NCBI RefSeq assembly: GCF_900187185.1
Contig: NZ_LT906465.1
Location: 496,001-560,000, forward strand
Origin: Chryseobacterium taklimakanense
GTDB lineage: Bacteria > Bacteroidota > Bacteroidia > Flavobacteriales > Weeksellaceae
Direction: 5' to 3'
DNA length: 64,000 nucleotides
Part shown: in pieces, positions 1 to 64,000 of the stretch
Layout: each line of letters opens with the position of its first letter
How positions within the stretch are numbered: the stretch's first letter is position 1
Position numbers and translations under genes: made by a program
The notes under the pieces: generated by a model
Told to the model about the DNA's origin: nothing
Database searches by the model: none
The model's input: the letters and a program-made list of their open reading frames with translations, nothing else

Positions 1-1856
1 ATCCAAATGGCAAAGGCATAGAAAGATCCGACCATCGCGTAATCTCTTTCACGAGCCTCAAAAGGTTTAACACCGGTGTAGAAGATAATTCCGACACTGG
101 TTAAAATGAAAAGCGCCAATATCGCATAGAACCGCTCAAAATCTTTGTTTGCCTGATAAAAAAGCCCAATCAATCCCAAAATTAAAGGCAGAAAGAAAAA
201 CGCAACCGTACTTTCATTCTTAAATTTCGCAGGCATCTTATCCTGATTTCCCCAAAGCGCATTGTCTATGAAAGAAATTCCTGAAATCCAGTTTCCGCGG
301 TTATTTTCCATATGACCTTCCAAATCGTTTTGACGGCCAACATAGTTCCACATCAGGTAGCGGACGAAATAGTAATAATTCTGAAAAGTGAAGAAATAAT
401 CAAGGTTTTGAGCTAGTGAAGGCCTTTGAACGTTTATCAGATCATAACCTTTCACATCCAAATAGTCATCAACTTTTATGGTGCCGTTGTCATATTTTGC
501 CCTTAAATCATCAAATATTTTTTTAGCCTGCGGATTATCTGCAATATCCGGATTATCAAAGTTGAACGTAAAATCCGGTGCGCCATACATTGAAATATAG
601 TTGGACATCACGTCTTTATCATCATTGAACATTCTCGGCATGATGCTCACATGGTCCTTGCTGTAAACATAATTGAAGCGCTCGCCCACTTTCCTGTAAT
701 TGCCGGCTTTTTCATCTTTTTCATAGATATCTCCAGTTTTATCCTGCTTGTAGCTACCGTCCTCATTTTTTACCATTCCGTTGTAATCCAGTGTTGCGGT
801 GTAGTTTTGCCCATAAAGTGTTGGCCAGTCGCCGTACTGCACACGGTTGTAGTAATCAAGCATTCCGATGGCGTTATCCGGATTATTAAGGTTCATCGGT
901 GGATTTGCATTCGCCCGGATTGGAATCACCAGCCAGCAGGAGAATCCGATAATCAAATAAATTACTGATAAAGCAGCCGTCTGATAAATTTTATTATTCT
1001 GTTTTTTAGCAAACTTTACCGCGTAATAACACAGCGCAACCAAAATGACAAACGCCATCACAGTTCCTGAATGGAAGGGCAAACCAATTCCGTTTACCGC
1101 AAATATTTCAATTTTCCCAAACATCGTCATGATTAATGGGAAAATGAGTTTAAACACAAAAATCAATACGCCCAAAGTAATGACGTTTGCAATGGCAAAA
1201 CTCTTCCATGTGAACTTATAATTTCTGGCGTAATAAATAAGGCAAACCGCGGGAATCACCAGCATTACCATCATATGCACCCCAACGCCAAGCCCGGTCG
1301 CGAAGAAAATCAGGAGTATCCACCGTTCATTGTCCGATTCGTGGTATTCATTTTCCCATTTCATCATCAGCCAAAGAATCAGCGCGATGAACATGGAAGC
1401 CATCGAGTAAACCTCGCCTTCCACCGCAGAAAACCAAAATGTATCTGAAAAAGTAAATGCCAAAGCACCTACCAAACCCGCAAAAAGAATGGAAATTTCC
1501 TGATGTCTGCTAACTTCCTCAAAATCTTTATTTAAAAGCCTTCTCACCAGGTGCGTAATGGTCCAAAACAGAAATAAAATCGTAAAGGCACTGAACAGGG
1601 CCGACATGGCATTGATCACCACCCCATAATTGGCTTCATTTCCAAACGCAAACATTGCCGCAACCGCGCCTACCAACTGAAAAAGCGCCGCACCAGGAGC
1701 GTGGGTCACCTCTAATTTAACTGCAGATGAAATGTATTCACCTGTATCCCAAAAGCTGAATTTGCGCTCCATCGTGGATAGATAAGTTATGAATGCTATC
1801 ACAAAAACAACCCAGCCCAATACAGTATTCCAGGTCTTGAAAGTCCAGTTTTTCAT
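1..1856 (-). CDS. DUF2723 family multi-pass membrane protein (partial, C-terminus outside window)
   Basis: The minus-strand frame starts at the ATG at 1854-1856 and stays open to the window edge, giving at least 618 residues, so the C-terminus is missing. The protein begins MKNWTFKTWNTVLGW and has a membrane segment, then a motif FWDTGEYI with acidic residues just outside the membrane, as in GT-C glycosyltransferases. Around ten hydrophobic segments follow, with a large soluble loop rich in Asp, Asn and Tyr near residues 350-480. This layout fits the Bacteroidetes DUF2723 family (now placed near GT-C protein O-mannosyltransferases), usually about 1000 residues long. A role in transferring a lipid-linked sugar at the periplasmic face is known only by analogy. 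The upstream 220 bp are shared with the divergent gene at 2077. Confidence 0.85.
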   Translation of the reverse strand, partial: MKNWTFKTWNTVLGWVVFVIAFITYLSTMERKFSFWDTGEYISSAVKLEVTHAPGAALFQLVGAVAAMFAFGNEANYGVVINAMSALFSAFTILFLFWTITHLVRRLLNKDFEEVSRHQEISILFAGLVGALAFTFSDTFWFSAVEGEVYSMASMFIALILWLMMKWENEYHESDNERWILLIFFATGLGVGVHMMVMLVIPAVCLIYYARNYKFTWKSFAIANVITLGVLIFVFKLIFPLIMTMFGKIEIFAVNGIGLPFHSGTVMAFVILVALCYYAVKFAKKQNNKIYQTAALSVIYLIIGFSCWLVIPIRANANPPMNLNNPDNAIGMLDYYNRVQYGDWPTLYGQNYTATLDYNGMVKNEDGSYKQDKTGDIYEKDEKAGNYRKVGERFNYVYSKDHVSIMPRMFNDDKDVMSNYISMYGAPDFTFNFDNPDIADNPQAKKIFDDLRAKYDNGTIKVDDYLDVKGYDLINVQRPSLAQNLDYFFTFQNYYYFVRYLMWNYVGRQNDLEGHMENNRGNWISGISFIDNALWGNQDKMPAKFKNESTVAFFFLPLILGLIGLFYQANKDFERFYAILALFILTSVGIIFYTGVKPFEARERDYAMVGSFYAFAIW

Positions 1857-2034
1857 ATATAAAATTAGATGTTGCGAAAATAAGATTTTTTAATTGAACC
1901 CCATTAAGCAACCAAGGGATTTTGGCTCAGTTTTTGACAAAACGGCCCTGAATGTAAAAATATGACTGAAGTCATTTTTTTGCTTATTAAACTTAACTAA
2001 ATTCGCAAAATAACCGGAAACCAAAAAAAAATTG

Positions 2035-2042
2035 TAATTTTG
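2035..2042 (+). promoter_or_regulatory. Probable -7 promoter element (TAnnTTTG) for the gene at 2077
   Basis: TAATTTTG followed by C matches the Bacteroidetes -7 consensus TAnnTTTG and lies 35 bases before the ATG. No clear TTG -33 box is seen at the usual spacing, so the call rests on the -7 element and position. Confidence 0.5.
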
Positions 2043-2076
2043 CCGATGGTTTTTAGTGAAAAAATGATTTAGTAAA

Positions 2077-3114
2077 ATGACGAATGTTTACAATAATATT
2101 CTGGAACTGATTGGTAATACGCCAATGTTGAGGCTTAACTCCGTTGTTAAGGATATTCCAGCGCAAGTATTTGCAAAACTGGAATCCTGCAACCCCGGGC
2201 ACTCTACCAAAGACAGGATAGCACTTCATATTATTGAAAACGCCGAAAAGCAGGGAATCCTGAAATCTGATTCCGTAATCGTGGAAACTACATCCGGAAA
2301 TACAGGCTTTTCAGTAGCAATGGTTTCCATCGTGAAAGGTTACAAATGTATCCTTGCCGTAAGCGACAAGACAAAACCGGAAAAAATCGCTTATCTGAAA
2401 GCTCTTGGTGCACAGGTTTACATCTGCCCGGCAAACGTTCCTGCAGATGATCCCAGATCTTATTATGAAGTGGCAAAAAGAATCGCTGCTGAAACCCCTA
2501 ACTCCGTTTATATCAATCAATATTTCAACGAACTGAATATTAATGCACATTATAAAACCACAGGCCCGGAAATCTGGGAACAGACCGAAGGTAAAGTGAC
2601 GCACCTGTTTGCCTGTACAGGGACCGGCGGTACACTTTCTGGTTCTGCTAAATTCCTAAAGGAAAAAAATCCAGACATTAAAATTATTGGTGTTGATGCT
2701 TTGGGTTCAATCCTGAAAAGCTACCACGAAACCGGCGAAATCCACAAAGAAGACATCCGGCCATACCAAATTGAAGGGATGGGTAAAAACCTGATACCTT
2801 CTGCCCTTCTTTTCGACAAAATTGATGAATTTGTAAGGGTAAATGACGAAATGTCCGCTTACAGAACCCGAGAAATCGCTTTGAAAGAAGCCATTATGGG
2901 CGGTTACACAACCGGCGCCGTTACTCAGGGATTTATTCAGTATGCGAATTCTCATCCGTTCAAGGAAAGTGATTTGGTGGTACTGATCTTCCCGGATCAT
3001 GGTTCGCGGTACATTACCAAAGTGTACAGCGACCAGTGGATGGCAGAACAGGGCTTTATCAATAACTGCGTTCACAATTACGATGAGGTTTTCAAAACCG
3101 AATACGTAAAATGA
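2077..3114 (+). CDS. PLP-dependent cysteine synthase-family enzyme, candidate cysteate synthase
   Basis: 345 residues, fold-type II PLP enzyme of the cysteine synthase/cystathionine beta-synthase family. The PLP lysine lies in NPGHSTKDR near residue 46, where typical O-acetylserine sulfhydrylases have NPGGSVKDR. The substrate loop reads TTSGNTG near residue 72 and the phosphate-binding loop is GTGGT near residue 184. Length and motifs are complete. The next gene on the same strand is an alpha-oxoamine synthase of the serine palmitoyltransferase type. In sulfonolipid-making flavobacteria a cysteine synthase homologue makes cysteate from phosphoserine and sulfite, and an SPT homologue condenses it with acyl-CoA to the capnine backbone. 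The pairing suggests that role; plain cysteine synthase or cystathionine beta-synthase remains possible. Confidence 0.75.
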   Translation: MTNVYNNILELIGNTPMLRLNSVVKDIPAQVFAKLESCNPGHSTKDRIALHIIENAEKQGILKSDSVIVETTSGNTGFSVAMVSIVKGYKCILAVSDKTKPEKIAYLKALGAQVYICPANVPADDPRSYYEVAKRIAAETPNSVYINQYFNELNINAHYKTTGPEIWEQTEGKVTHLFACTGTGGTLSGSAKFLKEKNPDIKIIGVDALGSILKSYHETGEIHKEDIRPYQIEGMGKNLIPSALLFDKIDEFVRVNDEMSAYRTREIALKEAIMGGYTTGAVTQGFIQYANSHPFKESDLVVLIFPDHGSRYITKVYSDQWMAEQGFINNCVHNYDEVFKTEYVK

Positions 3115-3131
3115 AAATTAAAAATATCTGT

Positions 3132-3165
3132 AAAAGCCTTTTGATAGAACAAAGGGCTTTTTAGT
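3132..3165 (+). terminator. Intrinsic terminator-like hairpin
   Basis: AAAAGCC pairs with GGGCTTTT across a short loop and is followed by a T-rich run. It lies just after the stop codon at 3114, so the next gene probably has its own promoter rather than being a strict operon partner. Confidence 0.6.
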
Positions 3166-3175
3166 TTTAAATTAA

Positions 3176-3183
3176 TAAATTTG
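3176..3183 (+). promoter_or_regulatory. Probable -7 promoter element (TAnnTTTG) for the gene at 3208
   Basis: TAAATTTG matches the Bacteroidetes -7 consensus and is 25 bases before the ATG at 3208, after the terminator-like hairpin of the preceding gene. Confidence 0.5.
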
Positions 3184-3207
3184 TAATATTATAAAATTCA
3201 AAATTTG

Positions 3208-4482
3208 ATGGTAGATATATTTGAAAGAATCAAGCAAAACCCAGGACCATTGGGCCAGTTTGCTGATTATGGAGAAGGATATTTTATATTCCCGAAACTT
3301 GAGGGACCTATCGGGCCGAGAATGAAATTCCAAGGACGCGAAGTGGTGTTCTGGAGCGCCAACGATTATTTAGGGCTTTGCAATCATCCTGAAGTGAAGG
3401 AAGCTGATGCAAAAGCCGCTGCTGAATATGGTATGTTCTATCCAATGGGCGCCAGAGCGATGTCAGGAGAAACAGAACAGCACCTGCAGCTTGAGCGTGA
3501 ACTTGCAGATTTTGTAGGTAAAGAGTCTGCATATCTTTTGAATTTCGGTTATCAGGGAATGGTTTCTACAATTGATGCTTTGGTTTCCAGACACGATGTT
3601 ATTGTTTATGATTCTGATTCTCATGCGTGTATCGTGGACGGTGTTCGCCTTCACATGGGAAAAAGCTTCATGTACCGCCACAATGACATGGAAAGTTTTG
3701 AGAAAAACATCAAAAGGGCAACAAAGGTTGCTGAGGAAAACGGCGGCGGAATCCTTGTGGTGACTGAAGGCGTTTTCGGGATGACCGGACAACAGGGAAA
3801 ACTGAAGGAAATTTGCGAATTTAAATCGAAATATGACTTCCGTTTGCTGGTGGATGATGCGCATGGATTCGGGACTTTAGGTAAAACCGGAGCCGGAGCC
3901 GGTGAAGAGCAGGGCTGCCAGGACCAGATTGATGTTTACTTCTCCACTTTCGCCAAATCTATGGCAGGTTTTGGAGCATTCATCGCCGGAAATAAAGAAA
4001 TTATCCGTTATCTGAAATTCAACCTCCGCTCGCAGATCTTTGCAAAATCGCTTACAATGCCGATGGTAATCGGTGGGTTGAAGAGACTTGAACTTCTAAG
4101 AACAAGACCCGAAATCAAAGCTAAACTTTGGGAAAACGTAAACAAATTACAAAACGGGCTTAAAGAAAGAGGTTTCAATCTTGGTAACACAAATACTTGC
4201 GTTACGCCTGTGATGATGCAGGGAACCCCAGTGGAAGCTACCCTTTTGGTAAAAGATTTAAGAGAAAATTTCGGAATCTTTACTTCTGTGGTCGTATACC
4301 CGGTAATTCCAAAAGGAATGATTTTATTAAGATTAATTCCTACCGCTTCGCATACTGATGCTGAGATCAATGAAACCCTCGATGCGTTTGATGCAATCCA
4401 CGACAAACTGGTGAATGGCCACTACAAAACTGCAGCTGAGAAACTGTTGGAAGAACAAAATTTAAGTTTTAAACCGCTTTAA
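3208..4482 (+). CDS. Alpha-oxoamine synthase (serine palmitoyltransferase-like), candidate cysteate fatty acyltransferase
   Basis: 424 residues from the ATG at 3208; a TTG three bases upstream is in frame but is a less likely start. This is a fold-type I PLP enzyme of the AONS/KBL/SPT family. The start region has NDYLGLCNHP, the middle has VDDAHGFGTLG (Asp and His that bind PLP), and the lysine-bearing stretch is FSTFAKSMAGFG, with the Lys expected to form the Schiff base. These enzymes join an amino acid to an acyl-CoA with loss of CO2. Next to a cysteine synthase homologue, the best guess is cysteate plus fatty acyl-CoA to dehydrocapnine, the committed step of sulfonolipids, which several flavobacteria use for gliding and outer-membrane function. 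Serine palmitoyltransferase for sphingolipids is the main alternative. Confidence 0.78.
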   Translation: MVDIFERIKQNPGPLGQFADYGEGYFIFPKLEGPIGPRMKFQGREVVFWSANDYLGLCNHPEVKEADAKAAAEYGMFYPMGARAMSGETEQHLQLERELADFVGKESAYLLNFGYQGMVSTIDALVSRHDVIVYDSDSHACIVDGVRLHMGKSFMYRHNDMESFEKNIKRATKVAEENGGGILVVTEGVFGMTGQQGKLKEICEFKSKYDFRLLVDDAHGFGTLGKTGAGAGEEQGCQDQIDVYFSTFAKSMAGFGAFIAGNKEIIRYLKFNLRSQIFAKSLTMPMVIGGLKRLELLRTRPEIKAKLWENVNKLQNGLKERGFNLGNTNTCVTPVMMQGTPVEATLLVKDLRENFGIFTSVVVYPVIPKGMILLRLIPTASHTDAEINETLDAFDAIHDKLVNGHYKTAAEKLLEEQNLSFKPL

Positions 4483-4503
4483 TTTTATTTAAATATAAAT
4501 ATT

Positions 4504-4539
4504 AAAACCGTTTGAAACTCTTCAGACGGTTTTCTTTTT
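4504..4539 (+). terminator. Intrinsic terminator
   Basis: AAAACCGTTTGAA and TTCAGACGGTTTTC form a stem with one mismatch, followed by TTTTTG. It lies 22 bases after the acyltransferase-like gene. Confidence 0.75.
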
Positions 4540-4564
4540 GTGTAATTTCTAAAATAAAAAAAAT

Positions 4565-4975
4565 ATGAGCCAGATAATTATCAACAAGAATGACTATACG
4601 CGGATCCATCAAAGCATCAATCTTACAAAGCAGAACAACGCCATAAAAAAAGATGAGGCAGAAAAACTGATGAATGAGCTGAAATCTGCGAAACTTGTGG
4701 AACCGAACGACATACCGGAAGATGTGGTAACGATGAACTCTGTAGTAAAAATTCATTTCCAGAATAACAAACAGAAAATGCAGTTTAAAATCGTTTATCC
4801 GAAGGATGCTAACCTGAAAGAAAATAAAATTTCCATTTTCTCCGCCGTTGCCAGCGCACTGATCGGCTATAAAGTTGGTGACGAGATCGAATGGCTTCTG
4901 CCGTCGGGAATGACAAAGATTGTGATTGATGAAATTATTTACCAACCTGAAGCGGCGGGTGATTTAGACTTATAA
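4565..4975 (+). CDS. GreA/GreB C-terminal-domain protein (Rnk-like)
   Basis: 136 residues. The C-terminal half (about residues 55-136) has the FKBP-like GreA/GreB domain: VTMNSVVKIHFQNN, then ISIFSAVASALIGYKVGDEIEW, which is the pattern of GreA and of the nucleoside diphosphate kinase regulator Rnk. The N-terminal part is short and helical with many Lys and Glu, much shorter than the long coiled coil of GreA. Rnk-type proteins bind RNA polymerase near the secondary channel but lack the acidic tip needed for transcript cleavage. Transcribed alone, between two terminators. A role in tuning transcription is known of the family, not shown here. Confidence 0.75.
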   Translation: MSQIIINKNDYTRIHQSINLTKQNNAIKKDEAEKLMNELKSAKLVEPNDIPEDVVTMNSVVKIHFQNNKQKMQFKIVYPKDANLKENKISIFSAVASALIGYKVGDEIEWLLPSGMTKIVIDEIIYQPEAAGDLDL

Positions 4976-5012
4976 AATTTGTAACAGACCGATTAATTTT
5001 CAGGATAAAAAT

Positions 5013-5043
5013 AAAAACCTCTCATTTCTGAGAGGCTTTTTCG
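5013..5043. terminator. Bidirectional intrinsic terminator
   Basis: AAAAACCTCTCA and TGAGAGGCTTTTT form a near-perfect stem with an A-run on one side and a T-run on the other. It sits between convergent genes (GreA/GreB-like on plus, atpC on minus) and can serve both. Confidence 0.85.
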
Positions 5044-5063
5044 TTATCTGTGGAAGGGTCTCT

Positions 5064-5345
5064 TCATTCAGCCAGGATAATCCCTTTGTTGTTACTGAAT
5101 TCTACCACGCCGCTTTTCACTCTGAAAGAGTAAACACTTTCCCTTTCATTTTCCTTGGTGAATTTTCCGGCAAATTTTTCGTCGATACGGTCTGTATAAA
5201 CTTTGATTTTGCCGTTTACCAATGAAGCCACAATCGCCGCGTGATCTTTCTTGATATGGAAATCACCGTTTTTTCCGGGAAGCAGTACTGAACTTACCTC
5301 ACCATCAAAAACCACGAATTCCGGAGTTAAAATTTTTATATTCAT
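5064..5345 (-). CDS. atpC: F1F0 ATP synthase epsilon subunit
   Basis: 93 residues. The sequence MNIKILTPEFVVFDGEVSSV followed by LLPGKNGDFHIKKDHAA is the N-terminal beta-sandwich of the epsilon subunit, which joins the central stalk to the c-ring. The C-terminal two-helix domain found in E. coli (about 138 residues) is absent. A single-domain epsilon is usual in Bacteroidetes, so this is normal length for the group, and regulation by the C-terminal arm cannot operate here. The gene follows atpD after a 78-bp gap and is probably cotranscribed with it; the rest of the ATP synthase operon is not in the window, as is common in this phylum. Confidence 0.93.
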   Translation of the reverse strand: MNIKILTPEFVVFDGEVSSVLLPGKNGDFHIKKDHAAIVASLVNGKIKVYTDRIDEKFAGKFTKENERESVYSFRVKSGVVEFSNNKGIILAE

Positions 5346-5423
5346 AAAAACAAATTTGAAATTTGATATTTGAAATCTGAAATTGCGATCAACTCAAATT
5401 TCAATCTCAAATTGTTAATAATT

Positions 5424-6986
<1,563 letters not shown>

Positions 6987-7113
6987 CTAAAAAGAAGATT
7001 TTTATCATAATTTTCTTCAAGAATTTTTGGGTTGAAAATCGGGTAATTAAACTTCCAACTCCAGCGTCAGTTGTACCGATATCAGCAGCGCTAAACTTCT
7101 GAAAACTATTCCG

Positions 7114-7121
7114 TAATTTTG
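7114..7121 (+). promoter_or_regulatory. Probable -7 promoter element that decides the ribF start
   Basis: TAATTTTG followed by C matches TAnnTTTG. It overlaps the upstream in-frame TTG at 7119, so that TTG would lie at or before the transcription start and cannot be the start codon. This supports the TTG at 7140. Confidence 0.5.
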
Positions 7122-7139
7122 CAGCTAAATTTTTCAGTT

Positions 7140-8075
7140 TTGAAAATCTTCCAAAATTTCCGCGGCTTCAGTTCTGGTAAACCTTTGGCACTTTCCTTAG
7201 GTATGTTTGATGGCGTTCACCTTGGGCATCAGACCATCATCAGCGAGCTGAAGCGGATCGCTTCGGAGAAAAATCTCGAATCTGCTGTTTTAACATTCTG
7301 GCCACATCCTAGATTGATTTTCAACCCGAATGAAGATTTGAAACTGCTCAATACATTAGAGGAAAAGACTGCCCTTCTTGAAAATTTTGGAATTGAAAAT
7401 CTTTTTTTGAAAAGTTTTGATGAAGAATTCAGAAATCTTACCGGCGAAGAGTTTGTAAAACAGATTTTGGTTGAAAAACTGAATATAAAACACCTGATTG
7501 TTGGCCACGACCATGTTTTTGGGAAAAACCGCAGCGGAGATTTCCAGCTGTTGGAAAAACTGGGTCCGGAATTAGGGTTCGGCGTCGAACAGATGGAAGC
7601 GGTAAACATCTACAATAACAATATTTCATCAACCAAAGTTCGCAATGCGCTTTTGGAAGGCAATATTAAAGACGCCAATCTGATGTTGGGCTACAATTAC
7701 AGCCTCACCGGAACAGTGGTTCACGGAAAAAAAATCGGCCGCACAATTGGTTATCCTACAGCCAATATTGAAACAGATTCTCTAAAACTTTTACCAAAAA
7801 AAGGCGCCTATATCGTGGAAGTTTCACTTGGCGGAAATAATTATAAAGGCATGCTGAGCATCGGAACCAACCCTACCGTTAACGGCCAAAAACTTACGAC
7901 TGAGGTCTATATTTTAGATTTCAATGAAGACATCTACGGAAAAGAAATCACCGTAAAATTCAGAGATTTACTTCACGAAGAAGTAAAATTTGATGGTCTT
8001 GAAAAACTGATTGAGAGACTGGATGAGGACAGAAGACTGACAGAAGAATTCTACAATTCTAAAAATTCTTATTAA
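7140..8075 (+). CDS. ribF: Bifunctional riboflavin kinase / FAD synthetase
   Basis: 311 residues from the TTG at 7140 (MKIFQNFRGF...), a start typical of flavobacterial homologues. The N-terminal nucleotidyltransferase domain has LGMFDGVHLGHQ (HxGH motif) near residue 25 and the late motif STKVRNALLEGN near 165. The C-terminal riboflavin kinase domain has GKKIGRTIGYPTANI near residue 195 and YKGMLSIGTNPTVNG. Together they convert riboflavin to FMN and FAD in the cytosol. The 3' end overlaps the end of the convergent receptor gene by 17 bases, so no room remains for a terminator between them. The identity is certain; the start codon is an inference from the promoter position. Confidence 0.95.
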   Translation: MKIFQNFRGFSSGKPLALSLGMFDGVHLGHQTIISELKRIASEKNLESAVLTFWPHPRLIFNPNEDLKLLNTLEEKTALLENFGIENLFLKSFDEEFRNLTGEEFVKQILVEKLNIKHLIVGHDHVFGKNRSGDFQLLEKLGPELGFGVEQMEAVNIYNNNISSTKVRNALLEGNIKDANLMLGYNYSLTGTVVHGKKIGRTIGYPTANIETDSLKLLPKKGAYIVEVSLGGNNYKGMLSIGTNPTVNGQKLTTEVYILDFNEDIYGKEITVKFRDLLHEEVKFDGLEKLIERLDEDRRLTEEFYNSKNSY

Positions 8076-10707
8076 TTCCAAAAACGAGGTGTCTCGGTAA
8101 AAGTTTTTGTGTATATAGGCTTTCGCTGATATTGATAATCGAAAATCTTTGAATTTCATTTGAGTTTAAAAGATTATTTCCCATTAAAAACAGATTCATC
8201 TTGTAATCTTTTAATTGATAATTTACTTTAAAATCAAGAAACTGAAGTATCTTCTGTGAAGTGTTTCCGTACTTAAAAAACTCAAAATAAGACTCAAACC
8301 TAAACAAAGGATTGAAACTGTAATACAGATTTACAAATCCCTTTTCATCGGTATATTTTCTTTGATTAATTTCTGAGTTTATATTATTAAAAACCCATTC
8401 GTAGCCTGCTTCATAATTGATTTTTTTTGTCCAACCTGATTTCATTTCAAAGCCGGTTTTAAAATTTGAAAACTGTGTTTTTATTAATTCACCGCTGTTT
8501 ACGCTGTTCTGATAATTGGACTGAAAGAAAGAATTTAAAAAACTGAATCTTGATTTTAGAAATTTCAAATATTTTCGAAGTTCCATATTTGCAGATAGAT
8601 TAGTATTATTTTTTACTAAAATGCTCTGATTAAATGTATAATTGGGGTTTACAATCATATTATTGGAAATAAACTCTTCATTTTTGAAATAAAAAACATT
8701 CAATTGCAAGTATTCTGATAAAACATCGCCCAAATTATAAGAAAATGAAATATTGTACTCCGGTAATTGCTGAATACCGATATTATTTTGTTTAAAGTTT
8801 CTGTTTCCCTGATATATATAATTTGTGAAAACATCAGTAATTCCTGTCGAAGAGAATTTACGTGCTGCACTTAAATTAAAATTTCCTGTTTTTTTATTTT
8901 GATAACCCAAACTAAAACTTGGCGAGATGTAAAATCCATTTTTATTTTCAAAATTACTTTCTGAAGAAATAAATTGATTCAGAACGGTAAATCCATAATT
9001 CCATTTGTTTCTTTTATTAATATATTTTATTTGTGAGAACAAATTATTCTGCAAAAAATCATTGTTATTTATAAATCCGGAATTATCAAACGTGATATTT
9101 TGTCCTGCACTGTTGTATAATGCTATGTCTGAATGTAAAAAATCCTTCCGAAACTCATCCCCCATCTGCAACTCAAAAGTTCTATCCTCGCTCCAGCTCT
9201 TTAAGTATGAAAATTTCACACCGCCAAACTGCATTTTTGAATTTATGGACTGCTCTATTTTTTGAGCGTTAGGGTTTTCGGTAATGAACTGAAAGACCTC
9301 GTTTTCATCTGTAAAAAAATAAGATCGGTTTTGCTGTAAATATTTGGCTACCGCAACACAAGCTCTGCTCGAATCTATCTTCTGCGTAAAAACCAATCGG
9401 TTTTCGTTGGCGAAAAGTTTATTTTCCCCATTCTGCAAATTGGTTTTTCCATTAAAAATGAAATTATTGTTGTTATCTTCATTCAACTGAGAAAGTTTGT
9501 TGTAGAACATTAGTGAAGCATTTTTATACTCTTTCAGTAATTCAAATTTCCCCACAATATTTTGGCGGCTTTGTTTCCAAGTTTTACTTTCTATGTTGGT
9601 AAAATTCACATTGCTATAGTTGAATTTAGTGTAACTGTTGATAAAATTTCTGTTTTCCGTTTGGTTGAAAACGGTGACAAACTTCAGCTTCCAATCTTTC
9701 GGGAAATTGAAAATATAATTGAGCGAAGCCAATTTATCATTATTAAAATTCGTGCGTTTATCCTCAAACTGTGCGTTTTTAGAATGTAAATTAATTATTG
9801 AAAGCGTTCTTAAATTACTCCCTACATTTTCCACATCTTTGTCTGAACTGGGATTAATCAAATAATCTACGCCTTTCATTTCATCCAATCCCAAATTGTT
9901 ATAGTTGAGTAAAGTATAGATTTTCTTTCTTTTAGAAAAATTCATCAGGTTCAGTTTTGCCTGATGCATATTTTCTTTATAACTCGTAGATGCCAATAAT
10001 GTATTGCCAAACCATTTGCTTTTAGCGTCTTCTTTCAGTGTAAGATTTATGGCAACGCTTTCAGAATTTTCAATACCTTTCAGAAGTTTATTTCGGGAGT
10101 ATTTTCTCAGAACCTGCACTTTATCCAAAGGTTTTGTTGGCATATTTTGGGTTAATGTTTGGTAACCACGTTCAAACAGATCATCGTTTTCTACCATAAC
10201 ACGTTCCACCTCTTTGTTGCCAAATTTTATTTTACCATCACTTTCAACGGTAATTCCCGGCAGTTTTTTCAAAAGTTCTTCTACGTTTAGTTCTGCTCCT
10301 GTAGAAAAATTCTGAACTTTGAATTCTACCGTATCTTTTTGGATTCTAATTGGGTTAGCTCTGGTAATAACCACTTCTTTAATCTCGGTCTCTTTCAGTT
10401 TATCAATTTCAATAGTTCCTAAATTAATAATTTGGTTTTGGGATGTAATTTTTACATCTATTTCTTTTGAATTAAAATTGAAAGCTTTTATCTGAAGTTT
10501 AAAAGTTCCCAACTTATCTGTAAAAACAGAAAAACTTCCGGTTTTATCACTAAAACCGAAAGTTTCTATTTCATTGTTTTCATCAAGCAAAATTATATTT
10601 GCCTTAAATGTTTGTTGTCTTTCTACAGGAATTACAAAACCTTTAACTTCCGTTTGAGCAGAAATTTTGATACAAAATATGAATAGTAATAAACATAGTT
10701 GTCTCAT
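8059..10707 (-). CDS. TonB-dependent-receptor-like outer membrane protein of a GLPGLI operon
   Basis: 882 residues with an N-terminal signal peptide (MRQLCLLLFIFCIKISAQ). Residues 20-105 form a carboxypeptidase-regulatory-like beta domain. The plug-like region follows with EVVITRANPIRIQKDTVEFKV and ELNVEELLKKLPGITVESDGKI, typical of Bacteroidetes TonB-type receptors. The remainder is a long alternating beta-strand barrel rich in Asn, Phe and Tyr. No clear TonB box is seen, so energy coupling is uncertain. The start overlaps the stop of the GLPGLI gene by one base (TAATG), a sign of translational coupling. It presumably sits in the outer membrane and handles a substrate made or bound by its operon partners; the substrate is unknown. 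It overlaps the ribF 3' end by 17 bases. Confidence 0.85.
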   Translation of the reverse strand: MRQLCLLLFIFCIKISAQTEVKGFVIPVERQQTFKANIILLDENNEIETFGFSDKTGSFSVFTDKLGTFKLQIKAFNFNSKEIDVKITSQNQIINLGTIEIDKLKETEIKEVVITRANPIRIQKDTVEFKVQNFSTGAELNVEELLKKLPGITVESDGKIKFGNKEVERVMVENDDLFERGYQTLTQNMPTKPLDKVQVLRKYSRNKLLKGIENSESVAINLTLKEDAKSKWFGNTLLASTSYKENMHQAKLNLMNFSKRKKIYTLLNYNNLGLDEMKGVDYLINPSSDKDVENVGSNLRTLSIINLHSKNAQFEDKRTNFNNDKLASLNYIFNFPKDWKLKFVTVFNQTENRNFINSYTKFNYSNVNFTNIESKTWKQSRQNIVGKFELLKEYKNASLMFYNKLSQLNEDNNNNFIFNGKTNLQNGENKLFANENRLVFTQKIDSSRACVAVAKYLQQNRSYFFTDENEVFQFITENPNAQKIEQSINSKMQFGGVKFSYLKSWSEDRTFELQMGDEFRKDFLHSDIALYNSAGQNITFDNSGFINNNDFLQNNLFSQIKYINKRNKWNYGFTVLNQFISSESNFENKNGFYISPSFSLGYQNKKTGNFNLSAARKFSSTGITDVFTNYIYQGNRNFKQNNIGIQQLPEYNISFSYNLGDVLSEYLQLNVFYFKNEEFISNNMIVNPNYTFNQSILVKNNTNLSANMELRKYLKFLKSRFSFLNSFFQSNYQNSVNSGELIKTQFSNFKTGFEMKSGWTKKINYEAGYEWVFNNINSEINQRKYTDEKGFVNLYYSFNPLFRFESYFEFFKYGNTSQKILQFLDFKVNYQLKDYKMNLFLMGNNLLNSNEIQRFSIINISESLYTQKLLPRHLVFGINKNF

Positions 10708-11462
10708 TAAGGTGTTTTAGTGTCATCCCATTCGAAAGATTTTTCAATAAATTCACTTCTTATAGGTGGTGTATTTGATAAAACGATGTTTTTCGGAAGA
10801 TTTGCGATTTGCTTGTCTCTGATTTCAGTGTAATAAGCATTTTCATCTTTAATAAATGTTTTATAATCAACAGCACTCGCTTTTTGTGAATAAATTTCTT
10901 TAAACTTACTTGGAACACTCAAATTAGAATTAATCATAACCTTCACTGCTTCAAATGAAAAACTATTTCCAGTTTCAGCAGAAAGAATTAAGCCCGGTAA
11001 TCCGGAAAGTTTCCAAGGACCTTCGGATGAAGGTAATTCATCAGTATACCAAGCTTTATACTCTCTTCCTCTAAATGTTCCAATTGCCAACCTACACTTA
11101 TATCCTAAAATTGTTTTAAATTCATTTAATAATTTCCATTCTATGGGTTTTATAACATCTTTGTAAAAAACTTTATTTTTTTTAAAAAAAATTGCTCCAT
11201 AGTAAACATTTTCCTTATCTTTTTTTAAACTGTTTACATAGATAGGTGATTCTAAGAAATCCTTATCTTTTAATAATTCACCATAATCGGAATAAGTTTT
11301 ATGAAAAATATTAATATTAAAGATTCCATCGACACCATCAATTAAGTATGTAATATAATTCTGTTCTGCACTTTTCTTAATTGATTCATATTCAACAATA
11401 AGATTCTGTCCATAAAGGTTTTTACAAAATATAAATACTAAAATTATTGCTAACCTTTTCAT
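10707..11462 (-). CDS. GLPGLI family secreted protein
   Basis: 251 residues with a signal peptide (MKRLAIILVFIFCKNLYGQ). The family signature is visible as GPWKLSGLPGLILSAE near residue 150, preceded by YKCRLAIGTFRGREYKAWYTDELP. GLPGLI proteins are a Bacteroidetes family of unknown function, found beside TonB-type receptors. The stop codon overlaps the ATG of the receptor gene by one base, so the two are translated together. Upstream, 42 bp away, is a small secreted Cys-containing protein, suggesting a three-gene unit. A periplasmic chaperone or processing role for a small peptide or protein is only a hypothesis. Confidence 0.9.
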   Translation of the reverse strand: MKRLAIILVFIFCKNLYGQNLIVEYESIKKSAEQNYITYLIDGVDGIFNINIFHKTYSDYGELLKDKDFLESPIYVNSLKKDKENVYYGAIFFKKNKVFYKDVIKPIEWKLLNEFKTILGYKCRLAIGTFRGREYKAWYTDELPSSEGPWKLSGLPGLILSAETGNSFSFEAVKVMINSNLSVPSKFKEIYSQKASAVDYKTFIKDENAYYTEIRDKQIANLPKNIVLSNTPPIRSEFIEKSFEWDDTKTP

Positions 11463-11504
11463 AAAAAGATAAAATTATTAATACATTAATTTAAAACAAT
11501 TTTT

Positions 11505-11783
11505 TTAGTTTGGACCACAATCTTCTTCTAATTGTATATTTCTAATGATTACAGAACCATCTTCATTTGATCCACAATCAGTCTCAAAACTTCCAAGGTT
11601 AGTTACCTCTTTGCTTCCGTCACACATTTTCATAGTGACTCTTATGCCTGTTGTACAACTGATAGCATCAGCATTTTTCTCATTATTAATGATATTCAAT
11701 TCATTACTTTCATAAATTCCATTTGCTAAAGTAAATCCAGAAGTTCCAACTGTTAAAAACAGTCCTAATAGTAAATTTTTCAT
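11505..11783 (-). CDS. Small secreted Cys-containing protein, first gene of the GLPGLI operon
   Basis: 92 residues. A signal peptide is clear (MKNLLLGLFLTVGTSGFTLA, cut after Ala-Asn-Ala-like small residues). The mature part is acidic and has four cysteines: SCTTGIRVTMKMCDGSKE, TDCGSNEDG and EEDCGPN, which could form two disulfides in the periplasm or outside the cell. The short beta-rich stretch TGIRVTMKMCDGS resembles multi-copy small exported proteins of Chryseobacterium; no function is known to me. It is the first gene of a unit with the GLPGLI protein and the receptor. It could be the cargo of that pair, a secreted peptide or effector, but this is inference. A 9-12 A homopolymer lies upstream near 11860. 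Confidence 0.7.
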   Translation of the reverse strand: MKNLLLGLFLTVGTSGFTLANGIYESNELNIINNEKNADAISCTTGIRVTMKMCDGSKEVTNLGSFETDCGSNEDGSVIIRNIQLEEDCGPN

Positions 11784-11919
11784 AACGTTTTAATTTTTTA
11801 GTTAAACTTGGTTTTTTGTTTTAATAAAGTGCGCAAATATTAAGAACACATCAAAGAAAAAAAAAAAAAAACTATTTGTGCAAATTTATTATGCAAATTT
11901 CGCTAAACAATCATAAAAA

Positions 11920-12285
11920 TCACCCTTTTGTGTAATATTTATTAATTTCATCTTTTACTTTTTTAGTCAATGAATCAAAAATCAAATCATAAGACTGATC
12001 AATCATTTTCAGAATTAAACTTGGTTTCAAACCTTCACACACTACCGAATTCCAATGTGTTATATTCATATGGTAAGCACCTGTAATTTGTGGAAATTCA
12101 GCGCGCAGTTCCTCGCTCCATTCCGGATCGGTTTTTACAGAAATCGTTAAAGGCTGTGTTTCTAAAGGAACCAGCATAAACATCTTACCGCCAACCTTCA
12201 TCACCAGCATTTCTTCATTAAACGGAAACGTTTCTTTTACTCCTTTTTTGGCGTTGCAGTAATCAAGAATTTGGGTAATATCCAT
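11920..12285 (-). CDS. MmcQ/YjbR family protein
   Basis: 121 residues with the whole family pattern: CNAKKGVKETFPFNEEMLVMKVGGKMFML near the start, SVKTDPEWSEELRAEFP in the middle, and YHMNITHWNSVVCEG before the final helix. The CyaY-like fold of YjbR/MmcQ proteins has been described as DNA-binding, but the cell role is not established. The gene stands alone: about 135 bp separate it from the small secreted protein and about 120 bp from the divergent oxidoreductase. Start ATG at 12283-12285. Confidence 0.85.
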   Translation of the reverse strand: MDITQILDYCNAKKGVKETFPFNEEMLVMKVGGKMFMLVPLETQPLTISVKTDPEWSEELRAEFPQITGAYHMNITHWNSVVCEGLKPSLILKMIDQSYDLIFDSLTKKVKDEINKYYTKG

Positions 12286-12404
12286 AGCAGTATAAATGAT
12301 AAGTGTTAAATGATTAATGATACAAGTTTAGCTTTTTATTTTAAAAAATTTACTAAATTAGTTTCAAAATCATTCATCAACCATCGTTTATCTTTTATAA
12401 AATT

Positions 12405-13061
12405 ATGAAAGCACTTGTTATAGGTGCCACAGGCGCTACAGGAAAAGATTTGGTACACAAACTGCTCAACGATAAAGATTTTGAGGAAGTTCACGCTTTT
12501 GCGAGACGCCCTTTGGACATAGACAACGAAAAACTAAAATCCCACGTCGTAAATTTTGAAAAGCCCGAAGAATGGAAGGATTTGGTAAAAGGCGATGTTG
12601 CCTTTTCGTGCCTGGGAACCACACTGAAAGATGCCGGCAGCAAGGACGCACAGCGCAAAGTGGATTACGATTACCAGTATAATTTTGCGAAAGCTGCTAA
12701 AGAAAATGAAGTTGAAGACTATGTTTTGGTTTCAGCATACGGGGCCAATCCGAAGTCCAAAATATTTTATTCAAGAATGAAGGGCGAACTGGAACAGGCG
12801 GTGAAAGACCTGCACTTCAACAAGATTACCATCTTCCAGCCCGGCATGCTCGAAAGAAAAGACTCGGAGCGCACCGGTGAAGTTTTGGGCGGAAAAATCA
12901 TAAAATTTGTCAACAAACTGGGAATTTGCGAAAGCCAGAAACCCTTGCCTACTGATGTTTTAGCACAGGCAATGGTGAATTCTGCCAAAATAAAATCAAA
13001 CGGATATTCAAAAATAAAACTGGGCAATATTTTCAGTTTTGCCGAGAAAACGAACAGTTAA
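12405..13061 (+). CDS. NAD(P)-binding oxidoreductase (short, SDR-type atypical, HTATIP2-like)
   Basis: 218 residues. The N-terminal Rossmann motif is MKALVIGATGATGKDLVHKLL. CLGTTLKDAGSKDAQRKVDYDY and YVLVSAYGANPKSKIFYSRMKGELEQAV follow, the latter holding the usual YxxxK-like arrangement (Y and K around residues 120-125). This is the pattern of the atypical SDR group that includes human HTATIP2/TIP30. Such proteins bind NADP(H); the substrate is unknown. It stands alone and ends in a shared hairpin with the convergent glutathione peroxidase gene. Confidence 0.8.
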   Translation: MKALVIGATGATGKDLVHKLLNDKDFEEVHAFARRPLDIDNEKLKSHVVNFEKPEEWKDLVKGDVAFSCLGTTLKDAGSKDAQRKVDYDYQYNFAKAAKENEVEDYVLVSAYGANPKSKIFYSRMKGELEQAVKDLHFNKITIFQPGMLERKDSERTGEVLGGKIIKFVNKLGICESQKPLPTDVLAQAMVNSAKIKSNGYSKIKLGNIFSFAEKTNS

Positions 13062-13083
13062 TTTTATCAGATTCTTAAAAAAA

Positions 13084-13126
13084 TTGCCACGAATTCACTG
13101 AGAAAAATTTAGTGCATTCGTGGCAA
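13084..13126. terminator. Long bidirectional hairpin between convergent genes
   Basis: TTGCCACGAATTCACT and AGTGCATTCGTGGCAA pair over about 15 positions with a one-base slip and an 11-base A/T loop. It separates the oxidoreductase (plus) from glutathione peroxidase (minus). Hairpins with the CCACGAATTCAC motif are common intergenic repeats in flavobacteria, so it may be a dispersed repeat as well as a terminator. Confidence 0.7.
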
Positions 13127-13145
13127 AATATTTTCAGGATGGAAA

Positions 13146-13721
13146 CTATTTAAAATATTTCACAATCGCATCATCAGTCGGCTTGGTCGTGCTGATGAAT
13201 GTATCAATCAGTTTACCGTTTTCATCAATTAAAAATTTTGTAAAATTCCAAAGGATTGCCGTGTTTTTTACGCCGTTCAGCTCCTTCTCAGTCAGGTATT
13301 TGAAGATGGGTGCGGTATCATCACCTTTAACGGAAACTTTGGCGGCCATCGGGAAAGTGACACCATAGTTTTTCTGACAAAAAGCACCGATTTCTGCATT
13401 GGTTCCCGGCTCCTGCCCCCCAAAATTATTTGCCGGAAAACCTATGATAACGACTTTATCTTTGTACTGCTGATAAACCTTTTCCAAATCGGCATACTGC
13501 GGCGTGAAACCGCATTCAGAGGCGGTATTTACTATCAGGATTTTCTTTCCCTTATAATCTGCGAAATTAATTTCGCCACCGTCCAGGGATTCTACTTTAT
13601 AATCGTAAATTGTTTTGCCCATATTTTCTGCGGTTTTTTGTTGTGAAACTTCCGTTTTCTGGTTCATGCAGCTTTGCAGGAAAGCGACTGCTGACAAAAG
13701 GAAAATGAATACGCGTTTCAT
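13146..13721 (-). CDS. Glutathione peroxidase-family lipoprotein
   Basis: 191 residues. The N-terminus MKRVFIFLLSAVAFLQSC is a lipoprotein signal with a Cys at the cleavage site, so the protein is likely anchored in the periplasm. The catalytic set is visible: Cys in VNTASECGFTPQY, Gln in GFPANNFGGQEPG, and Trp-Asn in ILWNFTKFL. It is a Cys-type (not Sec-type) enzyme; bacterial members mostly use thioredoxin rather than glutathione to reduce peroxides. The LolA-like gene lies 49 bp upstream on the same strand and may be cotranscribed. Confidence 0.92.
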   Translation of the reverse strand: MKRVFIFLLSAVAFLQSCMNQKTEVSQQKTAENMGKTIYDYKVESLDGGEINFADYKGKKILIVNTASECGFTPQYADLEKVYQQYKDKVVIIGFPANNFGGQEPGTNAEIGAFCQKNYGVTFPMAAKVSVKGDDTAPIFKYLTEKELNGVKNTAILWNFTKFLIDENGKLIDTFISTTKPTDDAIVKYFK

Positions 13722-13769
13722 AATTATATATTTTTAAGGTTTACAGACTAAAATTCTGTTGGTTTTATA

Positions 13770-14435
13770 TTATTTAAATTTGAATGTATTTGCAGGAAAA
13801 ACTTTGTTAATTTCAACCTTGCCAATCAGCATAACGTAATCACTGTCTTTTTTAGCACTGGAACTTTCGATCCTGTAAGGAAACATCAGACTCCCAACCT
13901 TCCTGTAATCGGAATATAACAGCGTCTCATCTTTCTTTTCTTCCTTCAGAAGCATATAGTTTTTAGAATCAAAATAATAATAGGTTTTATTCACATTTTT
14001 AGTGAGTTCTACCTTGTGGCAAACGGCATTGCCCACCTTTTCCTTTCCTAAATATCTTGCTTCAAATCCTTTGCTCTCAAAATCTATAAAATCATTGTCG
14101 AAACCTTCTGCCGCATAGTTGGGATATTCCTGAAGTTTATTGGTAGCGTAGTTCATGGCGTAACCTTTATTACCGTCATAACCCTCAATGGCACTTTCTT
14201 TTTTCCCGATGATGATCGATGTTTTGGTGAGGTTTGGGCGTGCCTGGTATATTTTTATGGGATACTCATCATTCACTCCCAATGTTACTTTTCCCTGGAG
14301 AAAAACACTGTTCAGGAGCTTCCAGTTCGTCAGTCCGCCAGAGACTTCAATGTTTTTGTCTATAATTTCTTTTCCTGTTTGCGCAAAAATCAACTGTGAA
14401 ATTACAAATGCAAAAACTAAAAATATTTTGTTCAT
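13770..14435 (-). CDS. LolA-like outer-membrane lipoprotein-sorting protein
   Basis: 221 residues from the ATG at 14433-14435; an in-frame TTG just upstream is less likely. A signal peptide is present (MNKIFLVFAFVISQLIFAQ). The body is a chain of beta strands: LQGKVTLGV, IKIYQARPNLTKTSIIIGKKESAIEGYDGNKGYAMN, and NKTYYYFDSKNYMLLKEE. These match LolA/LolB-like proteins of unknown cargo that are common in Bacteroidetes. It probably binds a lipid or lipoprotein in the periplasm. No classical lolA partner (lolCDE) is nearby, so a true LolA role is not assured. Confidence 0.7.
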   Translation of the reverse strand: MNKIFLVFAFVISQLIFAQTGKEIIDKNIEVSGGLTNWKLLNSVFLQGKVTLGVNDEYPIKIYQARPNLTKTSIIIGKKESAIEGYDGNKGYAMNYATNKLQEYPNYAAEGFDNDFIDFESKGFEARYLGKEKVGNAVCHKVELTKNVNKTYYYFDSKNYMLLKEEKKDETLLYSDYRKVGSLMFPYRIESSSAKKDSDYVMLIGKVEINKVFPANTFKFK

Positions 14436-14482
14436 CAAATTCTTTCTTAAAATCTTCCAAATATAAAATTTTTAAAATAAAA

Positions 14483-14518
14483 CCATAAAAAAGTGCCGCT
14501 GACATTCATCAGCGGCCG
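14483..14518 (-). terminator. Terminator of the aminotransferase-kdsB unit
   Basis: GCCGCTGA and TCAGCGGC form an eight-base stem with a six-base loop. Read on the minus strand it is followed by a T-run, and it lies just after the kdsB stop. Confidence 0.8.
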
Positions 14519-14539
14519 ATTAAGTTCTGTAATTTTTTT

Positions 14540-15277
14540 TTAAATATTGCCGTTCAGGATGTTGCGGGCTTTTTCCAGATCTTCCGGTACATCGATGCCG
14601 ACACCTACAAAATCGGTCTCAATCATCTTGATTTTCATGCCGTGTTCCAAATAGCGAATGCACTCTATTTTTTCGAGGTTTTCCAGGGGTGACATTTCAA
14701 GCTGTGCAAATTTAAGCAGCGCTTCCTTTCTGAATGCGTAAACGCCAATATGTTTGAAATAGCAAGCATCAACCGATTTTTCGCGGTGATATGGAATGAC
14801 GGAACGGCTGAAGTAAAGAGCAAAACCCTCCAAATCCGTAATTACCTTAACATTGTTCGGGTTTTCAATTTCTTCCTGTTCGGTGAGTTTAATTTTTAAT
14901 GAAGCCAGAGATATCTCCTTATTTTCATCTTCGCGAAAAACCTGAATAAGCTGTTTTAAAGGATCCGTTTTCAGGAACGGTTCATCGCCCTGGACATTCA
15001 CCACGATATCGCAGTCTATATCCTGCACAGCTTCTGCAATGCGGTCGCTACCGGTTTCGTGCAGTCCTGTCATTACGGCATTTCCACCATTTTTTTCAAT
15101 TTCTGTGAAAATAATTTCTGAATCCGTCGCCACGAAAACTTCATCAAAGAGTTTTGTTTCCACGACATTGTCATAGGTTGTGGATATCACGGTTTTGTCG
15201 CCCAGCATTTGCATCAGTTTCCCGGGGAAACGGCTGGCTTGGTAGCGGGCTGGGATTACGGCGATGATCTTCATCAT
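14540..15277 (-). CDS. kdsB: 3-deoxy-manno-octulosonate cytidylyltransferase (CMP-Kdo synthetase)
   Basis: 245 residues. The N-terminal nucleotide-binding motif is [18 protein letters not shown]. The CTP/Mg site is [16 protein letters not shown] near residue 95, and [23 protein letters not shown] and [17 protein letters not shown] match the Kdo-binding half. It activates Kdo with CTP for lipopolysaccharide core synthesis in the cytosol. The first ATG overlaps the stop codon of the aminotransferase gene; a second ATG directly after is equally possible. The pair is translated as a unit, though the link between the functions is not obvious. Confidence 0.95.
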
Positions 15278-16527
15278 TTCAGTTTATTCAAAGCGGCTTC
15301 CAGTCTCGGGAACAGATCTCTAACTTCTTCTATGCTCAAACCTCCAACAGAAGCCCGGAACCAAGGCATATTTCGCGAATTTCCAAATGCCGAGAAAGGT
15401 ACCAGCGCAACTCCGGCTTCTTTAATGAGATAGAAAACCAGATCTGTTGAATCTACTACTTGTGAGCCGTCCGGTTTTGTTTTACCGATATAATCCAGCT
15501 CAATTGTGAGGTAAAGTGCCCCCATCGGTTTAATGCTTTCAACGGAGAAACCTTTTGTTTTCATATTCTGAATTCCTTCGTGAAGCGTTTGCAAACTCTC
15601 AGCAATCTTCCCTTTGAAGTCATCCACGAATTCATTTACATCATCAGCATTTTGCATAAAAACGCCGACTGCCTCCTGTTCAGGTTTCGGAGCCCATGCC
15701 CCAACATGAGTGAGAAGTGCTTTCATTTTATCGATAATTTCAGCGGGGCCGAAACTCCAGCCAACCCGCACGCCTGTAGCTGCAAAGCATTTGGAAGTAC
15801 CGTCGATAAAGATGGTATACTTTTTCATTTCAGGGAAAAGCGAAACCGGATTGTAATGCTCTTCCCCAAAAGTTAGCATCGCATAAATCTGGTCATACAT
15901 CAGGTAAAGCGGCTTCTCATCCTCACCTCTTTTGGAATTTTCGTCGAGCACCAGCTTACAGATTTCAGAAAGCTGTTCTTTGGTGAACATCGTTCCGGTA
16001 GGATTTAAAGGCGAACACAACGCCAAAAGAACAGCGCCATCCAAATGCGGCTTCAGGTCTTCGGCTGTTGGCAGATAATTGTTTGATTTAGAAGTTTCAA
16101 CCTCGATTTTATTGGCAGAGGTCAGGTATGCGTAGTGGTTATTATTCCATGAAGGTACCGGATAAACCACTTTATCACCCTCATCTACAATAGTTTTAAA
16201 TGTCGCATAAATTAAAGGGCGCGAACCGCCTGCAACCAAGATGTCGTTTGGTGCATAATCCAGATTCCAACGGTTTTTCAAATCTTCGGAAACTGATTTT
16301 CTGAGACTTAAAAGTCCGTTTGCCGGCGGATAATTGGTCAAATTATTTTTATAGGCTTCCTGAATTCCTTCTTTTAATTTTGACGGAATTGGATATATAT
16401 CTGAATTTAAGTCACCGATGGTCAGATTGGCAATTTCTGCACCTTTCGCCCTTAAATCATTGACCTCATTACCAATTTTAATAATCTCCGAACCAATCAG
16501 ACTGGCCGCTAACTTTGAAATTTTCAC
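15274..16527 (-). CDS. Class I/II aminotransferase (aspartate/aromatic type)
   Basis: 417 residues. The N-terminal helix [14 protein letters not shown] is typical of flavobacterial aspartate aminotransferase-like enzymes. Motifs seen: [30 protein letters not shown] (Asn that contacts PLP), [12 protein letters not shown] (Asp and Tyr) and [20 protein letters not shown], where the Lys in SK forms the Schiff base. The C-terminal Arg in WFRASVGG binds the substrate carboxylate. The start codon at 16525-16527 is GTG. Overlaps kdsB by four bases. Substrate cannot be assigned by eye; aspartate aminotransferase is the most likely. Confidence 0.88.
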
Positions 16528-16605
16528 TTGATATAATTTTAATTTCGTTACGCAAATTTAGTCTATTTCTGCTTTTAATTTTTGAAGTAATTAAATGATT
16601 TTCCA

Positions 16606-16636
16606 AATAAAAAAACCGGACTTATCTTCCGGTTCT
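16606..16636 (-). terminator. Terminator of the phosphohexomutase gene
   Basis: AACCGGA and TTCCGGTT form a stem with a short loop, followed on the minus strand by a run of seven Ts. It is six bases after the stop codon at 16642. Confidence 0.85.
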
Positions 16637-16641
16637 CGTTT

Positions 16642-18369
16642 TTATAGATTTAAATCTGTCTTTACCTGATCAATCTTGGCACCTAATGTCTGAAGTTTTT
16701 GTTTAAAATCATCCTGAGAAGCAATCTGATCTTTCACTGAAACATAAAACTTGATTTTCGGCTCAGTTCCTGAAGGGCGAACGCAAACTTTTGTGCCGTC
16801 TTCAGTATAATAAATCAATACATTCGATTTCGGAATGTCATCCATAGTTTCTTTTCCGTGGGCGAGTGTTTTAGTTTGCTCCTTATAATCGCGGATTTCA
16901 GCAACCGGTGAACCTGCGATTTCTTTTGGTGGATTCTCCCGGAAGTTTACCATCATCTGCTGAATTTCCTCTGCCCCTGTTCTGCCCTTTTTCACTACAT
17001 TGATCAAACCTTCGTAGTACATTCCGGTTTCTTTGTAGATATCAATCAGATACTGGAACATCGAGCTTCCGTTGGCTTTGCACCAGGCTGCAATTTCGCA
17101 GGCCAAAAGTATGGAACCGCAGGAATCTTTGTCTCGAACGAAATCTCCGGTCATAAATCCGAAGGATTCCTCACCGCCGCAAACGAATTTTTCAGTGCCT
17201 TCTGCGTCGCGAATCATTTTGCCGATCCATTTGAAACCTGTAAGCCCAGCTTTGCATTCCACACCAAATTTTTCAGCGATATCAAAGAAAATATCCGAAG
17301 TTACGATGGTAGAACCAATGAACTCTTTTCCGGTGATTTTTCCGGCTTTTTTCCATTGGTCGAGGATGTAGTAAGTTAAGATTGTATTGCATTGGTTGCC
17401 ATTCAGCAGCTGCATTTCACCGTCTAAATTTCTTACCGCAATTCCAAGCCTGTCGCCGTCCGGATCTGTACCAATTACGATATCGGCGTTGGTGATTCTG
17501 GCTAAATTCATTGCCATTTCCAGGGCAGCAGGTTCTTCCGGGTTTGGAGATTCTACAGTTGGGAAATTTCCGCTCGGAATCATCTGTTCTGTTACGAGGT
17601 CAATTTTCTTAAAACCGGCTTTCTCAAGCGCTTTAGGAACAGTTGTGTAGGTTGTGCCGTGGATGGACGTAAATACGATATTCAGATCATCGTATCCCGT
17701 TCTATCTTTTTGGTAGAGTGAATGTTCTATGCACGCATTGATATAAACATCGTCCTGTTCTTCACCGATCCATTCAATTAAATCATCATTACCATTGAAT
17801 TTAATCATATCAAATTCTGTAGAATACACTTCTTTAATGATATTTTCATCATGCGGCGGAACTACCTGTGCACCGTCATTCCAATAGACTTTGTATCCGT
17901 TGTATTCCGGTGGATTGTGAGAGGCGGTGAGAACGATTCCGGCGTTACATTTTTTATGACGAACGGTGAACGACAGTTCCGGTGTCGGCCTGTGGTTTTT
18001 AAACAGTAAAACTTTTATACCGTTGGCTGTCAGCACGTCAGCAACCAGTTTCCCGAATTCTTTTGAGTTGTTGCGAACGTCATAGGCAATGGCTACTTTG
18101 ATCTCCTCTCCCGGAAACTGCTGCAAAAGATAATTTGCCAAACCTTGAGTGGCCTGTCCCAGTGTATATTTGTTGAGACGGTTTGTCCCCACGCCCATAA
18201 TTCCGCGCATACCGCCGGTCCCGAATTCCAAAGCCCTGTAAAACGAGTCATCAAGGTCTGCAGAACCGGATTTGATGAGCATTTCTACGGCATTTCTTGT
18301 TTCTTCGTCAAATCCTTCACCGAGCCAGAGTTTGGCTTTTTCTAACGGTGATAAATTTTCTGTTATCAT
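16642..18369 (-). CDS. Phospho-sugar mutase (phosphoglucomutase/phosphomannomutase)
   Basis: 575 residues, the usual length of the long PGM2-like bacterial group. The catalytic phosphoserine loop is VLTASHNPPEYNGYKVYW near residue 140, the metal loop is IGTDPDGDRLGIAVR near residue 300, the sugar-binding loop is CGGEESFGFMTGDFVRDKD near residue 400, and the phosphate-binding loop is CVRPSGTEPKIKFY near the C-terminus. All four active-site loops are intact. It interconverts hexose 1- and 6-phosphates for cell-wall and exopolysaccharide precursors. It lies 14 bp after the DUF2807 lipoprotein gene and is probably the last gene of a unit with DUF4199-GT2-DUF2807. Confidence 0.93.
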   Translation of the reverse strand: MITENLSPLEKAKLWLGEGFDEETRNAVEMLIKSGSADLDDSFYRALEFGTGGMRGIMGVGTNRLNKYTLGQATQGLANYLLQQFPGEEIKVAIAYDVRNNSKEFGKLVADVLTANGIKVLLFKNHRPTPELSFTVRHKKCNAGIVLTASHNPPEYNGYKVYWNDGAQVVPPHDENIIKEVYSTEFDMIKFNGNDDLIEWIGEEQDDVYINACIEHSLYQKDRTGYDDLNIVFTSIHGTTYTTVPKALEKAGFKKIDLVTEQMIPSGNFPTVESPNPEEPAALEMAMNLARITNADIVIGTDPDGDRLGIAVRNLDGEMQLLNGNQCNTILTYYILDQWKKAGKITGKEFIGSTIVTSDIFFDIAEKFGVECKAGLTGFKWIGKMIRDAEGTEKFVCGGEESFGFMTGDFVRDKDSCGSILLACEIAAWCKANGSSMFQYLIDIYKETGMYYEGLINVVKKGRTGAEEIQQMMVNFRENPPKEIAGSPVAEIRDYKEQTKTLAHGKETMDDIPKSNVLIYYTEDGTKVCVRPSGTEPKIKFYVSVKDQIASQDDFKQKLQTLGAKIDQVKTDLNL

Positions 18370-18382
18370 AAAATTTAATTTT

Positions 18383-19087
18383 TTAATCTAATTCTTTGTT
18401 TTCAATCTTAGCAGTTTTATCCGCTTTAAAGCGCCTGACCGGATCATTATAAAACAACAGTTTAGAAGTATTCTGAAGGTTTCCTTTCAGAGTGTCTTTC
18501 ACATCAACCTCAGTATAACTGCCGTTTTTCGCCTGCAGATCCAGATTTGTAATTACCCAGTAAGGTGCGATGATATGGGCTGTATCTCCAATTTTAATCA
18601 GGGCATCTTTGGTTTTTCCGGTAAAATTTGCACGGCTGGTATTCTGCATTTCCACTGCTGCCCGTCTTGAGTTTAAAGCTCCTATAAATTTAGCGTTATT
18701 TTTTAAATTCAGTTTAAAATTATCGGTCTTTATATCCCCTGAGATATTGAGTTCGACGCTGTCGGAAACTGAAATTTTTTCAGGATTGTATTTGGAATAA
18801 ACGGTGATATTATAGAAATCCACACCTTGTGTCTCACGCTTTTCAACAATATTTAAAGTTTTGTCAGAAACATTGATCTTAAGATTTTTTGCTACATTTT
18901 CGTAAGTTTCAACATTCACGAAATTCTTGGGACTGTTGACAAAAAATACTTTAAATTTACCCTGAAGGTTCAAGTTACTGAAATCTTCAACCTGAATGTC
19001 TTTGCTTTCAATATTGCCTTTGGGAGTGACTTTTCCGCAGGAAATGACAATTAGGTTTATCCAAAGAACGAGAAGAATTCGTTTCAT
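18383..19087 (-). CDS. DUF2807 (head GIN domain) lipoprotein
   Basis: 234 residues from the ATG at 19085-19087 (MKRILLVLWINLIVISCGK), a lipoprotein signal with Cys at the cleavage site; an upstream in-frame TTG would add four residues and is unlikely. The rest is a right-handed beta-helix-like repeat: VEDFSNLNLQGKFKVFF, LNIVEKRE, ISVSDSVELNISGDI, FKLNLKNNAKFIG and ANFTGKTKDALIKIGDTA. This is the GIN/DUF2807 domain found in putative secreted adhesins of Bacteroidetes. Here it is probably anchored in the outer membrane. It follows the glycosyltransferase gene after 12 bp. Function unknown. Confidence 0.8.
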   Translation of the reverse strand: MKRILLVLWINLIVISCGKVTPKGNIESKDIQVEDFSNLNLQGKFKVFFVNSPKNFVNVETYENVAKNLKINVSDKTLNIVEKRETQGVDFYNITVYSKYNPEKISVSDSVELNISGDIKTDNFKLNLKNNAKFIGALNSRRAAVEMQNTSRANFTGKTKDALIKIGDTAHIIAPYWVITNLDLQAKNGSYTEVDVKDTLKGNLQNTSKLLFYNDPVRRFKADKTAKIENKELD

Positions 19088-19099
19088 TTTTAAGTTCAA

Positions 19100-20059
19100 T
19101 TAAATCACTTCTTCAATATGGTAATTCTTGTGCTCGCGGTTCGTTCTGATAATCAGTTCTCCCAGAAAACCCCCGATAAACAGTAAAGTTCCTAAAATCA
19201 TCATCGTCAAAGCGATAAAAAACCACGGATTTTCTGCGATTAAATTTCCATAAATCCCTCTGGAAACGTCGATGAGCTTGGAAATTCCCAACCAAAGAGC
19301 CGACAGAAATCCGACGATGAACATCAGTGTTCCCACCGCACCAAAAAAATGCATGGGCCGGCCGCCAAAACGGCTCACAAACCATAAGGTCACCAAATCC
19401 AAAAATCCGCGTACAAATCTTTCCGTACCAAATTTTGAAGTTCCGTACGGCCTGGCCTGGTGCTGAACAGGTTTCTCAGTAATTCTTCTGAAACCGGCAT
19501 TGGCTGCCAAAACAGGGATGTAGCGGTGCATGTCGCCATAAACGTCAATAGATTTTACCACCTGGTGTTTGTAGGCTTTCAGGCCGCAGTTGAAATCGTG
19601 TAGCGATACACCGGAAACCTTGCTGGCAGCAGCATTGAACAGCTTTGACGGAAGATTTTTCGTCATCACATTGTCGAAGCGCTTCTTTTTCCAGCCGGAG
19701 ACGATGTCGTAATTTTCATTTTTTACCATCGAATACAGTTCAGGAATTTCCTCAGGAAAATCCTGTAAGTCAGCATCCATGGTAATCACAACATCACCTT
19801 TCGCCCTCTCGAAAGCGGCATGAAGCGCCTGTGATTTACCATAATTCCTGGAAAATTTAATCCCATGAATCTGCGGATGGCTTATTTTTAGATTTTCAAT
19901 GATGGTCCACGATAAATCGGTGCTGCCGTCGTCAACAAACCATATTTCGTAGGACAGATTATTGGTTCTGCAAACGCTGTCGATACGGGAAAAAAGTTCT
20001 TCAAGGCTTTCTTCTTCGTTCAGAAGCGGAATTACTATAGATAAATTAGGCTGATTCAA
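19100..20059 (-). CDS. Family 2 glycosyltransferase (GtrB/DPM1-like, polyprenyl-phosphate type)
   Basis: 319 residues. The GT-A domain starts SIVIPLLNEEESLEELF, has WFVDDGSTDLSW near residue 40 and the metal motif VVITMDADLQDFPEE near residue 95. After residue 225 are two membrane segments (RPMHFFGAVGTLMFIVGFLSALWLG and a second near 270-300). This is the layout of enzymes that load a sugar from UDP/GDP-sugar onto polyprenyl phosphate. The start codon is TTG at 20057-20059; a stop codon precedes it in frame, so TTG or an internal start must be used. The role is probably envelope polysaccharide modification; the sugar is unknown. Confidence 0.88.
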   Translation of the reverse strand: MNQPNLSIVIPLLNEEESLEELFSRIDSVCRTNNLSYEIWFVDDGSTDLSWTIIENLKISHPQIHGIKFSRNYGKSQALHAAFERAKGDVVITMDADLQDFPEEIPELYSMVKNENYDIVSGWKKKRFDNVMTKNLPSKLFNAAASKVSGVSLHDFNCGLKAYKHQVVKSIDVYGDMHRYIPVLAANAGFRRITEKPVQHQARPYGTSKFGTERFVRGFLDLVTLWFVSRFGGRPMHFFGAVGTLMFIVGFLSALWLGISKLIDVSRGIYGNLIAENPWFFIALTMMILGTLLFIGGFLGELIIRTNREHKNYHIEEVI

Positions 20060-20074
20060 TTATTTCTTGAGTTT

Positions 20075-20218
20075 TTAGTTAATATAAATTATGACTTCAT
20101 CCGGGGTAAATACATCAATTTCAGAAGTTGAAAAATCTTTGATGTTTCTGGTGATGATTCCGTCTATTTTTTTGATTTGATGTGCGCAGAAAATCTGGAT
20201 GGCATCTTCAAAATCCAT
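20075..20218 (-). pseudogene. Remnant of a PIN-domain (VapC-like) toxin, C-terminal part only
   Basis: A 47-residue frame reads MDFEDAIQIFCAHQIKKIDG then IITRNIKDFSTSEIDVFTPDE and ends normally. FEDA...IITRN.KDF is the C-terminal signature of PIN-domain ribonucleases, including the conserved Asp pair. The frame is closed by a TAA eight codons upstream of the ATG, and the DUF4199 gene ends only 50 bp away, so the N-terminal half with the first catalytic Asp is missing. No antitoxin gene is seen. It is best read as the leftover of a VapBC-type module between the DUF4199 and GT2 genes. Confidence 0.6.
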
Positions 20219-20267
20219 GTTATTTACAAATATACGTGTAAATATTTATGCCAAACCAATTTGAAAT

Positions 20268-20849
20268 CTACTGATAACTTCTCGTCCTGAAAAAACTTCC
20301 AAAAAATAAAGATAAAATCAGGAAATAGGCGCAATATCCGGCAAAAACATACAGAAAATACTTACCTGAAAACATATCTTCATTTTTCTTTTCCTTCTCA
20401 GCCAGTCGGATCTTACCTTCGGCATATTTTTTCTCCACATCTTTCATCTCCTCGCTTCCAGGTTTAAAAACTTTGGTCGATTTTTGATACTCATCTTCAA
20501 GAGACGTTCTGAAACTTTCGATATACTGGTGATTCAAAAGGTCTTTTGTGTCTTTATCCACATAAGTGATATAAAGAAAAATAGTCGCGATTGAAAGCAG
20601 CCCACCAATAAACATCGGGATGAAGGCGCGACCGTACGCTTCCTTAAAACTCAGAGCTTTCTTCCACCTGCTGTAAGCTGTCACCGAAAGAAATGCGCCA
20701 ACTGCGAAGATAAACGGCAGCAAAAACGCATTCAGCGTCATCGAAGTACGGTAATAATTCACATCCCTGAAAAAAATATTGGTGATAAAAAACGCGGCCA
20801 TAATCGCGATAAATATCATGAAACCAACTGCATAAACATTTCTGAACAT
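20268..20849 (-). CDS. DUF4199 membrane protein
   Basis: 193 residues. Four membrane segments are visible: residues 5-27, 40-60, 76-96 and 165-187. Between the third and fourth is a charged, helical stretch (EDEYQKSTKVFKPGSEEMKD to EKEKKNEDMF). The family signature RNVYAVGFMIFIAIMAAFF and SRWKKALSFKEAYGRAFIPMFIGG match DUF4199 proteins of Bacteroidetes. Homologues often sit beside a GT2 glycosyltransferase, as here with a PIN remnant between them. Function unknown; a role with lipid-linked sugar transfer is only suggested by the neighbour. Confidence 0.8.
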   Translation of the reverse strand: MFRNVYAVGFMIFIAIMAAFFITNIFFRDVNYYRTSMTLNAFLLPFIFAVGAFLSVTAYSRWKKALSFKEAYGRAFIPMFIGGLLSIATIFLYITYVDKDTKDLLNHQYIESFRTSLEDEYQKSTKVFKPGSEEMKDVEKKYAEGKIRLAEKEKKNEDMFSGKYFLYVFAGYCAYFLILSLFFGSFFRTRSYQ

Positions 20850-20890
20850 ACTTCTCCTCTTTAGTTTTTTATAAAAATATTGTTTGAATT

Positions 20891-20919
20891 TTGAATTTTA
20901 AATTTTTCCCGTATCTTTG
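20891..20919 (+). promoter_or_regulatory. Promoter of the SRP RNA gene
   Basis: TTG at 20891-20893 and TATCTTTG at 20912-20919 form a -33/-7 pair with 18 bases between them, close to the Bacteroidetes consensus. The RNA start is predicted 4-7 bases downstream, where the RNA's terminal stem begins. Confidence 0.65.
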
Positions 20920-20921
20920 CA

Positions 20922-21024
20922 GCCGGCAAGTCCTACACAACCAGCTCCTGAAAATCCTCCAGGGTGGGAACGCAGCAAAGGTAATCGGTTGTAGCGGTGT
21001 GATGTAGATCGCTTGCCGTTTTTT
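20922..21024 (+). ncRNA. ffs: Signal recognition particle RNA (small bacterial type, 4.5S)
   Basis: A 95-base hairpin RNA: CGGCAAG at 20924-20930 pairs with CTTGCCG at 21012-21018, followed by a run of seven Ts as terminator. Inner stems CACAACC/GGTTGT support the fold. The apical part, TCCTCCAGGGTGGGAACGCA followed by GCAAAGGTA, is the conserved domain IV with the asymmetric loop that binds the Ffh M-domain. It has no Alu domain, as usual for Gram-negative bacteria. It works with Ffh and FtsY to target membrane proteins. Its end abuts the 3' end of the convergent HNH gene. Confidence 0.93.
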
Positions 21025-21794
21025 TATTTCTCTCTTTCATCCAGCAGGTCTTCAACGAGTTTTACATTTTTCCAGGTTTTACCGTCCCGGATGTTTTTTA
21101 TGGTACTGTGGGCAACACCAAACCGCTGTGCCAGTTTTTCTATTTTATCGTCCTTTTTTAGTCTTTTTTTGATATAAAGCACATCATTTTCCGAGAGCTT
21201 CATATTTCGCGGAGGTTGCGGAATATTGTAGAGTTGCCTTTTGAATTTATGCAGCAGCAGTTTCGGCTGTTGCGAATGCCGCGCACTTATTTCGTCCTGG
21301 CTTGCCCAGGCGAGGTTATCCACATGGTTATTTTTTTTGTCGAAATCTTTATGAATAACAAAAATTTTGTCTTTCTCAGCAGGCTTTTCCAAGAAGTATT
21401 CGGCAACCAGGCGGTGAATGATCAGCACAACAGAGTGTTCTCTCTTTTTCGCTACTTTTTGGGTAAGTTTCTTTTTCTTTTCCTTCAGCTGGTCGCGTTC
21501 TTTTTTGTATTGGGCCAGCTTCAGCGGCTGGTAGCGGAATTTTGCAACCATTCTGCGGGCTTCCTGATATTTTTCCACAGCCTCATCCAGTTTTTGCTGG
21601 TCCCGTTCCGGTGCAGACCTGTAAATTTTGTAGATGTAGGAAGGAACACCTCTTACAAGTGTACCTTTGGTAATTCTTCCGTTTGGTGAAAGGTGATTGT
21701 ATATTTTTAGCCTTCCAAAATTGGAAATTTCAAACTTCGTAAAACTTGTACCTTCAGTATCTGTTGGATGTTCAACCCAAATCTCTTTCGTCAT
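21024..21794 (-). CDS. NUMOD4/HNH homing-endonuclease-like protein with C-terminal helix-turn-helix
   Basis: 256 residues from the ATG at 21792-21794 (MTKEIWVEHP); six more residues are possible upstream. Residues 1-35 form a NUMOD4-like module (EIWVEHPTDTEGTSFTKFEISNFGRLK). About residues 60-115 are a Lys/Glu-rich coiled coil (YKKERDQLKEKKKKLTQKVA). The HNH part is HSVVLIIHRLVAEYFL then IFVIHKDFDKKNNHVDNLAWAS, with His, Asn and Asn in the usual places. The C-terminus LSENDVLYIKKRLKKDD...LAQRFGVAHSTIKNIRDGKTW is a helix-turn-helix of the NUMOD1 type. The gene is free-standing, ends two bases from the SRP RNA, and could be a domesticated homing nuclease. Confidence 0.75.
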   Translation of the reverse strand: MTKEIWVEHPTDTEGTSFTKFEISNFGRLKIYNHLSPNGRITKGTLVRGVPSYIYKIYRSAPERDQQKLDEAVEKYQEARRMVAKFRYQPLKLAQYKKERDQLKEKKKKLTQKVAKKREHSVVLIIHRLVAEYFLEKPAEKDKIFVIHKDFDKKNNHVDNLAWASQDEISARHSQQPKLLLHKFKRQLYNIPQPPRNMKLSENDVLYIKKRLKKDDKIEKLAQRFGVAHSTIKNIRDGKTWKNVKLVEDLLDEREK

Positions 21795-21860
21795 TATGAT
21801 AAAAATTTTCACAAAAATAGAAAAACCCAGTACCCCACATTGTAAAAAACTGTGTTATGA

Positions 21861-22541
21861 TTAGAATTCAAACTCCTCTCCCAATTGCGGTAATGAAAAC
21901 TCAATATTTTTTTCGTTAAATAAAGCATGAGCTTCCTCATGATCTATCTTAATCGCCGGAAAAGTATCAAAATGGCAGCCGATTACTCTTTTTGTTTTCA
22001 GCAGTTCTGAAGCCGCAAAACTGGCTTTCCTGGGGCACATCGTGTAATGTGAACCAACCGGAAGAATCGCCGCGGTAATTTCACCAAAGAGTTGCGGAAA
22101 GTACGCCATATCTGCCATTACACCGGTATCGCCGGCGAAATAAACATTTTTTCCCTCAAATCTGAACATATAGCCTGCAGGCTGCCCACCGTAAGTTCCA
22201 TCAGGAAAACTGGAAGTATGTGAGGCCGGAACCATTGAAATTTTAAGGTCATCAAATTTTGCAGAACCCCCGAAATTAATATCAATGGAATTTGGATGGT
22301 TGAAATAACCGCAAATTTCCGGTTGCCCGATTACTGTTGCCTCCGGATGATGTTCTAAAACTTCTTTTACATCCGCCGTATGATCGCCGTGAGCGTGAGT
22401 AATCAGGACATAGTCTATCTTTTGGGCCGTAATATCAAACCCGGATTTTTCCTTCTGAAAGTTATAGAAAGGATCACTCAATATATTTTTTCCGCTGTAG
22501 GTGAACAGAAAACAGTTCTGTCCGAGAAATTTTATTTTCAT
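21861..22541 (-). CDS. Metal-dependent hydrolase, UPF0173 / metallo-beta-lactamase fold
   Basis: 226 residues. The metal site is YVLITHAHGDHTADV near residue 47, and other ligands are seen as PASHTSSF near 107, YFAGDTGVMADM near 137 and GCHFDTFPAI near 190. The start MKIKFLGQNCFLFTYSGKNILSDPF is typical of UPF0173, whose members resemble N-acyl-phosphatidylethanolamine hydrolase and UlaG. The physiological substrate is unknown. All metal ligands are present, so it is probably active. It stands alone, about 100 bp after menA. Confidence 0.88.
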   Translation of the reverse strand: MKIKFLGQNCFLFTYSGKNILSDPFYNFQKEKSGFDITAQKIDYVLITHAHGDHTADVKEVLEHHPEATVIGQPEICGYFNHPNSIDINFGGSAKFDDLKISMVPASHTSSFPDGTYGGQPAGYMFRFEGKNVYFAGDTGVMADMAYFPQLFGEITAAILPVGSHYTMCPRKASFAASELLKTKRVIGCHFDTFPAIKIDHEEAHALFNEKNIEFSLPQLGEEFEF

Positions 22542-22644
22542 ATTTAAATTTTGTATTACGTTTCAAGTTTAAGGTTTCAAGTCAGAAGTCTGTTTTAATT
22601 TGTGATAAATAAAAAACTTTGTACCAGCATCATCCAGCTTCTGA

Positions 22645-23577
22645 TTACTTAAAATAATTCAACCCCACCGCCAGTAATATTGCCATCATCATCGTAATAA
22701 TCCCGATTTGTTTTAAAAAAGGATCCAAAAGATGCGGTTCTTTAGTCTGCAGAATTTTTCGTCTTAATGCCGCTGCAGGAAAAAGCATCACCATCACGAT
22801 AAAAGCATAATACTTTCCTTCCTCGTGCAGCCCATTCATCATTAAGAAAACTAAAATGAGAATTATTGGCAGCTGCAGCAGGATCATTTCATAGATCATC
22901 GCGTTGCGGTAACCTAACCTTAAGGCAAAAGTTTTCTTTCCTGATAGACGGTCGCTTTCAATATCACGCATATTGTTCAGGTTCAGCACTGCGGTACTCA
23001 TCATTCCAATGGCCGTTGCCGGCAGCAAAATATCCCAGTGAAAAGTTTTGGTGAAAAGGAAATAACTTCCGCCAACGGAAACCAGTCCAAAGAAGATAAA
23101 AACCATAATATCTCCTAAGCCGAGGTAACCATAGGGTTTTTTACCGACTGTATAACCAATCGCCGCCAAAATACAGGCTATTCCGAGCCCCACGAAAATA
23201 TAAAATTCATTCATCAAACCGTATTTAAAAAACGCCTGATAAAGGAGTGCTACCGTTGCTGCCAGCGATAAAAGCGAGAATAAAATTACCGCATTTTTCA
23301 TTTGGTTAGCCGTAATTTTTCCGGAGGCTACGGCGCGCTGTTCCGCTTCGTTGACTCTTAATTTGTCCGTACCTTTTACGCCGTCGCCATAATCATTGGC
23401 AAAGTTAGAAAGCACCTGATAGAGCAAAGTTACGAGCATTGCCAATGCAAAAACCGTCCAGTCCCACGCTCCGCCTTCTTTTTCCAAGCGCCATTTTGCA
23501 ATGAAGGAGCCTACGATAATCCCGCTCATAGAAAGCGGCAGCGTGCGTAACCGTGCGGCGTGTATCCAATCTTTCAT
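22645..23577 (-). CDS. menA: 1,4-dihydroxy-2-naphthoate polyprenyltransferase
   Basis: 310 residues of the UbiA family with eight or nine membrane segments. The first Asp-rich motif is NFANDYGDGVKGTDKLR near residue 62 and the second is NLNNMRDIESDRLSGKKTFALRLG near residue 200; both bind the prenyl diphosphate through Mg. The start WIHAARLRTLPLSMSGIIVG is typical of MenA. It attaches the isoprenoid tail to DHNA, giving demethylmenaquinone, in the inner membrane. menB lies 81 bp upstream on the same strand, so the two steps before and at the membrane are encoded together. Confidence 0.94.
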   Translation of the reverse strand: MKDWIHAARLRTLPLSMSGIIVGSFIAKWRLEKEGGAWDWTVFALAMLVTLLYQVLSNFANDYGDGVKGTDKLRVNEAEQRAVASGKITANQMKNAVILFSLLSLAATVALLYQAFFKYGLMNEFYIFVGLGIACILAAIGYTVGKKPYGYLGLGDIMVFIFFGLVSVGGSYFLFTKTFHWDILLPATAIGMMSTAVLNLNNMRDIESDRLSGKKTFALRLGYRNAMIYEMILLQLPIILILVFLMMNGLHEEGKYYAFIVMVMLFPAAALRRKILQTKEPHLLDPFLKQIGIITMMMAILLAVGLNYFK

Positions 23578-23658
23578 TTTATGTACAATATAAAATGTAC
23601 AGTGTAAAATGATTTTAAATCACTCAACTTGTACATTTCACTTTTTACTTTTTACAAT

Positions 23659-24495
23659 TTAAGAAATCCACTGATTTTCGCCGAAGTCCGGCTTTCTTTT
23701 TTCCAGGAAAGCATTACGGCCTTCTTTGGCTTCTTCAGTCATGTATGCCAATCTGGTTGCTTCGCCAGCGAAAACCTGCTGCCCAACCATTCCGTCGTCC
23801 GTTAAATTCATTGCGAATTTCAGCATACGGATGGAAGTTGGTGATTTCGCCAAAATTTCCTGTGCCCACTGATAAGCAGTATCTTCCAGTTCGGCGTGTG
23901 GAACTACCGCATTCACCATGCCCATTTCAAAGGCTTCCTGCGCAGAATAATTTCTTCCGAGAAAGAAAATCTCACGCGCTTTTTTCTGTCCGACCATTTT
24001 TGCCAAATATGCAGAACCATATCCTCCATCGAAACTCGTCACATCCGCATCGGTTTGTTTAAAAATTGCGTGTTCTTTACTGGCTAAAGTAAGGTCGCAA
24101 ACTACGTGGAGTGAATGTCCTCCGCCTACGGCCCAACCGTTTACTACGGCAATAACTGCTTTTGGCATAAAACGGATTAACCGCTGAACCTCCAGAATAT
24201 TTAAGCGGTGACGGCCATCCTCGCCTACATAGCCCTGATGTCCGCGTGCCTTCTGGTCTCCGCCGCTGCAAAATGCGTGTCCACCGTCTTTCGGGCTTGG
24301 GCCTTCCCCTGTTAAAAGTACAACGCCGATGGACGAATCTTCATAGGCATCGTAAAAAGCGTCGTAAAGTTCTGAGGTTGTTTTTGGGCGGAAAGCGTTT
24401 CTCACTTCCGGGCGGTTGAAGGCTATTCTTGCGACGCCACTGCATTTTTTATAGGTGATATCTTCGTATTCTTTAGCAATTTTCCAGTCAGCCAT
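23659..24495 (-). CDS. menB: 1,4-dihydroxy-2-naphthoyl-CoA synthase
   Basis: 278 residues from the ATG at 24493-24495 (MADWKIAKEYEDITYKK); an in-frame upstream extension to 24573 is not expected in the family. The crotonase fold is clear: RIAFNRPEVRNAFRPKT, LTGEGPSPKDGGHAFCSGGDQKARG (oxyanion hole), and AVVNGWAVGGGHSLHVVCDLTLAS. The MenB-specific Asp/Tyr stretch DADVTSFDGGYGSAYLA is present. It closes the second ring of the menaquinone head group from o-succinylbenzoyl-CoA. It is upstream of menA and probably cotranscribed. Confidence 0.95.
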   Translation of the reverse strand: MADWKIAKEYEDITYKKCSGVARIAFNRPEVRNAFRPKTTSELYDAFYDAYEDSSIGVVLLTGEGPSPKDGGHAFCSGGDQKARGHQGYVGEDGRHRLNILEVQRLIRFMPKAVIAVVNGWAVGGGHSLHVVCDLTLASKEHAIFKQTDADVTSFDGGYGSAYLAKMVGQKKAREIFFLGRNYSAQEAFEMGMVNAVVPHAELEDTAYQWAQEILAKSPTSIRMLKFAMNLTDDGMVGQQVFAGEATRLAYMTEEAKEGRNAFLEKRKPDFGENQWIS

Positions 24496-24627
24496 AATCA
24501 TATAAATTTTCGGTAAAAATAAGGAAAAATGCGGCAATGTGAAAGTACCGGAAATCAGTTTCTGGAGCTGCAATGAGCTTTTATAAAATTGTTTGATGGA
24601 ATTGACTGAGGAGCAATACTGAAGGGT

Positions 24628-24852
24628 TTATTCAGGAATTTCCTCATCCAAATCTTCTTTCTCCTGCAGAATTTCCAGGGCTTCACTGTAATCCTTTTCA
24701 TCTACAACAAGGATATAGTTCTCGGCAACGGGCATTACGGCGACATTGTTCACAAACTCATTTTTAATGTAGGAATGAATGCCGCGGGATTCGAGTTTGG
24801 TCTGCGCGATCTGCACTTCGTAAAGGTATATGGTTTTCAGGAGCGTTTGCAT
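24628..24852 (-). CDS. DUF2007 small protein
   Basis: 74 residues. MQTLLKTIYLYEVQIAQTKLESRGIHSYIKN and YILVVDEKDYSEALEILQEKE match the DUF2007 domain, a small beta-alpha fold related to PII-like signalling proteins by shape. The last residues are acidic. It lies about 130 bp upstream of the menB start and may or may not be cotranscribed. No function is established. Confidence 0.7.
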   Translation of the reverse strand: MQTLLKTIYLYEVQIAQTKLESRGIHSYIKNEFVNNVAVMPVAENYILVVDEKDYSEALEILQEKEDLDEEIPE

Positions 24853-25175
24853 AAGATGGGAATTTATGTTTATTCAAATTTAGAATTATTAGCGAAAATA
24901 TATTGAATACATAGAAACATAGAAGCTAAGATATTACAAAGACAACAGAATGAATTAAATGATCAATTAATTGTGACAGGTATTTCCAGCTGGAATAAAA
25001 CGGTTTTGATTAAAACTAAAATTTAGTCTACAAATGAAGAACCGTCAGCTTACAAAAGACCGAAACGAAATTTTTAGCCCCGATGGGAGCATTTGTTTGA
25101 GCTCTTTTTCGGCGGCGGCTACGCCGCCGCCGAAAAAGCGAGTGCGGACAGCGGGTCCGTGCGTCATAGAACGTA
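24853..25175. other. Intergenic stretch with GC-rich hairpin element
   Basis: About 320 bp without a gene. The left 200 bp are AT-rich with no feature that I can support. At 25078-25165 the DNA turns GC-rich: AGCCCCGATGGGAGC, then TTTTTCGGCGGCGGC pairing with GCCGCCGCCGAAAAA (25104-25136), then GCGAGTGCGGACAGCGGG. This framed hairpin resembles intergenic elements that recur in flavobacterial genomes (possibly the Flavo-1 RNA of Rfam, from memory). It could also act as terminator for the permease gene that ends at 25176. Confidence 0.55.
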
Positions 25176-26594
25176 CTAGACGCCCTGCTCCTTATCTTTC
25201 CGGTTGATGAAGAAATATACCGGTACACCAATGAGAATCAGGAGGAAACCCGGCCACGTATATTGTGGTTTGTAAATAATAAGCAGCACACAAAATGCGG
25301 TGCCGATCAGTAAATACAGAAGCGGTGTCACGGGATAGAGCCAGGTTTTGTAAGGCCTTTCGAGGTCTGGTTTCTTGATCCTGAGCCAGATCACGCCGAA
25401 AACCGTGATCATATAAAAAAGGACGATAACGAATGAAATCATATCCAGCAAATCGCCATACTGCCCGGAAAGTGCCAGGACAGAAGCCCAGATACCCTGC
25501 ATCCAGAGAGATTTCCCGGGCACGCCGTGGCGGTTGTTACCGATCGCTGCCTTGAAAAAAAGGCCGTCTTTTGCCATTGTCTGATAAACCCTGGCGCCGG
25601 CGAGAACCAGTCCGTTGATGCAGCCAAAAGTAGAAATCATAACCAAAACCGCCATAATCACCGTACCGAAATTTCCAAAAATCATCTCCGAAGCTGCAAC
25701 AGCCGGGCGGTTTTTATCAGCAAAAGCTATCCCGTCGCGATCAAGAGCATTGAGGTAAACGAGATTCACTAAAAGATAGAGGGACATTACGGCTACAGTA
25801 CCAAAGACCATTGATTTCACGACGTTTTTCTTTGGATTTTCAATTTCGCCGGACATAAAAGTTACGTTTTCCCAAGCCACGGAACTGAAAACCGAACCTA
25901 CCATGGCAGCCGCAATCCCGCCGAGTAAAGTTATCCCGCCAATTTCTTTCCAGCCTGCAGGAACCAAATCATTCCCCACTTCCTTACCGAAATCCTGAAA
26001 CGCTTTCCAGCCAAAACTTAAATTTTCTGCCCAGTGAGAATCTTTAACCAAAATAAATCCGAAAGCGATGAGCCCGAGAAGCGCCAAAATCTTGGAAACC
26101 GTAAAAAGATTCTGCAGAAGTTTACCGCCTTTTACGCCGCGGGTATTGATGTAGGTGAGCAGCATAATGATGACAATCGCCAAAATCTGTACCCAGGTAA
26201 TGCGGAAACTTCCACTCTGGAAAATAGGATCTGAATTATTGAGCCAGGGAACAAGGTAAGCGGTAAATTTCCCGAAAGCCATAGCCACGGCCGCAATGGT
26301 TCCCGTCTGTATGACGGTGAAAAGTCCCCAACCGTAAAGAAAACCCGCCATTTTCCCAAAAATTTCGTTGATGTAAGTGTACTGTCCGCCGGCTTTTGGG
26401 AAAACCGAAGAGAGTTCTCCGTACGAAATGGCACCTGCCACAGTAAGGATTCCAGTGATGATCCAAACGGCGATCAGCCAATAGCCGGAGCCGAGATTAC
26501 GCATCATATCGGAACTTACGATGAAAATCCCGCTGCCGATCATAGAGCCCATTACGAGCATCGTAGCGTCCCAAAGCTTGAGTTTTTTGTCCAT
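25176..26594 (-). CDS. APC-family amino-acid permease
   Basis: 472 residues with about twelve membrane segments. The first begins KLWDATMLVMGSMIGSGIFIVSSDM, where GSMIGSGIF is the substrate-binding unwound loop of APC transporters. SYGELSSVFPKAGGQYTYINEIFG and VAWENVTFMSGEIENPKKNVVKSM follow, both typical of the APA/LAT-like branch. It probably exchanges or imports an amino acid at the inner membrane; the substrate cannot be read from sequence. The gene stands alone, divergent from the DUF4920 gene. Confidence 0.9.
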   Translation of the reverse strand: MDKKLKLWDATMLVMGSMIGSGIFIVSSDMMRNLGSGYWLIAVWIITGILTVAGAISYGELSSVFPKAGGQYTYINEIFGKMAGFLYGWGLFTVIQTGTIAAVAMAFGKFTAYLVPWLNNSDPIFQSGSFRITWVQILAIVIIMLLTYINTRGVKGGKLLQNLFTVSKILALLGLIAFGFILVKDSHWAENLSFGWKAFQDFGKEVGNDLVPAGWKEIGGITLLGGIAAAMVGSVFSSVAWENVTFMSGEIENPKKNVVKSMVFGTVAVMSLYLLVNLVYLNALDRDGIAFADKNRPAVAASEMIFGNFGTVIMAVLVMISTFGCINGLVLAGARVYQTMAKDGLFFKAAIGNNRHGVPGKSLWMQGIWASVLALSGQYGDLLDMISFVIVLFYMITVFGVIWLRIKKPDLERPYKTWLYPVTPLLYLLIGTAFCVLLIIYKPQYTWPGFLLILIGVPVYFFINRKDKEQGV

Positions 26595-26670
26595 AGTTTT
26601 TTTTGAATTGAAAAAAGTAAATATAAAATTTTATTTCAGGAAAACACACTAATGTTAAATTATTATTACT

Positions 26671-26678
26671 TATTTTTG
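26671..26678 (+). promoter_or_regulatory. Probable -7 promoter element for the DUF4920 gene
   Basis: TATTTTTG followed by C matches TAnnTTTG, 18 bases before the ATG at 26696. A convincing -33 TTG is not seen. Confidence 0.45.
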
Positions 26679-26695
26679 CTTAAAATTACTGAATA

Positions 26696-27190
26696 ATGAA
26701 AAAATTACTATTCTTACTGCTCCTTGGCACTGCCACTGTTTCATTTGCTCAGAATGCCGAAAAGAAAGGCCCGCCACCTGGGAAAGCGCTTGTTGGAGAT
26801 ACTTACGGTGCAAAAGTGAGTGCAAAGGCTAAGGCAATTTCTACAAAAGATTTACAGGAGAAGGTGAAGAAAAACGGAAAAGCCGAGAACGTAGTCGTGA
26901 AAGCAACAGTTACAGAGGTTTGTCCGAATAAAGGTTGCTGGCTTACTCTGCAAACTGATAATAATGAAAGGTTTTTCGTAAAAATGAAAGATTATGCCTT
27001 CTTTGTGCCAACCGCGCTGAAGGGGAAAAACATAATTCTGGAAGGCACGGCTGAAGAAAAGACACTTTCGGTAGAAGAAGCTAAGCATTATGCCGAAGAT
27101 GCTAAGAAAACACAAGCTGAGATTGATGCGATTACAGAGCCGCAAAAGGAAATCAGATTTATGGCGAGCGGAATTAGGGTTGTAAAGTAA
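26696..27190 (+). CDS. DUF4920 secreted protein
   Basis: 164 residues with a signal peptide (MKKLLFLLLLGTATVSFAQ). The core is an OB-like beta fold: NVVVKATVTEVCPNKGCWLTL, FFVKMKDYAFFVPTALKGKNIILEG, with a Cys pair in CPNKGC. The C-terminus is Lys/Glu-rich and ends FMASGIRVVK. This is the DUF4920 family of Bacteroidetes and some other phyla. The CxxxxC with a Trp resembles heme- or metal-handling sites, but no function is established. Probably periplasmic. Confidence 0.8.
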   Translation: MKKLLFLLLLGTATVSFAQNAEKKGPPPGKALVGDTYGAKVSAKAKAISTKDLQEKVKKNGKAENVVVKATVTEVCPNKGCWLTLQTDNNERFFVKMKDYAFFVPTALKGKNIILEGTAEEKTLSVEEAKHYAEDAKKTQAEIDAITEPQKEIRFMASGIRVVK

Positions 27191-27244
27191 GCAGCACGGT
27201 GACACAAATTTCGCAAGCTTAACCTATATTCTTATAAAATTTGA

Positions 27245-27283
27245 GGGCGCCGCGGCTTTTGCCGCGGCGCCCGATTTTTTTTA
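27245..27283. terminator. Very GC-rich bidirectional terminator
   Basis: GGGCGCCGCGGC and GCCGCGGCGCCC form a perfect 12-base stem with a four-T loop, followed by eight Ts. It lies between the convergent DUF4920 and M14 peptidase genes. Its base composition stands out from the AT-rich surroundings. Confidence 0.9.
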
Positions 27284-27307
27284 TGAACTTAACTAAGAGT
27301 TTTCTGT

Positions 27308-28429
27308 TTAATTTTCGGGTGAATCCAGTATCTCAAAATCCACTTCCGCATCCAATTTCGGGTACTTGCGTGCCGATTTAAAGTATTTTCCGGTGCAGTC
27401 TATTTCTTTCCAGCCTTTCTTTTTTCCACAGTCACCCACTTCCATCACCATGGGGACAAAAGAAATATCCTCGTCACCCTCATGATAAATCTCCCTGTAC
27501 TGCACCGCCACATCCAGAATACATTCAAAATCTGTATTCAGCTTTACATTTCGGTAAATGATGTCATAATGCGTTTCCTGATTTTCAGGAATCGTAAAAT
27601 AATTTTCAAATTTCTGAGTGCTTCCCTTTAATTCAGAAACCGCTTTCAAACCATAAAATAAGGCAATCGTATAATACTTTCGCGTTCCGTTTCTTTGGTA
27701 ATCATCCGGGAAATGACCGCCTTCGAATAAAACCGTAGGCAGGCCCATTTTTGTGAAATTATCTCCTGTGGAAGTCGGATAAAATTCGTCGTTGTATCGC
27801 GCGATCTGGTTCGGAATCAAATCCTTCATCTGTCCGTAAATCGCAGAGATTACGGCCATGGCTTTCTTGCGCGTTTCTGTGACCTCCCTCTCAAAATTTT
27901 CCGCAGGAGCCAGGAATGACAACGTTGCCGGATGCAGACCGTCAGTGGTAAAAATGGTTCGCTGTTCATGGAGGTTCAGCGCATAATGATATTTTCCTTT
28001 TTCGGCAATGTTTTTCAGAAATGGGAATTCTTTACTCGAGAGTTTCAGATAATCGCGGTTCATATCAATATCGAGAGCGTTTCTCCGCGTCCATTTATCA
28101 GATCCGTCCGGATTCAGCATAAAGATAAAATCGAGCGTAATTTTTGAGAAAATTTCCTCTTTCAATTCTGGACTGTGCTTGAAAATTTCCAAAAGGTCAA
28201 GCATCGCGTGGGTAGCATTACTCTCATTTCCATGCATCTGAGACCAAGCCAAAACTTTGGTTTCGCCCTTGCCCATCGACATCATATAAATTGGTTTTCC
28301 CAAATAAGAGGTACCAATTTCTGAAATATAACCGCTGAGATTCTCCTGCAGAAATTTTTTAAGGTTTTGGGACGAAATATAGCGGTGTGGAAAATTAGGG
28401 TTTTGACGGTAGAAGTTCTCGATTGCCAT
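27308..28429 (-). CDS. M14-family zinc carboxypeptidase
   Basis: 373 residues, no signal peptide. The zinc ligands are seen as WSQMHGNESNATHA (His and Glu) and ALNLHEQR (third His) near residue 148; FMLNPDGSDKWTRRNALDIDMNRDYL carries the substrate-binding Asn-Arg. The catalytic Glu is likely in VLFEGGHFPDD near residue 230. The C-terminal 100 residues are an added domain. Cytosolic M14 proteins of this type in Bacteroidetes have unknown peptide substrates; a role in peptidoglycan peptide trimming is possible. It stands alone and faces a divergent TerC gene across about 350 bp. Confidence 0.88.
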   Translation of the reverse strand: MAIENFYRQNPNFPHRYISSQNLKKFLQENLSGYISEIGTSYLGKPIYMMSMGKGETKVLAWSQMHGNESNATHAMLDLLEIFKHSPELKEEIFSKITLDFIFMLNPDGSDKWTRRNALDIDMNRDYLKLSSKEFPFLKNIAEKGKYHYALNLHEQRTIFTTDGLHPATLSFLAPAENFEREVTETRKKAMAVISAIYGQMKDLIPNQIARYNDEFYPTSTGDNFTKMGLPTVLFEGGHFPDDYQRNGTRKYYTIALFYGLKAVSELKGSTQKFENYFTIPENQETHYDIIYRNVKLNTDFECILDVAVQYREIYHEGDEDISFVPMVMEVGDCGKKKGWKEIDCTGKYFKSARKYPKLDAEVDFEILDSPEN

Positions 28430-28485
28430 TGGGTGTGCAGTTTACAGAATTCAAAAATAAATTTTTTTATTATCAAATCAAATAA

Positions 28486-28733
28486 TTAACTTTTGTAAAT
28501 TGTTTAAACAGTGTAAATTGTCACTTTGTCTGTGGATAATTTTGTGGATTGAATTATTTTTAAAAATAAAATTTATTATACAAAAAATCAGTCATTTATA
28601 AAATTTAATTAAATTCTTAGAATAAGATTGCTTTAAGTGGAGAAGGGCTCTTGTTACTCCATTTTTGGACAATTTTTTTAAACGGAAATAAAGATTTTAC
28701 TCTGATAAAAATTACTTTATTTACTTTTGTAAA
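28486..28733. promoter_or_regulatory. Operator-like sites TTTAC-N4-GTAAA upstream of the TerC gene
   Basis: The 350 bp between the M14 and TerC genes contain a perfect TTTAC-TTTT-GTAAA at 28720-28733, a one-mismatch copy TTAAC-TTTT-GTAAA at 28486-28499 and a weaker one at 28696-28709. The perfect palindrome TGTTTAAACA is at 28501-28510. The 28720 site contains TACTTTTG, so it would overlap a promoter. The same motif recurs upstream of the XRE regulator at 30029, the likely binder. Confidence 0.45.
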
Positions 28734-28757
28734 TTTTATTTAAAGATTATGTTTTGG

Positions 28758-28765
28758 TATATTTG
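28758..28765 (+). promoter_or_regulatory. Probable -7 promoter element for the TerC gene
   Basis: TATATTTG followed by C matches TAnnTTTG, 16 bases before the ATG at 28781. It overlaps the upstream in-frame TTG extension region, which supports the ATG as start. Confidence 0.55.
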
Positions 28766-28780
28766 CGCTTATTTTTTTAT

Positions 28781-29872
28781 ATGAACAGCGAAATTTTATT
28801 CTTAGGCGCTTTCTTGGTTTTTATTGTTATAATATTGGCCATAGACCTTAATCTTGGTAAAAAATCCGGAGGTGTGGTATCCATGAAAAAAGCAGGACTT
28901 ATGAGTTTTGCGGTAGTTACTCTGGCGATGGGTTTCTATTTTATTTTGATTACCTACGGTCACCTACTCCACGGCATCGACAGCATTGAAAAACTTCAAA
29001 CCGTCATTACGAAACACCGCCATCCGGTAAAAATTATCCCTAACGACCTGGAGCATTCTATTGCCCTGTATAATCAGAATCTGGGATTGGAGTATCTGAC
29101 GGGTTATATTGTGGAATATGCCCTTTCTGTGGATAACATCTTTGTAATAATCCTGATATTTACCGCTTTTGGGGTTGTGGAAAAGAATTATCACCGCGTA
29201 CTGTTCTGGGGTATCCTGGGCGCGATCATCATGCGTTTTATCTTCATCTTTGTGGGTGCAGCACTGATCGCCAAGTTCAGCTGGATTATGTATGTTTTCG
29301 GTGGCTTTCTGGTGATCACCGGCGTTAAGATGTTTCTTCAGAAGGATAATGACGAAAAAATCGATACCCAAAACCATCCTGTCGTAAAATTTGCGAACCG
29401 CTATTTTAAGGTTCATAACCACTTTGTAGGACAGAAATTCTGGGTAACCATCGACGGCGTAAAAAAAATGACGCCACTTTTCCTCGTTCTCCTGATCATC
29501 GAAGCGACGGATTTGATATTTGCAGTAGACAGTATCCCCGCGATATTTTCAGTGACAAAAGACCCATATATTGTGTTTTTCTCCAATATTTTTGCAATCA
29601 TTGGTCTGCGTTCGATGTTCTTCTTATTGGCGGGAATTATCGATAAATTCAGATTCCTGAAAACCGGCTTAGCATTTCTTTTAACCTTTATCGGTTTAAA
29701 GATGATCTTCCACCACCAGCTTGAAGGCTGGGGCTTCGAAACTTCACATTCACTTCTGATTATTGTGGGAATCCTCGCAGCAAGTATTGTGGCATCTCTG
29801 CTGTTCCCTGAACAGAAAAAAGAAAGAAAACTTAAATTTGACGAAGAAGCTGAAGAGCAGCACCGCAGATAA
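28781..29872 (+). CDS. TerC family integral membrane protein (Alx-like)
   Basis: 363 residues from the ATG at 28781 (MNSEILFLGAFLVFIVII). Nine or so membrane segments carry the conserved acidic residues of the family: AIDLNLGKK, YALSVDNIFVIILIF near residue 115 and IEATDLIFAVDSIPAIFS near residue 235. About 60 residues between the second and third segments are soluble, as in the Alx group. TerC/Alx proteins export manganese, and some are linked to alkaline pH or tellurite. Here no ter genes are near, so Mn homeostasis is the likeliest role. The upstream region has operator-like sites shared with the next gene. Confidence 0.88.
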   Translation: MNSEILFLGAFLVFIVIILAIDLNLGKKSGGVVSMKKAGLMSFAVVTLAMGFYFILITYGHLLHGIDSIEKLQTVITKHRHPVKIIPNDLEHSIALYNQNLGLEYLTGYIVEYALSVDNIFVIILIFTAFGVVEKNYHRVLFWGILGAIIMRFIFIFVGAALIAKFSWIMYVFGGFLVITGVKMFLQKDNDEKIDTQNHPVVKFANRYFKVHNHFVGQKFWVTIDGVKKMTPLFLVLLIIEATDLIFAVDSIPAIFSVTKDPYIVFFSNIFAIIGLRSMFFLLAGIIDKFRFLKTGLAFLLTFIGLKMIFHHQLEGWGFETSHSLLIIVGILAASIVASLLFPEQKKERKLKFDEEAEEQHRR

Positions 29873-29926
29873 TTTACAATTTTAAATAAACAGATAATCT
29901 AAAAACCAGCACTTTAGGTGTTGGTT

Positions 29927-30008
29927 TTTACTTTTGTAAAACAGTATTTACGCACTTGATTTACTTTTGTATTTTAGATTTGTAAATTATTTTTTTTACA
30001 TTTGTAAT
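29927..30008. promoter_or_regulatory. Cluster of operator-like sites upstream of the XRE regulator
   Basis: Three copies of the inverted repeat TTTAC-N4-GTAAA lie within 82 bp: perfect at 29927-29940, TTTAC-TTTT-GTATT at 29960-29973, and TTTAC-ATTT-GTAAT at 29995-30008, with extra half sites TTTAC and GTAAA between them. Such a cluster just before an XRE-type gene suggests autoregulation. Confidence 0.5.
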
Positions 30009-30028
30009 TGTAAATTTTTAAGGTCTGT

Positions 30029-30574
30029 ATGAATTTAAATGAAAGAATTTCGAAAATCATTGAATATTCTGAGCTATCCTCATCTGAATTTGCAGATGCG
30101 GTCGATGTGCAGCGTTCTTCTGTTTCACACATCACATCCGGCAGAAATAAACCTTCCCTTGATTTCCTGATTAAGGTTAAGGAACAATTTCCGGAGCTTG
30201 AGTGGGACTGGCTCATCAAAGGTGACGGAGAAATGCTGAAAAAACCTGAAGAGGCACACACACCGGAAGCAGTGCCCGAAAAGACCAAGCCCACTTCCCT
30301 GCCCGACCTCTTTTCGCTGATTGACGATGATAATTTTGGTTTTACGGAAAAAGAAGACCGCGTTATGAAAACTTCTTTTGAAGAAAAAAATGAAACGCCC
30401 CGAGAATCTGCTAAAGCGACGGAGCGTCATGTGCAGGATATTTTAAACGATTCTCCGCCATTAGAGAAAAATACTGCACAAAAAAATCCCCAAGCTTTTG
30501 AAACCCAGGGAAATAAAATCAAAAGGATTGTCCTTTTTTATGACAACGGGAAATTTGAAAGTTTTGACCCTTAA
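30029..30574 (+). CDS. XRE-family helix-turn-helix regulator with disordered linker
   Basis: 181 residues. Residues 1-70 are a helix-turn-helix: MNLNERISKIIEYSELSSSEFADAVDVQRSSVSHITSGRNKPSLDFLIKV. The middle 90 residues are charged and low in hydrophobic residues. The C-terminus IKRIVLFYDNGKFESFDP is a short conserved strand pair that I recognise from flavobacterial homologues. It is preceded by several TTTAC-N4-GTAAA inverted repeats that it may bind, and the same motif lies upstream of the TerC gene. The genes it controls otherwise are unknown. Confidence 0.8.
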   Translation: MNLNERISKIIEYSELSSSEFADAVDVQRSSVSHITSGRNKPSLDFLIKVKEQFPELEWDWLIKGDGEMLKKPEEAHTPEAVPEKTKPTSLPDLFSLIDDDNFGFTEKEDRVMKTSFEEKNETPRESAKATERHVQDILNDSPPLEKNTAQKNPQAFETQGNKIKRIVLFYDNGKFESFDP

Positions 30575-30671
30575 GAATACTGCCGCACAAGATGATCACG
30601 CTCTACCTCGCCGCTTTCACATGGCGTATGGTGTTCAGAATTCGTACAGCCTTAAGGTTTCCATTCTAAAA

Positions 30672-31328
30672 CTAATCCAGCTGCATTTCCGGAATGTCGC
30701 CTTCAATGATTAAATCTGCTTCGGTGGCCTTAATAATGTCTTCCACCGAAACGCCCGGTGCACGTTCCAAAAGCTTGAACCCATTTGGTGTTACCTCCAG
30801 AACAGCAAGTTCTGTTACCACCTTTTTCACACAGTTAACGCCGGTCAACGGCAGTGTACACTCCCTGAGGATTTTGCTCTCGCCGGCTTTGTTCACGTGC
30901 ATCATGGCCACGATGATATTTTCCGCGGAAGCTACCAAATCCATCGCACCGCCCATTCCTTTCACCATTTTTCCAGGGATTTTCCAGTTGGCAATATCAC
31001 CTTTTTCAGACACTTCCATTGCGCCAAGAATGGTGAGATCCACTTTCTGGCTGCGGATCATCCCAAAACTGAATGCCGAATCGAAAAACGAACCGCCCGG
31101 AAGCATTGTAATGGTTTGTTTTCCGGCGTTAATCAGGTCAGCGTCTTCTTCACCTTCGTACGGAAATGGCCCCATACCCAGTATACCGTTTTCACTCTGG
31201 AACTCTACATTGAGGTTTTGGGGAACGTAATTGGCCACCAACGTCGGGATTCCGATGCCGAGGTTGACGTAAAAGCCGTCTTTTACTTCTTTTGCTATGC
31301 GTTTTGCGATCTGTTCTTTAGTTAACAT
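30672..31328 (-). CDS. scoB: 3-oxoacid CoA-transferase subunit B
   Basis: 218 residues. MLTKEQIAKRIAKEVKDGFYVNLGIGIPTLVANYVP and FQSENGILGMGPFP, where the Glu of SENG is the catalytic residue that forms the glutamyl-CoA intermediate, define the B subunit of succinyl-CoA:3-ketoacid CoA-transferase. GGSFFDSAFSFGMIRSQKVDLTILGAMEV follows. With subunit A it moves CoA between succinyl-CoA and acetoacetate or similar acids in ketone body and fatty acid breakdown. It is downstream of subunit A with an unrelated S23-type gene in between. Confidence 0.94.
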   Translation of the reverse strand: MLTKEQIAKRIAKEVKDGFYVNLGIGIPTLVANYVPQNLNVEFQSENGILGMGPFPYEGEEDADLINAGKQTITMLPGGSFFDSAFSFGMIRSQKVDLTILGAMEVSEKGDIANWKIPGKMVKGMGGAMDLVASAENIIVAMMHVNKAGESKILRECTLPLTGVNCVKKVVTELAVLEVTPNGFKLLERAPGVSVEDIIKATEADLIIEGDIPEMQLD

Positions 31329-31368
31329 ATTCTAATTTGAAAATGTGGAAATTTGAAGATTTGAAAAT

Positions 31369-31728
31369 TCAATTTCCTGTTTTACTTGTTGAAATAATTT
31401 TGTTCAGAATAAGATGAATTTCCTGCAGTTCGGTTTTCATCTTCTCATCAGGTGTAGGTAAATAAGGTGATTTCTCACACAGTTTAAACCAAAAACCTGT
31501 TTCGTCAGTTTCTTTAGCCGAAATCTTCATTTTATGGATGAAGTCGTTTTTGCTTTCGGCATTTTGGGCTTCATGAACATTGGCTCCAATGGAAGTCCCG
31601 GATTTGAAGATTTGATTGGCTAATGCAAAACGGTTTTTCTCATATAACTGCTCCGTAAACTCTACAATATCTAAAGCAAAATTGAAAGTTTTATCGACGA
31701 TTATATTTGTTTTATCGTTTCTCATCAT
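31369..31728 (-). CDS. Four-helix-bundle protein (S23 / rRNA intervening-sequence family)
   Basis: 119 residues from the ATG at 31726-31728. The pattern FNFALDIVEFTEQLYEKNRFALANQIFKSGTSIGANVHEAQNAESKNDFIHKMKISAKETDETGFWFKLCEK is typical of the S23 family, pentameric four-helix bundles first seen inside 23S rRNA intervening sequences. Function is unknown. Short AT-rich repeats (ATTTGAAAAT type) flank the gene on both sides, as often seen around such genes in flavobacteria, suggesting that it inserted as a unit. It splits scoA from scoB but keeps the same direction. Confidence 0.88.
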   Translation of the reverse strand: MMRNDKTNIIVDKTFNFALDIVEFTEQLYEKNRFALANQIFKSGTSIGANVHEAQNAESKNDFIHKMKISAKETDETGFWFKLCEKSPYLPTPDEKMKTELQEIHLILNKIISTSKTGN

Positions 31729-31755
31729 TTTCAAATTTTCAAATTAAACTGATTT

Positions 31756-32460
31756 TCAAATTTCCTTTTTTCTTACAGTTCTTTGTTCTATCCTCTTTTC
31801 GTACTGCTGTCCCTGGAAGATGCGCTGCACCATAATTCCGGGAATGTGGATCTGGTTCGGGTCGAGTTCGCCCGGTGCCACAAGTTCTTCCACTTCGGCA
31901 ATGGTGATTTTTGCGGCTCCTGCCATCGGATGGTTGAAATTGCGTGCTGAACCTTTGAAAATCAGGTTGCCGGCGTGGTCGCCCTTCCAGGCTTTTACGA
32001 TGGAGAAATCCGCTTCAAAAGCATGTTCCAGAATATGCGGTTTCCCGTTGAATTCTTTAACTTCTTTGCCTTCCGCTACTTCTGTTCCGTAACCGGCCGG
32101 TGTATAAAAAGCAGGAATTCCGGCCTGGGCGGCACGGCATTTTTCGGCCAAGGTTCCCTGCGGCGTGAGTTCTACTTCTAACTCACCGGAAAGCATCTGG
32201 CGTTCGAACTCAGCATTTTCGCCTACATAAGAGGAAATCATTTTCCTGATCTGCTTCTTTTGAAGAAGCAAACCAAGACCAAAGTCATCCACACCGGCGT
32301 TATTGGATATGCAGGTCAAGTCGGTTACATTGCTTTCAGCCAAGGCGCTGATGCAGTTTTCAGGGATGCCGCACAACCCGAAACCGCCCAGCATGAGCGT
32401 CATTCCGCTTTGGATACCGGCAATGGCTTCTTCTGCATTTTTTACTCTTTTATCGATCAT
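31756..32460 (-). CDS. scoA: 3-oxoacid CoA-transferase subunit A
   Basis: 234 residues. [37 protein letters not shown] carries the glycine-rich CoA-binding loop [10 protein letters not shown] typical of the A subunit. [46 protein letters not shown] is the next signature. It works with subunit B, whose gene is 428 bp downstream beyond the S23-type gene. Complete length for the family. Confidence 0.94.
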
Positions 32461-32721
32461 TTTTCACAATTTTTTCAGAGGCTTTAAATTACAGAATTTC
32501 TGCGATATAAAAAACGGCTGGACTTAACTGATAATCAACCGTTTTTCTGCGTAAGGGATATGGAAGGTGCGACCGCAGGGAGCAGTGCGGAGCGAAGCGC
32601 AGCACCGAAACGAAGTGCAGCCTGGAGAAGCCCGGCCTGAGCGAGGGAATGGAGCGCGAGCGCAGCGAGCGCACAATGACCGAGTGAAGGATACGCCCAA
32701 ATCATCAGTCTGCAAAAAGCG
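32461..32721. repeat. Intergenic stretch with GC-rich, internally repetitive DNA
   Basis: No gene between scoA and the rplS terminator. At 32560-32700 the DNA is unusually GC-rich and built of related short words: GCGGAGCGAAGCGCAGCACC, GAAACGAAGTGCAGC, GGAGCGCGAGCGCAGCGAGC. Small frames on both strands cross it but have no sensible composition. It resembles dispersed intergenic repeats rather than a gene. Whether it is transcribed is unknown. Confidence 0.45.
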
Positions 32722-32753
32722 AAAAACCACCCGAACGGATCCGAGTGGTTTTT
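32722..32753 (-). terminator. Terminator of rplS
   Basis: AAAAACCAC and GTGGTTTTT pair around a GGATCC-containing loop. It is 24 bases after the rplS stop and has T-runs in both directions. Confidence 0.75.
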
Positions 32754-32776
32754 CTATTGTTGTTGTCTGAATTATC

Positions 32777-33133
32777 TTAGCTCTTTTTGTAAGCAGCGTC
32801 TTTGATTCTTGCTTTCTTACCGCGAAGATTTCTGAAGTAGTAGATTCTTGCTCTTCTAACTTTACCTCTTCTGTCCACTTCGATTTTTTGCAAAGCCGGC
32901 ATGTTGATCGGGAAAACTCTCTCTACCCCTATGTCACCGCTCATCTTTCTGATGGTGAAAGTTTTGGTAAGTCCTGTTCCTCTCAACTGGATCACTGTTC
33001 CTTTAAAGAACTGTGTTCTGGTTTTGTTACCTTCTTTGATCTCGTAATACACGGTGATGGTGTCACCGGCTTTGAATTCCGGGAATTCTTTTTTAGCAAT
33101 GTACTTGTCCTGTACGTACTTTAATAAATCCAT
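32777..33133 (-). CDS. rplS: 50S ribosomal protein L19
   Basis: 118 residues from the ATG at 33131-33133 (MDLLKYVQDKYIAKKEFPEF); an in-frame extension to 33172 is not part of the family. FKAGDTITVYYEIKEGNKTRTQFFKGTVIQLRGTGLTKTFTIRKMSGDIGVERVFPINMPALQKIEVDRRGKVRRARIYYFRNLRGKKARI is L19 from end to end. It sits at the interface of the ribosomal subunits. It is transcribed alone from its own promoter, unlike the rpsP-rimM-trmD-rplS operon of many bacteria. Confidence 0.98.
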   Translation of the reverse strand: MDLLKYVQDKYIAKKEFPEFKAGDTITVYYEIKEGNKTRTQFFKGTVIQLRGTGLTKTFTIRKMSGDIGVERVFPINMPALQKIEVDRRGKVRRARIYYFRNLRGKKARIKDAAYKKS

Positions 33134-33237
33134 TTTTTTGTATAAAAAATTGTTTGCCGAGCTAAACAACATTCACGTCCTTCGTCAGAGGTTGATTAAC
33201 AGGCTGCAAAAATAAAACAATTTTTACAGATAACCAA
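33134..33237 (-). promoter_or_regulatory. rplS promoter and 5' leader
   Basis: On the minus strand TTG (33235-33237), 20 bases, then TATTTTTG (33207-33214) matches the Bacteroidetes -33/-7 consensus. The predicted leader is about 65 bases and contains TTGTTT pairing with AAACAA just before the gene, plus CCTCTGACGAAGGACG. L19 leaders that bind the protein have been described in flavobacteria; this one is a candidate, not confirmed. Confidence 0.5.
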
Positions 33238-33345
33238 TATCTTACAGAAAAATATTTTTGAAATTACATCTGCAAAAGTCTGTAAAACTAAAAGTGCAGA
33301 AATTCCACAGTTTCAGTGATCAATTATTCCTTATTAATTATTAAT

Positions 33346-35118
33346 TTACAGAGGTTTCACCTGTTCCAGGAACCAATCTTTCACCTCGCCTTCCAGGTCG
33401 TTTTCAAGTTTTTCCCTGCACCACTGGTGATAGCTGTTGAGCCAGTTTCGCTCAGGTTCAGTCAGCATTTCTGCGATGATAATGTTTCTGTCGAACGGGC
33501 AAATGGTTAACGTTTCAAATTCGTAGAAGGTTGCGCCAGATGTGCTGGTGACCTCCTGCACCGCCACAAGGTTTTCGTGACGGATACCGTAACTGTTTTC
33601 TACATAGAATCCCGGCTCGTTGGAGCAAACCATTCCCGGAAGCAGTTCCTGAAAGTTCATATCTTTTCTGATGTTCTGCGGCCCCTCGTGAACATTCATA
33701 AAACTGCCCACACCGTGGCCCGTACCGTGATTGTAGTCTTTACCCTGTAACCAAAGCGGCATTCTGGCAAATGCATCGAGCTGTACACCGCGTGTACCCT
33801 TCGGAAATTTTACCATTGAAAGACCGATCAGACCTTTCAGAACCAGGGTTACATCCTTTTTAAACCCGTCGGTTACAGCGCCTAAGGCCACCGTGCGGGT
33901 GATATCGGTTGTTCCTTCCAGGTATTGTCCGCCAGAATCAATAAGGATGCTGCCGTCATTGGTTACGGCCTTGCTGCCGTCCTCTTTTGGGGAATAATGC
34001 ACGATGGCGCCGTTTCCTTTATAACCGATGATAGAACCGAAACTTTCACCCACAAAATTCTTGCCTTCCGCCCGGAAATCTCTCAGTTTCACGCTGATGG
34101 AATATTCTGTCAACGGTTCTTTCCCGGCGGTTTGGGAAAGCCAGTAAAGGAATTTTACCATCGCCACGCCGTCCCTTTGCATCACGGTTCTGAAACCTTC
34201 CAGTTCGGCTGCATTTTTTTGCGCTTTCATCAGATTGCCCGGAACCGGTGCTTTAATGAATTGATTGCTGCTTTTAAGGGTATCAAAAATGGCTTGATTG
34301 GTATTAGGCGAAATTAGGACTTTCTGATCTTTCACCGCTTTTAGATCCAGGAAAAAATCACTGTAAGGTCTCGCATCCACACCCGAATCTGCAAGGTGTT
34401 TCTTAGCATCATCAGTCAGTTTTTCAAGATCTACATAAAGTGTGGCGTTACCCTTTGAAAGTGTGATATACCCCAGGAAAACCGGATTATAATCCACATC
34501 ACTTCCTCTTAAATTCAGCGTCCAGGCAACATCATCCAAACTGGCAATAATATGGAAGGTGGCTTCCTGTTCCTCCATTTTCTTGCGGATGGCAGCCAGT
34601 TTATCGCTTACGGATTTACCGGCCCGTTCTACCGGATGTACAAAAACTGGATTTTTAGTTTTATCTGAAGTTCTATCTACCCAAATCTCTTTTAAAAAGG
34701 GAATATCGACTACTTTAATATTTTTTGAAGCCAGTTTGTCCTCCAGGTCTGTCCAGTTTGTATTGGACGTTGCCAAAGCGTTTACCGCAACCGTTCCGCC
34801 TTCTTTTACTTCAGTTTTCAGCCAGTCGGTATACTCGGGAACGCCTTCCTCACCCATTTTCATCAGTTCAAAATCCGAGCCTTCCAGTTCAACGGGAGCC
34901 TGCACGAAATAGCGGCCGTCCGTCCAGAGTGCAGCTTTATCATGAGTAACCAACACAAACCCCGCAGAACCCGTGAAACCTGAAAGCCAGCTCCTTTCAA
35001 GCCACTCATCAGGCAAATACTCGCTCATATGGGGATCAGCGGAATAAACAATAAAGGCATCAATATTCTCTTCCTGCATTTTCTTTCTTAATGCAGCCAC
35101 TTTTTCTTTTGAAGTCAT
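33346..35118 (-). CDS. pepP: M24-family aminopeptidase P
   Basis: 590 residues from the ATG at 35116-35118 (MTSKEKVAALRKKMQEENID); the frame extends to 35199 but those residues are unlike the family. Two creatinase-like N-terminal domains come first (YLPDEWLERSWLSGFTGSAGF near residue 45), then the pita-bread domain: IGYKGNGAIVHYSP, ILIDSGGQYLEGTTDITRTVALG (two Asp metal ligands), NHGTGHGVGSFMNVHEGPQ (His) and CSNEPGFYVENSYGIRHENL (Glu), and the last Glu in FYEFETLTICPFD. It cleaves X-Pro N-termini using two metal ions. Cytosolic; length is typical of the three-domain type. Confidence 0.93.
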   Translation of the reverse strand: MTSKEKVAALRKKMQEENIDAFIVYSADPHMSEYLPDEWLERSWLSGFTGSAGFVLVTHDKAALWTDGRYFVQAPVELEGSDFELMKMGEEGVPEYTDWLKTEVKEGGTVAVNALATSNTNWTDLEDKLASKNIKVVDIPFLKEIWVDRTSDKTKNPVFVHPVERAGKSVSDKLAAIRKKMEEQEATFHIIASLDDVAWTLNLRGSDVDYNPVFLGYITLSKGNATLYVDLEKLTDDAKKHLADSGVDARPYSDFFLDLKAVKDQKVLISPNTNQAIFDTLKSSNQFIKAPVPGNLMKAQKNAAELEGFRTVMQRDGVAMVKFLYWLSQTAGKEPLTEYSISVKLRDFRAEGKNFVGESFGSIIGYKGNGAIVHYSPKEDGSKAVTNDGSILIDSGGQYLEGTTDITRTVALGAVTDGFKKDVTLVLKGLIGLSMVKFPKGTRGVQLDAFARMPLWLQGKDYNHGTGHGVGSFMNVHEGPQNIRKDMNFQELLPGMVCSNEPGFYVENSYGIRHENLVAVQEVTSTSGATFYEFETLTICPFDRNIIIAEMLTEPERNWLNSYHQWCREKLENDLEGEVKDWFLEQVKPL

Positions 35119-35322
35119 AGGTTTAAATTTTGGAGGCATAAAGTTAGTGATTTTGCGAAATACCCTGCTAAAATCTTCCCGGCAATCCATAAAGCCCATA
35201 CATTTTAACTGGTCTGAATAATTTTACACTACAGTTTAGAACCTTCAAACCAGCTTTGGTGCAGGACTGACGCAGCCATTCAACAAAATTTATTATCTTC
35301 AAGCCCGTAAAATGAAAAAATC

Positions 35323-36873
35323 ATGAACTACACTAAACTTTTTATGGCTTCGGCCGTTATCGCTTTTACATTCTCAACCGCACAAACGCAGCAGGAAATG
35401 GTGAAATCGATCATGAATGAAGCCTACAGCAACTCACAAACTGAAAAACTGGCTTATGAGCTGGTGGACGGGATTGGACCAAGGCTCGTTGGAACTCCTA
35501 AAATGAAACAGGCACATGACTGGGCCATAAACAAATTCAAGAGCTGGGGCATCGATGCCAGGAATGAACAGTACGGTGAATGGAAATCTTGGGAGCGCGG
35601 CACCTCGTCGGTAGAAATGGTTTATCCCCACGTAAAATCCCTGGAAGGTATGCAGCTGGCCTTCAGCCCTGCAACAGGTGCTAAAGGTGTCACCGCAGAA
35701 GTGATTATGCTGCCAACCTTTAAATCAAAAGAAGAGTTCAACAAATGGCTTCCAAAAGTAAAAGGCAAGCTGGTTATGGTCTCGCAGTACCAGCCGAGCG
35801 GACGCCCGGAGTACAACTGGAAGGAATTTGCGACTCCGGAATCTTTTGAGAAGTATAAAAAAGAAACTGAAGCCGCAACCAGAGAATGGAACCAGTCTCT
35901 GGAGACTCTGGGGCTAACCTGGAGAACCCTTAATAAACCTTTTGAGGATGCCGGGGCTGCGGGACTGGTTCTCAGCAACTGGAGCCGCGGTTTTGGAGTC
36001 AACAAGATCTTCAGTGCAGGAACGAAGAAAATCCCTGCTGTAGATATTTCGCTTGAGGATTACGGACAACTCTACCGGATGCTCCAGAACGGTGTAACAC
36101 CAAAGCTAAAAATCGTGGCCAACAGCAAGGATCGGGGCATGGCACCAACCTTCAACACCGTTGCAGAAATCAAGGGAAGCGAAAAAGCCAATGAATACGT
36201 TATCCTTTCGGCACACCTCGATTCCTGGGATGGAGGAACCGGTGCCACCGACAACGCGACCGGAACCGTCATGATGATGGAGGTTGCCAGAATCCTGAAG
36301 AAGCTCTACCCTAACCCCAAACGAACCATTATTGTGGGGCTTTGGGGCAGTGAAGAACAGGGACTGAACGGCAGCCGCGCCTATGTATCAGCGCATAAAG
36401 ACCAGATGCCGAATGTACAGGCGGTTTTCAACCAGGATAACGGCACCGGCAGAATTGTGAACGTGAGCGGTTCGGGATTTGTAAATGCCTACGATTATTT
36501 AGGCAGATGGTTTGCAGCGGCACCCAGCGAACTTACAAGAGAAATAAAATTTACTTTCCCGGGTTCGCCGGGCGGTGGCGGCAGTGACCACGCTTCGTTC
36601 GTCGCGGCCGGTGTTCCTGGCTTTATGCTGGGCTCGCTCAACTGGGCTTACGGAAACTATACCTGGCATACGCAGCGGGACACTTATGACAAGATTGTAT
36701 TTGATGATTTGAAAAACAACGTTGCACTCATCGCCATCCTCACCTATATGGCCAGCGAAGATCCGGAAAAGGCCTCCAATGAAAAGATGAGGCTTCCTGT
36801 CAACCCAAGGACCGGTAAAGCCGCAGAATGGCCGTCAGTGCAGGAACCGATCAGAAAAGGCGGTGTGGACTGA
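35323..36873 (+). CDS. Secreted M28-family peptidase with inserted PA domain
   Basis: 516 residues with a signal peptide (MNYTKLFMASAVIAFTFSTAQ). The N-terminal part has ELVDGIGPRLVGTPKMKQAHDW. A PA-type insert covers about residues 130-260 (KGKLVMVSQYQPS, AGAAGLVLSNWSRGFGVNK). The metal site is VILSAHLDSWDGGTGATDNATG (His, Asp), GLWGSEEQGLNGS (catalytic Glu and ligand), NQDNGTGR and GGSDHASFVAAGVPGFML, with the last His in YTWHTQRDTYDK. It is an aminopeptidase or carboxypeptidase with two zinc ions, exported to the periplasm or beyond. It is divergent from pepP and ends in its own terminator. Confidence 0.93.
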   Translation: MNYTKLFMASAVIAFTFSTAQTQQEMVKSIMNEAYSNSQTEKLAYELVDGIGPRLVGTPKMKQAHDWAINKFKSWGIDARNEQYGEWKSWERGTSSVEMVYPHVKSLEGMQLAFSPATGAKGVTAEVIMLPTFKSKEEFNKWLPKVKGKLVMVSQYQPSGRPEYNWKEFATPESFEKYKKETEAATREWNQSLETLGLTWRTLNKPFEDAGAAGLVLSNWSRGFGVNKIFSAGTKKIPAVDISLEDYGQLYRMLQNGVTPKLKIVANSKDRGMAPTFNTVAEIKGSEKANEYVILSAHLDSWDGGTGATDNATGTVMMMEVARILKKLYPNPKRTIIVGLWGSEEQGLNGSRAYVSAHKDQMPNVQAVFNQDNGTGRIVNVSGSGFVNAYDYLGRWFAAAPSELTREIKFTFPGSPGGGGSDHASFVAAGVPGFMLGSLNWAYGNYTWHTQRDTYDKIVFDDLKNNVALIAILTYMASEDPEKASNEKMRLPVNPRTGKAAEWPSVQEPIRKGGVD

Positions 36874-36892
36874 CAACCTCTTAGGCATTCAT

Positions 36893-36931
36893 AAAAAAGG
36901 AGCCGTCTCACCACTGAGGCGGCTTTATAAT
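36893..36931 (+). terminator. Terminator of the M28 peptidase gene
   Basis: AGCCGTCTCA and TGAGGCGGCT pair with one mismatch around a CCAC loop and are followed by TTATAA. Located 27 bases after the stop. Confidence 0.75.
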
Positions 36932-37400
36932 GCTCTTATTCCAAGCGTTTGCGGACGTCTTCCGGGCTTACGTCCATAATCCAAAAATGTAACGCAATGT
37001 CCGTTCTGTTTCATTTTGACCGTATACGGATGTTACCAGCCTTGCCCTTTACTTATACTTTCCTTTGACTTTCCTTTGACATTCCTTTGACTTTAATTTA
37101 AAATTGCACCAGCCCATTACCGCTTCCGGCTATTTTATATTAACAGAGCAACCACCGCCTAACCTAGGACATATTAGTTTGACTAAAATTCTTTTAAAGC
37201 AGAGTGCAGAGATTTTTCTGCTGCTTTATATTTTAAACAGCGGCAAAAGTCCACACGTTCCGGTCTGAAAAAATTAATTCATCGAAGAAAACCAATTTAT
37301 TTCAGTGAGGCAGGAAGATATTTTTCTGCGGTTATCATGTGCAAAAAAGTACAAAAAACGACAAAAACGTTATAAAACTGACAAAACGCAATACCCTCAT
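36932..37400. repeat. Gene-free stretch with an 11-bp tandem repeat
   Basis: No gene is supported here. At 37059-37091 the unit TTTCCTTTGAC occurs three times in tandem (the third starts with A). Further right are A-rich words such as ACAAAA repeated near 37340-37395. Nothing else stands out. Confidence 0.6.
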
Positions 37401-37431
37401 TTGCAATACTGTATGGCCATAAATACATTTG
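37401..37431 (+). promoter_or_regulatory. Consensus Bacteroidetes promoter for the gene at 37501
   Basis: TTG (37401-37403), 20 bases, TACATTTG (37424-37431) is one of the best matches to TTG-N20-TAnnTTTG in the window. It predicts a leader of about 60 bases before the ATG. Confidence 0.65.
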
Positions 37432-37500
37432 TAACGTCAATGAATTGCGCAATCCATTACCTTGAATTTAAATAATTATTAATTAAAAATTTTTGAAATT

Positions 37501-38250
37501 ATGGCACGAGAAAATTCCATCTTAAAACTGAAAGGCAAACTGGACGGTATGTCTTTCTACAAAACCTCAGAAGGTTACCAGGTACGCGCTAAGGGCGGCA
37601 TCGAAAAAGCGAGGATCCTTAATGATGCCAATTTTGAAAGAACCCGTGAAAACATGAACGAGTTCGGCAACATCAACAAAGCGGGCAAACTGATCCGGGC
37701 CAGCATCGTGGTATTCCTGAACCGCGCAAAGGATATGCGCGCTTCAAGCAGACTGGTGAGTGTAGCTGCACAGGTGAAGAATCTGGACGTGACCTCAGCC
37801 CGTGGCCAAAGGCAGTTTGCCAAGGGCTTGGAAACCGCTGAAGGAAAACAGCTCCTGGAAGGTTTCGAGTTCAACAAACACGCGCCGCTGAGCATGATCC
37901 TGAAAGCCAGTTACCAGCTTGATACTGCAACGGGTTCACTGAGCATTCCCGGTTTCCATCCGGCAGAGCATCTTGTGATTGCAGAAGCTGCGACACACGT
38001 GAGGCTTGCGTTGGCGTGTGCCGTAATCAATGCTAAAAATGAGACCAGGGAAACCGTTTACGCAGAGCAGCAGCTGATACCGATCACTGCAGGGCCTTCT
38101 GACCTCACCCTTGTCCTTGACCATATGCCGGAACTGGAAGGGACGCTGATGTTCTATGTGCTGGTGGAATTCTTCCAGGAAATGAACGGAGAGCAGTATA
38201 TCCTGAAAAGCGGCTCGCATAATGCCCTGCAGCTTGTGAAGGTGGTGTAG
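37501..38250 (+). CDS. Conserved Bacteroidetes protein of unknown function (MARENSILKLKG family)
   Basis: 249 residues. The start MARENSILKLKGKLDGMSFY then KTSEGYQVRAKGGI and FERTRENMNEFGNINKAGKLIRAS is a pattern I know from many Bacteroidetes proteins without a function. It is similar in style to DUF6266, which also starts with a short G-rich beta region and a Lys/Arg-rich stretch. The second half is mostly beta strands (TGSLSIPGFHPAEHL, ETVYAEQQLIPITAG, TLMFYVLVEFFQEMNG). No signal peptide or membrane segment is seen. It has a strong promoter and its own terminator and stands at the left edge of the cassette array. A structural or surface role is possible but unsupported. Confidence 0.65.
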   Translation: MARENSILKLKGKLDGMSFYKTSEGYQVRAKGGIEKARILNDANFERTRENMNEFGNINKAGKLIRASIVVFLNRAKDMRASSRLVSVAAQVKNLDVTSARGQRQFAKGLETAEGKQLLEGFEFNKHAPLSMILKASYQLDTATGSLSIPGFHPAEHLVIAEAATHVRLALACAVINAKNETRETVYAEQQLIPITAGPSDLTLVLDHMPELEGTLMFYVLVEFFQEMNGEQYILKSGSHNALQLVKVV

Positions 38251-38327
38251 AGGCTAAAAGACCGTAACCTGAAAGCTGACTCCTAAGCTGAAGGTTCCAC
38301 ATCCATCACTGAGACCACAAAACGGCA

Positions 38328-38360
38328 AAAGAAAGCGGCCGGTCCGCTTTCTTTTTTTCT
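38328..38360 (+). terminator. Terminator of the gene at 37501
   Basis: AAGAAAGCGG and CCGCTTTCTT pair around a short GC loop and are followed by a T-run. About 80 bases after the stop. Confidence 0.8.
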
Positions 38361-38612
38361 GCGGACGCTGCCTGCTGTAACGCCTAAAGATTCAAGGCCC
38401 TATCTGCAGAACGGATACAGCATCCCCTTTATGCTGCATCCCTTATTTTTTAATCCCGCGAACACCTTTGGGGTGTGAGCTGAATAAGTCAGGAACGGGA
38501 GAGAAAAGGTTAATTTTTGCGGGTTCGCCACATTTGCGTGGCCTACGGATGCTGCCTGCATACTATTTTTTTAGCAGACCGATTAAAATCATTATAAAAT
38601 CCTATGATTCAC
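38361..38612. other. Left border region of the accessory array, no gene
   Basis: About 250 bp with no supported gene. It contains scattered short inverted words (AACACCTTTGGGGTGT at 38460-38475) and GTGGCC/GGCCAC-like pairs, but no complete attC-like palindrome that I can defend. Confidence 0.4.
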
Positions 38613-38714
38613 CCAACCTTTCTCTGCGGAATAACCTTTGCGGGTAAGGGAATATAGTTCCCCCCGAAAATGGGACAGTAAGTTTAGTTGGAAAAAACCT
38701 ATTAAATTTACAAT

Positions 38715-38987
38715 ATGTCACAGAGAAGAAAATTCAATTCGCAGTTTAAGTTCAAGGTTGTCGTAGAAGCCTTGTCGGAGCGTCTTCCACTGCACGAACT
38801 TGCCAAAAAGCACGATTTGCATCCCAATCAGATTACAACCTGGAAAAAGGAGTTCCTCAAGAACGGAGCGGAGATTTTCGGTAAGGAGAAGGCTTCAGAA
38901 GAGAAAAAAGAAGATGTAGAATCGCTTTACAAAGTGATCGGCCAGCAGAAAATGGAGATTGATTTTTTAAAAAAAGCCTTGTCATGA
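38715..38987 (+). CDS. IS3-family transposase orfA
   Basis: 90 residues. The helix-turn-helix is RRKFNSQFKFKVVVEALSER to LPLHELAKKHDLHPNQITTWKKEFL, followed by a leucine-zipper-like helix (ESLYKVIGQQKMEIDFLKKAL). It ends at the start of orfB with an ATGA overlap rather than the A-rich slippery site used by many IS3 elements, so orfB may be made by reinitiation as well as by frameshift. It binds the ends of the element as part of the OrfAB transposase. Confidence 0.93.
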   Translation: MSQRRKFNSQFKFKVVVEALSERLPLHELAKKHDLHPNQITTWKKEFLKNGAEIFGKEKASEEKKEDVESLYKVIGQQKMEIDFLKKALS

Positions 38988-39847
38988 AGCAGAGTGTCTC
39001 GGAAAGAAAAACACACATCGGCAAGGGGGAAAAAATCAGCGTAAAGAAGCAGTGCGAACTTTTACAGATCTCTCGCAGCAGCCATTATTACAAAAAAGTT
39101 CCGGAGAGCGATTTGAACCTGAAGCTGATGGAGATGATAGACAGGGAGTTTATGGAACATCCCTGGAAGGGCGTTCCCAGAATGGTGCAGTGGCTCAATA
39201 AAGATTGTGGGCTTTTAGTCAATAAAAAGCGTGTGGAGCGGCTTTACCGACTGATGGGCATCAGCGCTTCTGCTCCCGGACCCAGCACCAGCAAAAAAGG
39301 GAAGGGAAAAAAGCATAAAATTTTTCCGTATTTGCTGAAGAACCTGCCCATAACCCATCCCAACCAGGTTTGGGCGATGGACATCACCTATATCCCGGTA
39401 AGGGGCGGATACCTGTATCTTGTTGCCATCATCGATCTCTACAGCCGCTATGTGGTGGGCTGGAGCCTGAGCAACACGATGACCGCGGAGTGGTGCCGCG
39501 ATGTTCTGGATGAAGCCATCGAAACCTACGGAAAGCCTGAAATCATTAATACCGATCAGGGAAGCCAGTTCACTTCAGACTTGTTTACCGAATATGTGAA
39601 ATCCCACAAAACCATCCGCCAGAGTATGGATGGCAAAGGCCGGGCACTGGACAATATCTTTGTCGAGAGGCTCTGGCGAAGCGTAAAATATGAAAATGTT
39701 TATCTTTATGCCTATCAAGACGGAAAAGAGTGCTATATTGGTTTGAACAAGTATTTTGCCTACTACAACCACAGCAGGAGACACCAAAGCTTAGGTTACG
39801 AAGTTCCTGCACAAATGTTTAACCAAAAGGAGAAAAAAGCAGCATAA
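38984..39847 (+). CDS. IS3-family transposase orfB (DDE integrase domain)
   Basis: 287 residues. The HTH_21-like part is LLQISRSSHYYKKVPESD...EHPWKGVPRMVQWLN, then the catalytic core: VWAMDITYIPVRGGYLYLVAIIDLYSR (first Asp), IINTDQGSQFTSDLF (second Asp), and RALDNIFVERLWRSVKYE (Glu). The end HSRRHQSLGYEVPAQMF is the usual IS3 C-terminus. All catalytic residues and both element ends are intact, so the element may still be mobile. Confidence 0.95.
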   Translation: MKQSVSERKTHIGKGEKISVKKQCELLQISRSSHYYKKVPESDLNLKLMEMIDREFMEHPWKGVPRMVQWLNKDCGLLVNKKRVERLYRLMGISASAPGPSTSKKGKGKKHKIFPYLLKNLPITHPNQVWAMDITYIPVRGGYLYLVAIIDLYSRYVVGWSLSNTMTAEWCRDVLDEAIETYGKPEIINTDQGSQFTSDLFTEYVKSHKTIRQSMDGKGRALDNIFVERLWRSVKYENVYLYAYQDGKECYIGLNKYFAYYNHSRRHQSLGYEVPAQMFNQKEKKAA

Positions 39848-40060
39848 TGAAAGTTCACGCAGTTTTACACATTCCCACACTACACGGAAAAATCTTTGAA
39901 AGGATTTTTCCTATGTGGAAATATGCAAAACTGCTACCTTCAAAAACACACAAAATCAAACTTAACTTTTAAGATTTGCTGTCCAAACTTTGGGGGGAAC
40001 TATAGAAGCTGTGCCCTACAGCCCGTAAAACCCCGCAGAAACCACTTCCCAAGGCTACCC

Positions 40061-40168
40061 AACGCCACAAAAAAAGCAGTCCTTCCGAAAAAACTGCTTT
40101 GTGTAAATAAATTCTAAAAACAATAACTCCATAGACTGCCAAAAAAGCTCCCGAAGGTTCCGTTCAAC
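40061..40168 (+). repeat. Right-end fragment of the recombinase-bearing unit, copy 1
   Basis: From ACGCCACAAAAAAAGCAG to GTTCAAC. Contains a terminator hairpin (AAAGCAGT/ACTGCTTT at 40073-40100) and ends CGAAGGTTCCGTTCAAC, a diverged form of the right end GCTACCGGAGCTTCCGTTC found in copies at 42936, 44317 and 45854. No recombinase gene accompanies this copy. Confidence 0.7.
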
Positions 40169-40216
40169 GGGCTTTCATCTTCTGTCCTGCGGACAAGACG
40201 AAAGCTTAGTTATTAT
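40162..40216 (-). repeat. Short attC-like site of the SMR cassette
   Basis: Read on the minus strand it begins TAATAAC, continues GCTTTCGTCTTGTCC, a GCA loop, GGACAGAAGATGAAAGC, and ends GTTGAAC, which fits the attC core GTTRRRY. The two arms pair with a two-base bulge, the hallmark of folded attC sites. Near-identical sites lie at 43048, 44428 and 45966. Confidence 0.65.
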
Positions 40217-40229
40217 CTGCAGGCATTTT

Positions 40230-40559
40230 TTAGTGTGTTGAAGATTTAGAGAAAAAGTTCATAACAAAAACACCTGTAACAATCAAAATAATTCCAATAA
40301 TTGCTGGTAAATCCAAAGATTGTTTAAAGATAATTACTGAAATCAATGCAGTTAAGACAATTCCTAAACCTCCCCAAATCGCATAAGCAATTCCTAAAGG
40401 TATTGATTTTAATGCTTGAGAAAGGAAGAAAAAGCAAGCAATATATGCTATTATTGTTATTGTCGTGGGTAAAAGTTTTGAAAATCCGTCAGATGCTTTC
40501 ATAAAACTTGAACCTAAAACTTCAAGAACAATCGCTAATGCTAAATATAAAAATTTCAT
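40230..40559 (-). CDS. Small multidrug resistance (SMR) transporter, EmrE/Qac-like
   Basis: 109 residues with four membrane helices. The essential Glu is in LALAIVLEVLGSSFMKASDGF (residue 13). The helix pattern AYIACFFFLSQALKSIPLGIAYAIWGGLGIVLTALISVIIFKQSLDLPAIIGIILIVTGVFVMNF follows EmrE closely, including IPLGIAYAIW, SVIIF and LDLPAIIG, which points to the drug-export (Qac/EmrE) side rather than the guanidinium (Gdx/SugE) side. It would dimerise in the inner membrane and expel cationic compounds with protons. It is a cassette gene: its ends read GTTATCTGCAAGC and GCCTGCAGATAATAAC. SMR genes are common cargo of integrons. Confidence 0.9.
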   Translation of the reverse strand: MKFLYLALAIVLEVLGSSFMKASDGFSKLLPTTITIIAYIACFFFLSQALKSIPLGIAYAIWGGLGIVLTALISVIIFKQSLDLPAIIGIILIVTGVFVMNFFSKSSTH

Positions 40560-40660
40560 TGTTTGTTATTTCTTTTTGTTAAGATAAAATTACTATAATT
40601 TAAATTCTTAGATAGTTTTTTTGTGAAATTCCTTCTATGAAATGGGTTGGATATGCTTGC

Positions 40661-40848
40661 AGATAACGAGAGAGTATTTCTGTATGCGGTGCTGAGGATA
40701 ACAAATCTTGCTACTAATAACCGCCTTGAACAATAATTTTCTCCGCTGACTAAATTACTAAAAAATTGGAAGCGGGGAAATTTTTTGTGGCTAAGGTTAA
40801 CGAATAGTTCTACTGCTAACATTCACCCCCGTATATAGAAATACAATG
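40661..40848 (-). repeat. Long attC-like palindrome L1
   Basis: 188 bp. The outer arms are GTATTTCTGTATGCGG and CCCCCGTATATAGAAATAC, which pair with bulges. Site L2 at 42382 is a close relative. The right end runs ACAATG directly into a copy of the MITE-like repeat. Confidence 0.6.
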
Positions 40849-41235
40849 TGCCTGTTGCACAACCTCTTTTCAAAGATACAAAAAAAAGATTTTAGAAATA
40901 GAAAATGTGGTTATAAACGGGTTTAAAATATTGATATTCAGTTGTATAAATGGTTTGTTTTCAGTAAATTAGCGTATGCAAGGCAGGAAAAACATTTGAA
41001 CCGAAAATCTTCTACGGACTCAGCCTGGACGGACTCGTTCGAACTCCTGCCAAAGTTCCTTTCTAACCAAAGCTTCCACAGTTCGCTTATCACTTCAATT
41101 TAAGCCACCCGAAAACCTCAGCTCCTTTGCCCTACATAAATAGAAACCTCCCTTAAATCGCTTTAAAGGAGGTCGCTTTTTATGGTTTTACTTTGGAAAT
41201 ACTTAAAATTTGGGGTTGTGCAACGGTTACCGATG
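40849..41235 (+). repeat. MITE-like repeat copy 1 (full length)
   Basis: 387 bp from TGCC to GATG. Termini GTTGCACAAC (40854-40863) and GTTGTGCAAC (41215-41224) are perfect inverted repeats. Inside is a remnant start ATGCAAGGCAGGAAA, broken here by an extra A, and a hairpin ACCTCC/GGAGGT near 41145-41185. Flanks show ATGT on both sides. Confidence 0.85.
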
Positions 41236-41268
41236 TTAGCGGTTCGGGCTGTTGGTCTGTGTCATTTG

Positions 41269-41721
41269 TCAGCCTTTAATAGCTGAAAGATATGTCCAAA
41301 CTATAAACAGAATTTGTAACGGTATTCTAAACCACAAATACGTCAATCCGTTTCCGTCAGAAGTCCCTTTTTGATAGTCAATATGATTTATAGCTGCAAA
41401 GATATTTGCAGGAAATATAAGGAGAAAAAATGCAATCAACAGCCACGCTGTAACTATTCGTAAACTCGGGATAAAAAGTCCAACTGCTGCCACAATTTCT
41501 ATAATTCCTGTCAGATAAACGACTGTCGTTTTGTAGGGTATAAAATCGGGCAACATCATTGTCATACCTTTGGTAAATGTGAAATGTGCAACTGCCGTAA
41601 ACACAAGCATTACCGACATTGCAATTCTTCCTGACGAGGCAAAGTCATAATTGCCACGAAAAATTTTAGTTGCAAAAAGCAAAACTGAAAACACAGAAAG
41701 TAATACTAATAAAGGTTTCAT
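41269..41721 (-). CDS. DoxX-family membrane protein
   Basis: 150 residues from the ATG at 41719-41721; a TTG further upstream is less likely. Four membrane segments, with AVAHFTFTKGMTMMLPDFIPYKTTVVYLTGIIEIVAAVGLFIPSLR as the DoxX-like core. The family is linked to redox tolerance and thiosulfate metabolism in some bacteria, but this member's role is unknown. It is in one cassette with the Crp-type regulator, 52 bp downstream of it. The cassette ends read GTTAGCGGT and ACCGCTAAC. Confidence 0.82.
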   Translation of the reverse strand: MKPLLVLLSVFSVLLFATKIFRGNYDFASSGRIAMSVMLVFTAVAHFTFTKGMTMMLPDFIPYKTTVVYLTGIIEIVAAVGLFIPSLRIVTAWLLIAFFLLIFPANIFAAINHIDYQKGTSDGNGLTYLWFRIPLQILFIVWTYLSAIKG

Positions 41722-41772
41722 CTGTATTCTTTTTGGCAAAGATCAGCATATTTATAGTGTGAAACAATGAAC

Positions 41773-42345
41773 CTAAGTTAAGAAAATACGTTTACGTATT
41801 CTGCTCAACGCTTGTGGGGTAACACCAATGTATGAAGAAATATATTTCAATGGGATTTTTTCTATGAGTTTAGGTTGTTCGGTAAATAAATTCAGGTAAC
41901 GCTGTTCGGCAGTTTCGTTTAGAAGCGAAAGTTCTCTTTGGGATTTTTTGAGAAACAAATCTTCGCTTGCCTGTCGTCCAATGGTGTTTCCAATTTCAGT
42001 TTTCTTATATATGCTTTGCAGGTCGTTATATGTCAGTCGCCAAAGCGTTGTTTTTGTTAGCGTCTCTATGTTGTAAGAAGAAGGTGTTTGGGTGAGGAAT
42101 GAATTATAGCCACTTACAAAGTTGTTGTCAAATATAAAAGCGAATGTCAAGTCGTTTTCTTCTTTTGGAATATAGGAACGCACAATGCCTGTTTTAACAA
42201 ATGAAAGGTAGTTTTCTGTTTGTCCCGTTTTTAAGAGAATATAATTTTTAGGAAACTCCTTCCTTATGAGTTTTGAAGAAAAAAACTGCCAATCTTTGTC
42301 TGTCAGCCTAACGTTTTTTTCAAAATATTGTCGTATTTGTTCCAT
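41773..42345 (-). CDS. Crp/Fnr-family transcriptional regulator
   Basis: 190 residues. The cyclic-nucleotide-binding fold spans residues 15-125 (KNYILLKTGQTENYLSFVKTGIVRSYIP, FVSGYNSFLTQTPSSYNIETLTKTTLWRL). The C-terminal helix-turn-helix is IPLKYISSYIGVTPQALSRIRKRI. The Arg and Glu that bind cAMP in E. coli Crp are not seen, as usual in this Bacteroidetes branch, so the ligand is unknown. It probably controls the DoxX gene in the same cassette. Confidence 0.88.
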   Translation of the reverse strand: MEQIRQYFEKNVRLTDKDWQFFSSKLIRKEFPKNYILLKTGQTENYLSFVKTGIVRSYIPKEENDLTFAFIFDNNFVSGYNSFLTQTPSSYNIETLTKTTLWRLTYNDLQSIYKKTEIGNTIGRQASEDLFLKKSQRELSLLNETAEQRYLNLFTEQPKLIEKIPLKYISSYIGVTPQALSRIRKRIFLT

Positions 42346-42381
42346 TATTCATGCTTGCACCGATGTCGGTTAGCCTGACCG

Positions 42382-42568
42382 CTAACGGGAAAAGTATTTC
42401 TGTATGCGGGGCTAAGAATGACAAATCTTCATACTGATAACCACCCTGAACAAAAATTTTCTCTGCCTGCTAAATTACTAAAAAATTGGAAGCGGGGAAA
42501 TTTTTTGTGACTTGGGTGACAAAATAGTTTTACTGCTAAAATTCACCCCCGCATATAGAAATATATTG
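42382..42568 (-). repeat. Long attC-like palindrome L2
   Basis: 187 bp, related to L1 (arms GTATTTCTGTATGCGGGG and CCCCCGCATATAGAAATAT). On the plus strand it runs straight into GTTGAAC, the left end of the recombinase-bearing unit, with no MITE in between. Confidence 0.6.
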
Positions 42569-43054
42569 TTGAACTAAACCTCCGGTAGCTTTTCCCATTC
42601 GCCGTTTTAGTAACTTTGTTTTTATTAACCTTTTAAAAACTCATGAAATGGCTACAAAAAAAAAATCTCCGGAGGATTTAAGGCCTGCCTTGAGCGAAGT
42701 TAACGGTTTTGCCGAACTTCTGCAACGCTTCGAAAGAAATATCTCCATCCTGGGCAAAAGCAAGCGTACCTTCGACAATTATTCCCGTCACGTTGCAGCC
42801 TTAGCGCTTCATTTCGGTAAAGTCCCTACCGAATTAGACCCGGAAGACATCAAAGATTACCTTTTTGAACTTCAAAAGCGATCAAAAACCCTACAGCCCG
42901 CAAAACCCCGCAGAAACCACTTCCAAAGGCCACCCAACGCCACAAAAAAAGCAGTCCTTCCGAAAAAACTGCTTTGTGTAAATAAATTCTAAAAACGACA
43001 ACTCCATAAAAGGATCATCATACTGCTGAAAAGCTACCGGAGCTTCCGTTCAAC
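42568..43054 (+). mobile_element. Recombinase-bearing unit with inverted ends, internally deleted
   Basis: The ends GTTGAAC followed by TAAACCTCCGGTAGCTTTT, and AAAAGCTACCGGAGCTTCC followed by GTTCAAC, are inverted repeats of about 26 bases with a few changes. Inside are a TAACTTTG promoter element (42606-42613), the 5' part of a tyrosine recombinase gene, the right half of palindrome A, and a terminator hairpin (AAAGCAGT/ACTGCTTT near 42948-42973). The end sequences match the attC core GTTRRRY, so the unit occupies a cassette position. Confidence 0.6.
42648..42892 (+). pseudogene. Truncated tyrosine recombinase (N-terminal domain only)
   Basis: The first 81 codons encode an N-terminal core-binding domain: LLQRFERNISILGKSKRTFD followed by NYSRHVAALALHFGKVPTELDPEDIKDYLFELQKRSKT. 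This is the SAM-like domain of Xer-type recombinases of Bacteroidetes. At about 42890 the reading frame runs into palindrome A sequence and stops 33 codons later in repeat DNA. The catalytic domain (Arg, His, Arg, Tyr) is absent, so it is inactive. The IntI-specific insert lies in the missing part, so membership of the integron integrases cannot be tested; the N-terminus looks more like Xer-type enzymes that accompany IS91-like transposases. Confidence 0.75.
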
Positions 43055-43102
43055 GGGCTTTCATCTTCTGTCCTGCGGACAAGACGAAAGCTTAGTTATT
43101 AT
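43048..43102 (-). repeat. Short attC-like site of the 43.1-43.8 kb cassette
   Basis: Same sequence as the site at 40162: arms GCTTTCGTCTTGTCC and GGACAGAAGATGAAAGC with a GCA loop, core GTTGAAC on one side and TAATAAC on the other. Confidence 0.65.
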
Positions 43103-43113
43103 GTGCAGTGCTT

Positions 43114-43362
43114 TTATGATTTTGTTCTTGAGTTAATCTCCTTTTTTATATTATTTATCGTGTTAAAATTTACTATCCCAATTGGTAATAAAGCGATTGG
43201 AATTATTATTAAGGGTGTAAAACCTTTTGTGAAAGTTATGTATAATGAAAGTCCAAAGAGAACAATTAAAGTTCCCAAAAGTATTCCTGTTATTGCCTTT
43301 AATGATTTCTCAGTTTTTTTTAATTCTTCGGTGGTTTTCTCGGTTAGTTTCTCATTTTTCAT
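43114..43362 (-). CDS. Small two-helix membrane protein
   Basis: 82 residues. A charged helical N-terminus (KLTEKTTEELKKTEKSLKA) is followed by two membrane segments (residues 22-42 and 48-68) and a Lys-rich tail. I do not recognise a defined family; similar cassette proteins are often labelled 'redox-active disulfide protein 2', although no cysteine is present here. Its ATG follows the stop of the upstream gene at once, so both are translated together. Confidence 0.6.
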   Translation of the reverse strand: MKNEKLTEKTTEELKKTEKSLKAITGILLGTLIVLFGLSLYITFTKGFTPLIIIPIALLPIGIVNFNTINNIKKEINSRTKS

Positions 43363-43833
43363 TTAGTTCTTGTTATTTGTTAATTCTATAGTCTTGATTG
43401 CTCCCACTGGTGAAATTTTCACATTTTTATTTCCTTTTTCAACATAAAAGTAATTTGCACTATTTGAGCCAATCAAATATACCTCTTTTGTTTCATTTGT
43501 GTTAAAAGTTATTTTATAATCATAATTTAAGTTATTATTTGAAATTTTTTCTGAAACCTTAATCCCATTTCCGATTCCAATGCCGAGAAAGAAAGAAAGC
43601 AAACCAATTGCAAACATTACAATAAATATTTTTCCAAAGTATGATTTAACTTCATCTTCTGATAATTTTGTCAAGGATTTTTTAGAACCGACAATTTTTC
43701 TTAACCATTCTTTTTTGTGATTTTTGGAAAGAATGTAAATAGTCAAAGAAAGTACAGAAAAAAATATAATAAAACCAAATAGAATAATTAGATGTGAGGT
43801 TAAATCAGCAATCGGACTTATTAAAATGTCCAT
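43363..43833 (-). CDS. Membrane protein of unknown function
   Basis: 156 residues from the ATG at 43831-43833. Two membrane segments (about residues 14-36 and 66-88) enclose a basic cytosolic loop (KNHKKEWLRKIVGSKKSLTKL). After the second comes a beta-rich domain of about 65 residues, probably periplasmic (DYKITFNTNETKEVYLIGSN). Family unknown to me. It shares a cassette with the two-helix protein and is adjacent to it without a gap. Cassette ends are GTTATGTGCAATGC and GCACTGCACATAATAAC. Confidence 0.6.
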   Translation of the reverse strand: MDILISPIADLTSHLIILFGFIIFFSVLSLTIYILSKNHKKEWLRKIVGSKKSLTKLSEDEVKSYFGKIFIVMFAIGLLSFFLGIGIGNGIKVSEKISNNNLNYDYKITFNTNETKEVYLIGSNSANYFYVEKGNKNVKISPVGAIKTIELTNNKN

Positions 43834-44004
43834 AATGTTTGAATATTTCAAAATATTTATTCCAATTTGGTGATAAAAAACACTCTATTTAATTATTCCA
43901 AGAACAACAAGGAATAAATAACCAAAAGGTAATAATTTTTGTAAATTTTCGCTAAATTTCATCTGTTTTTCGTGTTTTGTGGCGAATTTTTCATAGCATT
44001 GCAC

Positions 44005-44186
44005 ATAACGGAAAAAGTATTGGCGAAGTGCGGGCAAAATGGAACGAAAAGTTCAATTTAAACTACACGTAGCCGATGCTTTTTTCTTACACTAAATTAC
44101 TCTTTTTTGTGGAATAAATAAGCAGCGGCGATAAATTTTACAAAAAGTTCAACTTCCCCTTCTCCCCGCATTTTGCCAATACAGTG
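44005..44186 (-). repeat. Long attC-like palindrome L3
   Basis: 182 bp. Arms AGTATTGGCGAAGTGCGGG and CCCGCATTTTGCCAATAC pair with bulges. Sites L4 and L6 are close relatives (AGCAGCGGCG in the inner part of all three). Followed at once by a MITE-like repeat. Confidence 0.65.
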
Positions 44187-44318
44187 TGCCTGTTGCACAA
44201 CGTCTTTTCAAAGATGCAAAAAAAAGATTTCAGAAATAGAAAATTGGTTATAAACGGGTTTAAAATATTGAAAATCAATTGTATATATCGTTTATTCTCC
44301 GTAAATTAGCGTATGCAA
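44187..44318 (+). repeat. MITE-like repeat copy 2 (left third only)
   Basis: Starts TGCC and GTTGCACAAC like the others but stops at GCGTATGCAA, where it is joined to the right-end fragment of the recombinase unit. The junction shares the bases CAA, as in a deletion by short homology. Confidence 0.8.
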
Positions 44319-44482
44319 CGCCACAAAAAAGCAGTCCTTCCGAAAAAACTGCTTTGTGTAAATAAATTCTAAAAACGACATCCCCATAAGAGGACCATCA
44401 TACTGCTGAAAAGCTACCGGAGCTTCCGTTCAACGGGCTTTCATCTTCTGTCCTGCGGAAAAGACGAAAGCTTAGTTATTAG
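44317..44482 (-). repeat. Right-end fragment of the recombinase unit (copy 3) with short attC-like site
   Basis: 44317-44434 repeats the terminator hairpin and the right end GCTACCGGAGCTTCCGTTC. 44428-44482 is the short attC-like site, as at 40162 and 43048, ending TTAGTTATTA. Confidence 0.7.
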
Positions 44483-44488
44483 CCACAG

Positions 44489-44947
44489 TTATTTTTTTCC
44501 AATTCCAGGGGCATGGTGGGCGATTTGGTTTTCTGTCAAGTTTCCAGCTTTTTCTTTTAGTAATAATTTTCTAACGGCAATTACTACTGTCAACTCATTA
44601 TTTGCTTGATTGGGATTAGCAATTGCTTGAACCATTTGACTATATATTTCTGCTGGTAGCCACATTGCTAATTCCCACGAAAGTTTGTTAGCCTTTCTGT
44701 ACTCTTCTTCTGTTGAATTCTCACGTAGGCTCCTTGCCAACGAAATATATTCTGCTACTCCTTCTGCTCTTTCTCTTACTTTCACTTCCCATTGAAGGTC
44801 AGTATTAAACTGAGTATGCTCCTTTTGCAAAGCAAGTTTAATTCGTTCAACAATCCAGGTTTTAGCTATTAATGAAATCAAAGTCATAAAAGCTGTTGTA
44901 GCTATAGATGAACCAAGAATTATTTTTATTATGTCAATTGTATTCAT
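44489..44947 (-). CDS. Membrane-anchored protein of unknown function
   Basis: 152 residues. One N-terminal membrane segment (residues 5-28: IIKIILGSSIATTAFMTLISLIAK) is followed by a soluble helical domain (LALQKEHTQFNTDLQWEVKVRERAEGVAEYISLARSLRENSTEEEYRKANKLSWELAMWLPAEIYSQMVQ). The layout resembles small cassette-borne proteins annotated as hypothetical in many genomes. No catalytic motif is visible. Alone in its cassette; the upstream core GTTAGTCAGA is only weakly complementary to the downstream end. Confidence 0.6.
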   Translation of the reverse strand: MNTIDIIKIILGSSIATTAFMTLISLIAKTWIVERIKLALQKEHTQFNTDLQWEVKVRERAEGVAEYISLARSLRENSTEEEYRKANKLSWELAMWLPAEIYSQMVQAIANPNQANNELTVVIAVRKLLLKEKAGNLTENQIAHHAPGIGKK

Positions 44948-44994
44948 AATCTCTGTTTATAATTCTGACTAACGTTAAACTTTACTATTGATAA

Positions 44995-45764
44995 TCAAAT
45001 TGTTTTGAATTCAATATCCTTATTAGTCAGTCCAAATTTAGTGATTTGTTTTTGTATTCTTTTGGCTGCTGCTATTTTTCTTTTCTCGTCCAGAAAAAGG
45101 TATTGTGAAGGCGGATTGTACCCTTTCCTCTTAACGAGCATATTCCAGATAATGACGGCGAGCTTTCGGGCGAGTGCAGAAACAGCAGTTGCCCTTCCTT
45201 TTTTGTAGCTTAATCTTTTGAAGAACTCTGCCAGCCATCCCTCCTTTAGGTTGCCGATGGCATTGGCCGTGTTTCTGAATGCTATTTTCAGCCGCGAACT
45301 TCCCTTCGGAATGTGGTTGGATAATACTTTGCCACCACTTATTTTGTTGTTGGGGGCGAGCCTGAGCCATGCGGTGAATTGTTTTGCAGTGGGGAATTTT
45401 CTAATCCCATCTAATCCGACTTCTGCGATGAGAGCCATAATCAACCCTTCGCTTACCCCCTCAATCGCCATCAAGTCTATCCCTTCAAAATATTGGTAAG
45501 CAATTAAATTCATGTCGGTTTGGCTTACTGCGTTTTTATTTTTACGCTTGTGCTTTTTTTTTCAATGGTATGCTGTTTCTTATGGTCGTCCTTCTCGATG
45601 AATTCCTTCAGGAGCCGGTCGATCTGCAAATCCGTATCCATGATTTGTTGCTGGAGGTGTTTGTAGGAATCCCACTCTTGCTGCAAGGCAAAGAGATAAT
45701 CTTTGCGCCCATTGCCGTTTTCGGGCAGCGCGGTCCGCCACAGGATTTTCTTTTCGTTAACCAA
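44995..45764 (-). pseudogene. IS110-family transposase fragment, frameshifted
   Basis: Two minus-strand frames belong to one protein: 45525-45764 (RKDYLFALQQEWDSYKHLQQQIMD to LKEFIEKDDHKKQHTIEKK) and 44995-45513 (NLIAYQYFEGIDLMAIEGVSEG, then FTAWLRLAPNNKISGGKVLSN and SSRLKIAFRNTANAIG). The second is the Transposase_20 domain of IS110/IS116. One extra A in the A9 run at 45554-45562 would join them (KKKHKRKNKNAVSQTDMN). The N-terminal DEDD domain is missing because the frame starts at the border of palindrome A. No element ends were found. Confidence 0.85.
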
Positions 45765-46022
45765 CCTTTCTCTGCGGAATCACCTTTGCGGGTAAGGGAA
45801 GCTGTGCCCTACAGCCCGCAAAACCCCGCAGAAACCACTTCCCAAGGTTACCCAACGCCACAAAAAAAGCAGTCCTTCCGAAAAAACTGCTTTGTGTATC
45901 TAAATTCTAAAAACGACAACTCCATAAAAGGATCAACATACTGCTGAAAAGCTACCGGAGCTTCCGTTCAACGGGCTTTCATCTTCTGTCCTACGGACAA
46001 GACGAAAGCTAATTTGTTATCT
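45763..46022 (-). repeat. Intact palindrome A, right-end fragment (copy 4) and short attC-like site
   Basis: 45763-45853 is palindrome A without insertion, with GGGTAAGGGAAGCTGTGCCC in its loop (the empty site of the IS3). 45854-45972 is the right-end fragment with its terminator hairpin. 45966-46022 is the short attC-like site, here ending in the clean core GTTATCTGCCG. Confidence 0.75.
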
Positions 46023-46030
46023 GCCGTTTT

Positions 46031-47671
46031 TTATTTGTTCAAGAAATTTAATATCTTATTATTGAGAATTTCAGGTTGGTCAAAAGGAACATTATGTGTA
46101 CTATTTTGAATAATTTGTAATTTTGCATTTTCAATCTTTTTAGCAATTTTTTTGGTATGTTCTAATTTAATTTCGTCATTGTCGCCTGCGATTACTAAAA
46201 CAGGATTTTTTATTTTTTGCAAATCATTATCACTAATATTTGGGTAATTTATCATCAAGTTCAATCTTCTCTTTTCTTTTTCGTCATCCGTATTTTCATA
46301 CCTTTCTTTGATCGATAGTAATAATTCTTCTTTTACGCCATTTGGGTTTGTATTTGCACCAATTGTAATTAATTTATTTACAAGATTAGAATTTTGGGAA
46401 GTAAAGATTAAACCTGTAATTCCGCCATCACTCCAACCAAGAATGTTTACTTTCTGTAATTTCAATTGTTTTACTATTTGAAACAAATCATCTGCAAGTT
46501 TTTCATAACCATAATCTTTTTCCGCAAAGTCTAAACTTTTCCCTTGCGCTCTTGTGTCCAATGCAATAACACGAAATTGTTTTGAGAGAAATGGAATTTG
46601 ATTATGAAAATCTGAAATTAATCCATTATTTCCTTCCAGTAAGATTAAAGGTTCTCCAATTCCATATTCTTCATAATAGATTTTGGCATCATCAAGGTTT
46701 ATATATTTTCCATTAGGATTTTTGCCGTAAATTGTTTTCAGACCTTCTTCTCTTCCTTTATAAAAACTAATCAGCTTTTTCTCAATTTCATTTTCCTTCT
46801 TTTCTTCATGATTGTTTTTTCTCTGAAAGTCAGTTGTTCCTTTTTCATCGTAACTAACATTAATATTGGTCAAAAAAGTTCCATCGCTTTTTTCCCATAG
46901 CGATTGACTTTGAAATCTAAACATCAGATTTTTTGAGAGTGATTTCTTTGCGGAAATTCCAAAAACAAAATCTGTGTCCTCCAAAGTATTGTAGTCGACT
47001 AATTGCAGTGTAACGGCGATTCTGTCTAAATTATTAAAAATCAATTTATATTTTGATAAGTCTATTGTTTGCCAACCTTTTGTAGAGGTTTTGTAAATAA
47101 TATTTTCATCCAAAAGTGATTGGTTTGGCAACGAGTTTTTCACATCGTAGATATTTAACTTTAATGTAATCTCTTCATATTTAGAACTTGGAATAATATG
47201 AAAACTGAAAGATTTCAATTTTGTTTTTTTATAAATCTCAAAAACATTACCCTGTTCAATCGTTGGAACATTTTTTTCAAACATTTTAGAAAAGGTCAAC
47301 ATTGGTCGAGATTTTTCCCCTATAGTTTTTTCCTTTAATTTTTTTGTGGTTAAAACCACTTCCTGAATATTTGAAGTTTTGAATTTTAAATATATATTGG
47401 GGTTCACTTTTAATTCTGAAATTTCAACATTCTTCTCCTCATAACCATCTGCTTTAAAAACTACATTTTTATTCTGCACTTCCTTTGGAATAATGATTTT
47501 ATAAATTCCATTTTCATTGGTAATTGCTCCGATATCTGTATCTTTAATTCCAATTGCGCAGTAAGACAGGTTTTTGTTTTCCTCGTTCTTTACAACACCT
47601 TGAATGATTGTTTGTGAATTAATGAAAATAGTTGTTAAAACGAGTATAAATGAGGACAATTTTAATTTCAT
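46031..47671 (-). CDS. Secreted alpha/beta hydrolase with N-terminal carboxypeptidase-like beta domain
   Basis: 546 residues with a signal peptide (MKLKLSSFILVLTTIFINSQ). Residues 22-95 are a carboxypeptidase D regulatory-like domain (IIQGVVKNEENKNLSYCAIGIKDTDIGAITNENGIYKI). Residues 100-320 form an unassigned beta-rich region. The last 220 residues are an alpha/beta hydrolase: KIYYEEYGIGEPLILLEGN, nucleophile elbow NILGWSDGGITGL (Ser), Asp in VIAGDNDEIKLEH and His in QNSTHNVPFDQP. The serine hydrolase is complete and should be active in the periplasm or outer membrane. It is unusually long for a cassette gene. Its far cassette boundary has been lost, since only the right part of a MITE follows the gene start. 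Confidence 0.85.
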   Translation of the reverse strand: MKLKLSSFILVLTTIFINSQTIIQGVVKNEENKNLSYCAIGIKDTDIGAITNENGIYKIIIPKEVQNKNVVFKADGYEEKNVEISELKVNPNIYLKFKTSNIQEVVLTTKKLKEKTIGEKSRPMLTFSKMFEKNVPTIEQGNVFEIYKKTKLKSFSFHIIPSSKYEEITLKLNIYDVKNSLPNQSLLDENIIYKTSTKGWQTIDLSKYKLIFNNLDRIAVTLQLVDYNTLEDTDFVFGISAKKSLSKNLMFRFQSQSLWEKSDGTFLTNINVSYDEKGTTDFQRKNNHEEKKENEIEKKLISFYKGREEGLKTIYGKNPNGKYINLDDAKIYYEEYGIGEPLILLEGNNGLISDFHNQIPFLSKQFRVIALDTRAQGKSLDFAEKDYGYEKLADDLFQIVKQLKLQKVNILGWSDGGITGLIFTSQNSNLVNKLITIGANTNPNGVKEELLLSIKERYENTDDEKEKRRLNLMINYPNISDNDLQKIKNPVLVIAGDNDEIKLEHTKKIAKKIENAKLQIIQNSTHNVPFDQPEILNNKILNFLNK

Positions 47672-47722
47672 ATTTCTATTTTTAGCAATAAGTCGTTAAA
47701 ACTTCTATAATTTTTATGTAAT

Positions 47723-47834
47723 CTCCTTTGTTCGACAAAATAGAAGTCTCCCTTAAATGCTTTAAAGGAGGTCGTTTTTTATGGTTTTACTATTGAAATA
47801 CTGAAAATTTGGAGTTGTGCAACGGTTACCGATG
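47723..47834 (+). repeat. MITE-like repeat copy 3 (right end only)
   Basis: 112 bp corresponding to the last third: hairpin AGTCTCCC/GGAGGTC, then GTTGTGCAAC (47814-47823) and CGATG followed by TTATGG. The left part and the neighbouring attC-like site are missing. Confidence 0.8.
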
Positions 47835-47850
47835 TTATGGACAGTGCTTT

Positions 47851-48579
47851 TTACATTTCATAGAGTGTTGTATAACAATCAACTCGGTAAGTTTCAATTC
47901 TTAAATTATATTCATCTATATTTTGCGATTCGTTAAATAATTTATAAACTCGTCCATTCTCTTTGTCCCAAATGTAAGTAGGTCTTATACCATTTTTTCC
48001 ATCTTCTAATATTTCTTTAAATAATTTTGATGTTCTTTCCAAGCAATTTTTTGGCTCTTCATCCTTGTATTTTGATTTTCGAGGTGAAAATTCTACAAAA
48101 TCTTCGAACATTTGAGGTTTTTTTTCAAGCATATCTTCTGTATTTAAAACACTTGTAATAAGTTGAATAAAAACTTGCTGTTTTTCGTCAGCACTTAATT
48201 TTAAGTTAACTGCACTTTTTTGGAGTTCTTTTTCGAATGTTGTATTTGTTTTAGAAAATTTGCTTTTTTCAATTTCATTTTTAAAATTCCAAAAGTCATA
48301 ATACATATTTGAAAGAAAAGGAATTGCATAAAATTTATTTCCTTTTTGAAAGACTAAAATTTCGTCATAATCTATTTTATCAATATTACGGTAAAGTGAA
48401 ATTGCTAAAGAGTTAAATTCAACTTTCTTAATTTTTTCCAGTTTTTTGTCAATAAATGGAAATTGTTTAAGAACGAAATTTATGCTTTCTTGTTCATTTT
48501 CAGAAACTTTATTTAATTTTTCATTTTTACAAGAAAAAGCAAAACATAATACAAAAATTATTAAGATTCTGAATTTCAT
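47851..48579 (-). CDS. Lipoprotein of unknown function
   Basis: 242 residues from the ATG at 48577-48579 (MKFRILIIFVLCFAFSCKN), a lipoprotein signal with Cys at the cleavage site; an in-frame extension to 48660 runs into attC-like DNA and is rejected as start. The mature protein is charged and mostly helical (EQESINFVLKQFPFIDKKLEKIKKVEF, KQQVFIQLITSVLNTEDMLEKKP) with a C-terminal beta region (TYIWDKENGRVYKLFNESQNIDEYNLRIETYRVDCYTTLYEM). I do not recognise the family. Single gene in its cassette; ends GTTATCTGCAATG and CACTGTCCATAAC are partly complementary. Confidence 0.65.
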   Translation of the reverse strand: MKFRILIIFVLCFAFSCKNEKLNKVSENEQESINFVLKQFPFIDKKLEKIKKVEFNSLAISLYRNIDKIDYDEILVFQKGNKFYAIPFLSNMYYDFWNFKNEIEKSKFSKTNTTFEKELQKSAVNLKLSADEKQQVFIQLITSVLNTEDMLEKKPQMFEDFVEFSPRKSKYKDEEPKNCLERTSKLFKEILEDGKNGIRPTYIWDKENGRVYKLFNESQNIDEYNLRIETYRVDCYTTLYEM

Positions 48580-48765
48580 TTTGTTGCGGAGTTTTTGGAA
48601 CATTGCAGATAACGGAAAAAGTATTGGCGAAGTGCGGGCTAAATGGAACGAAAAGTTCAATTAAGACTAAACGGAGCCGATGCTTTTTTCGGATTGTTAA
48701 ATTAAGAAGAAAATCAATACGAAAAAGCAGCGGCGGATAATTTTTCAAATGGTGGATTCAAACAT

Positions 48766-49951
48766 CTAACGCAACGGTTAGATTGGGTAAAATTATGATA
48801 AAGTTTTGATATCTTAAATAAAATATGGATAACTTTTTCAGCCTTTTTGGGCAAAAAGTTCCCCACATTTTATTTTCTTCGACAACAGCGTTGTTTTTCA
48901 TTTTAATTGATTTAGGATGAACTGGTTAAAGACATCTTTTGGGGTTTGGTAGTCCAAAACTTTTCTGGGTCTCTCATTGAGTTCGTTTTGGACCTGTTTA
49001 ATTTTTTTGTTGGTTATTTTATTGAAGTCCGTTCCTTTGGGGAAGTAGTCCCGCACTAAGCCGTTTGAGTTTTCATTGGTAGGTCTTTCCCAGGGCGAGT
49101 AGGGATGGGTAAAATAGACCTGTATCTTGGTGTTTTTGGTGAAGAGTTTATGTTCGCTCATTTCTGTCCCATTGTCGTAGGTAAGTGTTTTACGCATGGT
49201 TTTGGGAATTTTCAGGAGTTCCTTTTCGAAAGCTTTTCTCACCGTGGCTGCGTTCTTGTTTTTTAGGGGAACGATAATGATGGTTCTCGTGGATCTTTCG
49301 ACGAGTGTCCCGATGCATGACTTGTGGTCTTTCCCGATGATAAGGTCGCCTTCCCAATGTCCGGGGATTTCCCTTCCAAGGACTTCTTCGGGTCTTTCGT
49401 CGATGGAGACACGGTCCTTAATTTTGGGTTCCAGGACGGCCCTTGTTTTAAAGTTTCCTCTGGATTTTCTTTCCTGCCGGAGCTGGGCAATAAGTTCCTT
49501 TTTAAGTTCACTTTTACAGTGTACATAGATGTAGAGATAAATGGCTTCGTGGGAGATATTCATGGCTTTGTCATTGGGGTAAAGTCTTTTCAAAGTAACG
49601 GATATTTGGTCTGGCGACCAGCGCAGGGCGAGCTTTTGGTGGATGAATTCCTTAAGTTTTGGATTGGAGGATATTTTTGTTTTTCCGTCCTTTCTGTACA
49701 TCGACCTGCAGAATGCTTTTCTGTTGGCGTGGTCTGCCTTGTAGGAACAGTGTGCATAGCGGTTGGTTTTGAGTTCTCTTGCGATGGTGGATTTGGCTCT
49801 GTTTAATTTTTTGGCAATTTGCGAGACGGAGTATTTAAGATTCCTGAATTCTTCAATTTTCACCCTCTCGGCAAAGGTTAATCTTCTGTAATTTTTCATA
49901 GCGACAAACGTAAAATAAATAAGTTAATTTCTTTAACATTTGTTGCGTTAG
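48766..49951 (-). mobile_element. IS30-family insertion sequence
   Basis: About 1186 bp. Ends are CTAACGCAAC at 48766-48775 and its complement GTTGCGTTAG at 49942-49951. The flanking dinucleotide AT on each side fits a 2-bp target duplication. The left end has about 120 bp of non-coding AT-rich DNA before the gene end. Confidence 0.8.
48898..49899 (-). CDS. IS30-family transposase
   Basis: 333 residues. The N-terminal helix-turn-helix is YRRLTFAERVKIEEFRNLKYSVSQIAKKLNRAKSTIARELKTNRY. The DDE core is GHWEGDLIIGKDHKSCIGTLVERSTRTIIIVPLKNKN (first Asp), TLTYDNGTEMSEHKLF (second Asp) and SPWERPTNENSNGLVRDYFPKGTDF (Glu). The C-terminus RPRKVLDYQTPKDVF is typical. All catalytic residues are present, so it may be functional. 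It lies inside an attC-like palindrome of the cassette array. Confidence 0.95.
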   Translation of the reverse strand: MKNYRRLTFAERVKIEEFRNLKYSVSQIAKKLNRAKSTIARELKTNRYAHCSYKADHANRKAFCRSMYRKDGKTKISSNPKLKEFIHQKLALRWSPDQISVTLKRLYPNDKAMNISHEAIYLYIYVHCKSELKKELIAQLRQERKSRGNFKTRAVLEPKIKDRVSIDERPEEVLGREIPGHWEGDLIIGKDHKSCIGTLVERSTRTIIIVPLKNKNAATVRKAFEKELLKIPKTMRKTLTYDNGTEMSEHKLFTKNTKIQVYFTHPYSPWERPTNENSNGLVRDYFPKGTDFNKITNKKIKQVQNELNERPRKVLDYQTPKDVFNQFILNQLK

Positions 49952-50012
49952 ATTATTGAACCGGCGAATCTTTCAACTTAAAACGTCTCCCCCGCCTTTT
50001 GCCAATACACTG

Positions 50013-50400
50013 TGCCTGTTGCACAACCTCTTTTCAAAGATACGGTAAAAAAGATTTCAGAAATAGAAAATGTGGTTATAACCGGGTTTAAAATATTGAT
50101 ATTCAGTTGTATAAATGGTTTGTTTTCCGTAAATTAGCGTATGCAAGGCAGGAAAACATTTGAACCGAAAATCTTCTATGAACTCAGCCTGCAATGGCTC
50201 GTTCGAACTCCTGCCAAAGTTCCTTTCTAACCAAAGCTTCCACAGTTCGCTGATCACTTCAATTTAAGCCACCCGAAAACTTCAGCTCATTTGCCCGACA
50301 TAAATAGAAACCTCCCTTAAATCGCTTAAAAGGAGGCCGTTTTTTATGGTTTTACTTTGGAAATTACTGAAAATGTGGAGTTGTGCAACGGTTACCTATG
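50013..50400 (+). repeat. MITE-like repeat copy 4 (full length)
   Basis: 388 bp, termini GTTGCACAAC (50018-50027) and GTTGTGCAAC (50380-50389). A remnant peptide start at 50141 reads MQGRKTFEPKIFYELSLQWL; in another frame the 3' part reads ELLPKFLSNQSFHSSLITSI and stops. These look like the first and last parts of a transposase after internal deletion. The right tip supplies the stop codon of the gene ending at 50392. Confidence 0.85.
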
Positions 50401-51114
50401 TTCTCTGTCGTTTTTTAATTCAATATTAATTCTTTTATCCAGTTCATTTATTTTCTTAACTAAACCCTTTCCAGCCATTGCTCTTTCACGTCTGCTTATC
50501 TGTATTTTCCATAAATAACTTAAAAGAATATTTCTTTCATCATTATTTAATTTAATTGGTAGATTTATTCCAATAATGTGTCCAGTTGTTTTATCAAATT
50601 TCAAATTTGGGGCAATTTTTTTATTTATCTCAATAAAATAGTTGTCAAAAAACTGATTTTCTTGATATTCTTCTTCGAATTTTCTCATTACTTCATAGTC
50701 AAATTCGTATAAATGAATAATTTTTTCTCGCAAAGAATCATTTTCTATTGCTTCTAAACCCTTAGATTTTAAAGTTTCGTATGCAGTAATATTTTGAACA
50801 GAAATTAAACTTCTAGTAAGTAAAAAGTAATACATTGCAACTGAATCATTTTCTGCTTTGTTTTCTACAATTGCTTTCCTCCAAAATTTACAAGCCTTAT
50901 CTCCATTTTTATGAGCCTCAATATTGCTCATCACATCATAACTATCACTTTTTAAACCATTTGATATTTCTAATAGAATTTTTTCTTGAGAGACTTTTTT
51001 ACCTTGATTATTACTCCATTCAGTTAATGCAAATGCAAGAATAACACTTATGAAAATCAAAGCGAACTCTGGAAAATATTTTTTAAAGAAAATTGTAATC
51101 TTTTCTTTAAGCAT
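50392..51114 (-). CDS. DUF6090-like membrane-anchored protein
   Basis: 240 residues from the ATG at 51112-51114. KKYFPEFALIFISVILAFALTEWSNNQGKK is a single membrane segment near the N-terminus, and the following helical domain (KILLEISNGLKSDSYDVMSNIEAHKNGDKACKFWRK; ITAYETLKSKGLEAIENDSLREKIIHLYEFDYEVM) fits the DUF6090 family of Bacteroidetes. Function unknown. Its start overlaps the end of the small DUF4177-like gene by 8 bases. The last three codons and the stop (GAA CAT AGG TAA) are made of cassette-end and MITE sequence. Confidence 0.72.
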   Translation of the reverse strand: MLKEKITIFFKKYFPEFALIFISVILAFALTEWSNNQGKKVSQEKILLEISNGLKSDSYDVMSNIEAHKNGDKACKFWRKAIVENKAENDSVAMYYFLLTRSLISVQNITAYETLKSKGLEAIENDSLREKIIHLYEFDYEVMRKFEEEYQENQFFDNYFIEINKKIAPNLKFDKTTGHIIGINLPIKLNNDERNILLSYLWKIQISRRERAMAGKGLVKKINELDKRINIELKNDREHR

Positions 51115-51307
51115 CTTTTTCAAAAAACAAATAAATATAAACTGCAAATCCGAAATTGGTTGAAGTCGTTGAAGTTAGTTTATATCCATTTTTAGAATAT
51201 TCATCCAATTTTTCTTGAATTTCTTCTTTTGACTTTTTCACAATGTGTTCAGAATCAAGTGTTAACTTAGTGTAATAAATTAAAGATTCAACTTTGTATT
51301 CCTTCAT
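51107..51307 (-). CDS. DUF4177-like small protein
   Basis: 66 residues. MKEYKVESLIYYTKLTLDSE then EIQEKLDEYSKNGYKLTSTTSTNFGFAVYIYLFFEKD is the DUF4177 pattern (a short beta-alpha-beta fold). Function unknown. It is the first gene of a two-gene cassette with the DUF6090-like gene. Cassette ends are GTTATCTGTC and GACAGAGAAC. Confidence 0.65.
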   Translation of the reverse strand: MKEYKVESLIYYTKLTLDSEHIVKKSKEEIQEKLDEYSKNGYKLTSTTSTNFGFAVYIYLFFEKDA

Positions 51308-51345
51308 AATATTTAATTTTTAACGGTTTTTTGTTTAAAATGACA

Positions 51346-51534
51346 GATAACGGAACGGGGCTTTGCTAGGTGCGGGGCTACTTCAACTAAAAGTGAAGAG
51401 GAGAACCGAACGCTAGCAAAATATTTTTCCATTTTTTAAAATTATGAAAAAACTAAAAAATGGAAAAGTTTTTTGCGGGTATTTTCTACAAATTATCTAA
51501 CATTTCCTTCACCCCGCATCTTGCAAAACCCATG
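51346..51534 (-). repeat. Long attC-like palindrome L5, no MITE
   Basis: 189 bp. Arms GGGCTTTGCTAGGTGCGGGG and CCCCGCATCTTGCAAAACCC pair with two bulges. It ends CATG and the next cassette begins TTC directly, so this is an uninterrupted site, useful for comparison with those carrying a MITE. Confidence 0.7.
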
Positions 51535-51554
51535 TTCAAAAGTTTCTTTATTCA

Positions 51555-52280
51555 TCATTTAATTATTATGTCATAAATAATTGCAATTATTGATGCTAAA
51601 ATTCCAAAGGTGAGCATTCCTATAATGTATGCGGAAAATGCTTTTAGATAACTAGAAAATTTTCTTTCAAAAACACTTCCAATTGCAAAACTAATATATG
51701 CAAAAACTAGCCAATAAATCGCACTACTTAAAATTGGAATTTTCAAATATTTTGAAATAATTGGTTCAATAGATAACAATAACATAGATTCACCGACCAC
51801 AAAGCAAAGTATAACAATGACTTCATAAAAATTGAATTTATATTTTCTGAAAAAAATATTGGTCCAAAAAGCAACAAATAAAAGCATCAAAATATTTGCA
51901 TATCCATAATTTCCCTGAATCCAATTAAATATTGTGATAATGCTTGAATTTCCATAAATTTCTTTAAATTTTTCCTCGTTTTCTATTACTATTTGAAGAT
52001 AATTTACAACTAGAGTATAGATAACGGAAGATAAAATCAAAAATGTTAATGGCTTTGTAAGTTTATTTCTGTTTGTTTTTAGATAAGCGGAAATGTTTTG
52101 AGTTGGTCTTAATAATAATTCCTTGAAAGTATATAAAAACCCCTTTTCATAACCAATTAAGTTAAGAAATTCATTTTTCGCATAATTTTTGTCAATTCTG
52201 TCAAAGGTAGAATTCTGTCCGCAGTTACTACAAAAATTTCCGATTACAATTTGTCCGCAATTTTGGCAATTTTCGCCCAT
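51555..52280 (-). CDS. DUF3667 membrane protein with N-terminal zinc ribbon
   Basis: 241 residues. The start MGENCQNCGQIVIGNFCSNC has two CxxC pairs, a zinc ribbon. FLNLIGYEKGFLYTFKELLLRPTQNISAYLKTNRNKLTKPLTFLILSSVIYTL is the DUF3667 pattern, followed by about five membrane segments. Function unknown; the zinc ribbon faces the cytosol. It is two bases downstream of the small membrane protein gene and in the same cassette. Confidence 0.8.
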   Translation of the reverse strand: MGENCQNCGQIVIGNFCSNCGQNSTFDRIDKNYAKNEFLNLIGYEKGFLYTFKELLLRPTQNISAYLKTNRNKLTKPLTFLILSSVIYTLVVNYLQIVIENEEKFKEIYGNSSIITIFNWIQGNYGYANILMLLFVAFWTNIFFRKYKFNFYEVIVILCFVVGESMLLLSIEPIISKYLKIPILSSAIYWLVFAYISFAIGSVFERKFSSYLKAFSAYIIGMLTFGILASIIAIIYDIIIK

Positions 52281-52281
52281 T

Positions 52282-52542
52282 TTATTTTAAATTTCTTGAA
52301 TTTATTTCATTTTTTAATTCTTTTTCAAATTCATTTCTTTTCTGTCCACGGATAAACAGTATAAAAGCAAAGAACAAAGGAAAAAAAGTAAAAAAGGTAA
52401 ATCCGCTTTTTACTGCGCTATATGCAAAAACCCCTAAAAATAATCCAATTAATGATGCATTTATTATTTTGTTAGTGTCAAATTTCTTTTTTTCTTGAAG
52501 TAATTCTTGGTCATTTAATTCTTTTAGTTTTATTGAGTCCAT
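52282..52542 (-). CDS. Small membrane protein of unknown function
   Basis: 86 residues. A charged N-terminal helix (KELNDQELLQEKKKFDTNKI), two closely spaced membrane segments (residues 27-46 and 50-66) and a charged tail (GQKRNEFEKELKNEINSRNLK). The architecture is like the two-helix protein at 43114 in another cassette. First gene of its cassette. Confidence 0.6.
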   Translation of the reverse strand: MDSIKLKELNDQELLQEKKKFDTNKIINASLIGLFLGVFAYSAVKSGFTFFTFFPLFFAFILFIRGQKRNEFEKELKNEINSRNLK

Positions 52543-52584
52543 TTCTATGATATATTTTGTTTGCGTTATTTTATGAAATTTCTG

Positions 52585-52767
52585 CTAACAAAAAAGTATT
52601 GGCGAAGTGCGGGCTAAATGGAACGATAAGTTCAATTTAGACCTAAACGTAGCCGATGCTTTTTTCTTACACTAAATTACTCTTTTTTGTGGAATAAAAA
52701 AGCAGCGGCGGATAAATTCACAAAAAGTTCAACTTGTTACTTTCCTCCGCATTTTGCCAACACAATG
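52585..52767 (-). repeat. Long attC-like palindrome L6
   Basis: 183 bp, arms AGTATTGGCGAAGTGCGGGC and CCGCATTTTGCCAACAC, close to L3 and L4. Followed at once by MITE copy 5. Confidence 0.65.
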
Positions 52768-53151
52768 TGCCTGTTGCACAACCTCTTTTCAAAGATACGG
52801 TAAAAAAGATTTCAGAAATAGAAAATGTGTTTATAAACGAATTTAAAATATTGATATTCAGTTGTATAAATGGTTAATTTTTCGTACATTAGCGTAAGCA
52901 AGGCAGAAAAACATTTGAACCGAAAATATTCTACGAACTCAGCCTGCAATGGCTCGTTCGAACTCCTGCCAAAGTTCCTCTAACCAAAGGTTCCATAGTT
53001 CGCTGATCACTTCAATTTAAGTCACCCTAAATTCTGAACTCTTTGTCCGACAAAAATAGAAACCTCCCTTAAATCGCTTCAAAGGAGGTCGCTTTTTATG
53101 CTTTTACTTTGGAAATACTGAAAATTTGGGGTTGTGCAACGGTTACGTGTG
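52768..53151 (+). repeat. MITE-like repeat copy 5 (full length)
   Basis: 384 bp, termini GTTGCACAAC (52773-52782) and GTTGTGCAAC (53131-53140). The right edge is diverged (GGTTACGTGTG instead of GGTTACCGATG) before the cassette start TTAGCGG. Confidence 0.85.
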
Positions 53152-53191
53152 TTAGCGGCAGACATTTGGATAATGAGTTTCTTTATTTTAC

Positions 53192-53812
53192 TCAAGGATT
53201 AAAATTCTCGGCTGTAATTTTAAGCAAATGCATATCTGGGAAACTGCCAAGCAATGAAAGTGCATGTTTGGCTAATTCTTGAGGAACGCGGCCTACAAGA
53301 TGCTTTAAACGGCCACCATTGTCAGGAAAAACATCGAAAATGCCGTACTCATCATTCGGTAGATGGATAGCAAACCAAGCTATTGTATCTTCTTCCGCCA
53401 TGACCAAAGGCTGAGCATCTTTTAAAAATTGTATCACTTCCTGCTCGTGGCCCTCTTTTGCTTTAAATGTGAGCAATAGTCCTTTTGTATTAGTTTCTGC
53501 TGGCGCTACGGATGGTAATTTGCTGGCGAGAATATCTATTTTTTGAATATCCGGGGAGGTTTCAAATAATTCATCTGCTTTCTGAATTAAAACGGTGGCA
53601 ACTGCTCCTTTAAGATGTGCATCACGGGACGCTTCATCAGGGAAAAAATCAATGATGCCATATTCGGACCGGCCAAAACGGAGGGCAAACCAAGCTTTTG
53701 TTCCAGCCTCTTGCCGTACTAGCGGAAGGGCAGACGAAAGGAAATCTTCCACCTCGTCATCTTTACCATGTTTCGCTTCTAAACGAACTAATAATCCTTT
53801 AGTGATTGTCAT
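53192..53812 (-). CDS. Protein of two antibiotic-biosynthesis-monooxygenase (ABM) domains
   Basis: 206 residues made of two repeats of the ABM ferredoxin-like fold: residues 4-95 (KGLLVRLEAKHGKDDEVEDF to TKAWFALRFGRSEYGIIDFFPDEASRDAHLKG) and 110-200 (KGLLLTFKAKEGHEQEVIQF to TIAWFAIHLPNDEYGIFDVFPDNGGRLKHLVG). ABM proteins usually dimerise; here two domains are fused in one chain. They include cofactor-free monooxygenases acting on quinones and polyketides, but substrate here is unknown. The gene is a single-gene cassette with ends GTTAGCGGCAAGC and GTCTGCCGCTAAC. Its codon choice looks richer in G/C than the neighbours, suggesting a different source. Confidence 0.85.
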   Translation of the reverse strand: MTITKGLLVRLEAKHGKDDEVEDFLSSALPLVRQEAGTKAWFALRFGRSEYGIIDFFPDEASRDAHLKGAVATVLIQKADELFETSPDIQKIDILASKLPSVAPAETNTKGLLLTFKAKEGHEQEVIQFLKDAQPLVMAEEDTIAWFAIHLPNDEYGIFDVFPDNGGRLKHLVGRVPQELAKHALSLLGSFPDMHLLKITAENFNP

Positions 53813-54000
53813 GATTCATAATATTAAGTTGTTCTTTAAATTTCACCTATAAAGGTACGAAAAGAATCATCATAACAATGATCCAATATTGATTATTGCA
53901 TCAAACGAAGTAAAAAAGCGTCGAAGATAGACCGCGAGATAACAAACTGACAAAAGCAATGCTCGGAATAGGTAAGGCTTGAGGCGATTTTCGCTTGCCG

Positions 54001-54125
54001 CTAACGTGCCGCGGCTTTGCGCAGTTGCGATGCCAGCGGGTTGATTAATTTCTGTTAAAGATAAAAGTTTTTCGTGAAGAAAAGCCTCACGTTTAAACAA
54101 AACCAGCAATTGCTCAAAACCGCTG
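54001..54125 (-). repeat. attC-like palindrome L7
   Basis: 125 bp. Arms GCGGCTTTGCGCAGTTGC and GCAATTGCTCAAAACCGC pair with few mismatches. Different sequence from L1-L6 but the same architecture and the same position relative to the following MITE. Confidence 0.7.
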
Positions 54126-54511
54126 TGCCTGTTGCACAACCTCTTTTCAAAGATACGGTAAAAAAGATTTCAGAAATAGAAAATGTGGTTATAAGAGAGT
54201 TTAAAATATTGATATTCTGTTGTATAGATAGCTTGTTTTTCAGTAAATTAGCGTATGCAAGGCAGGAAAAACATTTGAACCGAAAATCTTCTATGAACTC
54301 AGCCTGGACGAGCTCGTTCGAACTCCTGCCAAAGTTCCTCTAACCAAAGGTTCCACAGTTCGCTGATCACTTCATTTTAAGCCACCCGAAAACCTCAGCT
54401 CCTTTGCCCGAAAAAAAATAGAAACCTCCCTTAAATCACTTTAACGGAGGTCTTTTTTATGCTTTTACTTGGAAATCCTGAAAATTTGGAGTTGTGCAAC
54501 GGTTACCGATG
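54126..54511 (+). repeat. MITE-like repeat copy 6 (full length)
   Basis: 386 bp, termini GTTGCACAAC (54131-54140) and GTTGTGCAAC (54491-54500). Its right tip provides the TAA stop (54503-54505) of the broken TfoX-type gene. Confidence 0.85.
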
Positions 54512-54801
54512 ATAGGCGTATGTGCTTCTTTTCTTCTCAACTTGTTTTCGCAGTTCTATATTTAGTTCTGTCGGCAAGTCGTCACAATGTAATTCAAGCA
54601 AAGCCCCTTGCAGTGAGTACAAATAATAACAAACTGGAAATGTTTTGTCGGGATTTTGTTTGCAGATACTTTGATATGCTTTTACTGGTGTTATTTCAGC
54701 AAGGTCTGCAAGGGAGAAACGCCTATTTCATTTAGGCGTTTCTCAATAGTTGCACCAATATTTTTTGCACCTTTTAAATCGTTAGGAAGTTGCGTTTTCA
54801 T
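54503..54801 (-). pseudogene. TfoX C-terminal-domain protein, frameshifted
   Basis: From the ATG at 54799-54801 the frame reads MKTQLPNDLKGAKNIGATIE then KRLNEIGVSP and soon stops. In another frame the protein continues LADLAEITPVKAYQSICKQN, then CYYLYSLQGALLELHCDDLPTELNIELRKQVEKK. Together this is the TfoX/Sxy C-terminal domain (NIGxxxEKxLxxIGV...YxLxGALxxxxxxxLP). One missing base in the CTCCCTTGC region explains the break; a sequencing error is possible. The final stop is in MITE sequence. Such free-standing TfoX-C proteins are common cassette cargo, function unknown. Confidence 0.75.
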
Positions 54802-54803
54802 AA

Positions 54804-55256
54804 CTATTTGTCTTGTGGTGGTGAGTATTTTACAATGTCAATTCCAATTCCATTTGGGTCTTTAATTGCAAAATGTCTGTCGCCCCAAAGTTCATCACGG
54901 ATTTCAAACTCCATTGAAACAGCTTTGTCTTTCAGCCTTTTATAAATTTCGTCCACATTTTCAACTTCTATAGTCAAATAAACACCTTTTCCGTTAAATG
55001 CTGATTGGAAAGTAGGTTTTTGACTTGGATGGTTCGGTTGCAAAAAACTGATTTCTGACGAATTGTTTGGTGTGTGCAAAAGAATATAAAATTCATTTTC
55101 AAAACTCACTCCAAAGTCCAACACTTCTGTGTAGAATTTTTTGGTTTCACTTAATTTTTCTGTAATAATTCCTGCGTTAAGTTTCATTTTGTTTGTGGTT
55201 TGTGCATTTGAAATTCCAAAAAGCAAAACAAATGCGGTTAATAATATCGTTTTCAT
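54804..55256 (-). CDS. Exported VOC (glyoxalase-fold) protein
   Basis: 150 residues. A signal peptide (MKTILLTAFVLLFGISNAQ) precedes a single VOC domain: LNAGIITEKLSETKKFYTEVLDFGVSFENEFYILLHTP and GVYLTIEVENVDEIYKRLKDKAVSMEFEIRDELWGDRHFAIKDPNGIGIDIVKY. The Glu/His metal ligands of this fold (HFAIKDPNG region) are partly recognisable. It is unusual for a VOC protein to carry a signal peptide. It starts two bases from the TfoX-type gene and follows the AraC-type gene, so it may be its target. Substrate unknown; fosfomycin or dicarbonyl handling is not supported by specific residues. Confidence 0.82.
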   Translation of the reverse strand: MKTILLTAFVLLFGISNAQTTNKMKLNAGIITEKLSETKKFYTEVLDFGVSFENEFYILLHTPNNSSEISFLQPNHPSQKPTFQSAFNGKGVYLTIEVENVDEIYKRLKDKAVSMEFEIRDELWGDRHFAIKDPNGIGIDIVKYSPPQDK

Positions 55257-56057
55257 TATAATCGATTTTGTTTTACAAATTTAGTTTGAGATTAACAGCT
55301 GGAATTGTAAAAATCGGACAAACTAACGGAACGCTTCGGAAGGAGTTACTCCATAAAATGTTTTGAAGTTTTTAATAAAGTGTGCTTGGTCAAAAAAACC
55401 AACGTCAAAATAGAGTTTATTATTTTTCAAACTTTGTTGGGAAGGTTTTGCATTTAAAATGTATTGAAAGCGAATAACATTACTAAAAGATTTTGCTGTT
55501 GTTCCAATATAGTAATCAAAAATTCTTCGTAATTGTCGAGGACTTAAACCTGTATCCAAATCTTTTTCTGTATCTAAGAAACCTTTTTTTTGAAAAATTA
55601 GAATTAGTGAGTTCAAAAAACGCTGGTCTAATTCTATGTTTTGATTATGAATAACCTCTAACAATTTTTTGTTCAATTTTTTTGAAATATCTTCAAATGA
55701 AGTTCTTGGTTTTATTTCGGAACATATCCAATTATAAATTTCGGGATTTATATTTTTCAATTCCTGTGAGTGATTACTCAATTTTTTAGCGTTTATTCCG
55801 AATAATATTGGAAAAGCAGTTGGCAAAAAACGAATGCCGATATAATTAAACTCTTTTCCTATGTTGAATTCAGTAAATTTTCTACAAAATCCCATAACAA
55901 AACTTTCCTCAGGTTGTTTATTGTCAAAAAAAATATCAATACAACCATCAGAAACAACACAATAATTGAAATCTTCTGATAATTTTCTTTTGGTTTTCAG
56001 TTGCCAAAAACAGTAAACAAAATTTTGGATTTCGTTTTTTGGATGAATTTCTTGATA

Positions 56058-57040
56058 ACCTGTTGTGCATTTAGCACAAATTAACTTTTAGTTTATTTAA
56101 ACTTCTTTTAAACACGAAGAAATTCAGGTATTGAATCATTGTGAAAGAAGTTATTTTTGACACTATTCTTGTCGCAAGACCTTGAAAGGTTTTTGCAAAG
56201 TTCGTGTTTATGGTGAACTGTCCGCACAGTTGCGAGATATTGGTTTCAATTCTCTTTCTTATTTTTGATTTCGTCCTTGAAAACTCCACAAAACCATGTT
56301 GATTCCTGCGCATAGGAACCGAAAGATTAATCTTGGAGAAATTGAATAAATCCACTTGCAATTCTTTGCTGATATATCCTCTGTCTCCGATTAATAAACA
56401 ATTTTGAAAATTTTCTTTAATATCGAAAAGATAATTTACATCGTGGACATTTGCGGGCGAAAAATCAAAAGAGTGAAAGATTCCATTCTTATCACAAACT
56501 GCATGTAGTTTATAGCCAAAATATCTTGACTTCTGCGCCGCACAATATCCAAATGCAGGTTTGATTTCATCCGTAGAGCAAATTGCGGAACGATTTGCCC
56601 TGCTTATTTTACATATTTCAATGGGTGTTGAATCCACAATGAAGACGTCGGTAAAGTCTGCAAACTTTCCGCTCAGAGTTTCCCGAATTTTCTCAATGTA
56701 AGGGAAAAGTTTTCTTTTCCTTCTGTTATATACGCTTCTTTCTATCTTTTCGTCCAAACCAGTTCCCGAAATACACCTAAACAACTGTAGTTCAGAGTTA
56801 ATCGACATGTATTCTGCGGTAATATTAAGTGCCACAAGTTCCAAGTCGGACATTTTTGGAAGTCTGATTTGCTTCTTAGTGGTAATATGGTTGCAGGTTT
56901 TTGTCAATTCTTTTAAAATAATTTCGTAGTTTTGAATGAGATTGTTCATGTATTTAATGGCTTGGTAACCAATTAAATATACGATTTTTTAATCAAATGA
57001 ACAATCTTTTTTCTTTTTAATTTCTAAATGCACAACAGGT
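56058..57040 (-). mobile_element. IS982-family insertion sequence
   Basis: 983 bp. Ends are ACCTGTTGTGCATTTAG on the left and its complement on the right. The 9-bp direct repeat TTCTTGATA flanks it (56049-56057 and 57041-57049). One transposase gene fills it. Confidence 0.95.
56071..56949 (-). CDS. IS982-family transposase
   Basis: 292 residues. The pattern RLPKMSDLELVALNITAEYM, SVYNRRKRKLFPYIEKIRE and FIVDSTPIEICKISRANRS (first Asp), NCLLIGDRGYISKELQ (second Asp) and RKRIETNISQLCGQF (Glu) is that of the IS982 DDE enzymes. Length is normal and no frameshift is seen. Together with perfect ends and target duplication this suggests a recent insertion. Confidence 0.95.
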   Translation of the reverse strand: MNNLIQNYEIILKELTKTCNHITTKKQIRLPKMSDLELVALNITAEYMSINSELQLFRCISGTGLDEKIERSVYNRRKRKLFPYIEKIRETLSGKFADFTDVFIVDSTPIEICKISRANRSAICSTDEIKPAFGYCAAQKSRYFGYKLHAVCDKNGIFHSFDFSPANVHDVNYLFDIKENFQNCLLIGDRGYISKELQVDLFNFSKINLSVPMRRNQHGFVEFSRTKSKIRKRIETNISQLCGQFTINTNFAKTFQGLATRIVSKITSFTMIQYLNFFVFKRSLNKLKVNLC

Positions 57041-57148
57041 TTCTTGATAAGTTATTTCTCCGTCATTTTTAGAAACTGTCGGTTGAATTGGTTTGTAGTA
57101 TTTTCTTATTGTTTCCAATTTTCTACGGGAGTTTTGATAGCATTCCTC

Positions 57149-57235
57149 ATAACGGTTCAGGGCTTGGCGTTCGGGCGGAAATTTCGGCACGAAATTTCCG
57201 TTTAGAACGTCAGCCCGCCTGACGCCAAACCCACG
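57149..57235 (-). repeat. Compact attC-like palindrome L8
   Basis: 87 bp. Arms GGGCTTGGCGTTCGGGCGG and CCGCCTGACGCCAAACCC pair with two small bulges, and the inner part GGAAATTTCGGCACGAAATTTCC is itself a hairpin. This is the most attC-like site of the array in length and shape. Followed at once by MITE copy 7. Confidence 0.7.
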
Positions 57236-57623
57236 TGCCTGTTGCACAACCTCTTTCCAAAGATACGGTAAAAAGATTTCAGAAATAGAAAATGTGGTTA
57301 TAAACGGGTTTAAAACATTGATATTCAGTTGTATAAATGGTTTGTTTTCCGTGAATTAGCGTATGCAAGGCAGGAAAACATTTGAATCGAAAATTTTCTA
57401 TGAACTCAGCCTGGACAGGCTCGTTCGAACTCCTGCCAAAGTTCCTCTCTAATTCACAGGTTCCATAGTTCGCTGATCACTTCAATTTTAAGCCACCCGA
57501 AAACCTGAACCCCTTTGTCCGACAAAAATAGAAACCTCCCTTAAATCGCTTTAAAGGAGGTTGTTTTTTATGGTTTTACTTTGGAAATCCTGAAAATTTG
57601 GGGTTGTGCAACGGTTACCGATG
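57236..57623 (+). repeat. MITE-like repeat copy 7 (full length)
   Basis: 388 bp, termini GTTGCACAAC (57241-57250) and GTTGTGCAAC (57603-57612). Internal remnant start reads MQGRKTFESKIFYELSLDRL. Its right side touches the recombinase-unit remnant at 57624. Confidence 0.85.
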
Positions 57624-57840
57624 CTGAACTGAACCTTCGGCAGTTTTACCAATTGCCACCATCAGTTACTTTGTGCAGTTAATTAGCAATGGATGAAAAC
57701 TATCCAAAAACAGGAGACTCTTCCCGAAGTCTCCTGTATTGCTTTAAAATCTTCCGCCGACAAACCCATCAAGGTGAAAAAAGTTCCGAAGCTTCCGTTT
57801 AACAGGAGTTGATCTGATTTTTCAATTTATTGCTGGGTTA
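57624..57840 (+). mobile_element. Second recombinase-unit remnant at the right edge of the array, gene deleted
   Basis: The left part CTGAACTGAACCTTCGGCAG is homologous to the left end of the unit at 42568 (TGAAC.AACCT.CGG.AG). The right part TTCCGAAGCTTCCGTTTAAC (57790-57810) is homologous to its right end. Between them are a terminator hairpin (AGGAGACT/AGTCTCCT at 57709-57734) and no recombinase gene. The rest of the stretch up to the xth stop has nothing that I can support. Confidence 0.55.
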
Positions 57841-57892
57841 TGAAGCCTGCCGAAACTCTGGTTAAGGACACCATAAAACCTGGAAAAAACTC

Positions 57893-58663
57893 TTACTTCC
57901 CCAGTTCTATCCAGACCGGCGCGTGGTCGCTGGTCTTTTCCCAACCGCGGACGTGTTTATCCACTTCGGCTTTTTTCAGTTTGCCTTTCAGTTCGGGGGA
58001 AAGCAGGAAATGGTCGATCCGAAGGCCAGCATTGCGTTCGTAGGCGTTTCGGAAATAATCCCAGAAGGTGTAGATCACCTCATCGGGATGCAGCGCACGG
58101 ACAGCATCCGTCCATCCCTGATTAAGAAGACCGAAAAACGCTTCCCTGACCTCTACCCTGAAGAGTGCATCGTTCACCCATTTTTCAGGTTTGTAAACAT
58201 CTTTTTCGGTGGGCATCACATTGAAATCGCCGATCAGCAGCACGGGTTTGTCCAATGTAATCAGCATTTCGGCATGGGCCTGCAGCCGCTCGAACCATTT
58301 TAATTTATAGTCGAATTTCGGGCCGGGGTAAGGATTTCCGTTGGGCAGATAAATGCACCCGATAATAAGGTCATCAATTTTTGCTTCAAGGTAGCGGCTT
58401 TGTACATCCTCATCGTCACCATCGAGGCCGCGCCGCCTTTCGGCAATTGGTTTTTTGGAGAGGATGGCGACACCGTTCCAGGATTTCTGGCCGTGCCAAA
58501 TCGCGTTGTAACCGGCTTCGGTAATGGCTTCCAGAGGAAATTTTTCCTGTGGGGCCTTCAGTTCCTGCAGGCAGACGATGTCGGGTTGGGCTTCTTCCAG
58601 CCAGCGGAGCAGCACGGGCAGGCGGCCGTTGACCCCGTTGACGTTATAGGTTGCTATTTTCAT
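57893..58663 (-). CDS. xth: Exodeoxyribonuclease III
   Basis: 256 residues. MKIATYNVNGVNGRLPVLLRWLEEAQPDIVCLQELKAP carries the metal Glu (QELK); GVAILSKKP, LLIGDFNVMPTEKDV (Asp, Asn) and RIDHFLLSPEL (Asp) and TSDHAPVWIEL (catalytic His) complete the active site. It is an AP endonuclease and 3'-5' exonuclease for base-excision repair in the cytosol. It is the first normal single-copy gene right of the array. Full length. Confidence 0.96.
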   Translation of the reverse strand: MKIATYNVNGVNGRLPVLLRWLEEAQPDIVCLQELKAPQEKFPLEAITEAGYNAIWHGQKSWNGVAILSKKPIAERRRGLDGDDEDVQSRYLEAKIDDLIIGCIYLPNGNPYPGPKFDYKLKWFERLQAHAEMLITLDKPVLLIGDFNVMPTEKDVYKPEKWVNDALFRVEVREAFFGLLNQGWTDAVRALHPDEVIYTFWDYFRNAYERNAGLRIDHFLLSPELKGKLKKAEVDKHVRGWEKTSDHAPVWIELGK

Positions 58664-59306
58664 AGGGTTTCTGTGTTTGGTTTTTACAGGTTAATGATGC
58701 GGGATTGTTTTATCACAAAGTTTATTTTTTAGACATTTTATTTTAAGAGGTCAAAAGCCGGTCCGCTGAATAATTTTTTGGAGTTGCTGTTTAGATTTTA
58801 ATTAGTTCAATCTGTCGCAGATTATATTCAAAAATTATTCAAACTTTACTTTAGTGAACTTCATATTAGATTTTGGGTAAAAATATTTGCCAATAAAATT
58901 AACATTTCCACTTATAAACAGAGTTAAAAAAGTACTGAATTGCCCGCTGGTTTTTTTATATAATTCTACGTCGATTATTACAGAAAAAACAGATTTTAAC
59001 ACCATAACCATTTAGTTTGCAAGGGTATGTTAAAATTTTTTCGACACCGCGAGGGGGCATTCGCTGCAAAAAATTCAATCGATTTCCATCTTAAAAAAAT
59101 CAGCATCACGGTCTATTTTGCTTAAAGAAATTTATTAGGCAATACATATATAAAGATAAGTTTTTCAGTTTTTACCTGCGGATGTCTAGAAATTCGGCCA
59201 TATCAAATTCTATAATAACAATTGTCATTCATTTAGCACTTGCGCACAAATATTATCAATTCATTACCGATAACTCATTTTGAGTACAAAAAATTAACAT
59301 TTATTA
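58664..59306. other. Long AT-rich gene-free stretch
   Basis: About 640 bp with no frame of coding character on either strand. It includes one GC-rich short word (CACCGCGAGGGGGCATTCGC near 59045). No RNA gene, repeat or palindrome that I can defend is seen here. Confidence 0.6.
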
Positions 59307-59338
59307 TTTGGAAATCATTGGATTCCGTTATAGTTTAG
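59307..59338 (+). promoter_or_regulatory. Candidate promoter of the disordered-protein gene
   Basis: TTTG at 59307-59310, 20 bases, TAGTTTAG at 59331-59338. The -7 element has one change from TAnnTTTG. The predicted leader is about 70 bases. Confidence 0.4.
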
Positions 59339-59411
59339 CAAAACTCAATCACCAATGATTTAAGAACACCAATTCAATTAAAATAAAACCAAATCACAAA
59401 ATTTTTAAATT

Positions 59412-60491
59412 ATGGCACCACGCAGAGAAGGAAACGGAAGATATGCATCTTCCTCCAACAGAGGAACTTCGGGAAGAGGTTCAAGTTCACAGAATTACAG
59501 CAGCGGCAGAGGCCGCTACAATGACGGCGACGATTACGATTATGATGACCGTTATGATTACGACAGTGATTATGACGAGGATTACAGCGACGCGTATGAT
59601 GATGAGTATGATGACGATGATTACGGAAACAACTACAGTAACCGCTACGACGACGGTTATGATGACTACGACGATGATGATGAGTACGATGATTACGATG
59701 ATGATGAGTATGATGATGATGATTACAGTGATGACTACGGCAGCGGGTACAGCCGCGGTTACAGCAGTTACGATGATGATTATGACGACAGAAGAGGAAA
59801 CTACGGCGGACGCGGACGGTCAGGATCCGGAAGAAGTTCATCAGGAAGAACGTCTTATTCATCGGGCAGAGGATCATCCAGAGGACGCGGCTTCAACGAA
59901 TCTGACCAGCCAAGAGATGAATACGGCAGATTCACCTCATCCGGAAATTCAGGCCAAGGTTCTTCAGGCAGACGGTCTTCAGGCAGATCATCCATGTCGA
60001 ATTCAGGAAGAGGCTCATCAATGGGCAACTCCGGCTTAAGTTCATCTTCAGGAAGAGGTTCTTCGAGAGGCGGAGGTTCCAGAAGATCTGAACAACCGAG
60101 AGATGACCAGGGCAGATTTACATCCGGAAGAGGTTCTTCCGGCAGATCATCCGGTTCATCATCCGGCAGAGGAAGCTCCGGCAGAGGTTCTTCGGGATCA
60201 TCTTCAGGCAGGAGTTCATCATCCAGAGGCAATTCCGGCAGAGGTGCGCAGGAAGGTCACCCATTCTACGGTAACCAGTACACATCCGGCAGAAGCGGTT
60301 CATCTTCAGGAAGATCATCCAGTTCTTCATCGGGAAGATATTCTTCCGGCAACTCATCTTCAGGCTCAAGACGCGGCGGCTTCGGCAGCAGAAGCTCATC
60401 TTCCTCATCATCCAGAGGTAACTCCGGAGTCGGAAGCAGAGGCGGAAACCAGGGCGGCAGCAGAAGCGGCGGCCGCGGCAGAAATTCATAA
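59412..60491 (+). CDS. Low-complexity disordered protein: Asp/Tyr-rich block plus Ser/Gly/Arg-rich block
   Basis: 359 residues without a signal peptide. Residues 1-35 are basic (R, S, G). Residues 36-125 are almost only Asp and Tyr with some Ser and Gly. Residues 130-359 are SGR repeats (GRGSSGRSSG style) with almost no hydrophobic residue. Two short ordered-looking motifs recur: SDQPRDEYGRFTS near residue 165 and SEQPRDDQGRFTS near 228, similar to the 'PRD.xGRF' tails of small stress proteins; GHPFYGNQYTSGR lies near residue 285. The composition recalls RGG/FUS-like condensate-forming proteins. Codons vary among synonyms, so the frame is under protein-level selection. It is followed by a terminator and the YciE-like gene. 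Function unknown. Confidence 0.75.
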   Translation: MAPRREGNGRYASSSNRGTSGRGSSSQNYSSGRGRYNDGDDYDYDDRYDYDSDYDEDYSDAYDDEYDDDDYGNNYSNRYDDGYDDYDDDDEYDDYDDDEYDDDDYSDDYGSGYSRGYSSYDDDYDDRRGNYGGRGRSGSGRSSSGRTSYSSGRGSSRGRGFNESDQPRDEYGRFTSSGNSGQGSSGRRSSGRSSMSNSGRGSSMGNSGLSSSSGRGSSRGGGSRRSEQPRDDQGRFTSGRGSSGRSSGSSSGRGSSGRGSSGSSSGRSSSSRGNSGRGAQEGHPFYGNQYTSGRSGSSSGRSSSSSSGRYSSGNSSSGSRRGGFGSRSSSSSSSRGNSGVGSRGGNQGGSRSGGRGRNS

Positions 60492-60507
60492 ACCATCAAT
60501 CCACAGA

Positions 60508-60533
60508 CTGGCTGCGTAAAGCAGCCGGTTTTT
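60508..60533 (+). terminator. Terminator between the disordered-protein gene and the YciE-like gene
   Basis: GGCTGC and GCAGCC with a five-base loop, followed by GG and TTTTT. A short stem, so read-through into the next gene 25 bp later is likely. Confidence 0.65.
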
Positions 60534-60558
60534 AATTCCTAAAAACATTATAAATATT

Positions 60559-61410
60559 ATGGACACCAATAAAGATAAAGCGGGCAATACCGCCAACGAC
60601 AAAACCACCAAAACAGGGACGGCAGCCAGTACCGTAAGCGGAAAATCTCTGGCCAATTCGTCTGCTGAAAGCGCATCAGACAACGACAACAATAATATGA
60701 AAAAAGAGACTTCCTCCACTGCCAAGAAAACAGGAAGTGACCAGTCTTCAGATTCGGATAGGGAAAGTAATACAGCATCCCAATCACAGAAACCTTCCGA
60801 AACCGAAAAAGACGGTCCACTGTTCAAATTTTTCACAGATTCGCTGAAGGATATTTATTTCGCAGAAAAACATATTCTTGAAGCCTTGCCTAAAATGCAG
60901 AAAGCCGCCACCACTTCGGAACTGCAGGAGGCTTTTGAAGACCACTACCTCCAAACACAGAAACAGGTCTCGCGTCTTGAGAAAGTGTTTAAATTAATCG
61001 GGGAAGAGGCCGAAGGCAAAAAATGCGAAGCCATTATCGGCATCGTGAAAGAGGGCGAAACCTGCATCAAAGATACCGAAGAAGGCAGCATGACCAGAGA
61101 TGCCGGCCTCATCATTGCCGCACAAAAAGTAGAGCATTATGAAATCGCGTCGTATGGCGGGCTGGCGGCCCTGGCCGAAACACTTGGCCTTTATGATGCC
61201 TCTGACCTGCTGCACACCACACTTGAAGAAGAGGAGCAAACCGATATTGACCTAACCGATATTGCGGAGAGCTTCATCAATTTTGCCGCTAAACAGGATG
61301 ATGAAGATGATGACGATTATGATGATGAGGATTATGAGGACGAAGATTACGATGAAGAGGATGGTTATGAAAACCATGGCTATAACCGGGGCAGAACTTC
61401 ATACCGTTAA
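60559..61410 (+). CDS. YciE-like ferritin-fold protein (DUF892) with disordered N- and C-terminal tails
   Basis: 283 residues. Residues 1-85 are disordered (Ser, Thr, Lys, Asn). Residues 88-245 form the DUF892 four-helix bundle: LFKFFTDSLKDIYFAEKHILEALPKMQKAATTSELQEAFEDHYLQTQKQVSRLEKVF, AQKVEHYEIASYGGLAALAETLG and HTTLEEEEQTDIDLTDIAESF; Glu and His at the metal positions of ferritin-like proteins are visible. Residues 246-283 are an Asp/Tyr/Glu tail (DDEDDDDYDDEDYEDEDYDE) like the Asp/Tyr block of the upstream protein. DUF892 proteins are stress-induced in enterobacteria. Both tails are unusual additions to the family's ~165 residues. Confidence 0.85.
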   Translation: MDTNKDKAGNTANDKTTKTGTAASTVSGKSLANSSAESASDNDNNNMKKETSSTAKKTGSDQSSDSDRESNTASQSQKPSETEKDGPLFKFFTDSLKDIYFAEKHILEALPKMQKAATTSELQEAFEDHYLQTQKQVSRLEKVFKLIGEEAEGKKCEAIIGIVKEGETCIKDTEEGSMTRDAGLIIAAQKVEHYEIASYGGLAALAETLGLYDASDLLHTTLEEEEQTDIDLTDIAESFINFAAKQDDEDDDDYDDEDYEDEDYDEEDGYENHGYNRGRTSYR

Positions 61411-61424
61411 TCAGAATTGATATG

Positions 61425-61457
61425 GAAGGTGGCTTGCTAAAAGCCGCCTTCTTTTTT
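61425..61457 (+). terminator. Terminator of the YciE-like gene
   Basis: GAAGGTGGCTT and AAGCCGCCTTC pair with one G-T change around a five-base loop and are followed by TTTTTT. Confidence 0.9.
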
Positions 61458-61539
61458 AGCCAAACCAATATTCTGGCACAAACAACCACCCTGAAGTGTT
61501 GGATCAATCATTTTTCATCCTGTCAACAGTCAGTTAGAT

Positions 61540-62043
61540 TTATATCCGTTTATTCAGCAGTTCCTTTATTATTTTTTCGACGTAGACCGACTGGTTAGCG
61601 CTGAGAGATTTTTGGGGATCACCTAAGATCCTTTTGGAAAGGATAACTTTGGAGTTTTTGGAAAACGCAATATAAGCAAAACAGCTGCAGATATTTTCTT
61701 CAGGCACGGGCTGTGCATAGCCGGTAATGGCGACACCAAGTTCAGCATTGAATTTTTGTGCTATTTCCAGAGCCATTTTCTCAGCAATGTCTTTTGACAC
61801 TGCGTTGTTTTGAACTGCGAAGATGGGGTTAACATTGAGCTGCTTGGCTTTCTGCCCGATATTGTAAACCGTCATCCCACCCTGAAAAAAAGACATCGAT
61901 TCTTCCGCCTGCGAGAGAACATTCTGCAGGAGCCCGGCAGTACAGCTCTCCGCCACCGCAATGGTAAGTTTCTGTGTCCTGAGGGTGCTTTACAGCCGGT
62001 CCAGAAGTTTCCTGTCCGGAGTTTTGATTTGGGTAGAGCTCAT
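61540..62043 (-). pseudogene. CinA-family (PncC-like) amidohydrolase gene with in-frame stop
   Basis: From the ATG at 62041-62043 the frame reads MSSTQIKTPDRKLLDRL, meets TAA at 61990-61992, and continues in the same frame STLRTQKLTIAVAESCTAGL to the end at 61540. AESCTAGLLQ, YNIGQKAKQLNV and GVAITGYAQPVPEENICSCFAYIAF are the CinA C-terminal (nicotinamide-nucleotide amidohydrolase) motifs. The stop could arise from TTA (Leu) by one change. Restarting at the GTG at 61954-61956 would lose the first beta strand. So the gene is a pseudogene, is read through, or carries a sequencing error. Confidence 0.75.
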
Positions 62044-62136
62044 CAGTTTATACAATTTTAAAAAATAATTACATAAGGTTAACGGTATGGCTGTTACCCG
62101 AATGTGTGTTTGTAATTTTAACAAAAACAGTTCCAA

Positions 62137-63642
62137 ATGAACCGCGACGGAAACCATAAAAGTTTTTGGCAAGATGCCCAAAAAGAACACCACAACGCCA
62201 AACCTACCGTAAATGATTTTGAAACCATCATTGTTGGCGCAGGAATTACGGGAATATCACTGGCCATCGAACTGCAGAGGCGCGGCCAGAAATGCCTTGT
62301 ACTGGAGAAAAATACCATTGGTTTCGGCACCACCGGCGGCACGACAGCCTTTATCAATAATTTTTTTGATGAATCGTACGACAGCCTCATCAGTAAATTC
62401 GGTGAAGACAAAGCGCAGACGGTTGCCGACCATGCGCTCAAAACCGTATCAATTATCAAAAACAATATTGAAAGGTACGGCATAGACTGTGATTTTGAGG
62501 AAAGCAGTTTTTACCTTTTCAGTGCCGAAAAAAAGCAGGACAAACCACTTGAAAAGATCCTCGAAGCCCATGATAAACTGAACGTCGAAACTTCTTCGAC
62601 AGAAGAATTCCCTTTTGACCTCATTCCGCGAAAAGTGATTGAGATCAAAGGCCAGGCGCAGTTTCATCCCCTGAAATACATCACTGCACTTTCCGACCGG
62701 TTCGAGGCTAACGGCGGCCTTCTGCTCACCGGTACTTTTGTAAAAGGCTACGAACGGATGAATGACACCCTGAAAATTGAAACCGATGACGGTGAAATAT
62801 TTACTGCAAAGCACCTGGTTTGGGCGACCCATATCCCGCCCGGGAACAACCGCTTCAACCTGCTATTAGCGCCTTACCGCAGTTATGCCCTGGCAGCGAA
62901 GATCAGTTACAAGCCGGAAGGTTTCCCACAGGCAGCCGATATTTACGATGCGTACCACTATTTCCGCTACGATAAAAAGGATGGCGAATACTTCCTCATC
63001 GTCGGTGGTTTTGATCATAAAACTGGTCATGAAGCTGATTCTGAGCAGCCTTTCGCTGACCTCGTACAGTATACCAAAAACCATTTTAACATCAACGAAA
63101 TCAGTGAACAGTGGTCTTCTCAATATTACGTTCCCGCGGACGGACTGCCCTATATCGGGAAAATGCCGGGCGAAGAACACGTATACATTGCCACCGGCTA
63201 TAACGGCAACGGCATCACGTGGGGTACGCTCGCTTCTCATGTCCTGGCGGATTTAATTCAGAATAAAGACAATGAACTGGCTGATATTGTTTCGCCGTCT
63301 CGAATTGAAATCAAAGCGAGCGCCGCCAGTGCTTTGAAGGAAAACTCGGACGCGGTTTTCCAACTGGTGAAAGACCAGCTTCTTGCCGGAAAATCAGCAG
63401 AACTGAATGAAATTGCCAACGGCGAAGGGAAAGTGATTGAATTTAAAGGCAAAAAAGTAGCCGCTTACAGGAACGATGAAGGAAATATTTCTTTCCTCTC
63501 GGCGGTTTGCCCGCATATGGGCTGTACCGTCAAATTCAACACCGCGGAGAAGTCATGGGACTGCCCGTGCCACGGCTCCCGTTTCGACCTGGAGGGAAAT
63601 GTGCTCAACATTCCCGCAACCACCGGACTGGATAAAATTTAA
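62137..63642 (+). CDS. FAD-dependent oxidoreductase fused to a Rieske [2Fe-2S] domain
   Basis: 501 residues. The FAD domain (DAO family) starts FETIIVGAGITGISLAIELQRRGQKCLVLEKNTIGFGTTGGTTAF at residue 28 and runs to about residue 390 (VYIATGYNGNGITWGTLASHVLADLI). The last 90 residues are a Rieske domain with the cluster ligands in AVCPHMGCTVKF (Cys, His) and WDCPCHGSRFD (Cys, His). No signal peptide is seen, so it is probably cytosolic. Similar fusions occur in many bacteria near stress genes; the substrate is unknown. A small beta protein follows after 15 bp. Confidence 0.92.
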   Translation: MNRDGNHKSFWQDAQKEHHNAKPTVNDFETIIVGAGITGISLAIELQRRGQKCLVLEKNTIGFGTTGGTTAFINNFFDESYDSLISKFGEDKAQTVADHALKTVSIIKNNIERYGIDCDFEESSFYLFSAEKKQDKPLEKILEAHDKLNVETSSTEEFPFDLIPRKVIEIKGQAQFHPLKYITALSDRFEANGGLLLTGTFVKGYERMNDTLKIETDDGEIFTAKHLVWATHIPPGNNRFNLLLAPYRSYALAAKISYKPEGFPQAADIYDAYHYFRYDKKDGEYFLIVGGFDHKTGHEADSEQPFADLVQYTKNHFNINEISEQWSSQYYVPADGLPYIGKMPGEEHVYIATGYNGNGITWGTLASHVLADLIQNKDNELADIVSPSRIEIKASAASALKENSDAVFQLVKDQLLAGKSAELNEIANGEGKVIEFKGKKVAAYRNDEGNISFLSAVCPHMGCTVKFNTAEKSWDCPCHGSRFDLEGNVLNIPATTGLDKI

Positions 63643-63657
63643 ATCATAAACAATATT

Positions 63658-63888
63658 ATGGAAAATTCAGAAATCAAAAGCCCGCGCGGCATGGCCACCA
63701 CCATTCCGGGCGAAACCACCACGATTACCCACAACCTGGACACCACGGATATTATCGTAGCACTTTATAACGTCGCTACCGGCAATGAGCTGAACAGCGG
63801 GATAACGGTTGTGGATGAAAATACGGTAACCATTTCCACTGCCAGCGGCGCACCGGAAAAAATCCGTGTCGTCATCATGGGCTTCTAA
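63658..63888 (+). CDS. Small beta-strand protein of unknown function
   Basis: 76 residues. The pattern GETTTITHNLDTTDIIVALYNVATGNELNSGITVVDENTVTISTASGAPEKIRVVIMGF (no signal peptide) resembles small C-terminal beta modules of phage tail and surface proteins, with HNL..TDIIV.LY and a final RVVIMGF. As a free-standing cytosolic protein its role is unknown. It is 15 bp after the FAD-Rieske gene and 11 bp before the next ATG, so the three are probably one unit. Confidence 0.6.
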   Translation: MENSEIKSPRGMATTIPGETTTITHNLDTTDIIVALYNVATGNELNSGITVVDENTVTISTASGAPEKIRVVIMGF

Positions 63889-63899
63889 AATTTATTATA

Positions 63900-64000
63900 A
63901 TGAAAGAATATAAAATGCAGGGCACGCCACCAGCTCACATTCCAGTAAAAACTGATTCACCCATATTACTGGAAGGCATCCACAGCAAAGAGCCAGAACC
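63900..64000 (+). CDS. Start of a further gene in the unit (partial)
   Basis: An ATG at 63900, 11 bp after the preceding stop, opens a frame to the window edge (MKEYKMQGTPPAHIPVKTDS then PILLEGIHSKEPEP). Pro- and Lys-rich, no recognisable domain in 33 residues. Cut by the window. Confidence 0.45.
   Translation, partial: MKEYKMQGTPPAHIPVKTDSPILLEGIHSKEPE

What the first reader, a model, noticed from the sequence alone, without database searches (positions are those of the whole stretch)
42568..43054. A tyrosine-recombinase unit that occupies a cassette position, with cassette-core-like inverted ends
The unit starts GTTGAAC and ends GTTCAAC, both fitting the attC core GTTRRRY, and its ends are inverted repeats over ~26 bases (CTCCGGTAGCTTTT and AAAAGCTACCGGAG). 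It carries the N-terminal domain of a Xer-like recombinase and a terminator. Four more partial copies (right ends at 40061, 44317 and 45854; both ends at 57624) also sit at array cores. An integrase carried inside the array rather than beside attI would be a new arrangement. The alternative is an IS91-like element with an accompanying recombinase that targets GTTC/GAAC.
Basis: partly seen in the sequence, partly recalled or inferred. Interest (0 to 1): 0.8.

Follow-up and report, generated by a model that had tools for sequence, protein, structure and literature searches.

The report
IS91 transposon inserted into integron attC
The unit is a shortened copy of a transposon carrying two recombination enzymes that, in dozens of independent cases, has inserted at one exact point of the recombination sites of integron-like gene-cassette arrays in flavobacteria; I found no description of either the targeting or these arrays.

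Summary
The observed unit is real, but it is larger than described (42569-43098) and is not a cassette. It is an internally deleted copy of an IS91-family element that encodes a Xer/IntI-like tyrosine recombinase plus a Y2 HUH transposase. Two identical full copies lie elsewhere in the genome; relatives occur in 38 of 296 genomes of the family and on Chryseobacterium, Myroides and Sphingobacterium plasmids.

Insertion is strikingly specific. In 55 of 68 distinct junctions the left end abuts, to the base, an attC-like site. The right end carries a conserved 53-54-nt hairpin, followed by the rest of that same attC. An empty/occupied pair with identical flanks puts the crossover at G^TT. The element splits attC at its R'' core and lies opposite to the cassette genes.

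The arrays are integron-like: in 96 cassettes tested, 83 have a 5' core complementary to their own R'' (about 5 expected), and a different tyrosine recombinase, lacking the IntI-specific insert, sits at array ends.

How the transposase and the recombinase share the work is inferred, not shown.

The parts
42569..43098 (+). The unit: internally deleted IS91-family element with tyrosine recombinase (base 42568 G belongs to the target core G^TT)
   Evidence: Ends set by 78 left and 74 right junctions and an empty/occupied pair; parent-like copies in L117 and L116, 92-98% identical over the two halves
42568..42594 (+). Left (ter-side) inverted repeat, GTTGAACTAAACC...
42648..42992 (+). Truncated recombinase ORF, 114 aa; about the first 82 residues are the N-terminal SAM-like part, no catalytic domain
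42948..42975 (.). Terminator-like inverted repeat inside the unit
43028..43054 (+). Right inverted repeat, ending GTTCAAC
43048..43098 (+). Right-end (ori-side) attC-like hairpin with A.C mismatch and 2-nt bulge; part of the element
   Evidence: Covariation over 28 distinct hairpins; folds
42379..42568 (+). Larger part of the attC that the unit has split
   Evidence: R1 hit 42379-42570, 55 bits; last two bases TT are shared with the element
43099..43108 (+). Displaced R'' core of the same attC, TTATGTGCAG, at the 3' end of the minus-strand cassette gene 43114-43362
   Evidence: Core GTTATGTGC equals the 5' core of its own cassette at 44002
40014..40212 (+). Partial copy: right end with hairpin
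44316..44478 (+). Partial copy: right end with hairpin
45807..46010 (+). Partial copy: right end, altered 3' border
57624..57864 (+). Older relic with both ends and a decayed hairpin (right border approximate)
40660..40850 (+). attC-like site (D2 MITE inserted at its end)
   Evidence: R1 hit
44002..44188 (+). attC-like site
   Evidence: R1 hit
51344..51536 (+). attC-like site
   Evidence: R1 hit
52582..52769 (+). attC-like site
   Evidence: R1 hit
53998..54127 (+). attC-like site
   Evidence: R1 hit
57146..57237 (+). attC-like site
   Evidence: R1 hit

Best explanation
The unit is a non-autonomous deletion derivative of an IS91-family element that carries a tyrosine recombinase (TR) gene overlapping a Y2 HUH transposase gene. 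The element inserts site-specifically, at G^TT, into the R'' core of integron-type attC sites, inverted relative to the cassettes, so it splits an attC rather than joining the array as a cassette. Its right end is a conserved hairpin; in a circular form this hairpin would be flanked by complementary boxes GTTCAA/TTGAAC, so the element carries an attC-like site of its own. Most likely mechanism: the HUH transposase nicks near the hairpin end and releases a single-strand copy; the element's TR then recombines the folded hairpin with a folded attC, exchanging one strand at the AA^C/G^TT point that integron integrases also use; replication resolves the junction. Shown: identity, ends, target, crossover position, orientation, conserved hairpin. 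Inferred: single-strand intermediate, TR as the strand-exchange enzyme, division of labour.
For: Full copies encode PF00589 TR and Y2_Tnp/Zn_Tnp_IS91. 55 of 68 distinct left junctions end exactly on an attC-like site. Right-flank core equals the 5' core of the same cassette in 38 of 42 rows (32 of 36 distinct), about 3 expected by shuffling. Empty/occupied pair with identical flanks gives G^TT and no duplication beyond TT. The hairpin covaries in 8 of 14 pairs with fixed mismatch and bulge, and the architecture persists in Tenacibaculum with a different sequence. All 38 genomes with the element also have attC hits, against 198 of 296 overall (hypergeometric P 6e-8; relatedness not corrected).
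Against: No transposition was observed. The TR could be accessory. Cores differ by one base from a perfect attC crossover (A instead of G at the right end). 13 of 68 left junctions lack a scorable attC, some by loss of one arm. R1 was trained on 23 sites taken beside the element. In a Bradyrhizobium relative the same inverted-repeat-plus-hairpin layout occurs without any attC test, so the hairpin may be older than attC targeting.
Confidence: 0.6

Rival explanations
1. The HUH transposase alone performs targeted rolling-circle insertion: the hairpin is the ori end and GTT in a folded attC is the target word. The TR is an accessory, for example a resolvase of circles or cointegrates.
For: IS91-family transposases insert beside a short fixed target word without target duplication (own knowledge). 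The hairpin lies at the end downstream of the transposase gene, where IS91 elements have their ori end.
Against: The target is a whole attC-type site, not just a tetranucleotide, and the crossover falls inside the core at the point used by tyrosine recombinases of integrons (PMC4792948). The TR gene is kept, overlapping the transposase gene, over a wide range of hosts.
Confidence: 0.27
2. The element is a true cassette captured by the array's own integrase, with the hairpin as its attC.
For: Its start TTGAAC is complementary to the box GTTCAA before its hairpin, as in cassettes. A TR unlike its own lies at array ends.
Against: It lies inverted and at R'', splitting an attC; cassettes of these arrays join at R'. 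No attI or R' junction was seen among the junctions read. Hairpin sequences differ from array attC sites.
Confidence: 0.07
3. One reading: the TR carried inside the array is the enzyme that shuffles the cassettes, an integron whose integrase travels in the array.
For: The TR belongs to the broad Xer/IntI set (TIGR02249 176 bits, below its cut-off), and the element was found only in genomes with such arrays.
Against: 198 of 296 genomes have attC hits but only 38 have the element. A different recombinase lies at array ends in fixed orientation next to the first cassette. The window copy has no catalytic domain. The tree separates the two.
Confidence: 0.04
4. Chance or a plain GTTC/GTTA preference: attC sites are only hit because they contain the target word.
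For: IS91 elements favour short words such as GTTC/CTTG (own knowledge).
Against: GTT occurs everywhere, yet 55 of 68 junctions are at the last base of an attC-like site, always in the same orientation to it.
Confidence: 0.02

Closest known systems
IS91 family, in particular members with an upstream tyrosine recombinase gene
   Same: Y2_Tnp plus Zn_Tnp_IS91 transposase, no target duplication, hairpin at the end downstream of the transposase; the gene pair is annotated in public records
   Different: Target is the R'' core of attC-type sites rather than a free tetranucleotide; the right end forms an attC-like structure
IS1111-attC group (ISKpn4, ISPst6)
   Same: Insertion sequences that target one end of attC sites (PMC11187229)
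   Different: They use a DEDD transposase guided by a seekRNA; this element has an HUH transposase and a tyrosine recombinase
Integron gene cassettes
   Same: Start TTGAAC complementary to the R''-like box GTTCAA, hairpin with unpaired spacer and bulges, crossover at G^TT
   Different: Inverted orientation, inserted at R'' inside another attC, carries its own recombinase and transposase
CTXphi integration by XerCD
   Same: Tyrosine recombinase without the I2 insert acting on a folded single strand (PMC4792948); here proposed only
   Different: The phage borrows host XerCD and targets dif; this element brings its own TR and targets attC

Membership tests
IS91 family | Y2 HUH transposase with IS91 zinc-binding domain | tested here: met
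   PF04986 211 bits and PF14319 112 bits in the full copy; the window unit itself has lost the gene
IS91 family | No target-site duplication | tested here: met
   Empty/occupied pair: only TT shared
IS91 family | Rolling-circle transposition from an ori end | not testable with these tools
   Hairpin present at the expected end; activity not tested
Integron gene cassette | 5' core complementary to its own R'' and attC-like fold at the 3' end | tested here: met
   TTGAAC / GTTCAA around a conserved hairpin
Integron gene cassette | Located between cassettes, joined at R' or attI in array orientation | tested here: not met
   Splits one attC at R'', inverted
Integron integrase (IntI) | IntI-specific I2 insert and score over TIGR02249 cut-off | tested here: not met
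   176 bits versus cut-off 265; 68 aa between GKGKKDR and LRHS where IntI1/IntI2 have 106
IS1111-attC group | DEDD transposase and seekRNA-encoding region | tested here: not met
   Transposase is Y2_Tnp with a tyrosine recombinase; seekRNA region not searched for
IS1111-attC group | Site-specific insertion at one end of attC | tested here: met
   shared way of working, not membership
Integron (the surrounding arrays) | Array of cassettes whose 5' core is complementary to their own R'', with folded attC sites | tested here: met
   83 of 96 cassettes perfect over 5 bases, 4.8 expected
Integron (the surrounding arrays) | IntI-type integrase with I2 insert beside attI | tested here: not met
   An array-end tyrosine recombinase exists but lacks the insert and scores below the cut-off; none lies in the window

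The most novel reading that the evidence does not exclude
A transposon that joins HUH single-strand release to integron-style folded-strand recombination by its own tyrosine recombinase without I2 insert: it carries an attC mimic and integrates by an attC x attC-like exchange into integrons that are themselves run by integrases without I2. It would be a self-mobile, cassette-like parasite of an unrecognised integron lineage.
Probability: 0.4. Interest if true: 0.88.

Novelty: new variant of a known kind. Interest (0 to 1): 0.72.

Why it matters
It adds a second, unrelated kind of transposon that homes to attC sites, and one whose own end looks like an attC, which bears on how attC recombination arose. 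It also exposes large attC arrays in Weeksellaceae; IntegronFinder 2.0 reported, in Bacteroidetes proper, one complete integron, in Salinibacter ruber (PMC9024848). A Riemerella study found an aph gene integrating without flanking homology, together with a 140-bp attC-like 3' segment, by an unexplained mechanism (PMC13148043); these arrays and their end recombinase offer a candidate that can be tested. An integron that works without the I2 insert would make the origin of integron integrases directly testable.

Tried and rejected
A strict search for AAC...GTT hairpins found nothing useful, because attC arms are imperfect and offset; a tolerant scan and then a covariance model worked. Pfam runs in wrong frames failed and were repeated. 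'Integrase moving as a cassette' was rejected by orientation, core used and the split attC. 'Plain GTTC preference' was rejected because junctions lie at attC ends to the base. The D2 MITE was not traced to a full-length parent. No held paper that I found describes an IS91 element with a recombinase targeting attC or attC arrays in Weeksellaceae; most subscription papers are not held, so this is weak evidence of novelty. The tree has long branches; only the clade of Bacteroidota element TRs is relied on.

Full report
WHAT IS THERE. The window lies in a one-contig 2.76-Mb genome. Its family is inferred to be Weeksellaceae: a member of the same family (G238) has a 57,213-base contig with the element at the coordinates of the Chryseobacterium oryzae plasmid NZ_CP094530. 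The unit begins GTTGAAC at 42568, and a 27-base inverted repeat (24 identical) ends GTTCAAC at 43054. Its ORF keeps only the N-terminal SAM-like part of a tyrosine recombinase.

FULL-LENGTH COPIES. Two identical copies, 2376 bp between the outer ends of the inverted repeats, lie at 605358-607733 and 2281422-2283797 of the genome. Each encodes a tyrosine recombinase (PF00589, 121 bits) overlapping, at ATGA, an IS91-type transposase (Y2_Tnp 211 bits, Zn_Tnp_IS91 112 bits). The transposase has relatives at E<=1e-60 in 38 of 296 family genomes, and the pair is found on plasmids of Chryseobacterium, Myroides and Sphingobacterium. The window unit is nearest to copies in L117 and L116, 86-98% identical over its two halves, so it arose by an internal deletion.

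ENDS. I collected 78 distinct left and 74 distinct right ends; the left list includes right inverted repeats read from the other strand, leaving 68 true left junctions with enough flank. The left end is GTTGAACTAAACC. The right end continues past GTTCAAC into a 53-54-nt hairpin and diverges only after CTTAGYTATT. Over 28 distinct hairpins, 97.4% of cells pair and 8 of 14 pairs change on both sides; sliding the partner lowers pairing to 33-52%. The A.C mismatch and the 2-nt bulge stay in place while the stem changes, also in a distant Tenacibaculum copy. Joined to the left end, the hairpin gains complementary boxes GTTCAA/TTGAAC and an unpaired spacer, which is attC-like.

TARGET. Left flanks are long imperfect hairpins bounded by NNTAACG and GTT, in two length classes of about 125-132 and 188-194 nt. 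A covariance model (R1) from 23 of the shorter class finds sites in the window only at 40.6-57.3 kb, all on one strand. 55 of 68 distinct left junctions lie exactly at the last base of an R1 hit. The 23 training sites came from these flanks, so the independent support is the remainder plus the tests below. The 13 exceptions are right arms whose left arm is not recognised, other elements' hairpins, MITE ends, and a few sites without a visible attC.

EMPTY SITE. L139 holds the same attC and cassette without the element. Against the occupied Myroides copy (L055), 101 bases left and 120 bases right are identical: GCCAATACGATG^TTGTACGACG versus GCCAATACGATG[TTGAAC...CTTAGTTA]TTGTACGACG. This is the AA^C (G^TT) point at which integron integrases cut the bottom strand of attC (PMC4792948).

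THE ARRAYS ARE INTEGRON-LIKE. In G113 and similar genomes R1 sites recur about every 600 bp over tens of kilobases, on one strand (weaker antisense echoes reflect the palindrome). In 96 cassettes, the five bases after the 5' core GTT are complementary to the same cassette's R'' in 83; shuffling gives 4.8 on average and 13 at most. That relation is the mark of integron cassettes and does not depend on the element. R1 sites occur in 198 of 296 family genomes. A tyrosine recombinase family of about 356 aa (112 of 296 genomes) lies at the array end, oriented against the cassette genes and next to a first cassette that begins at G^TT. The own-genome member scores 194 bits for TIGR02249 (cut-off 265) and lacks the I2 insert (60 aa where IntI1/IntI2 have 106). 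No IntI passes the cut-off in this genome, and no array-end recombinase lies in the window.

THE ELEMENT SPLITS ONE ATTC. If it sat between cassettes, the core to its right would belong to another cassette. Instead the right-flank core equals the 5' core of its own cassette in 38 of 42 rows (32 of 36 distinct; 3.2 expected, maximum 10 in 2000 shuffles). In the window, GTTATGTGC right of the unit equals the core at 44002. The element thus separates R'' from the rest of that attC and lies inverted to the genes. Capture by the array integrase should give R' or attI junctions in cassette orientation; none were seen among the junctions read.

MECHANISM. Shown: identity, boundaries, target, crossover, orientation, conserved hairpin. 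Inferred: HUH release of a single strand, folding, and strand exchange by the element's own recombinase with the folded top strand of attC. The element TRs of Bacteroidota form one clade (100/100), apart from the array recombinases and from IntI1/IntI2. Whether the HUH protein or the TR performs the final exchange is open; I put roughly two to one on the TR.

KNOWN AND NEW. IS91 elements with a companion recombinase are annotated in public records, and IS1111-attC elements that home to attC are known (PMC11187229). I found no description of an IS91 element homing to attC, nor of attC arrays in Weeksellaceae; IntegronFinder 2.0 reports in Bacteroidetes proper one complete integron, in Salinibacter (PMC9024848). 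In Riemerella, homology-free integration of a gene with an attC-like 3' segment was observed and left unexplained (PMC13148043). The finding itself I rate a new variant of a known kind; the arrays around it may deserve more interest than the unit.

Noticed in passing
L163-L182; window 40660-57237: Large attC arrays, integron-like by core complementarity, with a tyrosine recombinase lacking the IntI I2 insert at the array end; R1 sites in 198 of 296 family genomes.
   Followed up: partly
window 40848-41238, 44186-44329, 47726-47837, 50012-50402, 52767-53154, 54125-54506, 57235-57618: A second mobile unit ('D2', about 390 bp, inverted ends with GGTTGTGCAAC) sits at the same core of attC-like sites as the element; ten matches in the genome, no full-length parent found.
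   Followed up: partly
L055 1922-7340; L057 5300-7330: On Myroides plasmids the resistance genes aadS, blaMYO-1 and blaOXA lie between R1 attC-like sites, as if they were cassettes of this array type, with the element splitting the attC of aadS.
   Followed up: partly
L049 2133-2160: In the identical full copies the first ATG of the recombinase leads into a stop after an A-run; one more A would restore the frame, so the start may be internal or the run may slip.
   Followed up: no
L144 1887-3060: Another internal deletion derivative: recombinase residues 1-141 joined directly to transposase residues 275-385, so loss of the middle recurs.
   Followed up: no
L183 3398-5968: A Bradyrhizobium plasmid IS91 element with recombinase has a similar layout: inverted repeats GGATTGAACGAAG / CTTCGTTCAATCC followed by a hairpin; its target was not examined.
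   Followed up: partly
L148 (minus strand 4670), L140 (minus strand 784): Copies whose left end abuts what look like decayed hairpins of other elements, as if the element's own hairpin can serve as a target.
   Followed up: no
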